A stretch of DNA of 64,000 nt, taken from NCBI GenBank assembly GCA_003116975.1, contig BGKB01000013.1, positions 1 to 64,000 on the forward strand, written 5' to 3'. This stretch comes from Aurantiochytrium sp. KH105. Lineage: Eukaryota; Sar; Bigyra; Thraustochytrida; Thraustochytriidae. Position numbers and translations under genes: made by a program. Below, one piece after another: positions 1 through 64,000 of the stretch. A model generated the notes under the pieces. It ran no database searches. It was not told the origin of the DNA and saw only the letters and a program-made list of their open reading frames with translations. How positions within the stretch are numbered: the stretch's first letter is position 1; every line of letters starts with the position of its first letter.

Positions 1-374
1 TCCTCTGAGTTCGCCTCGTTATCAGAGATGGAGTCGCTTTCAAGGTGATCATCGACAGCGGCCTCATTGTTGCACTTTTGCGCTGCAGTCTGGCTGTTTC
101 CCGTCATGTTATTTGCAGGAGCAGGCGCCGAAGCTGACGAAGAGACCGAACTCTGGGCAGATGAGGAGGCAGCCGCTCCTGGTATGCATGGAGGAAGTCC
201 TCGTTCTTTTCGCAAGAACAGATTCCTGATGTGCGCTTTCTTGTTATCAGGGAGGATCCATGTGTTCGGCGAAGTTGTCGAGGGGCGTAAGATGACCTTA
301 GAGTCCAGAAGAGTCTGTTCCATGCCTTCGCGCCCCGCCCATCTTGACGCACTCTTGTACTTTATTCTGTAGAA
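1..374 (-). CDS. Partial hypothetical gene running off the left edge
   Basis: One minus-strand frame stays open from about 374 down to base 1. It has an internal ATG at 321-323 (MEQTLLDSKVILRP...) and ends in a Ser/Ala-rich, acidic tail that is still open at the edge. Just upstream in the minus direction the sequence reads TTTCTACAG, a plausible 3' splice acceptor, so the visible part may be a downstream exon beginning near RIKYKSASRWAG. The middle (ILPDNKKAHIRNLFLRKERG) looks like a charged folded segment, and the tail looks disordered. I do not recognise the family. It may belong to the transposon debris that follows. No start codon or stop can be assigned. Confidence 0.35.
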
Positions 375-1072
375 ATGCCTACAGTCTCAAGAGTTGATTG
401 CATGTTTAATAGAGATTGCATCGTTGGTGGTGAAGAACGAGCACTCAGGGTTCAAGCTGGATCTGATCATTCGCGAGGCAAAACAGCTTGCTCGTTCCGT
501 TTGGTTCTGACCGGCCCTCCCCATGGAGGAGGGTTTTCTATTTCGAGACCCCGTAGCGTCAGGTGGCAAAAATGGGTTGCGGTCGGCCAGAGGCTGCAGC
601 GTGCGGATAAGAGATAGCAGATAGCGATGGCCCCGACGTGGCTTGGAGCCGTCTGTGCGTTGCCGCGCACGTCGGCGCGCGTGGCGACGGCAGCTTCACT
701 GGGCGGGAGACGGGTGCTCGAGACTCCCTAAAGCTGCATACTTCTGCGTTTCCGCGCGTTGCCTTTGTGAGCAACTGCATCCCCAGCAGCCGTTTGTATT
801 GGTCATCGTCGCTTCGACCTCCTTTCCACGCTTCGCAATCGTTGTCGTCGCGAAAGCAAGCAAGTGCCTCATCTCTGCGGAGAAGGATATCTACGTGCAC
901 GTGCTCGTGCCCTCACCCGCGCGCATTCGACCTCAGCAGGCGACTCTTCTGATTGAGCCGGGCTCAGAACGTTGAGCACCTTTTTTCCGTCGATGACTAC
1001 CCACGGAGGAGCAAGCGAAGGGTGCGATCGACAGGTGCTTCCTGAGCGTTGACGTCCGCCAATTGCCACGGA
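375..1072. other. No gene recognised
   Basis: Several short frames exist on both strands, but none has a recognisable motif or a convincing start. The stretch lies between the edge fragment and the transposase remnant and may be decayed 5' sequence of that transposon. Confidence 0.4.
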
Positions 1073-1975
1073 ATGGTCGCGTATTTGAACACCTATTACT
1101 TCAATAACGACCTCTGGTCGAAATGGTCTTTTGCCGGGCGCGCTGACATTAAGGACCATCAGGGAAATTTGCCGCGAACTAATATGTTCCTTGAAAGCCT
1201 TCATGGAAAGCTCAAGGTCTATTCGTTCGAAGGTAAGCGAAATCGTTGGATAGGGAGGCTTCTGCTGCTTTTGGAGGAACGAAGGGTTGACCGGATGTAT
1301 CTTTCGACTCTGGAAGCGCACGGTCTGATCAATCTACCCGCTCAAGCGTGGGTGATGAATGCCAATGAGCTCCCGATTACAACACGTCCCGTGTTAGCGA
1401 CTCACAATGGACTTGAGGAATACGGTGATTTTGGACGCGAGACGACTTCTCGCGAGGTGGAGAGAGAGTCGGGCTCAGATGTGTTCGAGATGGATCCACC
1501 TGAGCACACGTCTATCGCGCCTGTGGTCAGCGATCAAGGGAGTTGCTATGGCGGTGCTGACGACAGCACCTCTGGCGACGATGATTGCCTGGGCACTCAT
1601 TCCGTCGACGAGGACGAGGATGACAACGTCATCGAGCAGGGTTTAGCGTTGCAGGATGCCGACCTCATATCTCAGAGTCGCTCGCTGGTCACCGATTTTT
1701 CTGCGAAGATGGTTGAGATCTTTGCGATGGCCCGAAAGACGACATCTCTTCTAGCTCAGCTTAACAAGCCTTCTGAGGTCGATCAGGTGCAGCAGCTTTG
1801 GGAGGAATTTTTCGCGTCGGCGCAGACTGGAACAGACGTCGCGGAGCATGTACGGAACTTTGCGGAGCTTCTGCAAAACGACAAATCATCATTTAACACG
1901 AGTGCGGAGCCCGCTCTTCATTCCCATTACAAGTGGACACCAACAGAGCACGCGAGTGAGACCCTTCGGGCCTGA
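1073..1975 (+). mobile_element. MULE/SWIM-type DNA transposon transposase, C-terminal remnant
   Basis: The first ATG of this frame is at 1073. Residues about 15-60 contain W-S-K-W-S-F-A-G-R, then RTNMFLESLHGKLK and FEGKRNRWIGRLL. This closely follows the conserved block just before the SWIM region of MULE-type transposases (W...R...TNN..ES.H..LK...L.GK.NRR.D). No DDE catalytic core or SWIM Cys/His pattern is seen, so only the post-catalytic part remains, or it is the last piece of a spliced gene. The rest is acidic (SVDEDEDDN) and then helical. The next long frame (to 2846) overlaps in a different phase and may be a continuation. The family call rests on one short block. Confidence 0.5.
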
Positions 1976-2846
1976 CCGCCCCAGATTGCGTCAACAGCAT
2001 ACGCTTGACCCTGATGACTTACTTGTCAATGCCGGGCAGCAAGCGAATCGCGCGCGAGAGCTACGACAGATTGAGCACGCAACGCTGAGCTCATTGGCTG
2101 AGCGTTGCGCTCTTGCAGATAAGCGCGCGTCAGCCATAAACGACCTATCCGAGACTAGTTCATCTGGAATACCTACAAGGATGGAGGCACGAAGGGCATC
2201 GCAAGGAGCTACAGCGCTTGATTCTTCGAATGTAGGTTCCCGCAACATCTCTGCGTCGCAGAGCACGCACGAAGCATCGATCTGTGCAACGCCAGGCACC
2301 ACGAACGTGGCGGCTGGATCGCAGGGCGTTGCGCCGACGTCAGTAGCAGAGACCAGCGGGCCGTCGTTGCAATACACACAAACAAACGCGATGCCCGGGA
2401 GCAGCGACGCGCGCCAAGACGCGCGTGCAAAGCGACCAAGAATTCCTGAGGCACGAACGAACCGCCAAGCAGGGCTGCACTTCGTCAGACAGCAGCAAGA
2501 AAATTTACAGCAGGGGAGGTCCTTTCATCCCCATCTTGACCACAACCTGCAGACGGATGTTGGCTTTGGGCTCGAGTATGCAGGCAGACAATTGGCACTG
2601 ACCGTCAACTTTAAGGAGTTCTTCGACTGTCTTGATCAAGAGATGCGTGTGACACGTAAGGATCTCATCACCGATGATACAGTTCGCAGCAAAATTGGTT
2701 TTGGAGACTCCTTGTACAGTGTTGAAGACACCGTTTACAGATCGTACGAGCATCTCAAGCAGAGGACGCAAGGATGGCGAGGACTCTTTTCAAGACCCGT
2801 GAAGATAATTCTTCTGAGCCGCGCTACCACTGCCGAAACTGCTTGA
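1848..2846 (+). CDS. Hypothetical frame overlapping the transposase remnant
   Basis: This frame has an ATG at 1848 and 332 residues. The first ~45 residues overlap the MULE-like frame in another phase and are probably not read. From about residue 50 (RLRQQHTLDPDDLLVNAGQQ) the protein is Gln/Arg-rich and helical. A Ser/Thr/Ala-rich low-complexity middle follows, then a more ordered end with VNFKEFFDCLDQEMRVTRKD and IGFGDSLYSVEDTVYRSYEH. I do not recognise the family. Its position suggests the C-terminal part of the transposon protein, joined by an unseen intron or separated by a frame break. Confidence 0.3.
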   Translation: MYGTLRSFCKTTNHHLTRVRSPLFIPITSGHQQSTRVRPFGPDRPRLRQQHTLDPDDLLVNAGQQANRARELRQIEHATLSSLAERCALADKRASAINDLSETSSSGIPTRMEARRASQGATALDSSNVGSRNISASQSTHEASICATPGTTNVAAGSQGVAPTSVAETSGPSLQYTQTNAMPGSSDARQDARAKRPRIPEARTNRQAGLHFVRQQQENLQQGRSFHPHLDHNLQTDVGFGLEYAGRQLALTVNFKEFFDCLDQEMRVTRKDLITDDTVRSKIGFGDSLYSVEDTVYRSYEHLKQRTQGWRGLFSRPVKIILLSRATTAETA

Positions 2847-2946
2847 ACGAAATCATTTGTGTACAAACGTTTCCCTCTCGCATGCAGTGTCTTTGTACGA
2901 CCCTTCACTACATCAGCTGGACTTTGTCGAATTTTGGGCTCATCCT

Positions 2947-3044
2947 CCTCTCCACCCCCTTACTGCAGGCAGGGATTGGAGCCATTCTACACTCCTGCCA
3001 CAGAGGGCGACCTTCGACTCATTTTACACCCTTGCTACAGAGGG
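2947..3044 (+). repeat. Three imperfect copies of a 37-bp repeat
   Basis: The clearest two copies are ATTCTACACTCCTGCCACAG at 2984 and ATTTTACACCCTTGCTACAG at 3021, each followed by AGGG and spaced 37 bases apart. A weaker third copy lies 37 bases upstream (CCACCCCCTTACTGCAGGCAGGG). They lie just downstream of the transposase remnant and could be subterminal repeats of that element. Confidence 0.5.
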
Positions 3045-3452
3045 TGTACTTGGTCGTTTTTTTCTTATGCTGTGCCTCGCTGTGCGCCCATTTTTTCCTA
3101 CCCCCCTCCTCACGTCTCCTTTCCATGCTACCCCCCGAACAAGCGCACTGGGTCTGTTAAATTTCGCCACCTCGAAGCCGCGTAGAAAATCTCTCAACGA
3201 GAAAAAAAAATAAAAATAAAAATGATAAGTAGGCCTACCTTCGCGAATTTTGCGCGTCACCCATTTCCTGCTGTCCTGTTCTTTTTCATGCAGCGGCCAG
3301 CAGATCCCGAATAGCCACACGGGCGAGCAAGAAGAGAAGGAACCGCGCCCCGCCCCATCCCAAGTAGGCGCTCCCGGGCAGCGAGCGGCACGCGCGCGCG
3401 TGTGGAGAGACCAGGCACGACCAGCGGCGTGCCCTCGGCGAGCGACGCTACG

Positions 3453-5636
3453 ATGAGTAAAAGCAGAGATGAGTTGGACGCTGAGGAGAGCGAGAGCAGC
3501 GACGACGAGTCCACGGTGTCCGCGTCGGCCGTCACGGATTTCAAAACTGCCATCACTAAAGCACAGCTTAAAGCTTGGGGGAAGGCCGGTGAGGTGGAAC
3601 TGATCACAGAAGCAAACGAGCTGTTCACCAAAATAAAAGACGCGCGCGGGAAGGGCGTTTTTTCAAAGGAAGAACGCTCGGGTCTGAGAACTGCTTTTAA
3701 AACACACCTTGCAGTCGCTATTCAGACGAAAATGCAGAACGCGAATAAGGAAAAGGTGTCCGTTTTGATCAGCCAGCCATGTGTCGTAAAAACAATTCGC
3801 AATGCGGCCCACTCCAATTCGTCTCGAGTCCCCGACGTCCCCTCGGTCTCGCAGAAGAATATCGATGGCGACTTTCTTATCCCTGTTGCGGTAAAAGAAT
3901 GGGACACCTTTGAGGCCGACGCATTGCTGAGACGATTGCCTGTTGGCGAGGACATCTCAATGGGGGTCGATATGTGGGCGCCTCTGGATGAACTCGACTG
4001 TGGTGACAACGAGTTCACAGTGCAGACCCAAATGACTGTTTCGGGGTTGGAACAGATTAGAAGATACCACAAGGCTGCCCCCAACGTAGAGGAGATCAAG
4101 ATGTACCAAGAGGAAGGTCCGTGGACCGGTGGGCGCGTCGACATCACCTGGACTCGCAAGATGCGAGTCTCCGACAAATCAAAGCTTCAGCTGTTGTCGT
4201 CCTTTCATAGGATGAATGCCGCTAGCGACAATATTGTTTTCCTCGTGCATGAGCACAAGGCCCCGAAAGTCTTTCCGTTCGTACCAGAGATTGGAGCTGA
4301 ATGGAAAACGGACAAGGAAACAGGCAAGCAGGTTCCCGTTAAGTTGGGGCATCGCCATCGTTCAAGCTCACAAAATAGCGTCAGCTCGTCCCAGTCGTCG
4401 GTACAATCGTATGACAGGATGGATGAGGACAAGCGCCTGTTCCAGAATCTGAAACTGGTGGATATATGGAAACGATTCGATGCGTGCCACAGATCATCTT
4501 ACTTTTTTAAGTTCGTCGCACCAATCTGTCAGATTTTCACCTACATGGTTTCCTCTGGGCTCAAGTACGGCATCATCTCAACATTCGACAAGACCTGGTT
4601 CTGTCGCCGAGACAAAAAAGGGGTTATGGAGGTCTCGCAGGCATTTGACGCCTGCGCTGGAAGAGGTCTAAGCGCAGTACGACGGGCGTACCTCGGCATC
4701 ATCACACTTGCGCTGCAGGACGATGAAGCCACGGGGTACGGTTTGGTCACGGGTGATAATACGCTCTACCAGGCGATGAAGAACCATTCCGACGCAACCA
4801 TACAAAAGTTTGCAGACACACTTGCATCCGATGGAACGCAGGACCTCGACACGACGATCAGCAAGCAATTTGCAACTAGGTTCGCGTTGTTCTGCCAGCA
4901 ACGGTACAATGGAGGCCGACAACCGAGACGGAACGCGATCGACGCGTTGCGAGAAATCCTACCTTTGTCTGGCGAGGACTTCTACCTCCCTCTCGACGGC
5001 GAGAATATCCACTGCAACTCGCGAACGATTGTGACACGATGCACATTATCTGGTGCATCGATGATCGTCAAACGCTGGGCCTACTCTCTCTTACCCAGAA
5101 GACCAGAGGAAAACGACGCGGCCAAACATGCTCTGCAGAACGAGCGCTGGGTCTATGAAGTGACGTTGGCTTCTTTGCAGGGCACTGCAATCCCGTTTCT
5201 CATCTATGCTGGCTCGTATGCAACGATGCCTTTCGTCCTGGCCGTTTCGGACGAGGGGGAGTCGTTGGAGCGGCTCCTGATGGCCGCAGCGAACGCTGAC
5301 GAACGCACTGTACTTCTCGAGACTTACTTTGACGCGGCTCACGACGCGCTGGCGGCCATTCACTCCTGTGGCGTCCTGCACAACGACATCGCGGCACGGA
5401 ACATTGTCATCCATCCTGACCGTGGCGTGAAGTTCATCGACTTTGAGAGCGCGGGCGAGTGCTGCGAGGACCTTCTCGCCCAGGAGGAGATGCGTGAATT
5501 GTTCAAGATCTTCAACCGCACGGTAACAGGCACTCCGAAGAAGACGGGGAAGGAGATCTGGCGCCGCTTGAGTCAAACTCTGCCCATCCCCTTAAACAAC
5601 GCGCGTGAATCTAAGCCCCCTATGGAGGAAACGTAA
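3453..5636 (+). CDS. CRN-type (Crinkler-associated) protein kinase
   Basis: The first ATG is at 3453, giving 727 residues; the frame is open upstream only through a GTG. Residues 1-130 are charged and then helical, and no canonical CRN LxLFLAK header is visible. Residues about 325-420 contain QIFTYMVSSGLKYGIISTFD then TWFCRRD, a block that precedes the kinase in the large family of fungal and oomycete CRN/FunK1-like proteins. The C-terminal kinase lobe has HNDIAARN (H643-N644-D645, in place of HRD) and IDFESA (D663, in place of DFG). Such a compact kinase typifies proteins grouped with CRN effector or intragenomic-conflict systems. No signal peptide is seen. It could be a nuclear or cytoplasmic regulator. 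It lies about 500 bases upstream of the Roco-TIR gene on the same strand. Confidence 0.65.
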   Translation: MSKSRDELDAEESESSDDESTVSASAVTDFKTAITKAQLKAWGKAGEVELITEANELFTKIKDARGKGVFSKEERSGLRTAFKTHLAVAIQTKMQNANKEKVSVLISQPCVVKTIRNAAHSNSSRVPDVPSVSQKNIDGDFLIPVAVKEWDTFEADALLRRLPVGEDISMGVDMWAPLDELDCGDNEFTVQTQMTVSGLEQIRRYHKAAPNVEEIKMYQEEGPWTGGRVDITWTRKMRVSDKSKLQLLSSFHRMNAASDNIVFLVHEHKAPKVFPFVPEIGAEWKTDKETGKQVPVKLGHRHRSSSQNSVSSSQSSVQSYDRMDEDKRLFQNLKLVDIWKRFDACHRSSYFFKFVAPICQIFTYMVSSGLKYGIISTFDKTWFCRRDKKGVMEVSQAFDACAGRGLSAVRRAYLGIITLALQDDEATGYGLVTGDNTLYQAMKNHSDATIQKFADTLASDGTQDLDTTISKQFATRFALFCQQRYNGGRQPRRNAIDALREILPLSGEDFYLPLDGENIHCNSRTIVTRCTLSGASMIVKRWAYSLLPRRPEENDAAKHALQNERWVYEVTLASLQGTAIPFLIYAGSYATMPFVLAVSDEGESLERLLMAAANADERTVLLETYFDAAHDALAAIHSCGVLHNDIAARNIVIHPDRGVKFIDFESAGECCEDLLAQEEMRELFKIFNRTVTGTPKKTGKEIWRRLSQTLPIPLNNARESKPPMEET

Positions 5637-6124
5637 AACGGCGACGGAAAGAAGCGACGCATTCTGTCCTTTCTTCCAAGCGGGTGGTCGCCGTCGCGAG
5701 CCTCTGACTCCTCCGCCTCGGAGTAAAGAGCCTTTCTGTATAAAAAAAAAAAAGATTATCAAAAAGAAAATGAATTTTGTTGTTGTTTTTACCCAAGTAC
5801 TATACTCCTTCTTCTTTTTCCACGTAAGCCGCTCGCGCGCCTTTGAAGTCAGAAGCTTGCTTTTCGAGATAGCCTGACAGCTTTCCGATAGCTCTCTTTT
5901 TCTCTGTACTACCTAAATTCAAGGCTTCCTCAAGAGCGATTTTGATGTGGTCCGGTAAGTTTGCAATTGAGCGCAAGTTAGTTTGGTGATGGCTAAATTG
6001 GATCTCCTTAAAATATGCTTCATCCACCGAAAGGTGACCCAAAACTCCGCTTGTGACGTTAACTCGCGCACTAACATCCGGGCTATCCACGAGCTTTAGC
6101 GTTGAGAAGCAAGTGAGAAGTTAA
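5637..6124. other. Intergenic stretch with A-rich tract
   Basis: It begins with the 3' flank of the kinase gene and holds an A-rich run at about 5741-5770. Its right part carries a protein-like minus-strand frame (listed separately). No promoter motif for the Roco gene was recognised. Confidence 0.4.
5800..6115 (-). pseudogene. Possible minus-strand gene fragment
   Basis: A minus-strand frame ending at a TAG at 5800 reads about 105 codons with no ATG. It contains YFKEIQFSHHQTNLRSIAN then LPDHIKIALEEALN and KKRAIGKLSGYLEKQ. Its codons are richer in A/T than those of neighbouring genes, and the composition is helical and protein-like. Without a start it is either a terminal exon or a decayed fragment. 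I do not recognise the family. Confidence 0.25.
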
Positions 6125-8577
6125 GCACACCCTTTCCCCGAAAATCAGATAGCGGGGCGGCTCGGCGGCCCCGCGACGACTGCGGCGGCGAAGGAGGCGC
6201 TCCAGGCGGCGCTGGCGAACGGTGACCCCGCGGAGCTGGGCCGCTGCAAGCTCATGGTCGTCGGCCAGGACGCCGCCGGCAAGACGTCCGTGGTGCGCTC
6301 GCTGCTGAGCATGCCGCCCGTGGCGGAGCACCTCTCGACGGTGGGCGTCGAGCTCAAGCGCACCGATGCAGAGTCGTGGCGGGAAGAGGAATTCGACAGC
6401 GGTTTTGAAAGCCAGGCGTATCGCGCGGCGGCGCTGCGCATGGCCGCGCAGGAGCAAGCGGCGAGCAAAAGGCGGCAATCGCTGCCCAGGCGCGTGTCTC
6501 GCGGCATTGTAGACGTCGTCCGTCGACGTTCTTTTGCGGCACGGCCCTTTGTCGCAGAGGAGCAGGTGGAGCTTGTGCCCGAAGCCGAGATGGCGCAGCG
6601 GTTTGAATATGCGGAGATCGAGGACATGGCCGGCCAGACGCAATCGGGCCAGAAGATCAAGTTTACCATCTGGGACTATGCGGGTCAGGACGTCTTTTAC
6701 GCGCTGCACCACATTTTCCTCACGCGCGAGGGCGGCGTCTTCATGCTCGTCTTTGACATGCAGGAACTCCTCACCGAGCAAAAGAAAGCTCTGGGGTATC
6801 TGCGTTTTTGGCTCAACTCAATCAAGCTGCACGCGCCCAAAGCCCCTGTTCTTTTGGTCGCAACGCATTACGATCAAGCTTCCAGCAGCCTGCAAGCCGT
6901 CGAGCGAATTCTCCAGTCCCTTTTTCGTAAGCTGCGCGGAATCAAACTGGTGAAAAATAGTGGGGCTCGGTTAAGTTTTTTCCCCATCGACAACATGAAG
7001 CCCGCAGCGAACCGCGCTGCCGATCTGCGCGCTGCTGTGGAGAAAGCGGCATCCAAGCTTGAGGCTGTGTCGCAAAAGATCTCGCTGCGCTGGCTCAAGG
7101 TCTTGGACGATCTCATGAAATTGAACTGCGACCACGTTCCCTTTGCCAAAGTGCAGGAATACGCGATCAAGTACCATGCTGGCGACCAGACAGATGAGCT
7201 GCTCGAGTTTTTCCACGAGCTTGGCATGCTTGTGCATCTGCGCGCCACCGACATCCTGCACGACAAGGTCGTGCTGAATCCTCAGTGGCTTTTGGACAAG
7301 CTGGCGCGAGTCATTGCGGACGAGATCCACGTTCAGGACATTCTCTACGACGAGCGACTTTCTGACCTCGAACTCGAGGACGACTTTGCGCTCCTACGTC
7401 ACCAGGACATTGGTTCACGCGCCTTGCTCGAGATTTCTGGGACGATGAAGAAGTCGAATATCTCGTGGAGTTCATGCGCGGCGTCATGCTACTGTCAAAC
7501 TGGAATTTCCCGGAAGATGCCTTTACATCGGGCCGCCAAGGCAAGCCGCTCTATCTTGTGAGCAGTCTGCTCAAGAACTCGACCGACGCTGATCTTGACG
7601 CAGAGATTGCGGACATGGACCCCGGTCTGACATGCGTTCTGGACTTTACAAAGTTTTTCCTTCCGGACGGCGTCTTTGCGCGCCTGCTCTCGCTTTGCGC
7701 TCAGTACAGTGGGAACTTTGGGGCCATCTCGCGTGCACCTCAGCTGGCGGGAAATCAGGCCATCGTCCACTTCGGTCTCTCCGTCTTTGCGCTTGAGCAG
7801 ACCCAGGACAAGATCTGGATCCGCGTAGAGCGCGACTCCAGAGAACCAGCAAGCACGCTAAAGACGTTGGTGAGTTTGTTTCGAGACGCCCGTGACGCAG
7901 TCTTTCGAGATTTGCCATGGGAGCTCCTTCTTCAGTCGCCGAAAAATGCATCCGTGCTGGTTTCTTACGATGAAGCTGCGCGAGGGTTTGCATCATCTGG
8001 CGTAGAATTTGTCAAGTCAGTGGGCACCAAAGTTGTCAACGTTGCAGATTTTGAGCCATTCTTTCGAGGCGGGTCGCTGACAGAAGACGAGAAAGACACC
8101 GGGACCATCGAGCAGGCGTCACTCCGAGACTTGCCCGCAGGTCTCAAATACCACGTCTTTTTGAGCCACCGACAAGTGGACGCCGGCGACACATGCAATC
8201 TCATTGCTGAAAAATTGCAAAATCGAGGTCTCAAGGTCTGGTTCGATCAGGAGAGTCAGGGCAACCTGGCAGAGGACGCCATGCGTCGTGGAATTCGCGC
8301 GTCAAAGTGCTACCTTCTTTTCCTCTCCAAGACAGTCTTCGAGGGCGCTGTGCGCATGGAGCTCGAGACGGCGCTACAAGAGGAGAAGCCTATCTTGCTT
8401 GTCCACGAGAGCGATCCGAATCGAGTCGGCTTCGACACCTTTTCCAGTTACATCAAGTCGGCTCCAAATGCTGCCAAGCATCTCTTCCGCGAGACGGAGT
8501 CCATGCCTTTTCAACGTCGCTTATACTTGGCCGAGGCCTTTTACGAGGAGCTCATCGCACGGATTAATGCCGTTTGA
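6125..8577 (+). CDS. Roco GTPase with C-terminal TIR domain (one frame break)
   Basis: Roc GTPase: P-loop GQDAAGKTS (about 6263-6289), WDYAGQDV (6671-6694) and a VATHYD guanine-recognition motif (about 6857). The COR region follows (HDKVVLNPQWLLDKLARVI). Near 7433-7437 the reading phase changes: SRALLE ends one frame and FWDDEEVEYLVEFM starts in another, exactly as COR homologues continue. The second part holds the rest of COR and, from about 8146, a TIR domain (YHVFLSHRQVD, LKVWFDQES). The Glu of RMELETAL (8359-8361) matches the NAD-hydrolase Glu of catalytic TIRs. The frame is open back to 6125 (ALQAALANGDPAELGRCKLM) without an ATG; a CAG at 6145-6147 could be a splice acceptor, so a short first exon may be missing. 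Probable role: innate-immune or cell-death signalling, by family analogy. Confidence 0.85.
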
Positions 8578-9539
8578 TTGGACTCCTAAGATGAACAGAA
8601 ATTGATTTGTTGATTGTTATGCACAGTTGGCCAGTGCTCGCGTGTAATTTTATCATAAGCGAGCGAGCGTGGTGAAGTGAAGAAAAGTCGAAAGCTAGCG
8701 TCGTGAGAGAGTCAAGTATCCTGATAAGGGCATGTATTCACTGCGGCTTGCTTTCCTATGAAAGAGAGAATCTCAAAGGCAGTCTCGTCTGACTTTTTCC
8801 GTTGCAAATGCCTTTTATTCATGTTAACGAACCAAGACGTGGTGAAGCCAATTCACAGTTATTGAAACGGACTCTTTGCATGCAGACGAATCACAAGCTT
8901 TACTTCAGCAATCCCCATGTCCAACAACGAAAAACCCGGACTTTGAGATCTTTGCGAGCCACGCAGACTCATGAATGTTCGACGCCTGCAATTGATTGGC
9001 TTCCGCTGCGAACCAGCGCATCTTTTCAGTGACCCAAGGCTCCTCACCCACAGACAGCATCAACTAGACTTGGCATGCTCGAACCCAAAGACACCCTCGT
9101 CCTCGGCGCATGCACCCCAGCAACCAGCCACACCACCCACAAAGGCGCATCGCGCGGCCGAAGGCGATCTCGAACGAGCTCTTCCACAATCTCTTCGAGG
9201 AAGAGCCCGCTCGAAGAGCCCGCTCGAAGAGCCCGCTCGAAGAGCCCGCTCGAAGAGCCCGAAAGAGACCTATCGCAGCCGAGACGCGCAAACGGGGCGC
9301 GGCTTGGGCCACAAACTCAAGGCTGGCGCCGCGGCCTCGAGGCGCCAGACGCGCGAGACCGCGCGAGGCCGCGCGAGAGCGAGGCCGCGCGAGAGCGAGG
9401 GCGTGTGCTGCGGCGGCGCGCGCGCGCGGGCGAGGGCGCGGGCGGCGGGCGCGGAAGACGGCCTGCGTCGAGCGGCGCGGCGGCCTGCGCGCGGAGCGAC
9501 CTCGAGCTCGAGCTCGCGGCGCGGGGAGCGAGGGCCACC
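8578..9539. other. Intergenic region between Roco-TIR and SmD1
   Basis: The left half is moderately AT-rich and holds no recognised gene. The right half becomes very GC-rich and is filled with CGAGG/GCGCG-type simple sequence leading into the SmD1 start. It includes the 13-bp tandem repeat listed separately and presumably the SmD1 promoter and 5' UTR. Confidence 0.5.
9200..9262. repeat. 13-bp tandem repeat (about 4.8 copies)
   Basis: The unit GAAGAGCCCGCTC is repeated perfectly at 9200, 9213, 9226 and 9239, with a partial fifth copy. It lies about 280 bases upstream of the SmD1 ATG, outside any supported coding frame. Confidence 0.9.
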
Positions 9540-9899
9540 ATGAAGCTCGTGCGCTTTCTCATGCGGCTCGTGAACGAGACGGTCATCATCGAACTCAAGA
9601 ACGGGACCGTGGTGGCTGGGACCATCACTGGCGTGGATATGAGCATGAACACCCATCTCAAGTCCGTGAAAATGACCGTCAAGGGCCGCACGCCCGTCCT
9701 GCTCGACTCGCTCAGCATCCGAGGCAACACTATCCGCTACTATATCCTCCCCGACAGCCTGCAGCTGGATAATCTCCTCATCGACGACACTCCCAAGCAA
9801 AAACCTGCCCGCGCATCGGGCCCCGGCGGTCGGGGCGGCGGCGGTCGCGGCCGGGGTCGCGGCCGTGGTCGTGGCCGAGGCGGTCCAAGACGTTTCTAA
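9540..9899 (+). CDS. SNRPD1: Small nuclear ribonucleoprotein Sm D1
   Basis: This is a 119-residue Sm protein of the normal family length. Sm1 motif: [19 protein letters not shown] then MNTHLKSV. Sm2 motif: [20 protein letters not shown]. The C-terminal tail is GRGRGRGRG repeats, the arginine-methylated tail typical of SmD1. It is a core member of the heptameric Sm ring on U1, U2, U4 and U5 snRNAs, acting in the nucleus after cytoplasmic assembly. The ATG at 9540 is preceded by GCCACC, a full Kozak context, and starts exactly where SmD1 homologues start (MKLVRFLM). The frame is open further upstream but only through low-complexity GC-rich sequence. The gene is intronless and convergent with the MBOAT-FAAL gene, with about 105 bases between stops. 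Confidence 0.97.
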
Positions 9900-10004
9900 A
9901 TCTTCGTGCTTCCCTTTCGCAATTCAATGTGATGCACTTGCGCGAGCGGCAAGGATGTAGACCAATCATCAAACGGAAAGACGCGATACAGACTAATTCT
10001 CTTT

Positions 10005-13000
10005 TTACATTGACGAGGCATCATGAATGTAGAGGGCGAGGGCGCCCACGTTCGGGTGTCGGAACGCAATGTCGGGGGGCAAAGTCAAGTCAACGCCGCA
10101 CTGCTGCAGACGTGCTTCGAGCCCAGCGGCAAATTGCACCGCTTCGAGGGACGAAAACGACGACTTGCCGCCATCGGCGCCCATGAGCACCTCGTCGAGT
10201 GACTTTTGCAAAACCTCTTCGTCCAGTTGCCCTGCCTCTTCATGCCGAATGTCCCTAAGCTCATCAACACTCTGCAACTGTTTTTGCTCTTGTTCTTGCC
10301 CCTCATTTTGTTCTTGTTCTTGCTCTTGCGCTTGCAAGACCTCCTGCTTGCTCGCAGCAAGAGTTCCGGCGACCATGATGCACTCTACAATGCTTGCATA
10401 CGTGGGATCTAAAAGCAAGTCGCCAAAAGCCATGCCAACATCTGTGTCCGTGGCGCTTTCCGAATCCTCGAAAAGAGCGAGGTCGGCTGCCCGTCCTTGA
10501 AATCGCGTCGCCCGAGCAAGCGTCGCGTCCTGCGCATTCACCAGCGCAGCGACGGCACGACGGCGAATCTTGCCGCTCGATGTCTTGGGCAAGACGCCAG
10601 CATCGACGACAATCACCTCGGAAAGACTCACGCGCTGCTCGTTCAAGACATGCTTGTATGCCATCTGACATGCTCGCCGAACGACTGTCTCCCCTGATTG
10701 CCCCGCCTCGCGACGCAATTCGGCAACAAGAACGACTCCAGTCTCGTTTGCAAAGGCAGCGGATGAACCGGGACGCAAGGCTTGGTGTGCTTGTTCCGCA
10801 GTGGATTCCACATCTTGCGGATAAATGTTGCGACCATCGACAATGATCAAATCTTTGCAGCGGCCACAGATAAATAGCTCTCCGTTGCGCACAAATCCCA
10901 AATCTCCCGTGCGCAAAAATGTGACTTCTCGTTCACCGGTTTCGGAAACGCCCTCCGAATCGGCCGATGCGCACTGCGCTAAAAATACCTCTTTTGTCGC
11001 CTGCGGATTTGCCCAGTAGCCGTCCGCGACGCTATGGCTTCGCAACCAGATTTCGCCCACGCGTTCTTCCTGATGAGAAGACGTGAAGGCACGACCCGTA
11101 TCGGGGTCAATAATTCGCACTTCAACGCCTTCGTACGCGTCACCACATCCCACGAGCACAACAGCTTCTTTGCTGCTACTGCTGCTACTACTTTGGGTGC
11201 TGTCAAATCCAACATTGCAGTTCATGACTTCGACACAATGTTGTGCGAGCGCAGCTCTGTTTACGCGCAGCAGCGTCGGCGGGCGAAAATTCGATCGCCC
11301 AGAGACCATAATAGTATGTTCCGCAAGCCCGTAGCAGGGAAAGGCGGCGCTTCGAGAGAATCCGAAGCGCTCAAAGGCATTAGCAAAGGCGTCAAGTGTC
11401 TGCGCGCGCACAGGCTCGCCGCCGTTACCTGCAATACGCCAGCAAGATAAATCGAGACCCGAAAGCGCCTCGCCTGCAGCCGCTGCGGCTCGTGCCTTGC
11501 GAGCGGCGTAACCATACGCAAAGTTGGGTGCTGCTGAAAAGCTCGCTCTGTAGGTAGAGATGGCACGCACCCATAACAAAGGATCGCGCATGAATGCGAG
11601 TGGCGAAAAGCTCACGAGGCGAATTCCCGCAAAGACACCACTCAAAATGCACACGACCAGCCCCAGGTCGTGATATTGTGGACACCAATTTACAGCAGTT
11701 TCTCCACGGCCAGTGCACCCAAACGCTAGATGATTCTGAAACCCTTGTTCCATAATGTTACCATGTGTGATGCGGACACCCTTGGGGTTTCCGGTTGACC
11801 CAGACGTGTACTGGAGGTAGGCTACTGCGTTAGGATCGCTGGCCCACGCACACTCGGGCGGAAGTCGAGCCTTTGTCACAGCACTGCACCCGAAAAATCG
11901 CGGCCACCCCCTCTTTGGGCCAAGTCCCACACGATGCCATGAAATGGCGCGCGAGCTCGCAGATTCCGTGACAGGTGCCTTATTCCGAAGCTCGGACTGC
12001 GAAAATGCAAATACTCCGAACAACAGCCTGAGCCCGAGCAGAATTGCGGCGGTGGCCAAAACGTATTCAAGCCAGTGCGTAAGTCCCGATGAGTCTGTCT
12101 CGTCTTTCCACTCTGCGTCGGGAAGCCACACATTTTGCCGCTTCACCTTTTTGGTTTTGAGCTTGATGTACGACAAGAGAATTCCGACGGCAAGAGGAAT
12201 CACGACACCGGCCACTGCACAAGTCAATGCACATGTCCACTGCAAGACTTTCCATGCCTGTGCGGCTCGTCTTGCGAGCAAGAACGTAGCATCCGAAAGA
12301 ATGAGACGTGGCGAGCAGTCATTCACGACCCCTTGAAAAACTGCATCGCGCCCCGTCTCTCCTGGTTTGGGCGGGTACACGGGCACAGCGATTGCCCCGG
12401 TGTACAGACAAGCAAAGAAGGCGACAACAAATTCTAGCCCTGGGGCAAATACAAGCACCACACGGTCTCCTGGTTTCACGCCGTACGACGTGACAAGGCT
12501 CCACGCAAGTTGTGCGGCGCCTGCTTGAAGTTCTCCAAAGCTTAGGGTGCATTCCTCTCGTCCTTTTCCATCAAGCCACACCATGGCTGATTCGCTGCCG
12601 TGTTCATTTGCCCTGAGTGTAAGCACTTGAGCAATCGTTTGTGCACGCGTGCGCATTTCCTGTGCTCGCTGGCGAGCTTGATTGCGCAATTCTCGATGTG
12701 TATCGGCGGCATCAATTCGCTTTGAGAAAGACTGCGTTGCGGAATGAGTCGGAGGATGAGATGAAGACATGACGGGAGGAGCATGGGACGCACGAGCCGA
12801 CGCACTTGCTTCGTTCTTGCCGGCTGGCGCTTGGGAAGCTTCGTGCTCGTCCCAAAAATGTACGCCGGCGCGAATGCTCATCAAGAAGAGAATGCTCCCC
12901 AAGAAAACGACGCTTGGTCTGGAAAGTACGAGGCCATCATTGCGTTCAAGATTGGAAATGCCAAAGTCGCGCGCAATGGTCTCGTTCACGCTTTCGTCAA

Positions 13001-14576
13001 CGAAGGCGCGACCAAAGAGAACACGCGTTCGACTCATATCGAGCTGCTTGGCTTGAGGTGCTTTCAAATTGAGCCAAAACGCAAGGAGCGTGAAGATGCG
13101 CGCAGACCAAGAAAGACTGACCAACAAAAGACGCGGTGGCAAGGGAATCGAGGCCAACCAGGTTTGCAAACGCGTCGTCTCCAGCGCCTCCTGCTCAAGA
13201 AGCACGAGAACGGCATTGACGGCGGCAAACATGACCCAAGCGGGGAACATGCCGTGCCAGAAAGCCATAAAGACAAAGGTAGCTACGACGCCCCAGCGTC
13301 GATGGAACTTGAAGACGTCGCATACAGGGCCATAGATGTTTCCAAGGAGCCAGATGTGAACGGAGGCATTCATGTTGCGCCACATGTCCCCGACCGAAGT
13401 ATTACGGAACGCGCAGCGCGGGAAGTTATCCGTGACCTCGATGCCGTCGAGGAGCGCCCACAAGCGGAAATACCTCCATGTAAGTAGCATACGCATGTAG
13501 GCCGAGAGAAAAAGCACCAGCATCGCGGCCGCAGTCTCGCACGAGCGCATTTGCTTGTGGACGTGGCGATGTGTGAACATGGATGCGAACCAGTGATGGT
13601 CCAAGAATTCGCGAACGAGAACGGCGGAGACCAGCTTTCCTGCAAGAATGAAGCTCTTGCGCCACGGCACGGGGGCCACGCGCAGACGACCGTTGATCAC
13701 ACGATAACGACGTTGCGTCTGGATGCAGAAAGCACGATACCCAATGATTGGCCCTTGCCATACAAGCGGGGCATACATGGCATATCGCAGCACGGCGAGC
13801 CATTCTGGAAGCAAAGGAGCTTTGCGCCGTTTGCCTTGAATGACTTCCTTTGAGGATGGCGCAGCTCCTCCGGCTCCCCGAAGGAGTTCGCTCGTTGCAA
13901 AGTCAATGACACGAAAGAGCACGAAGCGCATGTTCGAGTGCCATTGGAGCCCACCGGGGCCAAGATTGAAAAGCTTGAGAAATCGCACAAAGGGATGTAT
14001 TGAGGCAAGCGTCTCGTAGTGGCGTGTGGCGTCGTACACGTAGTCCTGAACTTGTCTTGAATTCAGAACGAGGCCAATATTGAGGGCCCAGACAGTCGCT
14101 AATGCGGCGACACGCATTTTGTAGGAAGAAGTGCTGCGTCCAGCGACTACGATCACGTAGTTAATCATGGTTTGGGCGGCCACAATCCAAAAGAAGAAGC
14201 CGTAGAGCTTCCACAGAAATACTGTGGAAAGGAAAATGTCCAGGACGGCGTGGATGCGCACGGCCCATCGCGCGCTCACCTTTGTGGACCAGCGAAGCAA
14301 GATAAGGTCAACACCGCGCGAGATGGCGAGGAAGATGACAAGCGTGCCAAAAATCTCTGTAAAATGGGATCGCCACCAACGATGCTGGGGGTCTTGATCG
14401 TCCCGAACTCTCACTTGCGTTGAAAAGGCCGTCAGAGGCATCCATGCGGGGCTCGTGCCTGGGATCTTGACCATATCATGGTACATGGCGCTGCGTTCCC
14501 CAAGCTCTTGCAGCGGACCTACTAGGAGCCCCAAGGCAACTGCTGTGAAGGTCGCTGCGAGCTGCAACGACGACAT
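10005..14576 (-). CDS. MBOAT acyltransferase / fatty-acyl-AMP ligase / acyl-carrier fusion
   Basis: This is a 1523-residue protein from the first in-frame ATG (14574-14576). Residues about 1-600 are a multi-pass MBOAT acyltransferase with the catalytic His in FMAFWHGMFP (His441), preceded by an MWRNMNASVHIWL motif. From about residue 640 there is an adenylating domain of the fatty-acyl-AMP ligase type: YTSGSTGNPKGV (~923), CPQYHDLGLV, SPLAFMRDPLLW, SAAPNFAYGY, TGDLGF, GRCKDLIIVDGRNIYPQDVE and PKTSSGKIRRR with the catalytic Lys. A hydrophobic insert with two predicted membrane helices (residues ~760-860) interrupts this domain. The C-terminus is a carrier-protein domain with the candidate phosphopantetheine Ser1476 in FSSLEAVQF. 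Inferred chain: fatty acid to acyl-AMP, to acyl-carrier, to an acceptor via MBOAT in an internal membrane. The acceptor is unknown. No intron is needed. Confidence 0.9.
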   Translation of the reverse strand: MSSLQLAATFTAVALGLLVGPLQELGERSAMYHDMVKIPGTSPAWMPLTAFSTQVRVRDDQDPQHRWWRSHFTEIFGTLVIFLAISRGVDLILLRWSTKVSARWAVRIHAVLDIFLSTVFLWKLYGFFFWIVAAQTMINYVIVVAGRSTSSYKMRVAALATVWALNIGLVLNSRQVQDYVYDATRHYETLASIHPFVRFLKLFNLGPGGLQWHSNMRFVLFRVIDFATSELLRGAGGAAPSSKEVIQGKRRKAPLLPEWLAVLRYAMYAPLVWQGPIIGYRAFCIQTQRRYRVINGRLRVAPVPWRKSFILAGKLVSAVLVREFLDHHWFASMFTHRHVHKQMRSCETAAAMLVLFLSAYMRMLLTWRYFRLWALLDGIEVTDNFPRCAFRNTSVGDMWRNMNASVHIWLLGNIYGPVCDVFKFHRRWGVVATFVFMAFWHGMFPAWVMFAAVNAVLVLLEQEALETTRLQTWLASIPLPPRLLLVSLSWSARIFTLLAFWLNLKAPQAKQLDMSRTRVLFGRAFVDESVNETIARDFGISNLERNDGLVLSRPSVVFLGSILFLMSIRAGVHFWDEHEASQAPAGKNEASASARASHAPPVMSSSHPPTHSATQSFSKRIDAADTHRELRNQARQRAQEMRTRAQTIAQVLTLRANEHGSESAMVWLDGKGREECTLSFGELQAGAAQLAWSLVTSYGVKPGDRVVLVFAPGLEFVVAFFACLYTGAIAVPVYPPKPGETGRDAVFQGVVNDCSPRLILSDATFLLARRAAQAWKVLQWTCALTCAVAGVVIPLAVGILLSYIKLKTKKVKRQNVWLPDAEWKDETDSSGLTHWLEYVLATAAILLGLRLLFGVFAFSQSELRNKAPVTESASSRAISWHRVGLGPKRGWPRFFGCSAVTKARLPPECAWASDPNAVAYLQYTSGSTGNPKGVRITHGNIMEQGFQNHLAFGCTGRGETAVNWCPQYHDLGLVVCILSGVFAGIRLVSFSPLAFMRDPLLWVRAISTYRASFSAAPNFAYGYAARKARAAAAAGEALSGLDLSCWRIAGNGGEPVRAQTLDAFANAFERFGFSRSAAFPCYGLAEHTIMVSGRSNFRPPTLLRVNRAALAQHCVEVMNCNVGFDSTQSSSSSSSKEAVVLVGCGDAYEGVEVRIIDPDTGRAFTSSHQEERVGEIWLRSHSVADGYWANPQATKEVFLAQCASADSEGVSETGEREVTFLRTGDLGFVRNGELFICGRCKDLIIVDGRNIYPQDVESTAEQAHQALRPGSSAAFANETGVVLVAELRREAGQSGETVVRRACQMAYKHVLNEQRVSLSEVIVVDAGVLPKTSSGKIRRRAVAALVNAQDATLARATRFQGRAADLALFEDSESATDTDVGMAFGDLLLDPTYASIVECIMVAGTLAASKQEVLQAQEQEQEQNEGQEQEQKQLQSVDELRDIRHEEAGQLDEEVLQKSLDEVLMGADGGKSSFSSLEAVQFAAGLEARLQQCGVDLTLPPDIAFRHPNVGALALYIHDASSM

Positions 14577-14701
14577 TGCCTCTGTTCGTGCCACCTGGCC
14601 AAGGGATTCTTGCGCCCAAAGTTTACGACCTGACCAGACTTTTAGAAAATTCAAGAGAGCGCGTCTCCAGCGCTGCGCGCCGCCAGAGCCCGTGTCCTCC
14701 T

Positions 14702-14719
14702 CCCCCCCCCCCCCCCCCC
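14702..14719. repeat. Poly-C run (18 bases)
   Basis: Eighteen consecutive C on the plus strand in the 5' flank of the MBOAT-FAAL gene. Its length in the assembly may be unreliable. Confidence 0.9.
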
Positions 14720-14934
14720 TCTCTTCCTCGACGCCGCCTCCCCGCGCACAATGCCTCTCCCCGGCCGACCGATTTGCACCGTTTTGGAGCGAGATCCCCC
14801 TCGCGCTTCCCGCGCCCTGGCTGCCCCCCGGCCCTCCCTCCTTCCCCGCCCCGCTGGGGGGCACCCGGCACGTCCCTCCTACTCCCGCGCTTTCCCCTAG
14901 CTGCGGCCTAGGCCCGCGACGGCGGCCAGAACCA

Positions 14935-14968
14935 GGTATATCCTAGAAGGTATAGCCGAGGATATACC
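14935..14968. promoter_or_regulatory. Inverted repeat with perfect 9-bp arms
   Basis: GGTATATCC at 14935-14943 is mirrored by GGATATACC at 14960-14968 around a 16-base spacer. It is an AT-rich island in very GC-rich sequence, about 360 bases upstream of the MBOAT-FAAL ATG. It could be an operator-like site or a hairpin in a long 5' UTR. Confidence 0.45.
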
Positions 14969-15325
14969 GTGTTTCCTGGGTGCACCGGGGCGGGCGGAGA
15001 AGTAAGTACGGCAAGTGCGCTATCGCGCGGCGGCGCAGTGTGGCGGCGGCCTTAGCCCACTGTGCGGCGGCGGCGGCAAGTGCAACATAATCCAGTCTGC
15101 GCCCGGCCGCCGTGCCCGCGTCGCGGCGGCAACAAAGCCCAAGCCGCGAGCCCGAGCCCGCCCGAGCCGCCCGCGCCAGCGCGCCCGCGAGCCCCGGCCG
15201 CGAGCGAGCGCGCGAGCGCGCGAACCCGCGCCCTGGCTGCGTGCGCGCGGCCTCCCCTGCGTCGGCGGCGCGAGCCTGGCGTCGATCGCGCGACGGCGAC
15301 GAAGAGCCGCGGCGCGTGCCCTCCG

Positions 15326-15353
15326 TTCCATTCCATTCCATTCCATTCCATTC
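15326..15353. repeat. TTCCA pentanucleotide repeat (5 copies)
   Basis: Five perfect TTCCA units in the 5' region of the PAK gene. Confidence 0.9.
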
Positions 15354-15759
15354 TTCGCGGCCTCCGCCCCCGTCCATCCTCGAGCCGCCCCGGCGCGCAT
15401 TCAGACGGGGCTCCCGCGCTCGCAGCCGCCGCCCTCGCGCGAGGCAGCGTCGCCTCGCAGCGCCTCGCGGCGCCTCGCAGCGCCTCGCAGCGCAGCGCAG
15501 CGGTCGCGCGATACGTGCACACGACACGCGCGCGCAGAGAGAGAGAGAGAGGCCGCTCGCTCGACTCGGCGCGCACGTGCGTGCACGCGCGGAGCAGCGC
15601 CGCGCGGCACGTGCAGACGCCGAGCTCCGCGCGCGGCGCCGCTTCGGCGCGCGAGGCCGGCCGGCCGGAGACGCGCGCAGCGCTCGGCGCGCGGCGCCTG
15701 GCGGGTCTCAGGGAGGGAGACCGAGATCGCGCGCCCGGAGAGAGAAGGAGAAGAAGCGG

Positions 15760-15782
15760 GCGAGCGAGCGAGCGAGCGAGCG
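15760..15782. repeat. GCGA tetranucleotide repeat
   Basis: About five and a half perfect copies of CGAG/GCGA upstream of the PAK start codon. Confidence 0.85.
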
Positions 15783-15825
15783 GGGGACCCCGACGCCGAC
15801 GGGGCGCACGTACGCGTGCTTGCTT

Positions 15826-15839
15826 GCTAGCTAGCTAGC
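15826..15839. promoter_or_regulatory. GCTAGCTAGCTAGC block upstream of PAK gene
   Basis: A 14-base self-complementary run of GCTA units, 209 bases upstream of the PAK ATG. Similar blocks sit upstream of the SWEET and first arylsulfatase genes. Confidence 0.4.
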
Positions 15840-16048
15840 CTGCGTGCGTGCGTGCGCGCTCGCGCCGTCCGCATATCCGGCGTGGACGCCGAGCAGGCTG
15901 GCAGGCAGGCTTCTCTGCTCTCGTTTGCGCGGTGCAGGGCGACAGCCGCGCGAGGTCGTGGTCGTGCACACGCTCGCACGCGTACGGACACGGTTAAGGT
16001 CGCGGGAGAGCCGAGGTCGAAGGAGGCCGAGAGGGGGAGGAGGAGACG

Positions 16049-17371
16049 ATGAGCGGGCGCACGGACGAGTACGACGAGGAGGATAGCTACGACGGCGAGG
16101 CAGAGTCGCAACGCAGCTCGTCGTCGGCGAGACTCAAGGCCCTGCGAAAGAGGTCCATCAAGCTCAAGTTCAGAGTGCCCAAGAGCCTCGAACACGGCTG
16201 GGGCAAGGCGCAAGGCCTCTTTCGGCAGAGCACCACAGATGGGCCCAAGGAGATCGGGACCCCGTTTAACTTTCAGAAACACGACCACGTCGAGGTGGAC
16301 CCGCAGAGTGAAACCGGCTTTAAGGGCCTCCCCACCGAGTGGGAGGACGTCTTGAAAACGAGCGGAATCACCAAGGACGATGTTCAGGAAAACCCAGAGG
16401 TCGTTCTGGATGTGCTCCGCTTCCACTTCCAAGGGCCCAAGCCGCAGCTTCCAAGCAAATCCGTGCTCAAGGCGCTCATGATGGAGAAATGGGAAATCAA
16501 GACGATGGACCCTAACAAGATGTTCCGCAAAGAAAAGAAACTGGGCGAGGGCGCCGGCGGTGTCGTCTACAAGGTCACGGATCTTCGCACGGGCGAGATC
16601 AAGGCCGTGAAAATTGCCCCCATGGACGAGCTCGTGTACATTAAGCAGGAGATCGCTATTCACGCCATGGCAGAGCACGCCAACGTCGTCCAGTATGGCG
16701 AGGCCATTGCTTGGCAAGAGTCCATTTGGATTTCCATGGAGTATATTGACGGCGGCAACCTCTACGACCTTGTCGGGGACAGATTGCCCAAGTGGCCCGA
16801 ACCGCTCATGGCCTACGTGTGCCAGCAAATCCTCATCGCGTTGGCGCATATGCACCGCAAGCACCTGCTGCATCGCGACATCAAGAGTGATAATGTGCTG
16901 GTAGGCTACAACGGCATCGTCAAACTCGCCGATTTCGGCTTTGCCATTGCCGTCACGCGCGAAGAGTCCAAGCGCAAGAGTCTCGTCGGCACCCCGTACT
17001 GGATGGCGCCCGAGGTGATCAAGCAGCAAGACTACGACGCCAAGGTTGATGTTTGGAGTTTGGGAATCACTGCCATGGAGCTTGCCGAGGGAGATCCGCC
17101 TTTCATGGACGAGGTTCCCCATCGCGCGCTCATGCTCATTGCATCGCAAAAGGAAGGTCCCAAGCTGAAGAAGCCGAATCGCTGGAGTGAGGAGTACAAC
17201 ACCTTTCTCGCGCGTTGCTTGGCCAAGGATCCTGCTGAACGCTGGAGCAGCGAGCAGCTCTTGCTTGAAGACGAGTTCATCAAGACTGCCGCGACTCGGG
17301 CCGAGTTTTCCACGTGGGCCACCCAGATTCTCAACGGCAAGAAGAAAGGTAGCAAGAAGGCAGACCCATAA
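16049..17371 (+). CDS. PAK-family (STE20 group) serine/threonine kinase
   Basis: This is a 440-residue protein. Residues 1-60 are acidic/Ser-rich, then basic. Residues about 69-125 are a CRIB/PBD domain (IGTPFNFQKHDHVEVD, TGFKGLPTEWEDVL), which binds Rac/Cdc42-type GTPases. The kinase domain runs from about 155 to 430: glycine loop LGEGAGGVVYKV, VAIK-type Lys188 (KAVKIAP), HRDIKSDN (D277), DFGFA (D295), GTPYWMAPEV and VDVWSLGI. It is thus a complete, probably active group I-like PAK, acting in the cytosol downstream of Rho GTPases on cytoskeleton and polarity (family knowledge). A polyadenylation-like AATAAA lies at 17689-17694. It is convergent with the nucleotidase gene. The ATG is the first in frame and no intron is needed. 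Confidence 0.95.
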   Translation: MSGRTDEYDEEDSYDGEAESQRSSSSARLKALRKRSIKLKFRVPKSLEHGWGKAQGLFRQSTTDGPKEIGTPFNFQKHDHVEVDPQSETGFKGLPTEWEDVLKTSGITKDDVQENPEVVLDVLRFHFQGPKPQLPSKSVLKALMMEKWEIKTMDPNKMFRKEKKLGEGAGGVVYKVTDLRTGEIKAVKIAPMDELVYIKQEIAIHAMAEHANVVQYGEAIAWQESIWISMEYIDGGNLYDLVGDRLPKWPEPLMAYVCQQILIALAHMHRKHLLHRDIKSDNVLVGYNGIVKLADFGFAIAVTREESKRKSLVGTPYWMAPEVIKQQDYDAKVDVWSLGITAMELAEGDPPFMDEVPHRALMLIASQKEGPKLKKPNRWSEEYNTFLARCLAKDPAERWSSEQLLLEDEFIKTAATRAEFSTWATQILNGKKKGSKKADP

Positions 17372-17784
17372 GCAGCACCTTATCTGGTGACGTGCGAGTG
17401 TGGTGGGCCTTTCTTTTCTCTTTTTCTTTCTTCGTTTACCTCTTCCTTCGTACGCCGTGTTTTCCTACTTGCCTGTTCCGAGTCTGCGTTCTGTGTTTCC
17501 ATCTCTACATGACCATTCAAGCCAGCTTGCGCAATCCTTTTCCCTACACGCATGAAAATCGAACAGGCGGGCCAGCATCTTGGGCCTTTCCATCAATCCA
17601 ATTAGCTACCTACCATTCGTTCCCAAATTTATAATCATTTTGCTAACTTTGCGTTTTTCTGTTTGTTGAGTGAGCAACATCGAGGGGCAATAAAAATCTG
17701 AAAAAGGAGAAAAAGTCGATGTCGTGGAAACCAGCCCTTCACAACTCTTTGTCAAAACTTGGCTTCCTCCGTTTGAAGCCGAGT
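17372..17784. other. 3' flanks of convergent PAK and nucleotidase genes
   Basis: T-rich sequence after the PAK stop (about 17405-17440) and an AATAAA at 17689-17694 on the plus strand. No gene is seen. Confidence 0.55.
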
Positions 17785-18876
17785 TTACGGGCAAGGTGTC
17801 GTCGCAGCAGCTATGCCATGCGCGGCAAGGTGCTGGCAAATTTTGGTGCTCAGGGCAGGGTCACGCGTTGCCACAAAGCCCTCGTCATTCTTGAGTTTAC
17901 CTCCTTCGTAAATGATGGGCTCCCCCAAACGATTCAAGACGGCGCCACCCTGCGCGAGAATGAGAGCGGTGCCGGCGCATGTGTCCCATCTGCAGGTGCC
18001 TGCACGAGGAAAAGAGTAAACACCCACCTCGCCACGCACGACCATTGCAAACTTGAAGCCAGCACCCGACGCATGTACCCAGGCGTTGTCGACGAGTCCC
18101 AGACTGGCAAGCTGCTCCAAGGACTCAAGTACAAGACCTTTGGAACGACTTTTGGAAACTACGACCTTGCGCGGATTCGCGCATTCTGTTGGAATCGCCT
18201 TGAGGGCATTCGGTGTCGCGTCTTCGTGCAGAAAGACACCGCCAACGCAGGACCCGCCAAGCAACATGCTGCCCCCAAAAACAGAGCAAATAATTCCGCC
18301 CACGGGCGTTCCATCGACAGCAATGCCCACGAGCGTTGTCACATACTTGAGTGCCCCGCTGATAAATGACCGCGTACCGTCAAGAGGATCGACAAACACG
18401 ATAACTCTGCCGAGGTCCACCTCCGCATCTTCGTCGGAAAGCGAGTCGTTTTGGGCGGCAAGAAGACTTGCAAAGTCAATATTCGGTGCTGCAAACGAAG
18501 GCGACGCTATCTCATCCTTGTCATCTTGCACAGCATCCCCCTCGTCATCCGCGTCATCAGCGTCCTCAGCTTCAGCGGCACCAAGGCCAGCCTCGTGCTC
18601 TTCGCCGACGATGCGAATGCCGGGGAAACTGGCGCGAAGGCCCTGCACCAGCACAAGCTCTGCCTCGCGATCAGCAGCTGTCTGAGGGTCAAAGCTCGCC
18701 GCGTCCTTGTTCACGGTCGCAAACGCGCTGGGACCTTGGCCATGTATCCCGGCAATCAACACTCTCGCTTGCAGCGCTAGTTGCGCGCTCCGTGCGAGTA
18801 CATCCCGGACGCGAACGCGCGTCTGGTGCTGCGCGCCGCCACCTGTACCTTCCCCTTCCGCCACCGCTTCGGCCAT
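17785..18876 (-). CDS. BPNT1: 3'(2'),5'-bisphosphate nucleotidase (IMPase superfamily)
   Basis: This is a 363-residue protein, close to family length. Metal-site motifs of the Li-sensitive phosphatase superfamily are present in order: GEEHE (about residue 95), VDPLDGTRSF (D163, D166) and CRWDTCAGTALI. The last motif and GGIICSVFGG favour the PAP phosphatase (BPNT1/SAL1/HAL2) group over inositol monophosphatase. Expected reaction: 3'-phosphoadenosine 5'-phosphate to AMP and phosphate, with Mg2+, relieving inhibition of sulfotransferases and exoribonucleases. An acidic insert (residues ~103-125, EDADDADDEGD) is not typical. The ATG at 18874-18876 is the first in frame. No targeting peptide is obvious, so it is likely cytosolic. 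Inositol polyphosphate 1-phosphatase is the main alternative. Confidence 0.88.
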   Translation of the reverse strand: MAEAVAEGEGTGGGAQHQTRVRVRDVLARSAQLALQARVLIAGIHGQGPSAFATVNKDAASFDPQTAADREAELVLVQGLRASFPGIRIVGEEHEAGLGAAEAEDADDADDEGDAVQDDKDEIASPSFAAPNIDFASLLAAQNDSLSDEDAEVDLGRVIVFVDPLDGTRSFISGALKYVTTLVGIAVDGTPVGGIICSVFGGSMLLGGSCVGGVFLHEDATPNALKAIPTECANPRKVVVSKSRSKGLVLESLEQLASLGLVDNAWVHASGAGFKFAMVVRGEVGVYSFPRAGTCRWDTCAGTALILAQGGAVLNRLGEPIIYEGGKLKNDEGFVATRDPALSTKICQHLAAHGIAAATTPCP

Positions 18877-18924
18877 CTTTGCGTCTGGTTTGATCGGATT
18901 TCTTTGCGAGTTCGCACTACGTTA

Positions 18925-19212
18925 CGAGTTCGCTGAGACAAACCACACTCTGCATGCTTTTACTGGCATCGGCACGGCCATGATTCCCCATGCCAAGACG
19001 GCAAAAGGGGCGATTTCGAAATGAGGGCGTTCATAGCTTTGCGAAGAACGACATTGAAGGATGGCATTGACGCTAGTAGAACCGGATTCATCACGTGAGG
19101 TCTGTTCTGGTCCATCATCTACGATGCAAACAGTCGAACCTTTCAGGTCATCGATACCTACAATACTTTTGTCACGACGCTTAAGCGTGCACTGATTCGT
19201 AAAGAAGTTGTT
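18925..19212 (-). pseudogene. Protein-like open stretch without start codon
   Basis: A minus-strand frame of 95 codons ends in TAA at 18925-18927 and has no early ATG. It reads DKSIVGIDDLKGSTVCIVDD then GSTSVNAILQCRSSQSYE. The first part faintly resembles the core of family 3 solute-binding proteins (DDLKGKTV...GST), but the length and context do not support a real gene. It is probably a fragment or chance. Confidence 0.2.
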
Positions 19213-19311
19213 TCAGAGTAATGCTGATTCGCAAGCAAATCGGGCTGCTGATTTGGGTTTCTAACGAGGCCGACGATAGGTCAAAAGCTTTTTAATTTTA
19301 AACATTTTTGC

Positions 19312-22300
19312 TCATTCAATTTCGTGTAAAATGTGTACGACTCCACTCGCGTCGACTACGACGTGACGGTTCTCCCATCGAGCTGCAATTCGGATTGGCT
19401 GATCCGTGGTGAACCCTACCCCTTCGCCAAGATCCACAGACGTTTTGTTGTCGCCAACCTCATAGATCATTGGCTCTGCTTCAGAAACGCTTGCTTCATT
19501 GTTCTCACCAATCTCATAGATCTTTGGCTTTATTTCAGAAACGCTCGATTCGTTGCTTCCCGACGTTCCGTCCGCTGTGTCCAGCTCTCCGTTCGTCTCG
19601 TACGCACCATGCATCCACAACGCCTCTTCGTCCGTCGTATCTGACTCTTCGTCCGTCGTATCTGAATCTTCGTCCGTCTCGTACTCAAAATTTCGCTTGC
19701 GCATCAAAATATTTCCCTTGCGAATCAATTCTTTCGCACTTTGAATCACTTCGTTCGTTCTTTGCATCGATTCGTCGTGTTTGAGAGCCATCAGGCTAGA
19801 ATGTTCGTCTCCCTCGAGAGTTTGTTGGAGCTCGCCCGTGGTAGCGTTCCAGATGCGAGTTTTGTTCCATGACCTGGCCACGATTGTATCTTCGTTGATG
19901 GTCACAATTTCGAAATGACCGACATGCCCCTCAAGAACATACTTCTCCTCGCCTGAGATCGTGTCCAAAATAAAAAATATATCGTCCGCGGACTGAGCTC
20001 CGATCATGTCGCCCTCAATGTTAAAGTTTGCATGCTCAAATGCGCCGAGCATCTCGTCCGACGTAGCGCTCCAAAGAAGTGTACTCTTTGATTGATCTTG
20101 TACAATTAGAAGCTGACCCTTGATCGCCACGCTGCTAACCTTCCCGAGAAATCCCTCGAGAACGTGCTTGAGGACACCCGTCGAAACGTCCCAAACGTGC
20201 ACTATCTCCAAGAACCAGGCTACGACAAACGTGCCTTCAATCTTAACATCCCAATCAGGGCCAACTTGATCCTCGAGGACGCAGTGCTCCTCGCCTGAAG
20301 TTGTGTTCAAAATGCTCAATGCCTGGTCCATAGACTCAGCTACAATAGTGTCACCCTCAATCTCTTCGAAACGTTTAAACACGCCCAGTGCCGTGCCTGA
20401 CGTTGCGTTCCAAAAGAAATATCTCTTTGCTTCGTCTTGCACAACAATGATTTGGCCCTTCACCATAACGCGCGAGATCGGATCAGAGTGAACTGCGAAA
20501 ATATGCCGGGGTGCCCCCGACACAGAATCCCACAGATGCACTGTGGTCATGCACCAGGCGATAATAGAATCGTCATCAAATTCCTTGAAATTTTCGTATT
20601 CCTCGAAAATCTCACCTGTCTCAATGTCACAAAACACATGCATATCATCATTGCTCAAAACGATGACTTGACCTATGAGCTTCACGTTCTGGACCCAATA
20701 AGAATGCTCCTCGAGGTCAAACTGGACTATGCCCGACTTAGCGCTCAAGACACACCACTCATTGTCGGAGGACCGTGCAACAATTCTGTCGCCGTTAAAC
20801 TCCCCGCACATTGTGTATGCTCCTTGCATCTTGCCTGACTTGTCGTCCCATAAAAGACTCTTCTTGACATCTCGCGGAACGATAAATTGCCCCTTGTTTA
20901 AGCTCAAAATGATGAGTCGTCCTTTTAATTAATTGCACGTCTCGGACCAGATTGGAAGAGTTTTGGTCAAAATTGTGCTGAATCTTGCGCTGGATCTTGC
21001 CAGACCTAGCATTCAAAATGCACAATCTACCCCACGATAGTGCAACAATTCTATCGTCTTCGAACTCATCGAAAACGCTTGTGTATGCTCCTAGCATCTC
21101 GCCTGTCGTGGTACTCCAGACAAGGCTCTCATAAACATCTCGCAAATCAAATAATCCTTGCTTCTTTCCTGCGCTCAACATGATGAGTCGGCCTATGAAC
21201 CGCACGTCTCGGACCTGCGCAGAATATTCGTCGAAATTGTGCTGAATCTCGCGCTGGATCTCGCCAGACCTAGCATTCCAAATGCACAACCTATCCAGCG
21301 ATAGTGCAACGATTCTATCGTCTTCAAACTCATCGAAAACGCTTGTGTATGCTCCTAGCATCTTGCCCGACGTGATATTCCAGACAAAACTCTCGTTATC
21401 ACCTCGCGAAACAACGAGTTCGCCCTTATTCGTCAGACCCGAGACTTCGGAAGTGTGCCTTGTGATGTTGTACTTCTCCTCTCCTGGCTTTGCCTTATAG
21501 ACGCGCAACGTTCTGTCATCCGACCCAGACACGAAGAAAGTTCCACCCTGAGTTTCCCCGCCCTGAATTTTCCCACCCTCAGTTGACACGTTCTGAGTTG
21601 CCACACTGTTCACGATCGAAAAGTGTCCTTCAAGAACATACTCTTGCTCGCCAGACTCAGCATTCCAAACACGCAATGTCTTGTCGCTGGAGCCAGACAA
21701 AATCCTGCCGTCCTTTATGTCAACAGCGCGGACCTCATCAGAATGGCCTTCGAGGGTGAGCAGATTCTTGCCAGTCACAACGTCCCAGGTACGCACTGTT
21801 TTATCTTTGGACCCAGACACGATGATGTTGCCATCAATTGCTACGCTCCAGACTTCAGCAGTGTGCCCTTCAAGTGTGAAGTTCGCTCTGCCCGATATAG
21901 CGTCCCAAACACGCACTGTATTGTCATCGGAACCAGACACAACGTACTTGCCCTTAATTGCCAAGCTTCTTACGGTACCAGCGTAGCCTTGAAGTACCCG
22001 TCGTTCCTTACCCGACTTTGCGCACCAAATACGTATTGTCCCGTTTCTGGATCCTGACACGATGAAATCTCCATCTATTGCCACACTCAAGACTTCGGAA
22101 ACATGTCCTTGTAGAATATGTTTCTCATCGCCTGAAATGGTGCTCCAAACGCGCACCGTTCTGTCGTCGGAACCAGATACGATGATTTTGTCTTTGTTTT
22201 GGATTGCCACACTCCGCACAACATCAGAGTGTCCCACGAAGACTCGCTGCTCCTTGCCCGATGTACTGTTCCACATGCGAACTGTCTTATCCTCAGACCC

Positions 22301-24592
22301 GGACACGATGACATCGTCCTCGATCGCCACGCTCGTTACGGAACGACTATGCTTCTTGAGAACGTGTTGCAAGGGGTCACGAGGATGTGTAAGGCTCGCA
22401 CAGAGGGGTTCCAGCCAGGGGGCTGCAGGTGGCTCTAGTTTCTGTAGCAGAGGATCATCTGAATTTTGGCCAAAGCGTGCTAGGATCTGCGACGCGAGCT
22501 CCTTGGGGTTGGAGCTAAGGACATGCACTGCTTTGCTTAAAAAGCGAGGAGTGTTGCTCTCGGGCTTGTCATATATGTGAAGGTCGACGCAGTCCCGAAT
22601 AAGGTTTCGAATTGTGGTGTATCTCTGTGCCTCGTCGGCATCGATAGAGAGGACGCTTTGTATCCAAGTTGAATCATTCAGGAGCTCGAATGCTGCAGCC
22701 TGGTTTCCGCTTTTGACGCTATGGAAAATTGCATTTCGGATCGCAAAGTGGTCCTCCCGTGAGCTGCGGCAATATTCGGCCAGGAGCTTGTGCCCTTCTT
22801 TTTCCGTAAGGGAAAGATCTCCACTGAGGTCGGCAGCAAGAAGCCAGTCTGCCATTCTTTTATGAATGAGAGCCACACGGTGATCGCCTCCTCGGTATAG
22901 AAGGTTGCGTGCATCTCCAACGATCTTTTTCGTCTTGTTTTTTGACTTGTTCAGAATCGCACTGATTTGCTCCTCACTCAGTGGCTCACGCGCCGTCACG
23001 ATGGGAGTCAGGAGTGTGCGGTATGCATCTTGCCCGCCCATCTTGTCTCGCAGGCGCCGAAAGTACTCTTCAAACATGCCATTGAGTCCGTCGGGAACGA
23101 CATCTTCCTGAGAGATATCCTCAAAGTTGAGTAATTTCCCCCCGTTTTCTTTTTGGATTCGCTCTAGCGTATCGGGCAGGAAGCTTGCCCAGAGAAAGAG
23201 ACCTTCTGATCGTTTCGACAGAAGGCCGGCGCATCTTTTCGCGTCCTTCGGGTCCACCACGTCGCTCATGTCTTGCAGCAAATGTTCAATGTGCAGCTTG
23301 ATATCACGAAAGTTTTCGCTGTCCTTGAGCTCCAAAACCTTACAATTCAGATTGTTGCCGATGACGCCGCGCTCGATGCCGCCCTCAGGACGTGTGCTCA
23401 CGATCAAGCTTAGCCATGTGGGCATCATCTCTTTCCAGGTTCGAATGATTTTGCGCAAGAGCTCATCGCTTTCGCTGCACTCGTCCAGAGCGTCGAGGAC
23501 AATCACTTGCCGTTCTTGCTTTGCTTGCTTTGAGTTCAGGTTGTCAAGCGGGTCAACAANCTGGAATGCCCCGGTCCATCCTGTATTTGGTCTGGTCATT
23601 CTTTTCTCCAGCGCAGCGACCACAATTCGGTCAAAGCGATGGTTCCCGGCGTAGCCAAACTCCTTCAGGCAGTTGTCTGTCCTATCGCCTTTGTTGATCT
23701 TTTCCATGTATCTTTCGGTTGCGAGGACGATGAAGACCTTCGAATCGTTAATTCCACGTGCCATACTGTTATTAATGCCTCGTTTAACATGTTTCTCGTC
23801 GATCCATATCTTGAGCTCGTGATCCTTTTCCAGGCGTCTTGCAATTTCCATCGCCTGATCGTGCACACCCCACTCGTGAGAGATAAAGGCGTGGAACGTC
23901 TCGACAGGCTTCTCACCTTTTGCCGCTTCCTGGATGTGGTTGAGAAAAGACGGAACATTGCTCTGGTCATCACAAAAGCCAAAGAACAGATCGTTGGCCA
24001 TACAGAAGCCGAGTTGACCACGCCAGGACCTTTGCTCAAGCATACGTTTTTCCACAACGACTGGAAAAAGTGCGTCTGGGAATTTACTGCTGACTGCCTC
24101 GACGAGCGCTTCATTATCTTGTAAGGCTGCACTTACCATCATTGCCACAGCAGTGGGAGGTCTGGCTTCAAGTTCTTCTTGAACCTTTGCAGCCTCGCTG
24201 AGGGTACGCACAGATTTTAGGCTGGGCTTGATGGCATCGAGGAACTGCTCTGCCACAGCTTTGTCCTTGGGATCGTGAACGATCAGAACAACAACCTTTT
24301 TCGCATCCTTCTGCGATTTCGCGGCCACTCCATTCCCTCTTCGTCGCTGCGAAGCCGCGCCTCTGGTGGCTTCTGGTTGCTGCGGAGCCGCATCCTTATT
24401 GAAGAAATCAATCTTGTCTTGGACGCTCAAGATCCCGGCCCTGTCGCAATCTTCAACGTTCGCCGGCCCATCGAGTTCGGAATTGTGGACGGCTACACTC
24501 CCCTCGTCCGCCTCGCTAGCCGCCCTTCGCGCCACCGTGAGCGCGGGTCTCCGTTTGCCACCACGGGCCCCTCCTCGTCTCAACGATCTCAT
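19312..24592 (-). CDS. TIR-NACHT-WD40 NLR-like protein (one frame break, one N)
   Basis: The ATG at 24590-24592 starts a basic N-terminal region, then a VVVLIVHDPKDK alpha/beta segment. A TIR domain follows (~23905-23590): HAFISHEWGV, LKIWIDEKH and a Glu in NCLKEFGYA (23660-23662) at the NADase Glu position. After the N at 23560 comes the second half of a NACHT/STAND NTPase (QVIVLDALDECSESDELL Walker B, then LIVSTRPEGG). No Walker A loop is visible. From about 22360 WD40 repeats begin: about seven canonical (VSGSDDRTVRVW type, GHS..V starts), then diverged ones continuing to 19312. The phase shifts once near 20925 (AAAA run); homology continues on both sides, and the downstream part has no ATG at its start. 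By family this is a nucleotide-switch sensor of self/non-self or stress. Confidence 0.82.
20938..21374 (-). repeat. 273-bp tandem duplication within the WD40 region
   Basis: The block encoding MLGAYTSVFDEFEDDRIVAL and the following ..RSG.IQR.IQHNFD occurs twice, 273 bases (91 codons) apart: GCTTGTGTAT at 21068 and 21341. It is nearly identical at the DNA level, including synonymous positions, so the duplication or conversion is recent. Confidence 0.8.
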
Positions 24593-26321
24593 ATTGCACG
24601 TGCTGCTGCACGCGCTGCTACTCTACTGCACGCGCTGCTGTTGTACGCGCTGCTGCTGCACGTGCTGTCCAATTCGCGTTTTGTCAGCTGCCAGCTGCAG
24701 CTCCCGGCCCCCAATTCGTGTTTTGCTTTCCAGGTTTCGCGCGAGAATGAGCCCTTGGAACCGGGGACCTCACGTTCGGCTGCTGCGCGGACTCACGGTC
24801 ACAGGCGCCCCGCGATTGTCGTGCCGTGTCCGTTGGTGCGATCTTTTCATTTGTTCTCCGCGCGATTGCTGCCGCGCCAGCTGCAGCTGGCTGCTGCACC
24901 CAGTAGCCGCCTCCCGCGATCACGGCTCTGATCACGACTCGCGAGGCCTGGCCGGATCGCCTCGGCTCGGCGGCTCGCGCCAGGACTGCGACGAGCATGT
25001 GTTTGGGTGAGTGGGGTTCATGGGCGTGCTTCCAGGAGGCACGGTTGTGAGAGTCTGGGCGCTCATGCGGACAAGGCGGCTGGCAGTTGTCGCGGGCGAG
25101 CAGCCTGGCCGGCTCGGCTTCCAAGGATCGCGAATTTCGTGATACAGGGGAACGAGCGTGCGCCCTCTTTGTGCGCAGGACCGAGGATTAGTTCGCCCTC
25201 AAGTGTGAGCCCACCGTAAAAGTTTCGTGCGAAGATTAAAGGCGACTGCCCAGCCAGCTTCTTGTCGCGAACCGCTCTGGCCGGCTTTCAAGGATCGCGA
25301 ATTTCGTGATACATACTCTCGGTGTGCGCAAGCATGGTCAAGAAAGTGGGTCGAGATGCAGCTCATCGCCATGCCATGGTGTAAGTTGGCAGGGCGGCCC
25401 GGACGAAAATGTCTTTGGCACAGCGCGTACGCTCACTTTCAAGGATCAGCAAGTCTTTGAGGTCGGAGGAGAAGGAGGCAGGGATCATGATTTCTGGCGA
25501 AGGGCGCGACTTCAATGAGGCATCGCTGCGTTGTGTTGAGTCTGCGCGCGCGTGGCCAACGCCAATCTAAGAGCGTCCACTTGGCCGCACAACTCTCAGA
25601 ACATCTATTGCAAAAACATGCAAGTTTGGACGCCACGCGGTGTTGATGTGAGATAGCAGGAGGTTGCATTGTGGAGATGTGCGAGAATGGTGCACAACGG
25701 GGGTCTTTCTCTTCAAATTTCACCCAGAAGCTCATTTTGAGAGTGTAGTTGGCGTTGTTGTTTTCCACGGCTTGTCTGGCAGGAGACGATGGGCCTAGAT
25801 ACCATTCGCTGAAATTGCGTCAATTTGAGATTGTATTGCAAAGCTAAGATTTTCACCTTACAGGGGGAGCAGCTCGCGAAGCTTATGGAGAGCGTTGTCT
25901 AGCTGCATCATGCTCGATTCTCGGCGATGGCCACCATCCCTGTCGCAACAATGGGCAAATCTTTATGAACCTCCATGTTATTGGACGCAAGCGTCTTTTC
26001 GAGCTATCCTGGTTTCCTGCGGATGACGTCGCTGCATGCGCCTGGTCTTTCATGGTATGTTCGCATTTCTAGCGTGACTACTGTGCAGCATGCTGACATC
26101 GGCAGGAGGGCGATTTCACGTCTGTAGAACATGAATATACGCTCACATCTTTTTCTCTTTGCGAGTCAGGCTGAGAATACTGTTCGCCAGGTCGTCCAAG
26201 GCCTGACTCGTCCATACCCGTTCCGTTCACCATAAATCTCGGAGAAAGCGCACGTGCTTGGAGATGGGACTCATCCACGAGCTACAAATTCACATCGTAT
26301 TTTTCTGCCTTTATTCATTAT
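24593..26321. other. Intergenic region upstream of the NLR-like gene
   Basis: It contains CTGCACGCG/CTGCTG-rich sequence (24595-24680), an AGCTGCAGCTGG block (24878-24892) and a 25-bp direct repeat (25122 and 25289). Only short unremarkable frames are present; I see no gene. Confidence 0.5.
25122..25313. repeat. 25-bp direct repeat with near-palindromic core
   Basis: CAAGGATCGCGAATTTCGTG plus ATACA occurs at 25122-25146 and again at 25289-25313. The core ATCGCGAA-TTTCGTGAT is almost its own reverse complement. The flanks (GGCCGGCT.. before both) also match, so the repeat is slightly longer with mismatches. Confidence 0.8.
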
Positions 26322-27962
26322 TTACGAGGAGTGCTCAAGCAAAGACTTCAACACCCGAAATTGCTCCAAGGGGGCAGCATCGTCAAAGCCAAGCAAACGT
26401 GCCTCAATACTCGTGGGTGATGGTGCAGGCTCAGACTGACCCTCTGCATCACATGCGCGTTGAAGTTCTTCTCCTCTTTTCGCCTGCTGCTGTGCCTTTT
26501 CTGCCTGAACCATCTTGGACGCACGCTCAAATTGCTCTCTCGCCTGCTGCAAAACCTGCTCAGGGTCGCGGATCTGAGCCTCGGCGGGCGTCACAGGAGA
26601 CATCGATGGCGGACGAGGCGGTGGAGCGCGGCGAGGCAAGTTCAAGTCTGCCGGACTCGGAGGTTTGCCTGCATTTGGGGCCGTGAGCGACTGATGGTGC
26701 GCACGAGACGCTGTGCTCGCTCGACGACCCTTTGCGGCTTCGAAATGAAACTGTCCATCCGAGGAAAGCGATACCTGATCAGAGACTTCATTGCAACTGC
26801 CATCTTGGGTCTGGGATCGGCGATGCGCCACGCCAAGCTTGGGACCCACAGGAATGGTGACGCGATTTGTCCATTTGGAGGTCCCACTGCTCTGCTGCGC
26901 GCGCTCCTTGCGCTCGCGCTCCTCACGGGCGCGACGCTGACGCTCGAGATATGCGTCAACGCCAGGCTTCTTCTTGATGTCGACTGCGCTATCCGGGCCT
27001 GCCGTCGTCGCAGGAGGAGAGATTCCGTTCGAAGCAGCGGCCAGAGAACTGGGTTCGTTAGAACTCGCCCTGCGACCACGAGAGGAGCGTTTGGCATTTA
27101 TTTTGGGAGCAAAGGTGTATTCTTCGCTGAGGCCCTGGGCATCTTGCTGCTTGCGCTGCTGTGCAAGGCGCTGCTCGCGACGCGTCTGCCAGTCCTTGAG
27201 ACGGTCCACCACGTCCAAGCGATTGGATTTACGTTCCTCTTCAACGGGATCAAAGTGCGTAATGTGAGGTTTGAAGGTGCACTCTTCAACCTCGACTTGA
27301 GCACGCTCCCTCTGGGCCTGGGACTCCAATGTAGATCGTCTTGCCTGTCGCGAAGTGTATTCTTCGTAGAGACGGTTGTGGGTTGTTGATGTTGCTGTTG
27401 AGCTCGCAGCAGAAGGAGCTTCGCTCTCATTCAGACTTCTTCCCTCTTGATCATGGGTATGCTGATCACGTGCAAGGCGCTTTGAGTGCGCGTTGATGCG
27501 AGGCTTGAATGTGAGGTCTTCTTGTTGGGACATGGCGAGGCGCGCGTGTCGCCGCGAGAGAAGCTCACGATCCTGGTTCAGGAGTCTATCCATCGAAGAC
27601 TGGCCCAGGTCCGCAACGATTTGTTTGGTCTTGGCACCGAGGCGGGGCTTGGCCTGCATCCGCAATTTCTTGTTCTCTTCCTCGATGGCTCGCTCGCGAG
27701 CTTGCTTGGCCTCGAGCGCGCGTTCATAGAGGCTTTCGGCGTGTTTGGCCGCTTGAGAGGTGTGCGACATATCACTTGCGCGGCGGGAGCGGGATCTTTC
27801 TGCCCCGGCGCTGTCTCCTTGCCGCTCAGAATTTTGTGTTTGGCTCGGTGTGCTCATGCGGCGGGCCGAGGGCACGTCGTCAGGCAACGATCGCTTTGAG
27901 GCCGATGGCGGACCCCGGTTCGGCGATGGTACATGTTTTTCTTGCTGCTGTTGTTGCGATTC

Positions 27963-28003
<41 letters not shown>

Positions 28004-28679
28004 TTGTGCGCGCCTGTTGGTAGAGTCTGTCGGTAATATTGCCGTCGCGGACGAGCTCCGCCGCCTGGCGGGTGATTGCGGGACGCGCAAGGACTGTGCC
28101 CTCGTAGTGCTCCTCGGCAAGAATTTCGCGGCTAACGCGCTTGAGCTCGGCGTCTGCGTAGAGGGCGAGACCAACGTCAGTCTCCCGTCCTCGATTCTGG
28201 GCAAGCATCTCGCTGCGCTTGTTGATTGTGGGTTTTGGCTGAAGACCTTCTGTGGCTTTGCGCTCTTCATCACGCATTCTTTGTGCCTCTCGTGCTTGTC
28301 GCCGCTCGAGGTACTTTCGTGCCCTGTCGGCCAGGTTTTCTGCGCTAGCATCGGCTCTGTCGCTTATCTGGGACTCCTCGCCGCTATCCATACTGCTCAT
28401 ACTGGGTCCACGTCGGCGACGTTCGCCACCGAGCACGCGAGACCGATCGGCGGAAGCTGCGAGCGCAGATTTTGCAGCCGCTTGCGCCTGAGCAGCAGCA
28501 GCAGCTGCTGCTGCTGCTGGCGTGAGCGCAAGGTCTGCGTCGCGAGACGTTTCACGCTGGTGCATGGCGGCGGCTTCGACGCGCTCTTGCTCCTTGGCGG
28601 CGAGCACGGCCTGGTCAATCCTACGCAGACCCGCTGCTCGAACCTTTTCCGCAAACTCCGCGCCGGCCTCGACGTCCAT
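26322..28679 (-). CDS. Low-complexity coiled-coil protein with F-x-P-x-I-N repeats
   Basis: This is a 785-residue protein, ATG at 28677-28679. Most of it is Arg/Glu/Gln/Ala-rich helix, with poly-Ala (~55-70) and a poly-Gln run (about 27960-28005). At least six spaced motifs share the pattern x-x-P-x-[ILV]: LQPKPTINKRS, VLARPAITRQA, MQAKPRLGAKT, LTFKPRINAHS, CTFKPHITHFD and YTFAPKINAKR, each with basic surroundings. I do not recognise a named family. Such motif arrays with coiled coils are common in cytoskeletal or basal-body proteins of protists (inference only). No membrane segments or enzyme motifs. The frame is long and unbroken and neighbours a piggyBac insertion on its 5' side. Confidence 0.75.
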
Positions 28680-29000
28680 GACTGCCTCTCTCGCAGCTTC
28701 CTCGGGGAGCGTCGCCCGCCAACCTCGAACGTCGTCCCTCCTGGGATTCTACCCGCCGGCCTTCTGCAAGCTTTTGCCAGGGCCGAGTTGAGCTGCGAGG
28801 AGTCCGCCGCCGCTGCTTCTCCAACTTGACCGTTTTACACGCCAGCTTTCTCTTGTTTTGCTTTTTTTTTTTTTTTCGCATTTTGCGTTGCGCAGAATGG
28901 GCCTGACATCCCGAGATAGGTTGTAAAGGCATTGGAAAGTGACTTTGTAACCTTGAGAATGTAGTGCTTCTATTAAAAAATGTTGTATATTCCCCTGTAG
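28680..29000. other. 5' flank of the repeat-protein gene, left flank of the transposon
   Basis: It contains a T15 run (28862-28876). AT content rises towards the transposon. No gene is seen. Confidence 0.4.
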
Positions 29001-29365
29001 GTGCCTTTAAAACCCTCTATTTTGCCTCTTACTACATCCGCCACACGTGCAATGCCACTGGGTCTGGTCTTGCAGACGTGCCTATTTCGCTGAGTGATGG
29101 GTATAGTGATGATGCCCTTTCTGACAGCAGAACCAAGACGCGTTCGTGGGGTCGATACTGCGCGCAAAAGCTTCTGCAGGTCGCTTGTGTCGTCGGTCTA
29201 GGCTGGCGTTTCCTTTGTGCACAGCTACCCAGCTCCATACAAGCCCCGCGCTCACGCGCGAGCTATGAGCAGCAGCACCCTGGCGCGTCCATCGAACCAG
29301 CGTCATCTAACCATCACTCACGACCTGGCCAGTGGCGCAGAGAACGTGAGCCGAAGAGCACGTCG

Positions 29366-32300
29366 ATGAAAGGCATGAAGCGGTGCTCCGCGTGTCACCA
29401 GATTGGGCATTTGCGTCCAAACCACTCGGACTGCTTACAGAATAAGAAACGTAAAGCAAACGCTGAGGCGTTGTCTTCAGCCACGGAAAAACGAGCAAGC
29501 CTGACGGTCGATACCAACGTTGACAATGCTTCGTCCAACCTTGGCTCCAGCTCATCTTCATCTGCAACGGCCCCAACCACTTCACCTTCGTCGTCAACAG
29601 CTTCAGCTCAAGGAGCACCCGGAACTGCCTTTCACCTTTCCTGGACCAAGGTGCGCCAGGAATTGCCGAAGCTCGTTTCGCGGGAGGAAGCAGTGGAGCT
29701 TTGCGGCGTTGATGATATGGCCCAGCATCACATTGATTCCATCGTCAACAACCTCGACAACCTTTGTCGTGAACAGGGTAATACCGACCAGGCGTGGTGC
29801 GAGTCAAGACTTTTCCTCGCCATTATGGGTTCGGAAGCCCAACATCATTTACTTCGCTCAATGCAAACGAGCATGAGAATTGCAGGTGTCACCCCCGTTG
29901 TCACAGAGTGGGAGTTCCTTGCCTTCCTTGCCCAGCTTCTGTTGCTCACAGGGCAATGCAAGACGAACAAGAAAACAGCCTTGGAGGATATCCAATTGAT
30001 CATGAACACGCGAAGGCTTCCCGGTGCGGAGGCACTTCTCTCTTTAAACCGCTTCAATATTTTGCTGAAACACCTCAGAGGTTATTCTCTGCGGGCTTCA
30101 GGAAACGCCTCCAGTCACGAGGACGAGACAGATATGGCCGCTAAGATGCACCCTCTGGAAGAGAAACTTGCCAGCGTTTCGCTACGACTGTTCGCCAACA
30201 AGAGCCTTCGGATCATCATTGATGACAGAAACCGTGGCACTGTCTCTATAAGCAATCCAATCAATACATATCGTCCTCGCAAGCGGCACAAGAATTGCGC
30301 CGGCTCAGCTGCAAGTGCAGACGCTGTCTTTCGTGTCAAGCTGTTCAGTCAGCTTTATGATCGCAAGTGCAACCAGGTTGATGTCCTAAAAGACATTCTC
30401 AACCGGATCAAGGAGGCCAACAGCGGTGATGTTGCTGGGATTCAAGTCTGCCTTGACGGAGGTTACCCTTCGGAAGCTCTTTATAGACTTTGCGCAAAGC
30501 TTGGTTTCGATCTTATTGTGCTCAATTCGACAGAGCGGCAACAAGGAAATCCATTTCTGTCGCAGACTGCTTCCAAAGATCGACGAGCTAGCTACGCAAA
30601 GCGTGGATGGTCCACAGCGAACCTCAACCTTGAAAGGGAATTCGTTGTTGAGGATGCACCGAACCTTGGTGGCGAGATTTTGGCTGCAAGGAAGGGTCTA
30701 AGTCGCGGTAGCGACTGCCCCGAGGTCATTGCTCATGCTTTTGCTGTTCGTGAACACGGGGACATGAATCGTTCATATATTCATCGCTTTGTCTCGATTC
30801 TCCCATCAGAGCTGGAGGAGGCCTTTCGGAACACCTTCGTCTTCAAGTCCTATGGTCGCGTGACTGAACGTGTTGCACAATCGATGTTGTTTTACCCTCT
30901 CTGTCGCTCGTCAAACCGGCAGGTCTATTCGTTCAAGTCCTCCCCATATGATGAATACGGCTCTGATGAGCAAAGTCTTGCAGACATTCACCTTGACGAC
31001 GAAAACGAGGATGGGGACGAGGAGGAGGACCAGGACGAGGAGGACGACCAGGACGAGGACCGGGAGGAGGACCAGGAGAGCGGGAATACTGCTTTGACGA
31101 CCTCTCTGGAAGTTGGTACCGAGGAGGATATCGCAGCTCGTGAAGAGCACCGGACCACTGTGCAAAATATCCCTAGTGACAGAGCTGACCCCGGGAGTGT
31201 CGTAGACGTGCACTTCGTTTCCAATGAGCCCCCAACAAGTGCAATGCGAAAGGTCATTGAATCAGAGATTCCTCAGCGAGAAGACGTCGAGGCGCACATA
31301 TTGTCATCGGTGAAACCTTTGACAGCAGGTCAGCGATGTGCAGATTGGTTCATGTTCAAAAAGTTCATGGTTACTGGTACAGCAGCTCAAGGTATTGCCA
31401 AGGAGGACCCTGGGTGCAGGTCTCTTCTGTACAAGGACCTTTCATGTGTAAAGCCTGCGAAGATACTGACGTCAGAAGTTCTCAGCAAGATGCTTTGCGC
31501 CGAGTGGTTCCATGTCAAGAAACAGGGAGGCAGCAAATCAAACCGGGCGATGGTGATTGGCACCATAAACGAGTCTGGAATAGTCCGTCAATTGCGCGAA
31601 CAAACCTTCGTGGACGCTGTTTTCGAGGTTGGCCTTGTTCAGAAGAAGGGGAGGCCTGGTCTCGGGGTTAGTGCCAACAACATTATCGTCATTCGCCCAC
31701 CCGGTGAAGTTAGCACTGCCGCGCGCATCATCGCGCCGCTTGAGATCAAGACGAAGGTCTCGACGCGCACAGTTGACCGCCCAACATCTGTCTCTGTCTC
31801 CAGGAAGTTTGGACGGTACTTTTCGTGTACCGTGGGCTCGTCAGAGTGGTTCGAGGCCGTGCCAGCGGAGTTTCGTAGCCACATTCTCCATCAGGCAGCC
31901 GTTTTTGATTCCGACTTTGGAGTCTTTTGCATTGGTACCACGAAAACAGTCGAGTACGTAGTCCTCGTTCGTTTCCCTCAGGAGGTTCGACAAAAATGGC
32001 TCCGTGCATTCGAGGATGTTGAGTGTCGATTCCTCAATTGGGCTTTCGCGACCTCACCCGTACTACCGTCAGCCATCCCCAATGCGTTCCAAGAGGAGGA
32101 CCGAGGGGCTATAGCCTCCCATCTTCCTCTCTGGAACGCGTATCACGCGCGTTTGAAATCAGCAGGTGTCTTTGTACCTGTTCGGTTGACGCGTTCGCTG
32201 GTGCAGTTTTACTACAGCGCTTCAAAGCAAGGGGTGGGTGGCATCGATGACTACTCGCAGCGCTTCGACTACCGCGCTCTAAAGACAGGCCGGGAGGCGA

Positions 32301-33031
32301 AGGCCGTCCTTGGTTTGATCACCGACGTGCTTATCAACTCGCTAATGGTGTGGAGGATCAAGACTGCGAGGGATGAACTTGGCAACAAACGGTGCGGCTT
32401 GAGCAAATTCCTTCGAGAGTGCTCAAGAAGCTATCCCTTTACCAAATTCTTGCGAAACGTTGCGATTGGTCTTCTTACAGAAGCGAGTAGACTCAAGGGT
32501 CACCGTTCAGGTCTCAATCACGAAAATTTGGCCGGTGTTGGTCATCTGACCGAGGACAATGACGCTCATCCTACTACTAACAGGATCACCAACCACGAAA
32601 ACTCGGCCGGTGTTGGGCATCTGATCGAGGACAATGACGCTCGTTTTACTACCGACAGGATCACCAAAGCTGAGCACTTGACGCTGAGGATCCCGGACAA
32701 AAAGCGAGATATCATGAGCATTGCGAATGATAAGAGTGTAAAGAGACTCCGACTGAGTCACGGAAATGCCCATACAGAGGTTGAAACCACCCAGAGAAGG
32801 TGTGTTGTTTGTGGAGAGAAAGCCCGAAGGCTTTGCGATTTCTGCAATGTTGTCCTCCACGTTAGGTTGCGGCACTCGACAAACCAGAAAAAGACCTGCT
32901 GGCGACATTGGCACGAGGATAAATTTCTTCGTCGCCCTAACTTGTCTCATCATGCCCGATCCCCAAATATCTCTCCACATCATTTGGGTACAAGCACACC
33001 GCATTCTTCAGTCCATAAACAGGCGTCTTGA
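29366..33031 (+). CDS. piggyBac-like transposase fused to YqaJ-like exonuclease
   Basis: This is 1221 residues from the first in-frame ATG (29366). Near the N-terminus there is a Cys/His knuckle (CSACHQIGHLRPNHSDC). Residues ~170-300: EWEFLAFLAQLLLLTGQ and LLSLNRFNILLKHLRG match the piggyBac pre-catalytic region. LRIIIDDRNRG and VCLDGGYPSEALYRLCAKLG are candidate DDE blocks; the last Asp is not clear. An acidic linker (~31000-31080) follows. Next comes a YqaJ/PD-(D/E)xK-like module: AGQRCADWFMFKKFMVTG, MVIGTINESGIVRQL and PLEIKTKVS, in the order QR..W...R, G..NE, EIK. The C-terminus has CVVCGEKARRLCDFCNVVLH then CWRHWHE, matching the piggyBac Cys-rich domain. The frame is intact. Family assignment is good for the ends, moderate for the core. 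Confidence 0.65.
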   Translation: MKGMKRCSACHQIGHLRPNHSDCLQNKKRKANAEALSSATEKRASLTVDTNVDNASSNLGSSSSSSATAPTTSPSSSTASAQGAPGTAFHLSWTKVRQELPKLVSREEAVELCGVDDMAQHHIDSIVNNLDNLCREQGNTDQAWCESRLFLAIMGSEAQHHLLRSMQTSMRIAGVTPVVTEWEFLAFLAQLLLLTGQCKTNKKTALEDIQLIMNTRRLPGAEALLSLNRFNILLKHLRGYSLRASGNASSHEDETDMAAKMHPLEEKLASVSLRLFANKSLRIIIDDRNRGTVSISNPINTYRPRKRHKNCAGSAASADAVFRVKLFSQLYDRKCNQVDVLKDILNRIKEANSGDVAGIQVCLDGGYPSEALYRLCAKLGFDLIVLNSTERQQGNPFLSQTASKDRRASYAKRGWSTANLNLEREFVVEDAPNLGGEILAARKGLSRGSDCPEVIAHAFAVREHGDMNRSYIHRFVSILPSELEEAFRNTFVFKSYGRVTERVAQSMLFYPLCRSSNRQVYSFKSSPYDEYGSDEQSLADIHLDDENEDGDEEEDQDEEDDQDEDREEDQESGNTALTTSLEVGTEEDIAAREEHRTTVQNIPSDRADPGSVVDVHFVSNEPPTSAMRKVIESEIPQREDVEAHILSSVKPLTAGQRCADWFMFKKFMVTGTAAQGIAKEDPGCRSLLYKDLSCVKPAKILTSEVLSKMLCAEWFHVKKQGGSKSNRAMVIGTINESGIVRQLREQTFVDAVFEVGLVQKKGRPGLGVSANNIIVIRPPGEVSTAARIIAPLEIKTKVSTRTVDRPTSVSVSRKFGRYFSCTVGSSEWFEAVPAEFRSHILHQAAVFDSDFGVFCIGTTKTVEYVVLVRFPQEVRQKWLRAFEDVECRFLNWAFATSPVLPSAIPNAFQEEDRGAIASHLPLWNAYHARLKSAGVFVPVRLTRSLVQFYYSASKQGVGGIDDYSQRFDYRALKTGREAKAVLGLITDVLINSLMVWRIKTARDELGNKRCGLSKFLRECSRSYPFTKFLRNVAIGLLTEASRLKGHRSGLNHENLAGVGHLTEDNDAHPTTNRITNHENSAGVGHLIEDNDARFTTDRITKAEHLTLRIPDKKRDIMSIANDKSVKRLRLSHGNAHTEVETTQRRCVVCGEKARRLCDFCNVVLHVRLRHSTNQKKTCWRHWHEDKFLRRPNLSHHARSPNISPHHLGTSTPHSSVHKQAS
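32516..32665 (+). repeat. 75-bp tandem duplication inside the transposase
   Basis: Two in-frame copies (32516-32590, 32591-32665) each encode 25 residues (NHEN-AGVGHL-EDNDA..TT.RIT). The copies differ at several sites. Confidence 0.85.
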
Positions 33032-33491
33032 GGTTAGGTTCACTCCAGGGCGTTTGTCAGCTCATGCGAAGGGAGTGGCATGTCAGCTACATGCTCATTC
33101 AACACATTTGAGACGTCAATTACCTCTATTTTGTCACTTGGCATCGTTTGCCAGTTCTTCGAAGCCCAGCGTCTACATCGCTATAACAATATTGCAACTC
33201 TTCGCCCTCATCAAGCCACATTTTCGAAGCAGAAGCCACCTTCGGTCACCACGAACAGCGGAGTAGTGTAACGTCTGTAACCTTTTGCATAACCGATTTG
33301 ATAGTCATTTCGTATCACCTGCTTATTTAGCATCATTAAAGGCACTTTAACATACCGATGCCAAAATCTTTTGTTCTGGCACCACCTGGCCAATGAGGTA
33401 TATCATAGGAAAAGGTGGTATAAAGGCACTTAAAAATGCCACACGCGGTTCCTGTTTTCGGGATACTACGTATATGTTGGGAAAGTAGAGA

Positions 33492-34723
33492 ATGGAGGCC
33501 ATTCTTGACTTTCGGGTTTCCGATGAAGACTTGCGGCGAGCGCGAATTCTTCACTTGAGAAGGGGACCGCGCGGCGGCCACCCATCGAGGACAGAGCGCA
33601 GTTCTTTCTGGTCGCGCGAGGGGACAGCAGCGAGGACCTCGATCGCGCGCAGGCGGCAGAGAGCGAGAGAGAAGGAGAAGGCCACAGCGACGCAGCAGGA
33701 GTGCGCCAAGACGCGTTTCGAGGAGGCGGAGCGGCAAAGAGCAGCGATGGCGCGCAAGGAGGAGATGGCGTTGAAGAAGCGCAAGACGCCCGGCAGCACC
33801 GCCAAGGAGCCCAAGTCGGCGGTGAAAAAGGCTAAGACCCCTGGCAGGAAGGCAGAAAGCGCGAAAAAGGTGAAAAAGAGCGCTCCGAAGGACCCGCTGC
33901 AAGCTTTGCTTGACACGCACTCGTTTCTCGAGCGAGTCTCGACCTCGTATGGTGACAAGATCAAGTAAGTCTGTTGCAGTTTCCTTGGAGAGTCTTTTTG
34001 CAGCAGGAGAGAGCAAGAGTGATCGGGGAAGAGTGGGAAATGGCATTGTATGAAGCCGCCCTTCCTTGAGGCTAACAAAATCGCTGAAAATGATGACAAA
34101 CGCACAGATGTAGCATCACAGAGCACGAGATGCCCCCGAAGGCAGAAGTCGTCGAAAAGCATTTGGGTTCAAAGAAGTTGCTTCAAGCACGTGAAAAATG
34201 GTGGTCTGACGACTGGGCCGAAAAGTACGAGCCGGAAATTGTAGCACACAAGCACAACGACAAAAAGCTGTACTGCACAATTACAGAACAGAGCATTAAC
34301 AAGATCCCAGGCGAGGTGGAAGCGCACGTGAACGGCAAGCGCTTCAAGAACCTTAAAAAGACCAAGGATGCCGAAAAGGCCAAGCAAGAGGCCATCCTCG
34401 AGAAACGCAAGGCACGGATTGCCAAGCGAATTGCCGCTCGCAAGGCCGCAGCTGCTGCCAAGAACGGCGGCAAGGAGACCACGGACGATGCGTCGGCTCC
34501 TGAAGAGGAAGCGGACGCTCTCGACGATCTCGAAGACGAGTCTGGTGACGAAGAGGATGATGAGCTCGCCGAGTTGGAGGACAGCAATGACGACGAAGAC
34601 GCAGAGGCAGAGGAAGAAGAAGAAGAAGAAGACGAAGAGGAGGAGGAGGAAGAGAGCAAGCCTTCGCCCCCGCGACGTCGTGCGGCTGCGGTCGCATCGC
34701 GACGAAGGAGAGGTAACAAGTAA
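33492..34723 (+). CDS. SURF2: SURF2-like protein (two exons)
   Basis: Exon 1 is 33492-33964, the intron is 33965-34107 (GTAAGT...CACAG), and exon 2 is 34108-34723. Joined, they keep phase and read DKIKCSITEHEMP, matching the C-x-x-T-x-H-E-x-P signature of surfeit locus protein 2. It continues with EKYEPEIVAHKHNDKKLYC, CTITEQSINK and VEAHVNGKRFKNL, as in the family. The total of 362 residues is longer than usual (about 250) because of a basic N-terminal region and a highly acidic, Glu-rich C-terminal tail ending in Arg-rich sequence. The ATG at 33492 is first in frame; an ATG at 33747 would give a length nearer the family norm. SURF2 is nucleolar and linked to ribosome biogenesis in animals. 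The gene starts only ~60 bases from the transposon end. Confidence 0.8.
33965..34107 (+). other. Intron of the SURF2-like gene
   Basis: 143 bases, GTAAGT at the 5' end and CGCACAG at the 3' end. Removal restores a continuous reading frame and rebuilds a family signature across the junction. It is the only intron placed with confidence in the window. Confidence 0.85.
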
Positions 34724-34807
34724 AAAAGAAAAGAGATTCGGACTCCGTCTGTTCTAAATCAGTTGCTGCTTTTAATCTTTGCGTGTTGGGAACGCTACTA
34801 TTGATGC

Positions 34808-36925
34808 TCAAGGGCGCGAAGTCGCATCAGCGTTGGGAGCCATGGAAGCTGCACGCTGGCGCTGTTCGCTTGCCTGAAGAATGTTTCCTGGGCCGTTCAT
34901 GTCGTACGAGCTGGCACGCACAGGCATGGTGCGCATGCTTCGCTGAGAGCGGGCACGAGACATTTGGCCATAGGCCGAAGGCGCAAGGGAAAAACCGTCA
35001 CTGCCAAGCGCCGGTGGTACAGGCACCGGCTGATGCATAGGGGACGGGTTCGGCGAAGGATGCATGGGCGGCGTGGGCTGCAGAGGCGGCGTAGGCTGCA
35101 TAGGTGGCGTGGGCTGCATGGGCGGCGTGGGCTGGCCCGGCTGCATTGGGTATTGCGGCGAAGAATTCGTGGGCGAGCCCGAAGGCACTGCCGGAGGGCG
35201 GTATGAAGTCCCGACTTGGAGATCGGGCCGGGGCGGCTGCTGGTGCGGCGGCATCATGCCCGGGGGCGGTCCACCTGCGGCTCCGCCAATCTGATATTGT
35301 ACCTGAGGAATGGAGCTCATGGGCTGCTGCATCTGGCCCGCGCCTTGCTGCAGTTGTTGCTGCTGCATCTGCATGAGCTGTTGACGCTCGAGCTCCTGCT
35401 GTTTGAGGAGGTTGGCCCGGTCCTGCACCTGCTGCTCCTGCAAAGACCTGGCAGGCTGGCCCTGGATAGGGAGGTTCTGCATGGGCTGTACGTAGACGTT
35501 TGAGGTCGTCATCGACGAAGGCGGGAGCTGCTGCGTGTTCTCCGGAAGCGGTGGCATGACGTGAACGTCCTGGGGAGCAAAGCTCGGCGAAGGGTTCGGG
35601 GCAGGAGGGGCGCGCCTCGGGATCATGGACGGCGAGTCGAGCGGGGGCACCGAGCCATCGTCGGTCGAGTGATCAGACTGCGGCTGGTTGCTGTCGTGAG
35701 GCGAGAGAGGGGCCTTGTGGACACCCGGGTGGAGGCGGTCGCTTTGGCCGCTCTGCGCAGACACATTCGAGTAGACGCGATCGCGGTTCGAGGCGCTAGA
35801 GTATCCCCGGTCACGGTTCGAGGCCGAAGAGTAGCCACGGTCCCGCTGGGGAAAGGCGGCTGCAGCCGTAGCGGCGGAAAAGTTGCTGCCAGGCTGCATG
35901 GACAGGCGGCGCGTGGACCCAGCAGCAATGGTATGCGGGCTTCCGGCATAGGGCGCAGAAACGCTGTGATGGAAGTGGGGCTGCTGCTGGAAGTGAGACG
36001 GGTTGAGGCCGAGGTCGGGGTGTCGCGCCGAGGAGCTCTTGATGAGCGGCATTTGCGCGGCCTGCTCGTCGGTGATGGCGGTGACAGCAGGTGGGATGTT
36101 GGATGCGGCTTCAGAGGCCATGCTTTCCGTCTCGTAGTTGGTCTGGTATGCAGGGTACTGGCGCGAGATGATGGTCTCGCCGACGGAAGGAGGACGTGAC
36201 TCGGAGACCATGGTGGTGCCATTGAGCTCAAACTCGGTCTTCATGTCAAGCTCTGGGGTGGCCTTGCGGGGCAGGATAACTACAAGTGCGGCCTGGATGA
36301 GACCGAGGAGCAGACCAAAGAGGTTGGGAATGAGCACAAACATGTCGCCGGTAAAGCCCGCATAGATGATCCACATAAAGGAGGAAGAGACTTGGCCGAT
36401 GAGAAAGCCCATGTTGATGGAGACGCTGTTGTGCTCACGAATGACTTCGCGCACCGTACTGAGCGGCGCGGCAAACATGAAGAGACTCATGCACATGGCG
36501 CCGATGCCGACCACTTCGGTGGCAATTTCGGGCACGTAGCGCGCAACCACGGAGAATCCGATCCAGAGCGTGATGAGCGCAATGGTGAGGATCTCGAGGC
36601 GGTGAAAGATGGATGAGTGGGGCGCGTATCGGATCGAGGTAAAGAGATAAAAGGTACTCATGAGGATGCCGAAGCCATTGGCCACAATGAGGTACGGGTC
36701 TTCCTTGACGATTCCGTAGATGGTGTTTCCGAGGCAGTTGGCAAGCGTCCAGGGAAAGAGCGTGGCATTGAGCCTGCCGAGGTCGCCGGCCTTACGGGCG
36801 GCGAGGATGGCAGGAAGAGGTCCGACGAAGAGGACGATGGCCAGGAGCGTGCCGAGGGCGGGCGCGACGATCTCGACGACGATCGTGAGCGCCTCGTTCG
36901 TGTACTCGGAGTCTACCTCGCTCAT
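34808..36925 (-). CDS. SWEET (MtN3/saliva) sugar transporter with long disordered tail
   Basis: This is 705 residues, ATG at 36923-36925. Residues ~15-225 form seven membrane segments in the SWEET 3-1-3 plan. First triple-helix bundle: GPLPAILAARKAG, FPWTLANCLGNTIYG and IVANGFGILMS. Second: AAPLSTVREVIREHNSVSIN, SFMWIIYAG and LIPNLFGLLLG. The paired Asn/Pro sites (NGFG; PNLFG) of the sugar path are kept. Expected role: facilitated diffusion of sugars across plasma or vacuolar membrane. The remaining ~480 residues are unusual for SWEETs: Gln-rich runs, a RDRGYSSASN repeat, and QPTPP repeats near the C-terminus, all apparently disordered and cytosolic. Tail to tail with SURF2. Confidence 0.93.
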   Translation of the reverse strand: MSEVDSEYTNEALTIVVEIVAPALGTLLAIVLFVGPLPAILAARKAGDLGRLNATLFPWTLANCLGNTIYGIVKEDPYLIVANGFGILMSTFYLFTSIRYAPHSSIFHRLEILTIALITLWIGFSVVARYVPEIATEVVGIGAMCMSLFMFAAPLSTVREVIREHNSVSINMGFLIGQVSSSFMWIIYAGFTGDMFVLIPNLFGLLLGLIQAALVVILPRKATPELDMKTEFELNGTTMVSESRPPSVGETIISRQYPAYQTNYETESMASEAASNIPPAVTAITDEQAAQMPLIKSSSARHPDLGLNPSHFQQQPHFHHSVSAPYAGSPHTIAAGSTRRLSMQPGSNFSAATAAAAFPQRDRGYSSASNRDRGYSSASNRDRVYSNVSAQSGQSDRLHPGVHKAPLSPHDSNQPQSDHSTDDGSVPPLDSPSMIPRRAPPAPNPSPSFAPQDVHVMPPLPENTQQLPPSSMTTSNVYVQPMQNLPIQGQPARSLQEQQVQDRANLLKQQELERQQLMQMQQQQLQQGAGQMQQPMSSIPQVQYQIGGAAGGPPPGMMPPHQQPPRPDLQVGTSYRPPAVPSGSPTNSSPQYPMQPGQPTPPMQPTPPMQPTPPLQPTPPMHPSPNPSPMHQPVPVPPALGSDGFSLAPSAYGQMSRARSQRSMRTMPVRASSYDMNGPGNILQASEQRQRAASMAPNADATSRP

Positions 36926-37156
36926 CTTGCTGCTTGGGCGCGTGCGACTACTCTACTCTGCTCTACTCTTCGAGGTCTGTCTGCTCGACCGACAAGCTAG
37001 CTCTGCGCTGCGCTGTGCTGCGCTGCGCGTCCGCTCTCGTCTTGTTCTGCGGCGCGTCCCGGGCTTTCCTTCGCTCGGCCGCTCGCTGCCGCGTCACTCT
37101 GAATGGGTGAATGAAGGAATGAACGAATCAGCCAGGAGTTGTCTTGGCCTAGCGCA

Positions 37157-37174
37157 GCTAGCTAGCTAGCTAGC
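37157..37174. promoter_or_regulatory. GCTAGC block upstream of SWEET
   Basis: An 18-base self-complementary run of GCTA units, 231 bases upstream of the SWEET ATG (minus-strand gene). Confidence 0.4.
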
Positions 37175-37507
37175 CCACCTCCTCTTCCTTTCCTGTCTGT
37201 TCTGTCTGTTGCCGTCGCGGGGTCCCGTGTTTCTTTTGTCTGTTTGTCGCAGGAGCGTTCGCGTGCAAAGCGCACCCGAAGGCCGTAAGGCTGCGCGGCT
37301 CGAGGGCTCGCTCGTTCTCGCGCGCGCCGTGCGTGGGGAAGCGGGGCTTCCGGGGCTGCGCGGTCTCGTGCCGCGTGAGCTCCTCCTCGCCCTCTCGCCG
37401 TCGGCCGGGTGCCGAGGCTTTTGCCGGTATGAGTGACTACTCTACCGTCTCCGGTTGTGCAACTGATTGTTCGATCGATTGATTGATTGATTGATGGATG
37501 GGCGAGC

Positions 37508-37570
37508 GACTGACTGACTGACTGACTGACTGACTGACTGACTGACTGACTGACTGACTGACTGACTGAC
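37508..37570. repeat. GACT tetranucleotide repeat (~16 copies)
   Basis: An uninterrupted 63-base run of GACT. Confidence 0.95.
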
Positions 37571-37687
37571 CGCTGACTGCCGGCCGCCTGCGTGCGACTC
37601 TGCCTGCGTATCTGCGTATCTGCCTGTGTGCGTGTGTGCGTGCGCCTCGAGCGAATCGGCGCAGGGAGCGGCACTCGCGCGAGGAGT

Positions 37688-37806
37688 TCTTTCTTTGCTT
37701 CTGCTTTTGCTTTTCTCCTTTTTTCTTTTTTTTTCTTTTTCTTTTTCTTTTTCCTCTTTTTTTTTTCTTTTTCTTTTCTTTTTCCTCTTTTTTCTTCTTC
37801 TTCCCT
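37688..37806. repeat. T-rich polypyrimidine tract
   Basis: About 120 bases almost entirely T and C on the plus strand (TTTTTCTTTTTC-type). Confidence 0.9.
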
Positions 37807-40800
37807 TTTACGTTGACGAGGCCCACGAATGAACTTCGGAAAGAATGAACGATGGGGCGTGCGTGCGTGCCGCCGCCGCTGCTGCTTCCTGGGCTTCCTT
37901 CCTGGGAATGCCGGCGCCACTTCCTGGGCTCTTCCTCCCTCTGCCAGCGCCACTCTGCACGACCGTCGAGTTCTTGCCGTTTGCCTGCCTCCTTGCTTGC
38001 TCTCTCTGCCTGCTCTGTCGGCCGGTCGGCCTATCGGTCGGTCGTTGGCGAGCTCCGTCGCACGGTCGCTGCAGCCGCCCGGATGGATGGACGGACGGGG
38101 CGGCTTGGCTCCGAGTCCGCGTCGCTGTCGCTGTCGCTCGGCGAGCGAGCGAAGAAAGAGGAAGCCCGGGCGAGCGCGAGGGCCAACCAGCGAGCGAGCC
38201 CTCCGTGCCTGCCTGCCTGCCTGCCTGCTCCCTTGCTTGCTTCCTTCGCGCCTCTGCAGCTGCTCGCGTCGGAGGCGCGCTTCCTGCCCGAGACCAGGCG
38301 AGGGCCTGGCGGCGCTCGCGCGCCAGGCGGCGGCGCGGCGCGGCTCGGCGCGGCGGCGCGACGTCAACAGCAACTGCAACTCCTCACGCGCGCGCGGATC
38401 CCGCTCGGTTCGCGATTTGAATTCGAGCTGCTCTGCTCTGCTCTGCTCTGCTCTGCTGCTGCTGCAATGCTGCTTGGCGGCGGTATCGCGTTTTGCACGG
38501 GCGCGCAAACCCGACTGTGAGTGAACGAAGGACCGAACGAACGAAGGATCGAACGAGGACTCCGACTCGACGCTGCAGCTGCTCAGGACTCATCCGGGCT
38601 TGGCTGCCGCCGCCGCTGCCTCGCGGAGCACGCACGCTTGGCAGGGCGCGAGGCCGCGCCGCGCCTCCACCAAGCAAGCACGCGAGCGAGGCCATGGACT
38701 TTTTTCAAAACGCCCGTGGTGTGGCACGCGACCGCGACCGGGACCAGGACCCCGCGAGCGGGAGGGAAGGAGCTGACGACGGGCGATCGATCGATGGATC
38801 GATTAGTCGATCGATTCATCGGCGCGCACGCAGCAAAAAGACCGCGCCTCGCACGTCGACCAACGGTCGGCAGCAAGCAAGCGGAAAGTCCGGGCAAAGA
38901 ACTTGACTTCCGCGGTCAGGTCCCTGCCCTGGGCGAGATCAACTGCGACTGCGACCTAGGCTACCCGAGACGCCATGGATATCCATGAACCCTGTTGCCG
39001 CAGCGCAGGCTGCCGCTGCAGCAGCAGCAGCTGCAGCTGCTGCTGCTGCTGCAGCTACATGCCACTGCCAGAGCAGAAGCACGACAAGCAAGCAAGCGAG
39101 CGAAGTCGACAGCGAGCTCGTTAGCGGCTCCGACCTCGCTTGGGGCCCGTCGTCTGCACTCACAGTAAGCGGCCATGGCACGGATTGGGCATGGTGCGGA
39201 CTGCACTGCGTGAGCGACTGCCGCGTCGATGACGAGCATCGTCCGGCCTCACCGGCGTGCTGCAGGCTGCAGCAGCTGCAGCAGCAGGGCAGGCTGAGGA
39301 GCAGTGCGCCTGCCGGCGGAAGGTATGAAAGATATTTTGGGCAAGATGTCAGTGTGTATCTTGGACAAGATGATAAGGAGAGACGTGCACGATGAACACG
39401 GCCTGCTTCAGTCAAAAGCAGCGTGCGGTCCTCAGGCGGTTTTCGGCCGAGGTGGGGAGGGAGGGACTGGTCTCCGCGGCCCCCAAACTCGCGGGGAATC
39501 GAGGACGGAACATCGGAAGGCGACGCTCGGAACCTCTGCAGCTGCTGCTGGTGGTGTGGCTCGCGCAAAGCCGCGCTGACAAGGCATTTGCTCTCTTTCG
39601 TTCACTCCATCTTCATCATCTTCTCCGCACCGCAAGCCACATGCCAAGCATTTTCTTGGCCATGTCGGCGACAGCGGTGCATCCACAAGTCTAGGCAAGA
39701 CAAAGCTCCAAGAAAATAACAGCTACGTGCCAAAGTCCGGCCAGCCTTGAATCTAGAACTTGACCCAGCCTGCACTGCTCTGGCAGCATTTCTACTTCGA
39801 TTCTACGAGGTCAAAATGGAACCACGGAAGGTAGGCCTAGTGCGATTGGGCGAGAGCCACGCCACACCGCCACAGCCAATGGTCACATGCCTCGGACGAT
39901 ACCTAGGCCTAGCCTAATGATGATGATAATGATGATCACTCGCTGCCAAAGCCCAATCCGCTCCGGGGCACAAGCTTGCCTCGGAGTCGCAGTCACAGTT
40001 GCAGTCGCTGTCGGGTGCACCATTTCGTCGACGACACGGCGAAGGTCCTTCCGTTTCAGGCAGTTAGGATGCTTTGGAATGTCCGAGGCGTGCGCAGGCC
40101 ATGAAGGAGGCCTAGCCCGGAGACGCTCTCGGCAGCGGCGCGGCTAGGTGGCCACACTGGCATTTAGTTATGCAGGCTACTGCAGCGTGTCTATGCTGCA
40201 CTGGCTTGCCAGCCTCCCGTACCCGAGCCTGCACTCTGCTGCTGCAGCTGCAGCTGGCTTGGCTTGGCATGGCATGGTATGGCATGGTCAAAGTGACCGG
40301 TGCCGATGGCGTGCTCCAAGCTCAGCTCCACGTCCTCGCACGTGTTCCTCGCCGCCGCGGGCGCAGAAGAAAAAAGAGCGCAAAAGGCCAAGCAGGCACA
40401 GCCCGCGCTGCGGGGACACGCAATGCGGCCGTCTCCCGCCGCGCCGCTGCGGGGGCAGGCAGGGACGAACGCCGGTGACGGTGGTCGGTGCTTACTCGGC
40501 GCTGCGGGAAGCTGTGCGAATTTGGTGCGGGGCTGGCCGCCCCCCGCGCCACGGTGGCCCGTGCTGAAAATATCTTCTCGCGTATCTTCATCCCTGCCAC
40601 CACCACTGGCGGGCGGAAGCAGCACTGCAGCAGCACTGCAGTAGCTGCAGCAGGAGAGAGAGGACGACGCCCTGAGCCTGACGGGCAAGATCGCAGGAGC
40701 CTGGTGGCGCATCGCAGCCGCTCGCAGTCAGCGACGGCGGCGCGGAAAACAGTTGCATGCCGCGGCGCGATGCAGCAGCAGCAGCAGCAGCTGCAGGTGC

Positions 40801-41855
40801 AGCGGTCGGTGGAGCGGGGTCACAGCCTGCCGCTGTCGCCGCTGGCGCCGCAGCCGCTTTTTCCTGGCCTCTGTCGCTGCGCACGGGTACGGCCGGTATC
40901 GCCAGCGGTATAGCGGCATCCCGAGGGACAACTTTGGAAAGTGCACACTGCGCGTCATCAGAATAGTAGCATGCACGCTTTTCACTCTTTATCTTTCTTT
41001 TCCCCTTTTTTTCTTTTCTTTTCTTTTTTTGGCGGCCGAGGTCCAAGTCCTCAGCCTGAGTTGCCTGCAGTAATAGAGACCACTGCGAGGCCGTGGTCAC
41101 TCTCCGCCACGCTGGTCGCAGCGATGTCAGCGTGGCGGCCCGACAGCACCCAGCTGCTGCTGCTGCTGCTGCTGCCAGCACCGGAATGTTCCCCGACTTC
41201 TGGCCCGCACGCGCTGCGCTAAGCGCCGCGAAACCTCCCTGCGAGCTCTGACCGTGAACGTGACAAAAGGAAAGAAAACAAAAAAAGTAGGAAAAAACTT
41301 TTAAAAGAAAAAACAAAAAGAAAAGTAAAAGGAAGTCAGGAACCGCACGGAACCCGCGAGAGCCTCGATGCCGCAGACCAGATGCAGAACCAATGCGGAA
41401 CCTGTTCTTTAAACTGCGCAACGCCAATTCAAAGACTGCGCAACGCGTCCGCGGACGCAAAAGGTGTGTGTGAAAGGAGGAGGGTGTGTAGGGGTGCGCG
41501 AGGACCCCCTGGGCGCTGGAGGGCGGGCGGGCTTTTGGGCAAGTAGGTTATCGCGCGTGCGCAAGTAGAGAACGGCGGTAGCAAGTGGAGAAAAAGACCT
41601 GTGAAAGCGTGGCAGAATGCATGAATGAAAGAAAGGCGGGAAAAGAAAGCAAGCCGAATTTGAACTCCGCGCGCGCGCGCACAGCTCGCGCAGGCAGATC
41701 AGACTTTATCGGCCTGGCGCGGCGGCGCGGCGACCTCGGTGCAGCGGTGCGTCGCGGTACGTAGCGCAGGGGCGCGCGACCAGCCTCGCCTTCCTCTTCC
41801 GCGCGCGCGCGCGCGCGCTCTCTCTCTCTGTCTCTCCGCGCGCCTCGGGCCGAAG

Positions 41856-41867
41856 TATTATATAGAG
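41856..41867 (+). promoter_or_regulatory. TATA-like element upstream of calpain gene
   Basis: TATTATATAGAG is an isolated AT stretch in GC-rich sequence, about 425 bases upstream of the calpain ATG. A functional role is inferred from composition and position only. Confidence 0.3.
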
Positions 41868-42286
41868 TGAGCACCCGGCCGCGATTGGGTTCGAACAGCG
41901 TCTCGGCCGCCCGCGTCCGGGCCGTCCTCCCGGAACTCCGCGGCCGCATCTCTCGCTCTCGCTTCCGCTCTCGCCCTCGCTCTACCTGCGCGCCCCCCGC
42001 GGGCGCGCTCCGAGCGCAGTCATCCTGACCGCCAGAAGGGGGCCGCACGCAGAAGGCTAAAGAAAGGAGAAGCAGCAGACAGGCCGGGCGCATCTGCGCC
42101 GACCGTGGGAGGGAGGAGACGCAGCTCCCTCCCTCCCTACCTACCCATCCACTTATCTGCCTGTCTGCGTCTCTCCGTTCTTTCCCCTCTCTCTCTCTCA
42201 CCCGGCTCGCTACGCGCCTTTGTTGAGACGTCTTGAGACGAACCTGGTCTCCGGCGAGCCGTCGTGCGAACTTTTGCAAGAAACGC

Positions 42287-43260
42287 ATGGACGACGACGA
42301 CGCCGTTGACGTCGACTATTTGCCCAGCCCCTTCCCGAAGATGATTGCCAGCATGCGAGAAGATGTGCAGCTGTGTATCATCGGGGTCTGCTTCGCAACT
42401 GCAATGTTCGGAATCGCCTTCACACTGGAACGCGTCAAATATCGATGGTGGCTCATCCCAGGCCGAATAGGGACACTCTTGTGCAAGTACGTGAGAGCGG
42501 ATCGTCGATGGTCCCTCCGGCTCTTTCACTGGACCCTCATCGCCGCGCAAGCTGCATTTTTCGCGTTTATGCTTGGCACTGCGGCGCTTTTTGCGTCCAT
42601 GTTGGCACTCTCGTGGACCACATCTTCCTGGGGCGATTTTGTTCAAAATTCCTTCTCGGGGATCCTCTTTTGCGGGTCTTGCTTCCTCGGCGTCCTTGGA
42701 GGCCGCCTCTGGCATCACAACGCCGCCACGCTCGCGGCCTCCCTTAACGTTGTACAACGAAGTTGCGACCCAGCGCCAATTACGAGCGCAGAACACGCAT
42801 TACGAAACACGCTCACGGTCATTGGAGTAGTCGCCGGGACCCTGGCGCTCCTTTCGGATTTTTTCCTTATCCCCTTTGGGCGCTGCTCTGAGCAAGCAAC
42901 GCCTCAAGATCAAGCCGAGGCGGATTTTTGCGAACAAGTTGCATCTCACCCCTGGCTTATTGTTGATGTGTGGTGGCCGTTGTCTGGCAGCTGGGTGCCC
43001 ATGACGCTCTCTGCCTGTCTCCTTGTGTCGGCGCTCTACTTTGCCGATCTTTACATTCACGCCTCGCACGATGTTGTTATTGAGGCTTATTCACACCAAG
43101 CGGAGCTGAGAATGCGTTTTGCCGGCGTTCGATATGCTAGCCGTCGCCACAGCGTTATCTTCGCTGGTGCCGATGGGTCTTTGTCAGACCCATCGAGCCC
43201 TAATGACGACGATGACGCAGACGATTGCAGAGTGCTCGTCAACGATGAATCTCGTGTCGA

Positions 43261-43296
<36 letters not shown>

Positions 43297-46200
43297 TGAT
43301 AACAGTGATGATGATGACGACGACGACGATCTCGACCTGGACGAAGACGACATTCATGTTCACGAGGCTTCCGGAGATCTCAGGAAAATATCTGGACGCA
43401 GCGCCAACCCAATACAACAGCGTCACGATGCCCATCTGCTAGAAGATAGAAGAAGTGGGAAAGGTATTGAAGTAACACGCAACATCGAGCGTGGAGGTCT
43501 TCAAATCGAGGCCGATATGGCTGAAGATCTGTGGCTAGAATGTGCGGGTCCAGCCAAAATCAAACCTCAAAATGGTTCTGCCTCTGTTGCTGCTGCAACA
43601 CTGCCGCAGCCGCCGCCGCCGCCGCCGCCACCGCCGTTGCTGCCGCCGCCTTTAATAACGCCCATGACTTCGCCTTCCACATCGTCAACATCAGCGTCAC
43701 GCGAAAAAGAGACCAAATTGCCTCCCTCGCACACTACAGCTGATATCCCGTACTCGCTTGCTGATATTCAAACAAAGCTCGCAAGGTACAGACGTCGTCT
43801 CAAGCGTAACTTCATCACGCTTTATGCGCTTTCCGTCCTGGTTCTTCTCGCTCTCGCGGGAACGCACATGTATTTCACCGGCAAATCCTTTCTATTCTTC
43901 GAATGCATTGCCATCTTCCTCACGGACCTTCTTTTCATTTCCAAATTCTACACGTCTCATGTTTCGCGCGTCTTTAGCGGCATGAAAATTCACGTTGGCG
44001 GCATGGAGGCCACGCCTCTTGCCATTGTTCTCTTGGTTGTTCGCGCTGTGCTCTTTTCCACACCGAGTCAGGGCTGGTTCGTCGCACAGAGCATTGCCTG
44101 CCTCGTTGGCATCTGCTACCTCATTTGGAATCTCATGCCCTCCTATCTCGCTTCCGATGTTCACGCCGATCATGCTCGCGAACTTCGTCGCTTAGCCCGT
44201 CGCTGGAGGAACAAGTCCTGTGGCACTCTCCTCTCGTCCGCTCTCGTTGCATATTCTCGCGAGATCGTGGGCCTTGTGCTCTTTGCCTACTTTTCGATTC
44301 TCACCTGCATTGTGGCACTTCCCGAGGCCACTGCTCGCCTTCACTTCGCCACACGTACGCACAATGGTATTATGGTTTGCCACATCAACGGGACGCTCGT
44401 TCCGCTTTGGGAATTCGGTCTCACATGCATTATCTTTGCCTGCTGCTTTGGCCTTCACATGGCCGAATCGCTACAGAGACCCAAGATACCTGATTTCCGA
44501 TATCTCCGTCTCCTTTGCATCGTCTTTGGCGCAGATCTGGGCTTTGCCTACTTTATCAGCTGGTCGCACCTCTTTCCCGGCTTGGGTGATTTCTTCTTTG
44601 TCAACGTCGTGGTCTTTTTTCCGGCTGCTGTGTCCTGCGTCTGGGGCCACCGTCTCTGGGTTTCTGCAGACTACGTCTTTCTGAAGCATGACGGCTCGAA
44701 GAGGGATTGGATCATGATCGTCTGTTTTGTCACGGCCAACATCACCGTCTTCAGCGTGCCCCCAGTCGTGCACTTCACAATGGGCGCCGATGCCTCGCGT
44801 GTTGCCATCCCCGTTGTCGCATTTTGGTCTTTTATCTACGGTTTGCTGGCTGCACAATGCTGGTGCAATACACTTCAGATCTCGGGAAACAGGCAGCTTC
44901 ATGTTCTCTTTTCACTTCACTTAATCATGACTATCGCGGAAGCTGTCCTCGGGAGCCCGAATGCTTTCGTCAGTCCTGCTCTTACCAGCGCCGTCTTCAT
45001 CGGCACTCTTTACCATGATCATGACAGAATGACTTTTGCGTCGGCCATTGCCGTTCTCGCGGCGTGCAGCTCGGCCATTGTCACTGCTCTCGCTGCACCG
45101 TCGACCGCCGATGCCACGGTCGTGTTCTCTCTTGTCCTCGTGCTCTGTCTTTGGGTTGCATTTTTCGTAGCGGCCTGGCAGCCGTTGGCGCTGCAGCCTT
45201 CCATCGTTCCAGTCTTTGTCGTTCTCGGGGTCGCACTCTTCATGATCCTCAAGCTCGCCGACCCATTTGTGCACTTTTGCCTGTTGGTCGTTGCCATCGC
45301 ACTTGCGCTGGTATCTGGAATCTGGCGTTTTGTTGCACAGCGAAATCAGGGCTCTTCTTTCAAACGCATGGTTCTCTCCTCATCTTTTCTCGGTGTGCCC
45401 GCTGTCGTCTACACCGTCAACCAAAAGGGTGGCGATCTTCGCATCCGCCCTTTTGGCCGCAGTGGCATCATGATTTACACGCTTTTCGTCGGCCAGATTC
45501 TCACCTACCTCTGCAGCGCCTGGCTAAGCTCCAATATTGGCACCGTTACCAGCTCGCTCCTCTATTGCGTACTCTTTGTCTTTGTTCTCGAGCGCTCCTT
45601 GGCACGGCTCGTGCGTTTTCGACGAAACTTTACAGCGCTCCAGCTGCAAGGACTCGAAAATATTTTCGAGGCTGCCGTGAATGTTGCCGTCGAGCGCAGT
45701 GTTGAAATTTCACAGCAAGCCATTATGTCCTCCTGGCTCCGTGACGAGCGCCCCACGGCCTTTGCGCGCGACGCCTCTCGCCTTCTCGAAATGTTACCAG
45801 ACCCGAAGACGGACCACGAGAGCCTTGATTCAGATCTCTCTTTTGGCGCCGAAGCTGACGCCAGCGTCGACACCAGCTTTATGATTCTCCGCACGCCTAA
45901 ACAGCTCATGCAGTATTATGCGCACGTACAGGCCATCGAACTCGAAAACGACAAGCATTCGCGCGACGGAATCCATTTCCGTGCCCTCTTTGACGAGCTC
46001 CTCGTCATGTGCAGTGCACTCATTCGCAAGAGCGGGCCCAAAGCGCTCCCCGAGCCCCATCAAGACGACCGTGTTGACGCCCCATGGCTAAAGCAAGAGG
46101 CCAAAGACCCCAATCGTACACCCCGATCGTCGGGGGCCCTCGGCAGCGTTCCACACCAACGACCATTTACAGAGGTGCAGGAATCTTCTGTGAGCACTTC

Positions 46201-48133
46201 ATCCAATGACAGCCGAGAAGACGATGGGTCAACACATCAGCGGCCTACCACCAGCGTCATTGATGAAAACGAAAAAACTGTATCATCGACGAACAGCGAT
46301 GGCGAAGAAGCGCTTTGCAGCAAGGATGCTTGCACAAAGAAAACTCTAGACGGCGGTCCCCAAGATTGTGGTGAACGCCCCGAGGCACGTTGGTCCGATC
46401 CGGAGTTTAGCCCATCCATGGAAAGCATTTGCGGGATGGAACTCGGCCTGGAGCTTGACAATTGTGCACCCGTCATCGAAGAGGATATCGAATGGTGGCC
46501 CGCCTTGGACGAAAGCGATGTTGCAACGGCCCTAGATTCAAGCCTCGGGGACCTGGCCGAAAAGCCCGTTTCGCTCGTATACGAACCCAAGGATGTTGTC
46601 CAAGGCGCTGTGGGAGACTGCTGGTTGCTGAGCGCCATTAGCGTCGTGGCGCTGTGGCCAGATCTCATGGCGCGTGTCATGCCGCGCCGATCAGCCGCGT
46701 ATCCCGGTCGCGTGCGTGTCAGTCTCTTTGTACAAGGTGACTGGCACGACGTGGTGGTGGACGACAGCCTTCCTTGCCTCATCGCACAAAGCTGGGACCT
46801 AGACGGGAATGTACATGATGTGCCATCGGATTCTGAGCGCGACCTCTTTCCTCTGCCCTTGTTTTGTCGCTCTCGATCACCCAAGGTTGTCTGGCCAATG
46901 CTCTTGGAAAAAGCCTTCGCAAAAACGTATGGCTCGTACGAGATGCTTCGCGGGGGGCACGTACACGCTGCTCTCGTTGATCTCACAGGTGGGCTGACGC
47001 AGGTATTTCAATTGAAGCGCGACCTGGAGCTTGTCGCTTCTGGGGCATTGTGGAAACGTCTCAAGCGTTTTCGTGAAGAACGCCTTCTCTTGGCTGCAGG
47101 CACGGACGAAGACTGGCAAGGGCCAGACTATTCTCGTCGCGCGAATCGCGGCCGCGATGGCTCTGGTTTTCACCATCCTCATCATGCAGACCATGATGAT
47201 GAGGAAGACCTTGGCATTACTCCTGGCCACGCATACGCGATTCTTGATGTCGTTGAGGAAGTTGATTCACGTGGGCGTCACTGTCTTCTCAAATTGCGCG
47301 ATCCGTGGGGCACCTCCAAATGGAAGGGAGCTTGGAACAACCAGGACTCGGAGCGATGGACTCGTCGTATGCGCGCGCGCCTTAGTGTTGACAAACTTGA
47401 GGATAGCGAGGCGGAGGCAGCCAGTACAGCTGGGGGCGCTGCCACTTCGAGTGACTTTTGGATGTCGATGGACGATTTTGTCATTCAGTTCAAAGAGCTT
47501 TACGTGTGCCGTGTCTTTCCTGAGCGCAAGTCGTGGCATCACCGTCGGGAGTTTGGCACCTTTTTTGGCCGCAGCAGCAGGAAGTCTCATCGCGCCCACG
47601 CGTCGCATGAGGACGCACCCGTGTCAGCTCGTGTTTCCGTCCTTGCGCACGACAGTTTTGCAGCCGACGTTGAAGCGATGGCAGCTGCGCACCAGCGTGG
47701 CCACGATGGATACACGGACCAGTTCGCTCTGCGTTTGCATTCAAGTCGAAAGTACAAGCACGGTAAAGTGTACGTGTCCATTACGCAGATCACACCTCGT
47801 GGCGAAGAGGCCTTCATGACTCTCGCACTTCTCAACAACAATGGCGAACGCGTTGCTGCCGACAGCGAAGTGCGCAACCGCCACGTCGTCGCTACGGCCG
47901 GGGCGTATCGCGACACGCGCGAGGTCTCGCTGGAGACTTCACTTCCATGCGGGGAGACCAAATTCTTTACACTGCTTCCCTCCTTGTACACGGACGTGGA
48001 TGTCAAATTTACCATCAACGTGTACTCGGAGTGTGAAGTTGAGCTCAGGCCTTTGCGTTCGCCTTCTATTTCTACTACTGCTACATCGGCTGCCCCCAAC
48101 GCTACATCTGCCTCGGTGGCGAATCTTCCGTGA
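42287..48133 (+). CDS. Transmembrane calpain of the DEK1/TML type
   Basis: This is 1948 residues from the first ATG (42287). A multi-pass N-terminal region (roughly residues 20-1120, about twenty hydrophobic segments) is interrupted by an acidic loop with a poly-Asp run (~320-360) and a poly-Pro stretch (~445). A Ser/Asp-rich cytosolic linker follows. The C-terminal calpain protease core has AVGDCWLLSAI (Cys1445) and GHAYAILDV (His1648), and where calpains have RNPWG it reads LRDPWG (Asp1672 for Asn). A loop rich in His/Asp (HHPHHADHDD) precedes the His. A C2-like calpain beta-sandwich domain ends the protein (VYVSITQITP, ETKFFTLLPSLY). Plant DEK1 shares this plan and senses position/mechanics in the plasma membrane; a similar membrane-tethered protease is inferred here. 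No intron is needed. Confidence 0.93.
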
Positions 48134-48283
48134 CGTGACTCACTGTCAGAGATACGCACGCGAAACGCACGAGGCTGTGTCGTCCCTCACGTTTGAAATG
48201 ATACACGGAGAGCTGCCTCGATCTCTTTCTTCTCTGTACTTTTAGAACTTGAACGAACTTGAAAAATCTTTATTTGTTTCAAT
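48134..48283. other. 3' flanks of convergent calpain and Yip1 genes
   Basis: Short convergent spacer with no gene seen. Confidence 0.5.
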
Positions 48284-49294
48284 TCAGGCGGATCTGCCAA
48301 AAAACTTGAGCTTGAGAACCATGGCGAAGACGACGTGCAGGCCGATGACGCCAGCTAGCAAAGTTGCGGCCAATTTGCGTCCCTGTGGTGAGGTCTGGTC
48401 GCCCAGAAGTGACCCAGCATCCTGAAGTGGTTGCTCGCCCGACTCGGTATCCATTGGTGGCACGTACCCGTCGTTTGATGTGGCGATGCGAGCCCAGAGG
48501 TTTCGCAACAAAAAAACTGCGGACCACCCAAGCGCGAGGATGACGGCGGGCCATTCAAGCGCTGGCACGATGCAAACGACACAGGCCACGAGAAAGGGCG
48601 AAATGGAGTACCCGTAGACGCAAGCCAGCTCAATAAAGGTCATGTTGGCTGTCGACACGCCCAGATAGGTGAAGCATCCCCAGGCTACAAAAGGCATGGC
48701 CAGCGCAAATCCAAACACAAAGGAAGCACCGAGGCCAAGAACTTTGAAATCGTGCTGCCATTCTGTGGCTGAGGAGGAGTCATGATCGATCCATGATGCA
48801 AAGTTACTCGTTGATGCAATAAGGAAAACCAGTGCAGCGCATACCCAGAACGGTGCGTACAGGTCAGGACGCGCGTCGACGGCCTCGAAAAAGTCGTTCT
48901 TCCATGGCATAGCTACGCGTTTGAGCCGTTCCACCACGTCCTCGGTCGTCACGTTGAAATAAGGCATATAGTACTCAACCTTGAACGGGGCGAGAAGTCC
49001 TGTCGGCACGGGCGGCAGCTCGTACGTCTGCGCGGGCCCCATGCTCCCGCTGAGCCCGATGGCCGGGTTCCCCGTGCTGCCGCTCGCAAGCGAGATATCC
49101 GACGTGCTTGCTGCCCCGTCGTGCGCGTCAAAGTCCACGAAGCCATCGCCTGCGGCCAGATCGCGCTGCACGGAAGCGTCTCCTAATGCGAACCCTCCCG
49201 CGCCGGGCCCCTGCGCCGCCAGGTTCACGTCGTCAAAGTCGGACGCCGCTGCGAACGGGTTGGCGGCGTCGTCTCCATCGTTCGTGAGCGCCAT
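48284..49294 (-). CDS. Yip1-domain membrane protein (YIPF1/2-like)
   Basis: This is 336 residues from the ATG at 49292-49294. Residues 1-105 are a Gly/Ala/Asp-rich, soluble N-terminus. About residue 118 the Yip1 signature region begins (YYMPYFNVTTEDVVERLKR, PDLYAPFWVCAALVFL). Five hydrophobic segments follow (including FVFGFALAMPFVAWG, TFIELACVYGYSISPF and VILALGWSAVFLLRNLW). A polar loop precedes the last helix. The YGYS.SPF sequence is characteristic of YIPF1/2/Yif relatives. Role by family: Golgi/ER membrane protein binding Rab GTPases in vesicle traffic. The frame continues upstream through a non-ATG region, but homology starts after 49294. It is head to head with TFIP11, sharing a ~300-base promoter. 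Confidence 0.9.
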   Translation of the reverse strand: MALTNDGDDAANPFAAASDFDDVNLAAQGPGAGGFALGDASVQRDLAAGDGFVDFDAHDGAASTSDISLASGSTGNPAIGLSGSMGPAQTYELPPVPTGLLAPFKVEYYMPYFNVTTEDVVERLKRVAMPWKNDFFEAVDARPDLYAPFWVCAALVFLIASTSNFASWIDHDSSSATEWQHDFKVLGLGASFVFGFALAMPFVAWGCFTYLGVSTANMTFIELACVYGYSISPFLVACVVCIVPALEWPAVILALGWSAVFLLRNLWARIATSNDGYVPPMDTESGEQPLQDAGSLLGDQTSPQGRKLAATLLAGVIGLHVVFAMVLKLKFFGRSA

Positions 49295-49596
49295 CTCCTC
49301 CTCTCGCTCCTCCCGGCCGCCCTGGCCTCGCAGCGCGCGGCGGCGAGGGGCGGCGAGAGCACGGGCTGGGCGTCCGCGCCGCGACGCGCTGCGGCCGCCG
49401 GTCTCTCTCCCGCGCTCGCGGCGGCTTCGCTGCTCCTGTCCTGGGACTGCCTGCCTGAACAGGAATCGAGCTCCAGGCGGGTCACGACAGGTTTGAACTC
49501 GGGTTTGAAAAAGCTGGTCGTCTCGAGGCGGCATCGAAGAAAGCAAAAGCGCAACTCCGTCCAGACTGCTCCGCTCGCCGGAGCGGCACGCGCGCC
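49295..49596. promoter_or_regulatory. Shared divergent promoter of Yip1 and TFIP11 genes
   Basis: A compact 302-base GC-rich spacer between two outward-facing start codons; it must contain both promoters. No TATA-like element is seen. Confidence 0.6.
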
Positions 49597-49648
49597 ATGT
49601 TCGTGCGCGGCGGCACGCTCGAAGGGTCGGCGGCAGGCAGCAGCAGCA

Positions 49649-49695
<47 letters not shown>

Positions 49696-52600
49696 CGCGA
49701 CGTCGGGGCTGCGTTGTTTGCGAAGAGCGGGAAAACCAAAACCAGAGGTCTTGGCTACGCGGAGGACGACGACAACGACGAGGAGGAGGGCGAGGGCCAC
49801 AGGGAGTATGATGTTGGTAATGGCGACGAGGAAAACTTCGAGGGAGAGGAGGACGGGGTCGACGAGCTCGCTGAGGAGGATGAGGAGCTCTTTGCGGGCA
49901 CGACGGGGAGAAAACGGCCTCGAAGGGACGATGCCGACGCCACGTATGGGATCTTCAATCCGGCGTATGGGAACGGCCAGGGTGCAAGGAGTCGCCGTCG
50001 CGGCCCAGAGAGCCGGGATCATCAAGTGAGCAGCAAACCCATACACTTCGTGGCTTCTTCAGCGCCACCGCTCACGAGCGACGATTTGGCAGGAAAGAAA
50101 AGCTCATCGCAAGGCAGTGAAGAGAACCGAGCCGGTGCAAAGACAAAGTCAGAAGACGAAGTGCGCAAGGAGGAATTTCGTCGTCTTGTGCTCGGCGCCG
50201 ACGGCATGTTGCAGAGCGATGCGGAAGAAAAGAAAAAGCAAAAGAAAGAAAAATCTGAAAAAGCAGCGAACCCCGCCGCTGCCTTGGATTCCGCCAAGGC
50301 ACAGGCGTACGCCAAGTACGGCAAGGGTGGCTTTGCACTTAAATTCATGCAAAAATTCAACTTTACCGGAAGACTCGGCAAAAATGAGTCGGGAATCACC
50401 GAACCACTCGCAGTCAAGGCGCGGCCAGAACGCCTCGCGTTAGGAGGCGGTGGCTTTAAAGAGGCCACAACGCTGGAGCAGAATAAACGCATTCATCGCG
50501 AGCAGTTTGGCGAGTCTGAAGCGGACGCGCGCCGTCGAAAACTCCGTGAACGCGAGCAGGAGGAAGAGGCAGAGCTTGCCGCGCTTTGGAAGCGCGTCAA
50601 AGACAACCGCGCTACTTCGAGCTCTGGCAAAGGATCTGCTGGCAAGAAAAAGAATGGAAAAGGTGGCCAATTCCGGACTGCCGCAGAGGTTCTTGCCGCA
50701 CAAGAGGCGAAGCGATCGATTGGTGGGGCAATTGCAAAAACCAATAGCTTTTCTGCAGCCGTAAACGCGTACAAGATTACGGATATGCGCACTGCAACGC
50801 CCAAAGTCCGCAATGCAGGCGATGGACTTGATGGAGCTATGGATATTGATGATGGCCGCGATGGCGCAGGGAGCGTAATTTCGTCATCATCTTCTTCGTC
50901 GTCATCCTCGTCATCATCATCATCTTCTTCTTCTTCTTCTGCAGCGTCTGCTGCATCGTCTTCGGAATCGCGGGCGAGCGAGCGCTCAGGGACAAGCGTG
51001 ATGTCAGCCGAAAAAGTCCAGCAGCTCGATCCGTCCGTGGGAGGCAAACTTGCACATGCCCTCAAAGCCCTTGTTGGTAGCGCGGAGACGGTGGTGAACC
51101 GGGAGGGGGTTCATGTGAAGCGCCTTGAGGCTGCAATTGCGGACAAAGAGGCCTCGCGGACAAAGCTTGGCGAGGCTGCGTCAAAGGCTAAAGCAGCCAC
51201 GGCTCAGGCGAATGCTGCGCTCGCTGCACTCACTGAGGCCTTTGAAGTTGCTGCCCGTGATGACTGTGCGTGGCCAGAGGCGGCGTCCAAGAGTTTGTCG
51301 ACCTTGACGTCCTACTGGGATGAATACCATCCTTTGCAGCGTGAGCTCGGGCGCGATAGCTTTCCATTTCTTGAAAACGATGCTGCAATGCAGCTCGCTC
51401 AGGATCTTTTGGCGGCATGGAGCACGTCCTCTGAGGGCAAGTATTCGTGCACTGCGGGGAAGGAGATCTGGAGCGGCGAGCTTGATGCGTTGCGTGTCAT
51501 GCTCGATGCATGGGTACCCTTTTTGCAAGATCGTGCGCGTGTCTCGTCAGCGGCGGTGGCCAACTTGCTGGAATCGACCGTTTTGGTCACCATGGAGCAA
51601 GAGATTTGCCGCGGATGGATGCATGCCGAAACGGCGCGGGAAGAAAGCGGCGAGGCGGCACGCAGTGCTCGACGCGAGGCGGATGCGTTTGCGCATGCTA
51701 GTGTTCTTGTAGCGCAGGCGGTCTTACCGGATACCGGTGCCTTTGGCTCTTTTGCAGAACGCGTGGTGATGCCCGAGCTCGAGCATCGGGTCGATCGATG
51801 GCACCTGTCGTCCAAATCATTGGGGAAGAGGCTCGACTTTTGGATTGTGCCATGGGTGGATGTGCTTCGCAAGTCGATTCGCTCGACGTTGCACCGGCCC
51901 ATTCGCCAGGTTTTTACGAAAGCTCTGCGACGTAAGTGCAAGGAGGCCAAGGATATTCAGGGTTGGGCCCTCGATATTGTGCGTCCATGGCAAGACGTCC
52001 TCAGCGAGAATACTTTTTTGCGCCTCGTGGAGGAAGGTCTCTTGCCAATGTTGATTGAATTGCTGCGCACGATGCCGATCGAAAGGGATCTCGATCGACA
52101 AGACATGGAACCGATGGTGGCTACCGTGGCTGTGGCGTCTTTGTTCCCACAGGGATCGGCTTGTGTGCGTGCACTCTTTCTCGGGGAATTCTTTCCGCGC
52201 TGGCTGCAGACACTTTATGACTGGGTCGCGCTCAGCAACGCGAGCAGCTCCGATACTAACAGCAACGGCAGGTCCGTAGACTTGGATCGAGGTCGTGTGG
52301 CTGCATGGTTTCGCGGATGGCGTCGTGTCATGGCGCCTTTGCTTCAAGACCGCGTGTTGCAGGCCCCGTTGGGACGTGGTCTTGCAATATTGGCGAGCGT
52401 GTCGGGAGTGGGGCCTGGACCAGGCGTGTGTTTTGGTGCGCGGGACGAAGACGCACGGCGGGATCAAAAGGATCGCGTTAGCTTGAAACGGTTGGTGCCT
52501 CGCTCGTCGAGCTATGCGGATGCGCTCGAGGAGCTACAAGAGAAGGCGACGACGACCAAAGCCCGGAGTAAGACTGTAGCTTCGTCTCTTGGATCCGGGT

Positions 52601-52878
52601 TGCAGAATGATGGTGCAGGCGGGCCATCTAAATCCGCAGAAGAGCTATCGGCGCGGGAGTTTTTGGAAAGCATCTCGGGCCCACTTTTGCATACAACTTT
52701 CATGCGGCATCCGAAACATCCCATATCGGAAGAGGGTCTGCCTGTGTTTCTGCTGGGGAGCAAAACAGCCCTTGTTTTTGCGCAGGGGACGGCGCGCATG
52801 GCGCCAAGTGGATCGACGCGCAATTTTCAGGCTAGCACGCTGGAGCAAGTGGTCGCCCGCGTCAGGCAGGAGGGCTAA
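49597..52878 (+). CDS. TFIP11: TFIP11/Ntr1-like G-patch splicing factor
   Basis: This is 1093 residues with the ATG at 49597. The N-terminus starts with low complexity (Ser run then a long Gly run), followed by an acidic stretch and DATYGIFNPAYG (TFIP11 N-terminal region). A diverged G-patch follows: FALKFMQKFNFTGRLGKNESGI then TEPLAVKARPERLALGGGG. A basic coiled region and a Ser-rich/Ala run (about 50880-50950) come next. A GCFC-like C-terminal domain contains WIVPWVDVLRKSIRSTLHRP, VRPWQDVL, LGEFFPRWLQTLYDW and AWFRGWRRVM. TFIP11 and yeast Ntr1/Spp382 activate the DEAH helicase Prp43/DHX15 for lariat-spliceosome disassembly in the nucleus. The G-patch has FNF where MGW/MGY is usual. Head to head with the Yip1 gene. 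Confidence 0.88.
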
Positions 52879-53507
52879 GGGAATATGACGTCGCCGTGAG
52901 TGGCTGACTGCTTGCTCGATCCGTCATCCGGGCCTCCGACACTCTTTGTTTATTTCCAGTTTTGAGAACGTTCTTTTTGCTCATCGAAAGCAAGCACGAA
53001 GAAAGTCGCCAATGAAAACACTGGGTAGGAGGGCCTAGGGCCTAGTATACAGTACTAGAGGCCTATGTCGAGAGCTGTATAACTTGAAGACAGAACTGTG
53101 TGAATGTCTGTGAATGAATAAATGAAAAATCTATCCCAAAGTGATTCGTTTTAGCCCTTTTTGTAGGTACGTAAAGCCATGTGCCAGAGACACTTGAGTG
53201 GACCTGCCACGGATCATCTCCATCAATGGGTCCCGCGCGAGTTGTGCGTTCCCGTGCGCACACGCCTAATTGTCCCTCCCTAACAAGTTTTTGTTGTTAT
53301 CATTGTTATTGTATCGGCATAATTGCCGGCTACCTAGTACCAAGACTCTTTTGGTATGATTGTTATTGTCTCTGGGAAGATGAGACGAGACTGTTTTGCA
53401 AAAGAAGAGTAACGTAAAGAGGAAGAGAAGTGGAGTGTAGCAAAAAGGCTATGGAAAGAACATCAAAGTTTAATCAAAGTCGAACTCGTAGGTTTCTGTG
53501 TCTATGC
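52879..53507. other. Convergent intergenic region
   Basis: It holds a GGGCCTAGGGCCTAG block (53031-53045), an AGGCCTA (53059-53065), and a plus-strand AATAAA at 53117-53122, a possible polyadenylation signal for TFIP11. No gene is seen. Confidence 0.55.
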
Positions 53508-54608
53508 CTACTTCTTGTCCTCGGCCTCCTTTTTGAACTTTTCGTCGGCGGCGATCTCCTTCTGCAAGTTCTCAAAGTAGGTGCTGACGCGCATGACGAC
53601 AGTCCAGGTAATAGCCTGACCGGGTGCCAGGCGGGAAAGACGCGGGATGATACCCTTCCAGAGTGCTGGGAGACCCTCCTCGGCGGCAATGAGACGGGCA
53701 GTCTGGTACCAACCGGTGTACTTGATCTCGCCAGGCTTGCTGAAGTCCTGGCCCATCATGCGGGTCTTGACAACATCGATGGGGGCGTTAAGGCAAGGTC
53801 CGACGGCGCCTGCCAAGAGGCCGTTGAGGAGGGTCTGCCAGACGGCGAGGACCTTGCCGTCGCCCTGCTCCTTGCCCCAGAGCATCTTGTTGAGGATGGC
53901 CATGCTCATAAAGTTGAAGGCCTGGTTAGAGCCCTGGCGGATGACGGTGGGCATGTTACCGGACCAGAGGCGCTGGATGCCCTCGTTGCGGACGATCTTG
54001 ACGACAACGTCGATGGGGCCTCTGTACATGGGTTCCTGGCCGGCCACGACCTTTTGCTTTTGCAGGCGGGTCTTGATCACTTCAAAGGGGGTGACGATCA
54101 TGCAGGCCTCGAGGGTACCGACGGCGAGACCGGCGGTGAAGTTGACCTTTGCGGACGCGTTGCCCTTGGCGTCGGCGCCGAGCATGACCTTGAACTTTTC
54201 GAAGGCGCCGAAGCGGAGGGCGTACTTGAGCGTGAGGTGGGTCACGAACGGGGTGAGGCCCTTGTACAGGGCGCCGACGCCCTCGTTGCGGGCCGTTTTC
54301 TTGAGGCAGTCGATCATGCCATTGTACTCGTTGGTCTTGTCGAGCTGGAGGCGGGTCTTGGCGACGTCGAGGGGCTGGAGCGTGCATGCTTCTGCGACAC
54401 CGCCGGCCATGCCGGAGACCAGTTTAATGTAGGGGCTCAGGTTTGAGGAGGCCAGCTTGGCGCCGAGGATGTTCTTGATCGGGCTCGGTGCCAGGACCTT
54501 GCTGCTGCTGCTGCTGTCACCCCCGCGAACCGCGGCGGGCCTCGCGGCCATCACGCTCGTGGGGCACAGCACGCTGGCGCTGGCGGCGCTCACGTTCTCG
54601 GGCGTCAT
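53508..54608 (-). CDS. Mitochondrial carrier, succinate/fumarate (SFC1)-like
   Basis: This is 366 residues, ATG at 54606-54608, with an alternative Met twenty codons later. Three tandem carrier repeats each have the PX[DE]XX[KR] signature: QPLDVAKTRLQ, TPFEVIKTRLQ and APIDVVKTRMM. They are followed by G-rich matrix motifs (NEGVGALYKGLTP, NEGIQRLWSGNMP, EEGLPALWKGIIPR). The TAA RLSRLAPGQAI ending and the DVVKTR third repeat resemble yeast SFC1/ACR1 and citrate-type carriers more than ADP/ATP or phosphate carriers. Expected location: inner mitochondrial membrane, exchanging di-/tricarboxylates. The N-terminal ~40 residues are Ser/Ala-rich and could be a targeting extension. Substrate identity is uncertain. 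Confidence 0.9.
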   Translation of the reverse strand: MTPENVSAASASVLCPTSVMAARPAAVRGGDSSSSSKVLAPSPIKNILGAKLASSNLSPYIKLVSGMAGGVAEACTLQPLDVAKTRLQLDKTNEYNGMIDCLKKTARNEGVGALYKGLTPFVTHLTLKYALRFGAFEKFKVMLGADAKGNASAKVNFTAGLAVGTLEACMIVTPFEVIKTRLQKQKVVAGQEPMYRGPIDVVVKIVRNEGIQRLWSGNMPTVIRQGSNQAFNFMSMAILNKMLWGKEQGDGKVLAVWQTLLNGLLAGAVGPCLNAPIDVVKTRMMGQDFSKPGEIKYTGWYQTARLIAAEEGLPALWKGIIPRLSRLAPGQAITWTVVMRVSTYFENLQKEIAADEKFKKEAEDKK

Positions 54609-55205
54609 CCTCCTCCCCGCGGTCTGCTCCTCGCTGCCTGCCTGCCTGCCTGCCTGCCTGTTGTCTGTCTGCTCTGTCTGTCGCGTCGCGCGCAGGTCGT
54701 CCCTGTGCGTGCAGTCCGTGGGTCGGGTTGCGCGTCTGTTTGCAATCCGATTGCACGTTTGCTGTGCACTGCCTCCGCCTGCCTTCCCGCCCCTCGCCCT
54801 CTGCCGGCTCGCCTCGCGCCTGCCTCGCCTGCCTGCCTCGCGCGGCTCGTGCGGGCGACGCTCGGTCCGGCTGCCGGCGATCGCGGTCTGCCGCCGCGCG
54901 GCGCCCGGCCGGCGGAGCGGGCGGCGCGCGGGGCGCGGGAGCGGCGGCGGCGGCCTGGGCGAGTCGAGTCATGCGTGTCATGTCACGCGTGTCAGACGTG
55001 TCGTCTCGGGTCGCGCGCCTGTAAAAGCATGGGGAGGAGGGGATAGTGGGCTTAGATGGATCGTAGAGCGGAGGCTGTGCGCGCGTATGTAAGAGGACGA
55101 AAGGAGAAGCGCCGGCAGGCTTGCTGTGCTTGCTTGCTGCTAGCTTTGGCCCCGGGGAGGCCGCGAGGAGGGAAGGAATGAAGGAGGGGAAGAAGAGGGA
55201 GGCCT

Positions 55206-55242
55206 GGAAGGAAGGAAGGAAGGAAGGAAGGAAGGAAGGAGG
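55206..55242. repeat. GGAA tetranucleotide repeat
   Basis: About nine perfect AAGG/GGAA copies. Confidence 0.9.
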
Positions 55243-55538
55243 AGGAAGCAAGCGAGCAAGCAAGCAAGCGAGAGGAGCTTTTCTCGCGAGGCGGCAGCTA
55301 AAGAAAGAAAGGCAGGCAGGGAAATGGCGAGGCGTGGAAAAAAGGAAGTGAAAGAAAGTGAAAGAAAGATTGGGCGAAGGAGAGAAAGGAGGGGAAGGAA
55401 AGAAAGCAGGCAGGCGAGCGTGAAATGAAGGCAAGAAAGAAAGCACCTGTCCATCCGTGCAGCCAGCCGGCGTAAGGCGGCCGGCGAGGAAGGGAGAAAC
55501 CGCGGCTGGACGCGCGGAAACCGCGACGCCGCGCGAAA

Positions 55539-55570
55539 GGCGAGGCGAGGCGAGGCGAGGCGAGGCGAGT
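55539..55570. repeat. GCGAG pentanucleotide repeat
   Basis: About six perfect copies of GGCGA. Confidence 0.9.
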
Positions 55571-55699
55571 CCGCTCTTGCGCTTTCGTGGCGAAAACTCG
55601 CCTCGCGGCGCTGCCGCCGGAACGCGCCGACGTTCATGGATGCATTTCATGCGATGCATTCGTGTCAAAGACGCCTTCGCACGCATGCCAAGAGAGCGA

Positions 55700-55830
55700 T
55701 GCGCGGCGCGGTGCAGCGCAGCGCCATCGGTGCGATGCAACGCGGTGCAACGCGATGCAATGCCGTGCAGGGCAGTGCAGCGCAGTGCAGTGCAGTGCAA
55801 TCCACACCAATGCAATGCAATGCGGATGCG
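55700..55830. repeat. TGCAG/TGCAA-rich degenerate repeat
   Basis: The unit GCAGTGCAGC / GCAATGCA with 5-base periodicity recurs across about 130 bases, ending in CAATGCAATGCAATG. Confidence 0.7.
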
Positions 55831-55968
55831 AGGGACTGACTGGAAGCAGCGGCTGCGGCCAATGGGAAGCAGCGGCGGCAGCGCAGTACCGCGCGGCTCG
55901 CAAGGTAATGCGGGCGCGCGGATGTAATGCGATGCTGCGCGCAGATCTGCGCGAGACGAGGCCCGGCC

Positions 55969-55970
<2 letters not shown>

Positions 55971-56000
<30 letters not shown>

Positions 56001-56001
56001 G
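55971..56001. repeat. GCAC tetranucleotide repeat
   Basis: About eight perfect copies. Confidence 0.9.
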
Positions 56002-56501
56002 CCGGGTGCAGCGCAGTGCAGCGCCGCGCAGCGCAGCGGCGGCAAGGGGTGCACGAGGCCGGCCGGCCGGCCGTACGGCCGTACGGCGAAGGAATCGGAG
56101 GAGCGAATTTGAAAAAAGGCTGCGCGAGGGACAGCACGCGCGCGGCGCAGCGCCGTGCGGCAGTGCGATGGACGCGGAGCGAAGGGAGGCGAGGTCGCGA
56201 AAGAGTATGCCGCGAGCTCGCGCGAGGCAAGGCCGGCATGGCGTGGCACTGGCTGATGGAAAAAATTCAAATTAAAATCAAGGCGGAAAATGAATGGGTG
56301 GATCGACCCATCGATCGGATCGAGCGAGCCCGCTGCCGCCACCGGCCGGCACCGTGCGCGGAAACGAGCTCCTGCTTCGCCTCGCCCTGTCCCGCCTCAG
56401 CTCGCAGCGCTTCGTTGGGCGCGGAATGAGGCCAAGAAAAGACTTGGAACAAGGCCACCCTGATTGATTCACATCAATTCAAACCGCCCGAGATCGTCAT
56501 T

Positions 56502-56539
<38 letters not shown>
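56502..56539. repeat. ATC trinucleotide repeat
   Basis: About thirteen perfect copies of ATC. Confidence 0.95.
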
Positions 56540-58195
56540 TCTCCAGACGGGAAGACAGGACGCTCGCAACACAAGCCGCAGCCGCAGCCAAGCAAGGCAA
56601 GGCAGACGGCAAGACAGACCCTGCTCCTTGGCTCTTGCTCCTGCTCCTCATCCTAGCAGCTGCTGGCAGCAGCCATGGCGGCAGGAAGCAGCGCGCGGGC
56701 AGGAAGCGGCGCCGCGGCGAGGCGTAAGGAGTGACAGCGCGCCGCGCTCTCGGGCGGCTTAGGTGCAAGCAGGCGCAAGCCAGCCTGCGCAACGCAATTT
56801 CCCGTCCCGCGAGGCGCGAGGCGCGAGGCGCGAGGCGGCGCCGACAGGCCGCTGGCGGTACCGCGCGCGCGTGCGCATCTGTGGCGGCGGCCGCTCCGAT
56901 CGCAGGGCTAGCTACTGCTACTTGCAGTGGCCAAGGTTGGCTGGCTCTGTCTTGACTGGCTGGTTGATGTGGCGGGATCGATCATCGCAGTCGATCGCAG
57001 GTATAAAAAGTGTTGTTGGTTGGTGTTGTTGTTGTTGTTTTTTACCAAGGAGGACCAAGAACTAGCTCGCATCGGAAGCGAGACCCAAGCGCCCAGCCAG
57101 GGCAGCTATCCAGGAACGCGCCGCAGTCAGGGAAACGCATACGGTACGGCGTACGCGGTCAGCAGCCATGGCAGCTGCAGCTGGCTGCAGCCACGAGTGG
57201 CAGAGAATTCAGGCAGGTTAGCAGAAGGCATGCATGCATGCATGCATTTTGCGGCGGAGTCACCATTCTTCAGACAAAGTCGTCCCGTCCCTACACCTCA
57301 CCTCACTTCATTTCATTCGCCTCAACAGTATGTCGAGGCCCCACATAAATGTAGAGAAGTGGAGGGGGGACCAAAGCCCACCAGACTCGGTCGTGACCCG
57401 GACACAGACAGGATGTAGCGCCGGGTCCGGTGCGACTACTAAAAGGACAGACTTTGTCAAAAGAATGGCCCTCCGTCAGTCAGTCAGGCAGTCAGTCAGT
57501 CAGTCAGGCAGGCAGCGCCGGGCGGGCCCGACTCGGCTGGGTTGGACGGCGCTGGCTGCCTGCAGCTGCAGCTGGCTGGATGGATGGCCGACCCGCTCGA
57601 AGAGCCCTGGCATCGACTGTGACCGACCGCGGCCACAGCCACACTGGCCAATGCCACTAGGGTTGAATGGATAAGGAGACTCGACGTTCCTGGCCGGTTC
57701 AGACGCCGCATGAGCCTCCAACAATGATGGTATCCGCGAATGCGCAGTTGGTACCCGTATCGCTGGCTTCGCGGATTGCCTTCTTCCATACCGACTGCGG
57801 CGGTGCGGCCCGATGAAGCCTGGCCATCAGAGAAAAATGTAATACCGAGCCAAGTGCGAATGGCCACGGATGGGTCGAACGCTGATGTCAGCACACGGTC
57901 GAGAAACTTTCCCAGCCACGAGGCCTGCCTTCAGCACGTCTTATGCAACAAGAAAATTGAAAAATTCTATTATAAACCACCTCTGTTGTTGCTGCAGCTG
58001 CAGCTGCTGCTCAGGCTGTGTGCAATGAACGCAGCTCAGCAAGCCTTTTACACGTCTGCCGTCGTCTGTCGAACCTGCCTGACTGCCTGCATGCTGCCTA
58101 CCTGCCGTCGTCTACCGAAATGACTGTGACTGCCTGCCCGTCTGATGCAGCTGCTTGGAGCTCGAACTGCGAAAAGCCAAAGTAACAAAGCAAGC

Positions 58196-59650
58196 CTAAT
58201 CAACCTTGGTGTGTGTCGACGTTATGCCGCCAGCCCAAGACCCACGGCGAAAGTAGCGGTGCCAGACAAAGACAGCTAACAAGAGGAGCAAAACGCCCGC
58301 AATCGAGCAGGTAATAACGATGATCTCAATGTGCGCAGAAGCAAAGGTCACGTCCTTAAAGGTCGCGCACGCGCTCTGCGCAAGGTAGCCGCCGCAGCCA
58401 AACCTGTACAAATCAAGGCGACTCTCCAGCGGCGACGGCTCCACCCGGTTCACCACCCGAGGCCCCTTTTGCGTAAACGTTGGCGCAAGCGCGTCGTCTT
58501 CGGGAAGAAAGTAGCTCACATAGTCCCCCAAAGAAAAAGGGTTGCATCGGGGAAGCACACAGTGCGCCTCCAGCTGCGCACGAATGCCAGAGCGGATCGA
58601 GTTGTAAGAGTGCGCCATGCCCTGCAGCGTCTCCTCGCACAACAGCTTACCGCACGACGCTGCAGACGTGCATCCCAACGCACCGACGAACGGCCCGGGG
58701 AAGTCTGACGCATAAGCATGCAAGTATCCAAGGTCTTTGTACATTTGCAGACATCCATCGCGTGCGCGCCGCGGAAATGCGCCGGGGTTGAGCGGCGACT
58801 CTGCGCTCATACACAGCACCTGCGTCAAATTTCGAGCCGCATCCACGTTACGATAGTCCAGCAGCACAAGCTGCAGCCGAGACATTATCCCCTCTAGCAG
58901 ACGACCCATGTCCAGACACAAACCCTCGTCCAGGGTCAGCGTCAGCGTATTTGCACTCGCGTTCCGCTCCACATAAAGTTTTTGCGACGGGTCGCAAGCC
59001 GAACACAGCAAGGCAGAATAATAGCCCGCCAGACTTGCAATGAGCCGCGTCACGTGGATGGCAAGGTTTTGATTTCCAATGTCACCCACAAGATGTGAAA
59101 CGTAGTCGTCGACCTTGCGGTAGAGAACACCAAAGTCGAGGTTGGTCGTAAAAACATGCTGTGACAGAACTCCCAGTCCGTACGCAAGAAAAGATTGAGG
59201 ATCTGACTCGAAGCGAGAAAACATACTTCCCAGCGAATCGATCCATAAGTCAAAGTTCTCCGTATCTCCAAGCACCGCGTTGAAACCCTTGACACTGCAG
59301 CACGTTGCCTTGAGCCCGCACATGTTCGCGTTCATTGCCACAGGCGACGCAAGCGTCGTCATGTTGGGCAGCATCGTGAGACGTCTTGACGTGCCCAGCA
59401 CCTGGTCGCATATCGGCCCCCGCGGGTCTGCCCCACCAACCGCGTCCCGCGCGAGCGCAACGTCCTCCTCCTCCTCCCGACCGGCGGCGACGGGGCCAGC
59501 GTCGTTGGCCGCCTCGAGGCCTGGGTCCGCGACCCAGCCGTCGCCGCCTCCGGCCCATGCCGCGTCAACAGGATGGGTCTCGGCCAGAGCGGCCGCCATG
59601 CCGTCGAGTGCAGCGCGCAGCGCCGCGGCGCTCTCCTCCGTCTCGCCCAT
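58196..59650 (-). CDS. Unrecognised Cys-rich type I membrane protein
   Basis: The first in-frame ATG is at 59648-59650, giving 484 residues. Residues 1-85 are acidic/Gly-rich with no clear signal peptide. Residues ~90-425 form a Cys-rich domain: NMCGLKATCCSVKG, ALLCSACDPSQKLY, LTLDEGLCLDMG, VLCMSAE, GCTSAASCGKLLC and CGGYLAQSACATFKD. The patterned Cys and several N-x-S/T sites suggest an extracellular domain. A single membrane helix near the C-terminus (IIVITCSIAGVLLLLLAVFV) is followed by HRYFRRG and a short tail. I cannot name a family. The lack of a signal peptide on a protein that looks secreted suggests a missing first exon or an alternative start. It lies head to head with the first arylsulfatase. 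Confidence 0.75.
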   Translation of the reverse strand: MGETEESAAALRAALDGMAAALAETHPVDAAWAGGGDGWVADPGLEAANDAGPVAAGREEEEDVALARDAVGGADPRGPICDQVLGTSRRLTMLPNMTTLASPVAMNANMCGLKATCCSVKGFNAVLGDTENFDLWIDSLGSMFSRFESDPQSFLAYGLGVLSQHVFTTNLDFGVLYRKVDDYVSHLVGDIGNQNLAIHVTRLIASLAGYYSALLCSACDPSQKLYVERNASANTLTLTLDEGLCLDMGRLLEGIMSRLQLVLLDYRNVDAARNLTQVLCMSAESPLNPGAFPRRARDGCLQMYKDLGYLHAYASDFPGPFVGALGCTSAASCGKLLCEETLQGMAHSYNSIRSGIRAQLEAHCVLPRCNPFSLGDYVSYFLPEDDALAPTFTQKGPRVVNRVEPSPLESRLDLYRFGCGGYLAQSACATFKDVTFASAHIEIIVITCSIAGVLLLLLAVFVWHRYFRRGSWAGGITSTHTKVD

Positions 59651-60030
59651 CGCGCGGCGTCGCACCGCGCCGCCGCGCCCGCGTCCGGGCGCGTCTCCGG
59701 AGTCCCTCGCAAAGTATCTTTGCTCTTCGCTTCTGGCCGTCAACGAGAAAGCAACCGCGGCGCCTTTGACGAAAGACGTCGAAAGCGACGGTCGAAAGAC
59801 GTTCTACTTGCTGACCACGGCCCGGACCCGGACTCGGCCTGGGGCTGCCGCCGAGAGCAGAACCCTTGCACGGGCGACGTGGTGCGCAGGGTCTCGCGAG
59901 CGGAGAGGCCAGGAGGAGGGACGTCGGAAACAGGCAGCGCAGCGCAGCACGCACCGCGTCGGACGAAGCTAGCTAGCTAGCCCCCGAGGATACAAGCGAG
60001 GACCGCGGGCGCAAGCTAGCAAGCTAAAAT
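59651..60030. promoter_or_regulatory. Divergent promoter region of membrane protein and arylsulfatase
   Basis: A 380-base GC-rich spacer between outward-facing genes, with a GCTAGCTAGCTAGC block at 59968-59981, 49 bases before the arylsulfatase ATG. Confidence 0.5.
59968..59981. promoter_or_regulatory. GCTAGC block upstream of first arylsulfatase
   Basis: A 14-base self-complementary GCTA run 49 bases upstream of the ATG. Further AGCTAGC/AGCTAA copies lie at 60012-60027. Confidence 0.4.
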
Positions 60031-61710
60031 ATGATGCTGGGGCCTCAGAGACTCTCGCGCGCGGTGCTGCTGCTAGTAGTCGTCGTAGCCGGTATCACGA
60101 CGACATCTTGCGGTCGTCTGGCACGTGGTGAAAAACCGAACATTGTCATGATCGTCATCGATAGCCTTGGATACGCGGATCTTGGTTTTCGCAACGACAA
60201 GGAGATCGACACGCCCAACCTCGATGCCCTTGCGGATCGAGGGCTCAAGCTAGAGCGATACTATGTACACACCGCTTGCTCTCCAAGCCGCGCCGCTCTC
60301 ATGACAGGACGCTATGCGCACCATACCGGCGTCCACGACTCCTTTGAGGCTAGCTCGAACCTCGCTGTTGAGTCTGACGAAGTCTTCCTCAGCGAGCAAC
60401 TCAAAGATGCAGGCTATGCGACCCACATGATCGGGAAGTGGCACCTCGGACATCACAAGTGGGAGTACTTGCCCACATATCGCGGTTTTGATTCATTTTA
60501 CGGTTTCCTCACTGACGGAGGCTGCTATTACATGGGTCGCAGTACTGGCAACTTCAAAACCTATCGGTTTTGGTTTCACTATCTCGAAATGAATGCACCC
60601 AAGTGCAATGTCGAATCATGTGTGCGCATACCCTGGGAGGCGCAGAACCAGTACTCGACGGAAAATCTCAGCAACAAAGCAGTGCAAGCCATTTCGCGCC
60701 ATGCCGAGAGCTTTAGCGACAAACCGCTATTTCTCTACCTTGCCTACCAGGGCGTAGCTGCAGGCTTTCCTCAGCCGAACCAAGTGCCGCCCCACTTCGC
60801 AGAGCCGTACGCAAAGCGCATCAAGTCGCCTACGCGCCGACAATTCGCTGCCATGCTCTCTGCGCTCGATCAGGGGATTGGCAACGTTACACACGCACTC
60901 CAGCTGAATGGCTTCAATGAAGATAATACGCTCATCATCATCTCTACCGACACCGGCGGGCCCGTCGATACAGAGGACGCTGTAGGAAGCAGCAATCAGC
61001 CTCTCCGGGGCGGCAGACATTCGCTCTTTGAAGGCGGTGTCCGTGGAACAGCCTTTCTCGCAGGATATGGAGTTTCTACCAAGAACCGCTCCGTCTATAA
61101 AGGCCTCATGCACATTGCCGACTGGTTTGCCACAATTGCGGATGTCGCAGGATTCCCGATCAAGTCCTCTAAGCGCCTCGACAGCCTTTCGCATTGGACA
61201 CATCTCTCGGGAAGCGCTCTCGACGCAACGTCCGCAGTCCGTTCAGAGGTTGTGCTCGGCAATGTCTCCGAGAGCTACGGGACTGGATTTGCGATGATCG
61301 TCGACGAGCAAGGCACGAAAGATGAGAGCGCGACGGCTGGGCCAAAACAGTGGAAGATTGTGGCGGGGTCAGCCGGTTATCCCTTTACGTGGTCTGACAG
61401 CAATCCGCAGCCTCATCAGAGAGAAAAGGGTTATCAGCCTCCTTCTTCCAAGTCTTGCAAGCACGGATACTGCCTCTACGAGCTCTTGTCGGATCCGTAC
61501 GAGCAAAATGATCTCGCCACGGACCCTGCATACACCAACGTTCTTGCCAACTTGCGTACAAAGCTTCATGCCGAGCTCGAAACCTCGCACACGATCGTAC
61601 CAGACTGCACCAAAGCCCCCGTTGAAAAGTACGAGCAGCATGTTGTTCATGTATGGTACCCGTATTGTGACGACACCTCTCACAGTACTTTTCCAACCAT
61701 TCCAATTTAG
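60031..61710 (+). CDS. Arylsulfatase-family protein, active site degenerate
   Basis: This is 559 residues with an N-terminal signal peptide (residues ~9-27, AVLLLVVVVAG). The sulfatase fold is complete, with the formylglycine motif CSPSRAALMTGR (Cys83), IGKWHLGHH (Lys136, His138) and a C-terminal domain ending in WYPYC. Compared with human arylsulfatase B and with its tandem neighbour, several metal/sulfate ligands differ. The second Asp of the first DD pair is Ser45 (VIDSLG). The QAVHAG His is Ala243 (QGVAAG). The Asp-Asn pair is Asp307-Thr308 (STDTGG). The RGGKH Lys is Arg329 (RGGRH). The protein may be inactive or have a changed role. It is probably secreted, lysosomal or at the cell surface. 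The copy is full-length, so it is maintained rather than decayed. Confidence 0.92.
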   Translation: MMLGPQRLSRAVLLLVVVVAGITTTSCGRLARGEKPNIVMIVIDSLGYADLGFRNDKEIDTPNLDALADRGLKLERYYVHTACSPSRAALMTGRYAHHTGVHDSFEASSNLAVESDEVFLSEQLKDAGYATHMIGKWHLGHHKWEYLPTYRGFDSFYGFLTDGGCYYMGRSTGNFKTYRFWFHYLEMNAPKCNVESCVRIPWEAQNQYSTENLSNKAVQAISRHAESFSDKPLFLYLAYQGVAAGFPQPNQVPPHFAEPYAKRIKSPTRRQFAAMLSALDQGIGNVTHALQLNGFNEDNTLIIISTDTGGPVDTEDAVGSSNQPLRGGRHSLFEGGVRGTAFLAGYGVSTKNRSVYKGLMHIADWFATIADVAGFPIKSSKRLDSLSHWTHLSGSALDATSAVRSEVVLGNVSESYGTGFAMIVDEQGTKDESATAGPKQWKIVAGSAGYPFTWSDSNPQPHQREKGYQPPSSKSCKHGYCLYELLSDPYEQNDLATDPAYTNVLANLRTKLHAELETSHTIVPDCTKAPVEKYEQHVVHVWYPYCDDTSHSTFPTIPI

Positions 61711-62126
61711 CGCTAGCTACTATACGACTCTTTCCCTAAAGCACGAAGTTGACTCAGTGTACGATGCATTTCTTGTATGAAGTTACTTGCCTCCGCCCCT
61801 TTTCCCTTCTCTAGACGGAGTCTTTTGTCTCGCTACGAGTAATAAAAGAGGCAGATCTTTTCGTGTCTGGTATGCTAGGCATATACTATGCCTATAGGCC
61901 TAGTATAGGCCTGCCCTTGTTTTAGTGGCGGTTGATTCTTCGATCGTCGGAAAGGCGATCCTGCAGATCTTGCTTGATTCCGGGCAAACGCGCTTGCTCG
62001 TTCGCTCGCTCGCTCGCTCGCTCGCTCGGACAGATCTCTGCGCCGCTCACGTGAACCTGCGCTCGTTTCACGGCCTCGCCGAATAACGGAGCGGGTGGTG
62101 AGTGAGTGAGACGTGCAAGACTGAAG
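61711..62126. other. Spacer between the two arylsulfatases
   Basis: It contains AATAAA (about 61842), two TAGGCCTA-type motifs (61894-61912) and a CGCT repeat (62002-62028). No gene is seen. Confidence 0.55.
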
Positions 62127-63782
62127 ATGCATCGCGGTCCAGAACCGCGTCCCATGAGCCGGTCCACGGCGACGCTGCTACTGCTTGCGCTTGCGGCGTT
62201 AGCAAGCTGCTGCGCTGGTCTTCGCACGGAGATGAACAGGGATACAAATGCTACGAAAAAGCCCAACATCATTTTCATGCTCGTCGACGACCTTGGATAT
62301 GCAGACATTGGATACCGCAACGACAATGAGATCGACACACCTCATCTCAACTCAATTGTGGCACGTGGCCTTGACCTCGAACGCTACTATGTGCATTGCG
62401 TGTGCTCACCAAGCCGTGGCGCCCTCATGACGGGGCGATTTGCTCACCACCTGGGTCTGCACAATTGGTTGTGGCCCGCCAATAACATTGCTGTCGAACT
62501 CGACGAAGTTTTCCTTCCCGAAAAACTCAAAGAGGTTGGCTACAAAACGCACATGATTGGTAAATGGCATCTAGGGCATCACAAATGGGGCTACACGCCC
62601 AACTATCGGGGATTCGATACTTACTACGGATACTACACGGGCGGGGGAGACTACTACATGGGTCTTTGCGACACCCAGCGTCTCTGGTTCCAGTACCTTG
62701 ATGCCAAAAAGCCCAAATGCAGCGACGAACCATCGTGCGTCCGAATTCCTTGGGAAGCGCAAGGCCGCTACTCGACCGAGGTTTTCGGCGAAAAGGCAGT
62801 CGAAATCATCGACAATCACAACACTTCGGAACCTTTGTTCCTCTACCTCGCCTTTCAGGCCGTGCATGCGGGATTCTTTCAGCCCGACCAGGTTCCGCCA
62901 CGTTACGTTGAACCGTACGAGAATCGCATTCCGCCAGGCAAGCGTAGGCAATTTGCTGGCATGCTTTCGGCCGTTGACATGGCCGTCGGAAAGGTGCTCG
63001 AGGCGCTCGAGCGCAACGGGTTCACCGATGACAACACCCTCATCATTGTGTCCACAGACAACGGTGGACCTGTCTTTGTTGGCGATGGCGTCGGCAGTCG
63101 CAATACGCCTTTCCGTGGCGGCAAGCACGCTCTGTACGAGGGTGGAGTGCGAGGCGTCGCCTTCATCGCTGGCTATGGCATCCAGCAGCGTGGTGGTACC
63201 TACTCTGGGCTCATGCACATTAGCGACTGGTTTGCGACCCTGGCCGATGTTGCAGGCTATTCGCTTGATACGAAAAAGCCACTCGACGGTGTATCGCATT
63301 GGGAACGCCTTTCCGCCCCACCGGGCAAGACGTTTGATGGACCTGCATTGCGCACAAAGGTCGTTCTGGGCAACGTCTCGGATCACGGCATCGGCTTCGG
63401 TGTTCTTTATGACGACGAGGATGGAAAGACGTGGAAAATTATCACGGGAACACCTGGTTACCCTCCCTTTCTTAGTGATGAGGCCCCAGACCTACTCCAC
63501 GGTGATAAAGGAAAACCGTGTCATAATGGCTTTTGCCTTTTCGAGATTCAATCTGACCCCATTGAGCAATACGATCTTGCGCTCAATGCCTCATACGCCT
63601 CCAAGCTGGACGAGATGCGTAAGCGACTTCTTGAAGAATGGGCCACGGCTCATCATCTCGTTCCTGATTGCGACATTCAACCCATTCCCAAGTTTGAGGA
63701 GCATGTTCATTACGCCTGGTGGCCCTACTGCGACAAAGATGGCTCGCCTCTTGGAAATGATGCGATTTTGCAAGAAAAGTAG
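62127..63782 (+). CDS. Arylsulfatase (ARSB-like)
   Basis: The first ATG is at 62127, giving 551 residues; Met10 is an alternative start directly before a signal peptide (TLLLLALAALASCCAG). All family active-site elements are present: VDDLGYADIG (Asp54-Asp55), VCSPSRGALMTGRF with the Cys converted to formylglycine (Cys93), IGKWHLGHH, QAVHAGFF, STDNGGPV and RGGKHALYEGGVRG. The order and spacing match arylsulfatase B/I/J-type enzymes that hydrolyse sulfate esters. It probably acts in the secretory or lysosomal path or outside the cell, on sulfated polysaccharides common in marine settings (inference). It is the downstream tandem paralogue of the 60031-61710 gene and keeps the residues that gene has lost. 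Confidence 0.95.
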   Translation: MHRGPEPRPMSRSTATLLLLALAALASCCAGLRTEMNRDTNATKKPNIIFMLVDDLGYADIGYRNDNEIDTPHLNSIVARGLDLERYYVHCVCSPSRGALMTGRFAHHLGLHNWLWPANNIAVELDEVFLPEKLKEVGYKTHMIGKWHLGHHKWGYTPNYRGFDTYYGYYTGGGDYYMGLCDTQRLWFQYLDAKKPKCSDEPSCVRIPWEAQGRYSTEVFGEKAVEIIDNHNTSEPLFLYLAFQAVHAGFFQPDQVPPRYVEPYENRIPPGKRRQFAGMLSAVDMAVGKVLEALERNGFTDDNTLIIVSTDNGGPVFVGDGVGSRNTPFRGGKHALYEGGVRGVAFIAGYGIQQRGGTYSGLMHISDWFATLADVAGYSLDTKKPLDGVSHWERLSAPPGKTFDGPALRTKVVLGNVSDHGIGFGVLYDDEDGKTWKIITGTPGYPPFLSDEAPDLLHGDKGKPCHNGFCLFEIQSDPIEQYDLALNASYASKLDEMRKRLLEEWATAHHLVPDCDIQPIPKFEEHVHYAWWPYCDKDGSPLGNDAILQEK

Positions 63783-64000
63783 CCTGGTACGGGCTCTCAT
63801 TGTAGGCTCTTCAAGACTAAAAAAGAATGAAAAAAAGGGAATTGGCCGCTCTCTCTCTCTCTCTCTCTCTTTTCGCACCAGCTTGGCCCTTTGCTCATCG
63901 TCACACAACTTCAATTCTAAAATCTGGTTGTTGGTGGCGGCGAGCGTGCAATGGCTACAGCGCGCAAGCAACAGGGCGCCATCGCGCTGGAGGCTTGGCG
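63783..64000 (-). other. Spacer with CT repeat; possible minus-strand exon at the right edge
   Basis: A CT repeat lies at 63849-63870. To its right a minus-strand frame is open to base 64000 and reads LQRDGALLLARCSHCTLAAT then NNQILELKLCDDEQRAKL, with a C-x-x-C pair. This looks protein-like and could be the end of a gene entering from beyond the window. Past the CT repeat the frame becomes low complexity, so its end is not defined. Confidence 0.2.

Follow-up and report, generated by a model that had tools for sequence, protein, structure and literature searches.

Can one eukaryotic protein activate a fatty acid, load it onto a carrier and hand it to a membrane acyltransferase, and how would such a protein relate to the bacterial Dlt system? 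The question is raised by a gene in the window, the whole 64,000-nucleotide stretch of Aurantiochytrium sp. KH105 DNA that we analysed, whose product combines an MBOAT part, a fatty-acyl-AMP ligase (FAAL) in two pieces and a carrier-like tail in one uninterrupted frame of 1523 residues (positions 10005..14576, minus strand, as for all its features below). Translation of the minus strand bears out the original prediction of such a frame, its strand and its coordinates, with an ATG at 14576, a stop codon at 10005-10007 and no internal stop. The frame of the window copy stays open upstream of this ATG as far as a GTG at 14864, but that of a second copy of the gene opens just six codons ahead of the equivalent ATG, which makes the ATG at 14576 the likely start. 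In the full protein, the Pfam families MBOAT, AMP-binding and DIP2-like AMP C-domain all pass their cut-offs. Three domains had been foreseen in this chain: MBOAT and AMP-binding were recovered far above the Pfam thresholds, whereas PP-binding was matched but stayed under its own. MBOAT, FAAL and carrier are each of a known kind, and the architecture first proposed stands, except that it omitted two hydrophobic segments within the adenylation domain (residues ~771-870). A polar linker (residues 575-650, 12627..12854) lies between the MBOAT and FAAL parts.

A frame constrained in two copies

The second full-length copy, on contig C24 of the same assembly (76 Mb, 367 contigs), is 97% identical to the window copy across all 1523 residues, and the 4572-base frame is found in both with zero length change, while the flanks of about 1.5 kb align only with gaps (91% identity upstream, 94% downstream). 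Over the whole frame the dN/dS ratio between the copies is 0.23 (dS 0.069, dN 0.016). It is 0.05 in the MBOAT core, 0.116 in the hydrophobic insert (residues 771-870), 0.25 in the main FAAL piece and 0.15 in the carrier-like tail, the last value being based on three changes, and reaches 0.47 in residues 501-650, which include the linker, and 1.1 in residues 1351-1445. When the excess of silent changes was tested by Fisher's test on rounded counts for five parts and the whole frame, it was significant for the whole frame (p 1e-15), the MBOAT core (p 0.0009), the insert (p 0.0009) and the main FAAL piece (p 3e-5), and non-significant for the carrier-like tail (p 0.14) and residues 501-650 (p 0.11). 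Because a constrained copy of equal length lies on another contig, we conclude that the frame is real, and neither a chance opening nor an assembly join. The two copies may be two haplotypes, since the other matches in the assembly are likewise paired, with near-equal scores on different contigs, one weak match on contig C44 being the exception. Such paired matches resemble an unmerged two-haplotype or hybrid assembly.

The MBOAT part

The N-terminal membrane part (residues 1-574, 12855..14576) contains multiple hydrophobic segments, as judged by hydropathy alone, and is tentatively assigned as a GUP1/HHAT-like MBOAT by alignment and by its Pfam core (PF03062, residues 251-485, E 1.7e-20, 74.0 bits against a cut-off of 27). 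The histidine of the FWHG motif, His441 (13254..13256), is where the original prediction placed it and aligns with the invariant MBOAT histidine. The MBOAT signature combines this histidine with an asparagine, aspartate or histidine 30-50 residues upstream (PMC5831804), here Asn403 (13368..13370) at a spacing of 38, which occupies the site of HHAT Asp339, DGAT1 Asn378 and yeast Gup1 His411. Residue roles here and below are taken from passages of PMC11035591, PMC5831804 and PMC8693861.

The same genome, in which PF03062 has at least eight matches (two of them below cut-off), encodes a separate 702-residue GUP1-like MBOAT that is 25% identical overall to the window MBOAT in alignment and that matches its residues 160-482 at 21% identity and 79 bits in a local blastp comparison, while the best of 15 bacterial MBOATs, the top-scoring matches from a survey of 296 genomes, reaches 37 bits. 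A profile of two MBOAT pairs retrieved HHAT from the PDB as its top match (E 1e-19), followed by DGAT1, although this profile contains GUP1-like rows, which raise the HHAT score; the window MBOAT alone matched only DGAT1, at E 0.08. By sequence, the window MBOAT thus appears to lie nearer the GUP1/HHAT branch than the 15 bacterial MBOATs compared. Since the genome retains its separate GUP1-like MBOAT, the job of the fused enzyme may well differ from that of yeast Gup1, for which GPI-anchor remodelling has been proposed (PMC5831804).

The aspartate or histidine that the GUP1/HHAT branch carries at the signature position is absent, its place being taken by Asn403. DGAT1, ACAT1 and PORCN use acyl-CoA as donor. 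An asparagine at this position is native to these three enzymes (PMC11035591). In these alignments, read by hand, His441 corresponds to HHAT His379 and DGAT1 His415, Asn403 to HHAT Asp339 and DGAT1 Asn378, Cys388 falls on the HHAT haem ligand position Cys324, and Trp399, Arg400 and His407 fall on HHAT Trp335, Arg336 and His343. HHAT takes palmitoyl-CoA as its donor, holds the CoA phosphates with R336 and H343, and is inactive as the D339N variant (PMC8693861). As the window protein has an asparagine at just this position, HHAT-like N-acyl transfer is unlikely. The counterparts of the CoA-phosphate residues, Arg400 and His407, count against a strictly non-CoA donor; a phosphopantetheine arm likewise bears a phosphate.

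A split FAAL and a carrier-like tail

The adenylation part consists of a first piece (residues 651-770, 12267..12626), recognised by Pfam, PDB match and alignment, and a second (residues 913-1350, 10527..11840), which holds Trp964, Leu971, a helix-like stretch at 991-999, Phe1019 and Lys1336. Pfam AMP-binding covers residues 655-1188 (E 1.1e-54) and the DIP2-like AMP C-domain residues 1242-1343 (E 1.3e-8), both above cut-off, and the AMP-binding core motifs are present together with the catalytic lysine of motif A10 (Lys1336). The top NCBIfam models were one for NRPS/PKS proteins starting with such a domain (373 bits), then PRK05850 (337 bits against a cut-off of 775) and FadD32 (336 against 975), and all 25 models among the matches listed fell below their curated cut-offs, thresholds drawn up with close bacterial members in view. 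Among solved structures, the best matches were 7r7g and related entries, which bear the label 'Polyketide synthase', followed by 3kxw and the FAALs FadD32 and FadD23; 7r7g and 3kxw are FAALs as well.

FAALs are marked by a specific insertion and helix and by a CoA pocket blocked, in EcFAAL, by W224, M231 and F279 (PMC8460268). The stretch between motifs A5 and A7 in the window protein corresponds to this FAAL-specific insertion, which is gapped in three FACL-like proteins of the same organism, and the stretch SPLAFMRDP sits at the position of the FAAL-specific helix. Trp964 and Phe1019 fall at EcFAAL W224 and F279, with Leu971 replacing M231; these positions were mapped by counting along 7r7g and not on 3PBK, and EcFAAL W224, M231, P259 and F279 all land on matching letters of 7r7g. 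We aligned the window protein with seven bacterial FAALs, the organism's own pair of FAAL-carrier proteins and three of its FACL-like proteins. The bacterial rows represent seven of eight loci, a Vibrio locus being omitted as a split gene; two further loci (L001 and L002) were also left out of the tree, and three of the FACL-like matches of the organism itself were used. In the resulting 14-row tree with midpoint root, the window FAAL falls within the 11 FAAL rows (98/98) and pairs with the FAAL-carrier protein that the organism also encodes (97/93); its core is 37-42% identical to the seven bacterial rows over 519-569 columns. Judged by these sequence hallmarks, the adenylation domain is a FAAL, with a predicted enzyme activity to match. 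The full FAAL-type domain of the original prediction is therefore present in its hallmarks, but split by an insertion and so not continuous.

The FAAL-carrier protein that falls beside it in the tree is about 890 residues long, is encoded on contigs C18 (near 415265-417289) and C89 (near 346188-348125) and carries a normal carrier (LGMDS, 38.8 bits). It ends in CFAICGC, for which lipid modification is our guess, and it may possibly be held at a membrane too.

The insertion region (residues 771-912, 11841..12266), delimited by hydropathy, alignment and dN/dS, contains an insertion of about 110 residues with two hydrophobic segments at 783-801 and 839-857. Two FAAL positions with a spacing of 45 in 7r7g (119 to 164) lie 156 apart here (761 to 917), the insertion is absent from all nine other FAAL rows of the alignment, and the 30 plasmid matches listed in a tblastn search are interrupted here, each falling into two or three pieces. 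A retained intron was considered and dropped on account of the constraint on the insert between copies. If the two segments form a helix pair, as hydropathy suggests, they would bring the chain back to the same side and anchor the FAAL at the membrane. We regard the insertion as the strongest feature added to the earlier account, and an adenylating domain threaded by a membrane hairpin would, if real, be unusual in its own right.

A C-terminal carrier domain had also been claimed, and here the outcome is mixed: the tail (residues 1446-1523, 10008..10241) reads carrier-like from its candidate phosphopantetheine site onward (SSLEAVQF ... LPPDIAFRHPNVGALALYI), but its score is below the Pfam cut-off and the usual Asp-Ser motif is degraded to Ser-Ser. 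Ser1475 stands in the place of the aspartate, and the serine is kept as Ser1476 (10149..10151), giving SSL for DSL. Against a cut-off of 20.8 bits, PP-binding scored 13.6 bits (E 0.083) in the whole protein and 19.4 bits (E 0.0012) in the last 85 residues alone. The first carrier helix goes unrecognised, because the match is limited to profile positions 30-67. A model built from eight carriers gave the tail 10.5 bits, a weak score (domain E 0.15), against at most 8.7 for 2000 shuffles, 1791 of which returned a score. Its matches among solved structures were a peptide-synthetase chain (E 0.5) and an erythronolide-synthase chain (E 1.5), both short, which we take to be carriers. The tail is thus probably a member of the carrier family, as far as its sequence allows it to be classed.

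Proposed mechanism and alternatives

We give about an even chance to a single-chain, membrane-held machine in which the FAAL activates, the carrier is loaded and the MBOAT transfers the acyl group. The MBOAT helices and the two-segment hairpin would hold the FAAL on the cytosolic face, where it would make acyl-AMP from ATP and a free fatty acid. From acyl-AMP the acyl group would then be loaded onto the phosphopantetheine that Ser1476 of the carrier-like tail is predicted to bear, and the charged arm would enter the cytosolic tunnel of the MBOAT. There the enzyme, with Asn403 and His441 as a pair of the kind present in DGAT1, ACAT1 and PORCN, would transfer the acyl group to an alcohol that lies within the membrane or on its far side. 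The product would be an O-acyl compound, and our guess for the acceptor is a lipid of the ER, either a glycerolipid or a glycolipid. The N- and C-terminus of HHAT are both cytosolic (PMC8693861), and with this topology the C-terminal FAAL would sit where ATP is. The handover from phosphopantetheine has a precedent, since DltB accepts its donor from a phosphopantetheine carrier seated at its cytosolic entrance (PMC11035591). More specifically, with somewhat less than even chances, it would be a eukaryotic, CoA-independent single-chain acyltransferase in which a GUP1/HHAT-type MBOAT is fed in cis by a FAAL and a carrier, with the FAAL membrane-bound through its hairpin and the Dlt logic reinvented independently. 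Several features of the sequence speak against the main reading: the carrier is below cut-off and lacks the aspartate, its dN/dS is based on three changes and is non-significant, Asn403 does not suit N-acyl transfer of the HHAT type, and the CoA-phosphate counterparts Arg400 and His407 would suit a CoA donor too.

The last of these is the starting point for an explanation that we consider unlikely, namely that the MBOAT, like HHAT, draws on ordinary acyl-CoA and that the FAAL-carrier half works separately, for example by feeding a biosynthetic enzyme, the fusion being a matter of co-localisation. The organism's own GUP1-like protein, in which Pfam finds MBOAT alone, has no FAAL and is in keeping with such a donor. 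The fusion has nevertheless been retained under constraint in both copies, and the hairpin would keep the FAAL at the membrane beside a working MBOAT. Alternatively, the tail might be a carrier remnant, so that the FAAL loads another carrier, such as that of the C18/C89 protein, or passes acyl-AMP directly to the MBOAT; the degraded motif and low PP-binding score, together with the normal carrier of that second protein, fit this view, which we think quite unlikely given that the tail reads as a carrier from the serine onward, outscores all shuffles, matches two presumed carriers among solved structures, if only at E 0.5 and 1.5, and is unbroken in both copies.

Two further alternatives concern the gene rather than the enzyme. 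That it yields two or three separate products, through an internal start, processing or unrecognised introns, is suggested by the long polar linker and the looser constraint around it; we judge it very improbable, because both copies are free of stops and equal in length while their flanks carry gaps, and because the constraint on the insertion speaks against an intron. An assembly artefact that fused neighbouring genes was dropped in view of the second full-length copy on C24, and with the full-length frame on two contigs and no point found in its support we give it next to no weight. The preferred reading remains the single-chain acyltransferase fed by its own FAAL and carrier.

In keeping with the carrier step, the genome has six matches to PPTase domains above cut-off, arranged as three pairs, one of which lies within a FAS-type frame that is open for more than 4100 residues and has an ACP, a ketoacyl synthase and a C-terminal PPTase. 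Single-chain FAS proteins of this layout are typical of thraustochytrids. PfaA-type PUFA synthase matches score 930 bits on C72 and C155, below the full-length cut-off of 1010; since 11 of the 14 control genomes also yield weaker, sub-cut-off hits with this model, it is the score and not the mere match that is informative. The PUFA synthase matches and the FAS frame fit a labyrinthulomycete, which the original prediction had assumed. A large NRPS frame with condensation, adenylation, carrier and reductase-type NAD-binding domains lies at C44:999000-1006000.

Distribution and comparison with known systems

The original prediction held that no protein with the order MBOAT-FAAL-carrier had been described, and the literature that we searched contained none. 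A search for MBOAT with adenylation domain, carrier and fusion returned only Dlt papers, those for MBOAT with FAAL and for MBOAT with AMP-binding and phosphopantetheine returned only a paper on EMT lipidomics and one on sesame, respectively, and the main text of a thraustochytrid proteome paper (PMC12221091) is silent on MBOAT and AMP ligase. A scan of genome contigs with the whole protein found two loci, both in Streptomyces and both matching the adenylation part only (25% and 23% identity), and the viral contigs scanned held no relative. Among plasmids, 800 records matched by tblastn, none with a single place covering 80% of the query, and the 30 of these matches that were listed all fell within query residues 635-1365. 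In the phylum to which the Streptomyces locus belongs, 63 of the 296 genomes surveyed have an MBOAT; the MBOAT frames among the matches listed for this one phylum measure 170-670 aa, so none of these is long enough for MBOAT plus FAAL, and the genome of the Streptomyces locus has none. If our reading is true, a eukaryotic FAAL-type domain would gain a concrete output, in an organism of thraustochytrid type, and a naturally occurring MBOAT fused to an activator that rejects CoA would make it possible to test cleanly whether such enzymes in eukaryotes can accept acyl groups from a carrier, as DltB does.

Elsewhere in the window we observed Roc and COR-A followed by a TIR domain on overlapping frames (6254-8577), a 1265-residue frame with TIR and WD40 repeats (20795-24592), a 1966-residue frame with a calpain protease domain close to its C-terminus (42233-48133) and two adjacent sulfatase frames on one strand (60031-61710 and 62106-63782).

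Among known systems, epsilon-poly-lysine synthetase is likewise a single chain with adenylation and carrier domains and membrane helices, but polymerises amino acids through condensation-like domains and has no MBOAT. Bacterial FAALs and the FAAL starters of PKS/NRPS proteins share the FAAL core with the window protein, which differs from them in its hydrophobic insertion and in-chain MBOAT. DIP2 proteins, which combine a DMAP1-binding domain with two FAAL-like domains (PMC8460268), resemble it as bearers of a eukaryotic FAAL-type domain, and the window protein matches the DIP2-like AMP C-domain; it has, however, one FAAL, plus an MBOAT and a carrier-like tail, and Pfam finds no DMAP1-binding domain in it. 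The likeness to the GUP1/HHAT branch lies in HHAT being the best PDB match of the profile, with its GUP1-like rows, and in the haem cysteine matched by Cys388, the difference in an asparagine where HHAT has aspartate and Gup1 histidine, and in the fusion to a FAAL and tail. In the Dlt system (DltA, DltC and DltB), an adenylation enzyme, a carrier and an MBOAT likewise act in series, and the sequence of activation, loading and handover to an MBOAT that the original prediction borrowed from it stays the best mechanism. Kinship of the MBOAT with Dlt is unsupported: derivation from DltB was dropped with the GUP1-like protein at 79 bits against at most 37 for the 15 bacterial MBOATs, and among 20 frames of the window none has a Dlt partner in its Pfam listing. 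The window protein is moreover a single chain, closer in its MBOAT to a GUP1-like protein, in which a FAAL with a hydrophobic hairpin replaces the amino-acid adenylating enzyme. By sequence comparison, then, Dlt appears to be an analogy to the window protein and not its ancestor.
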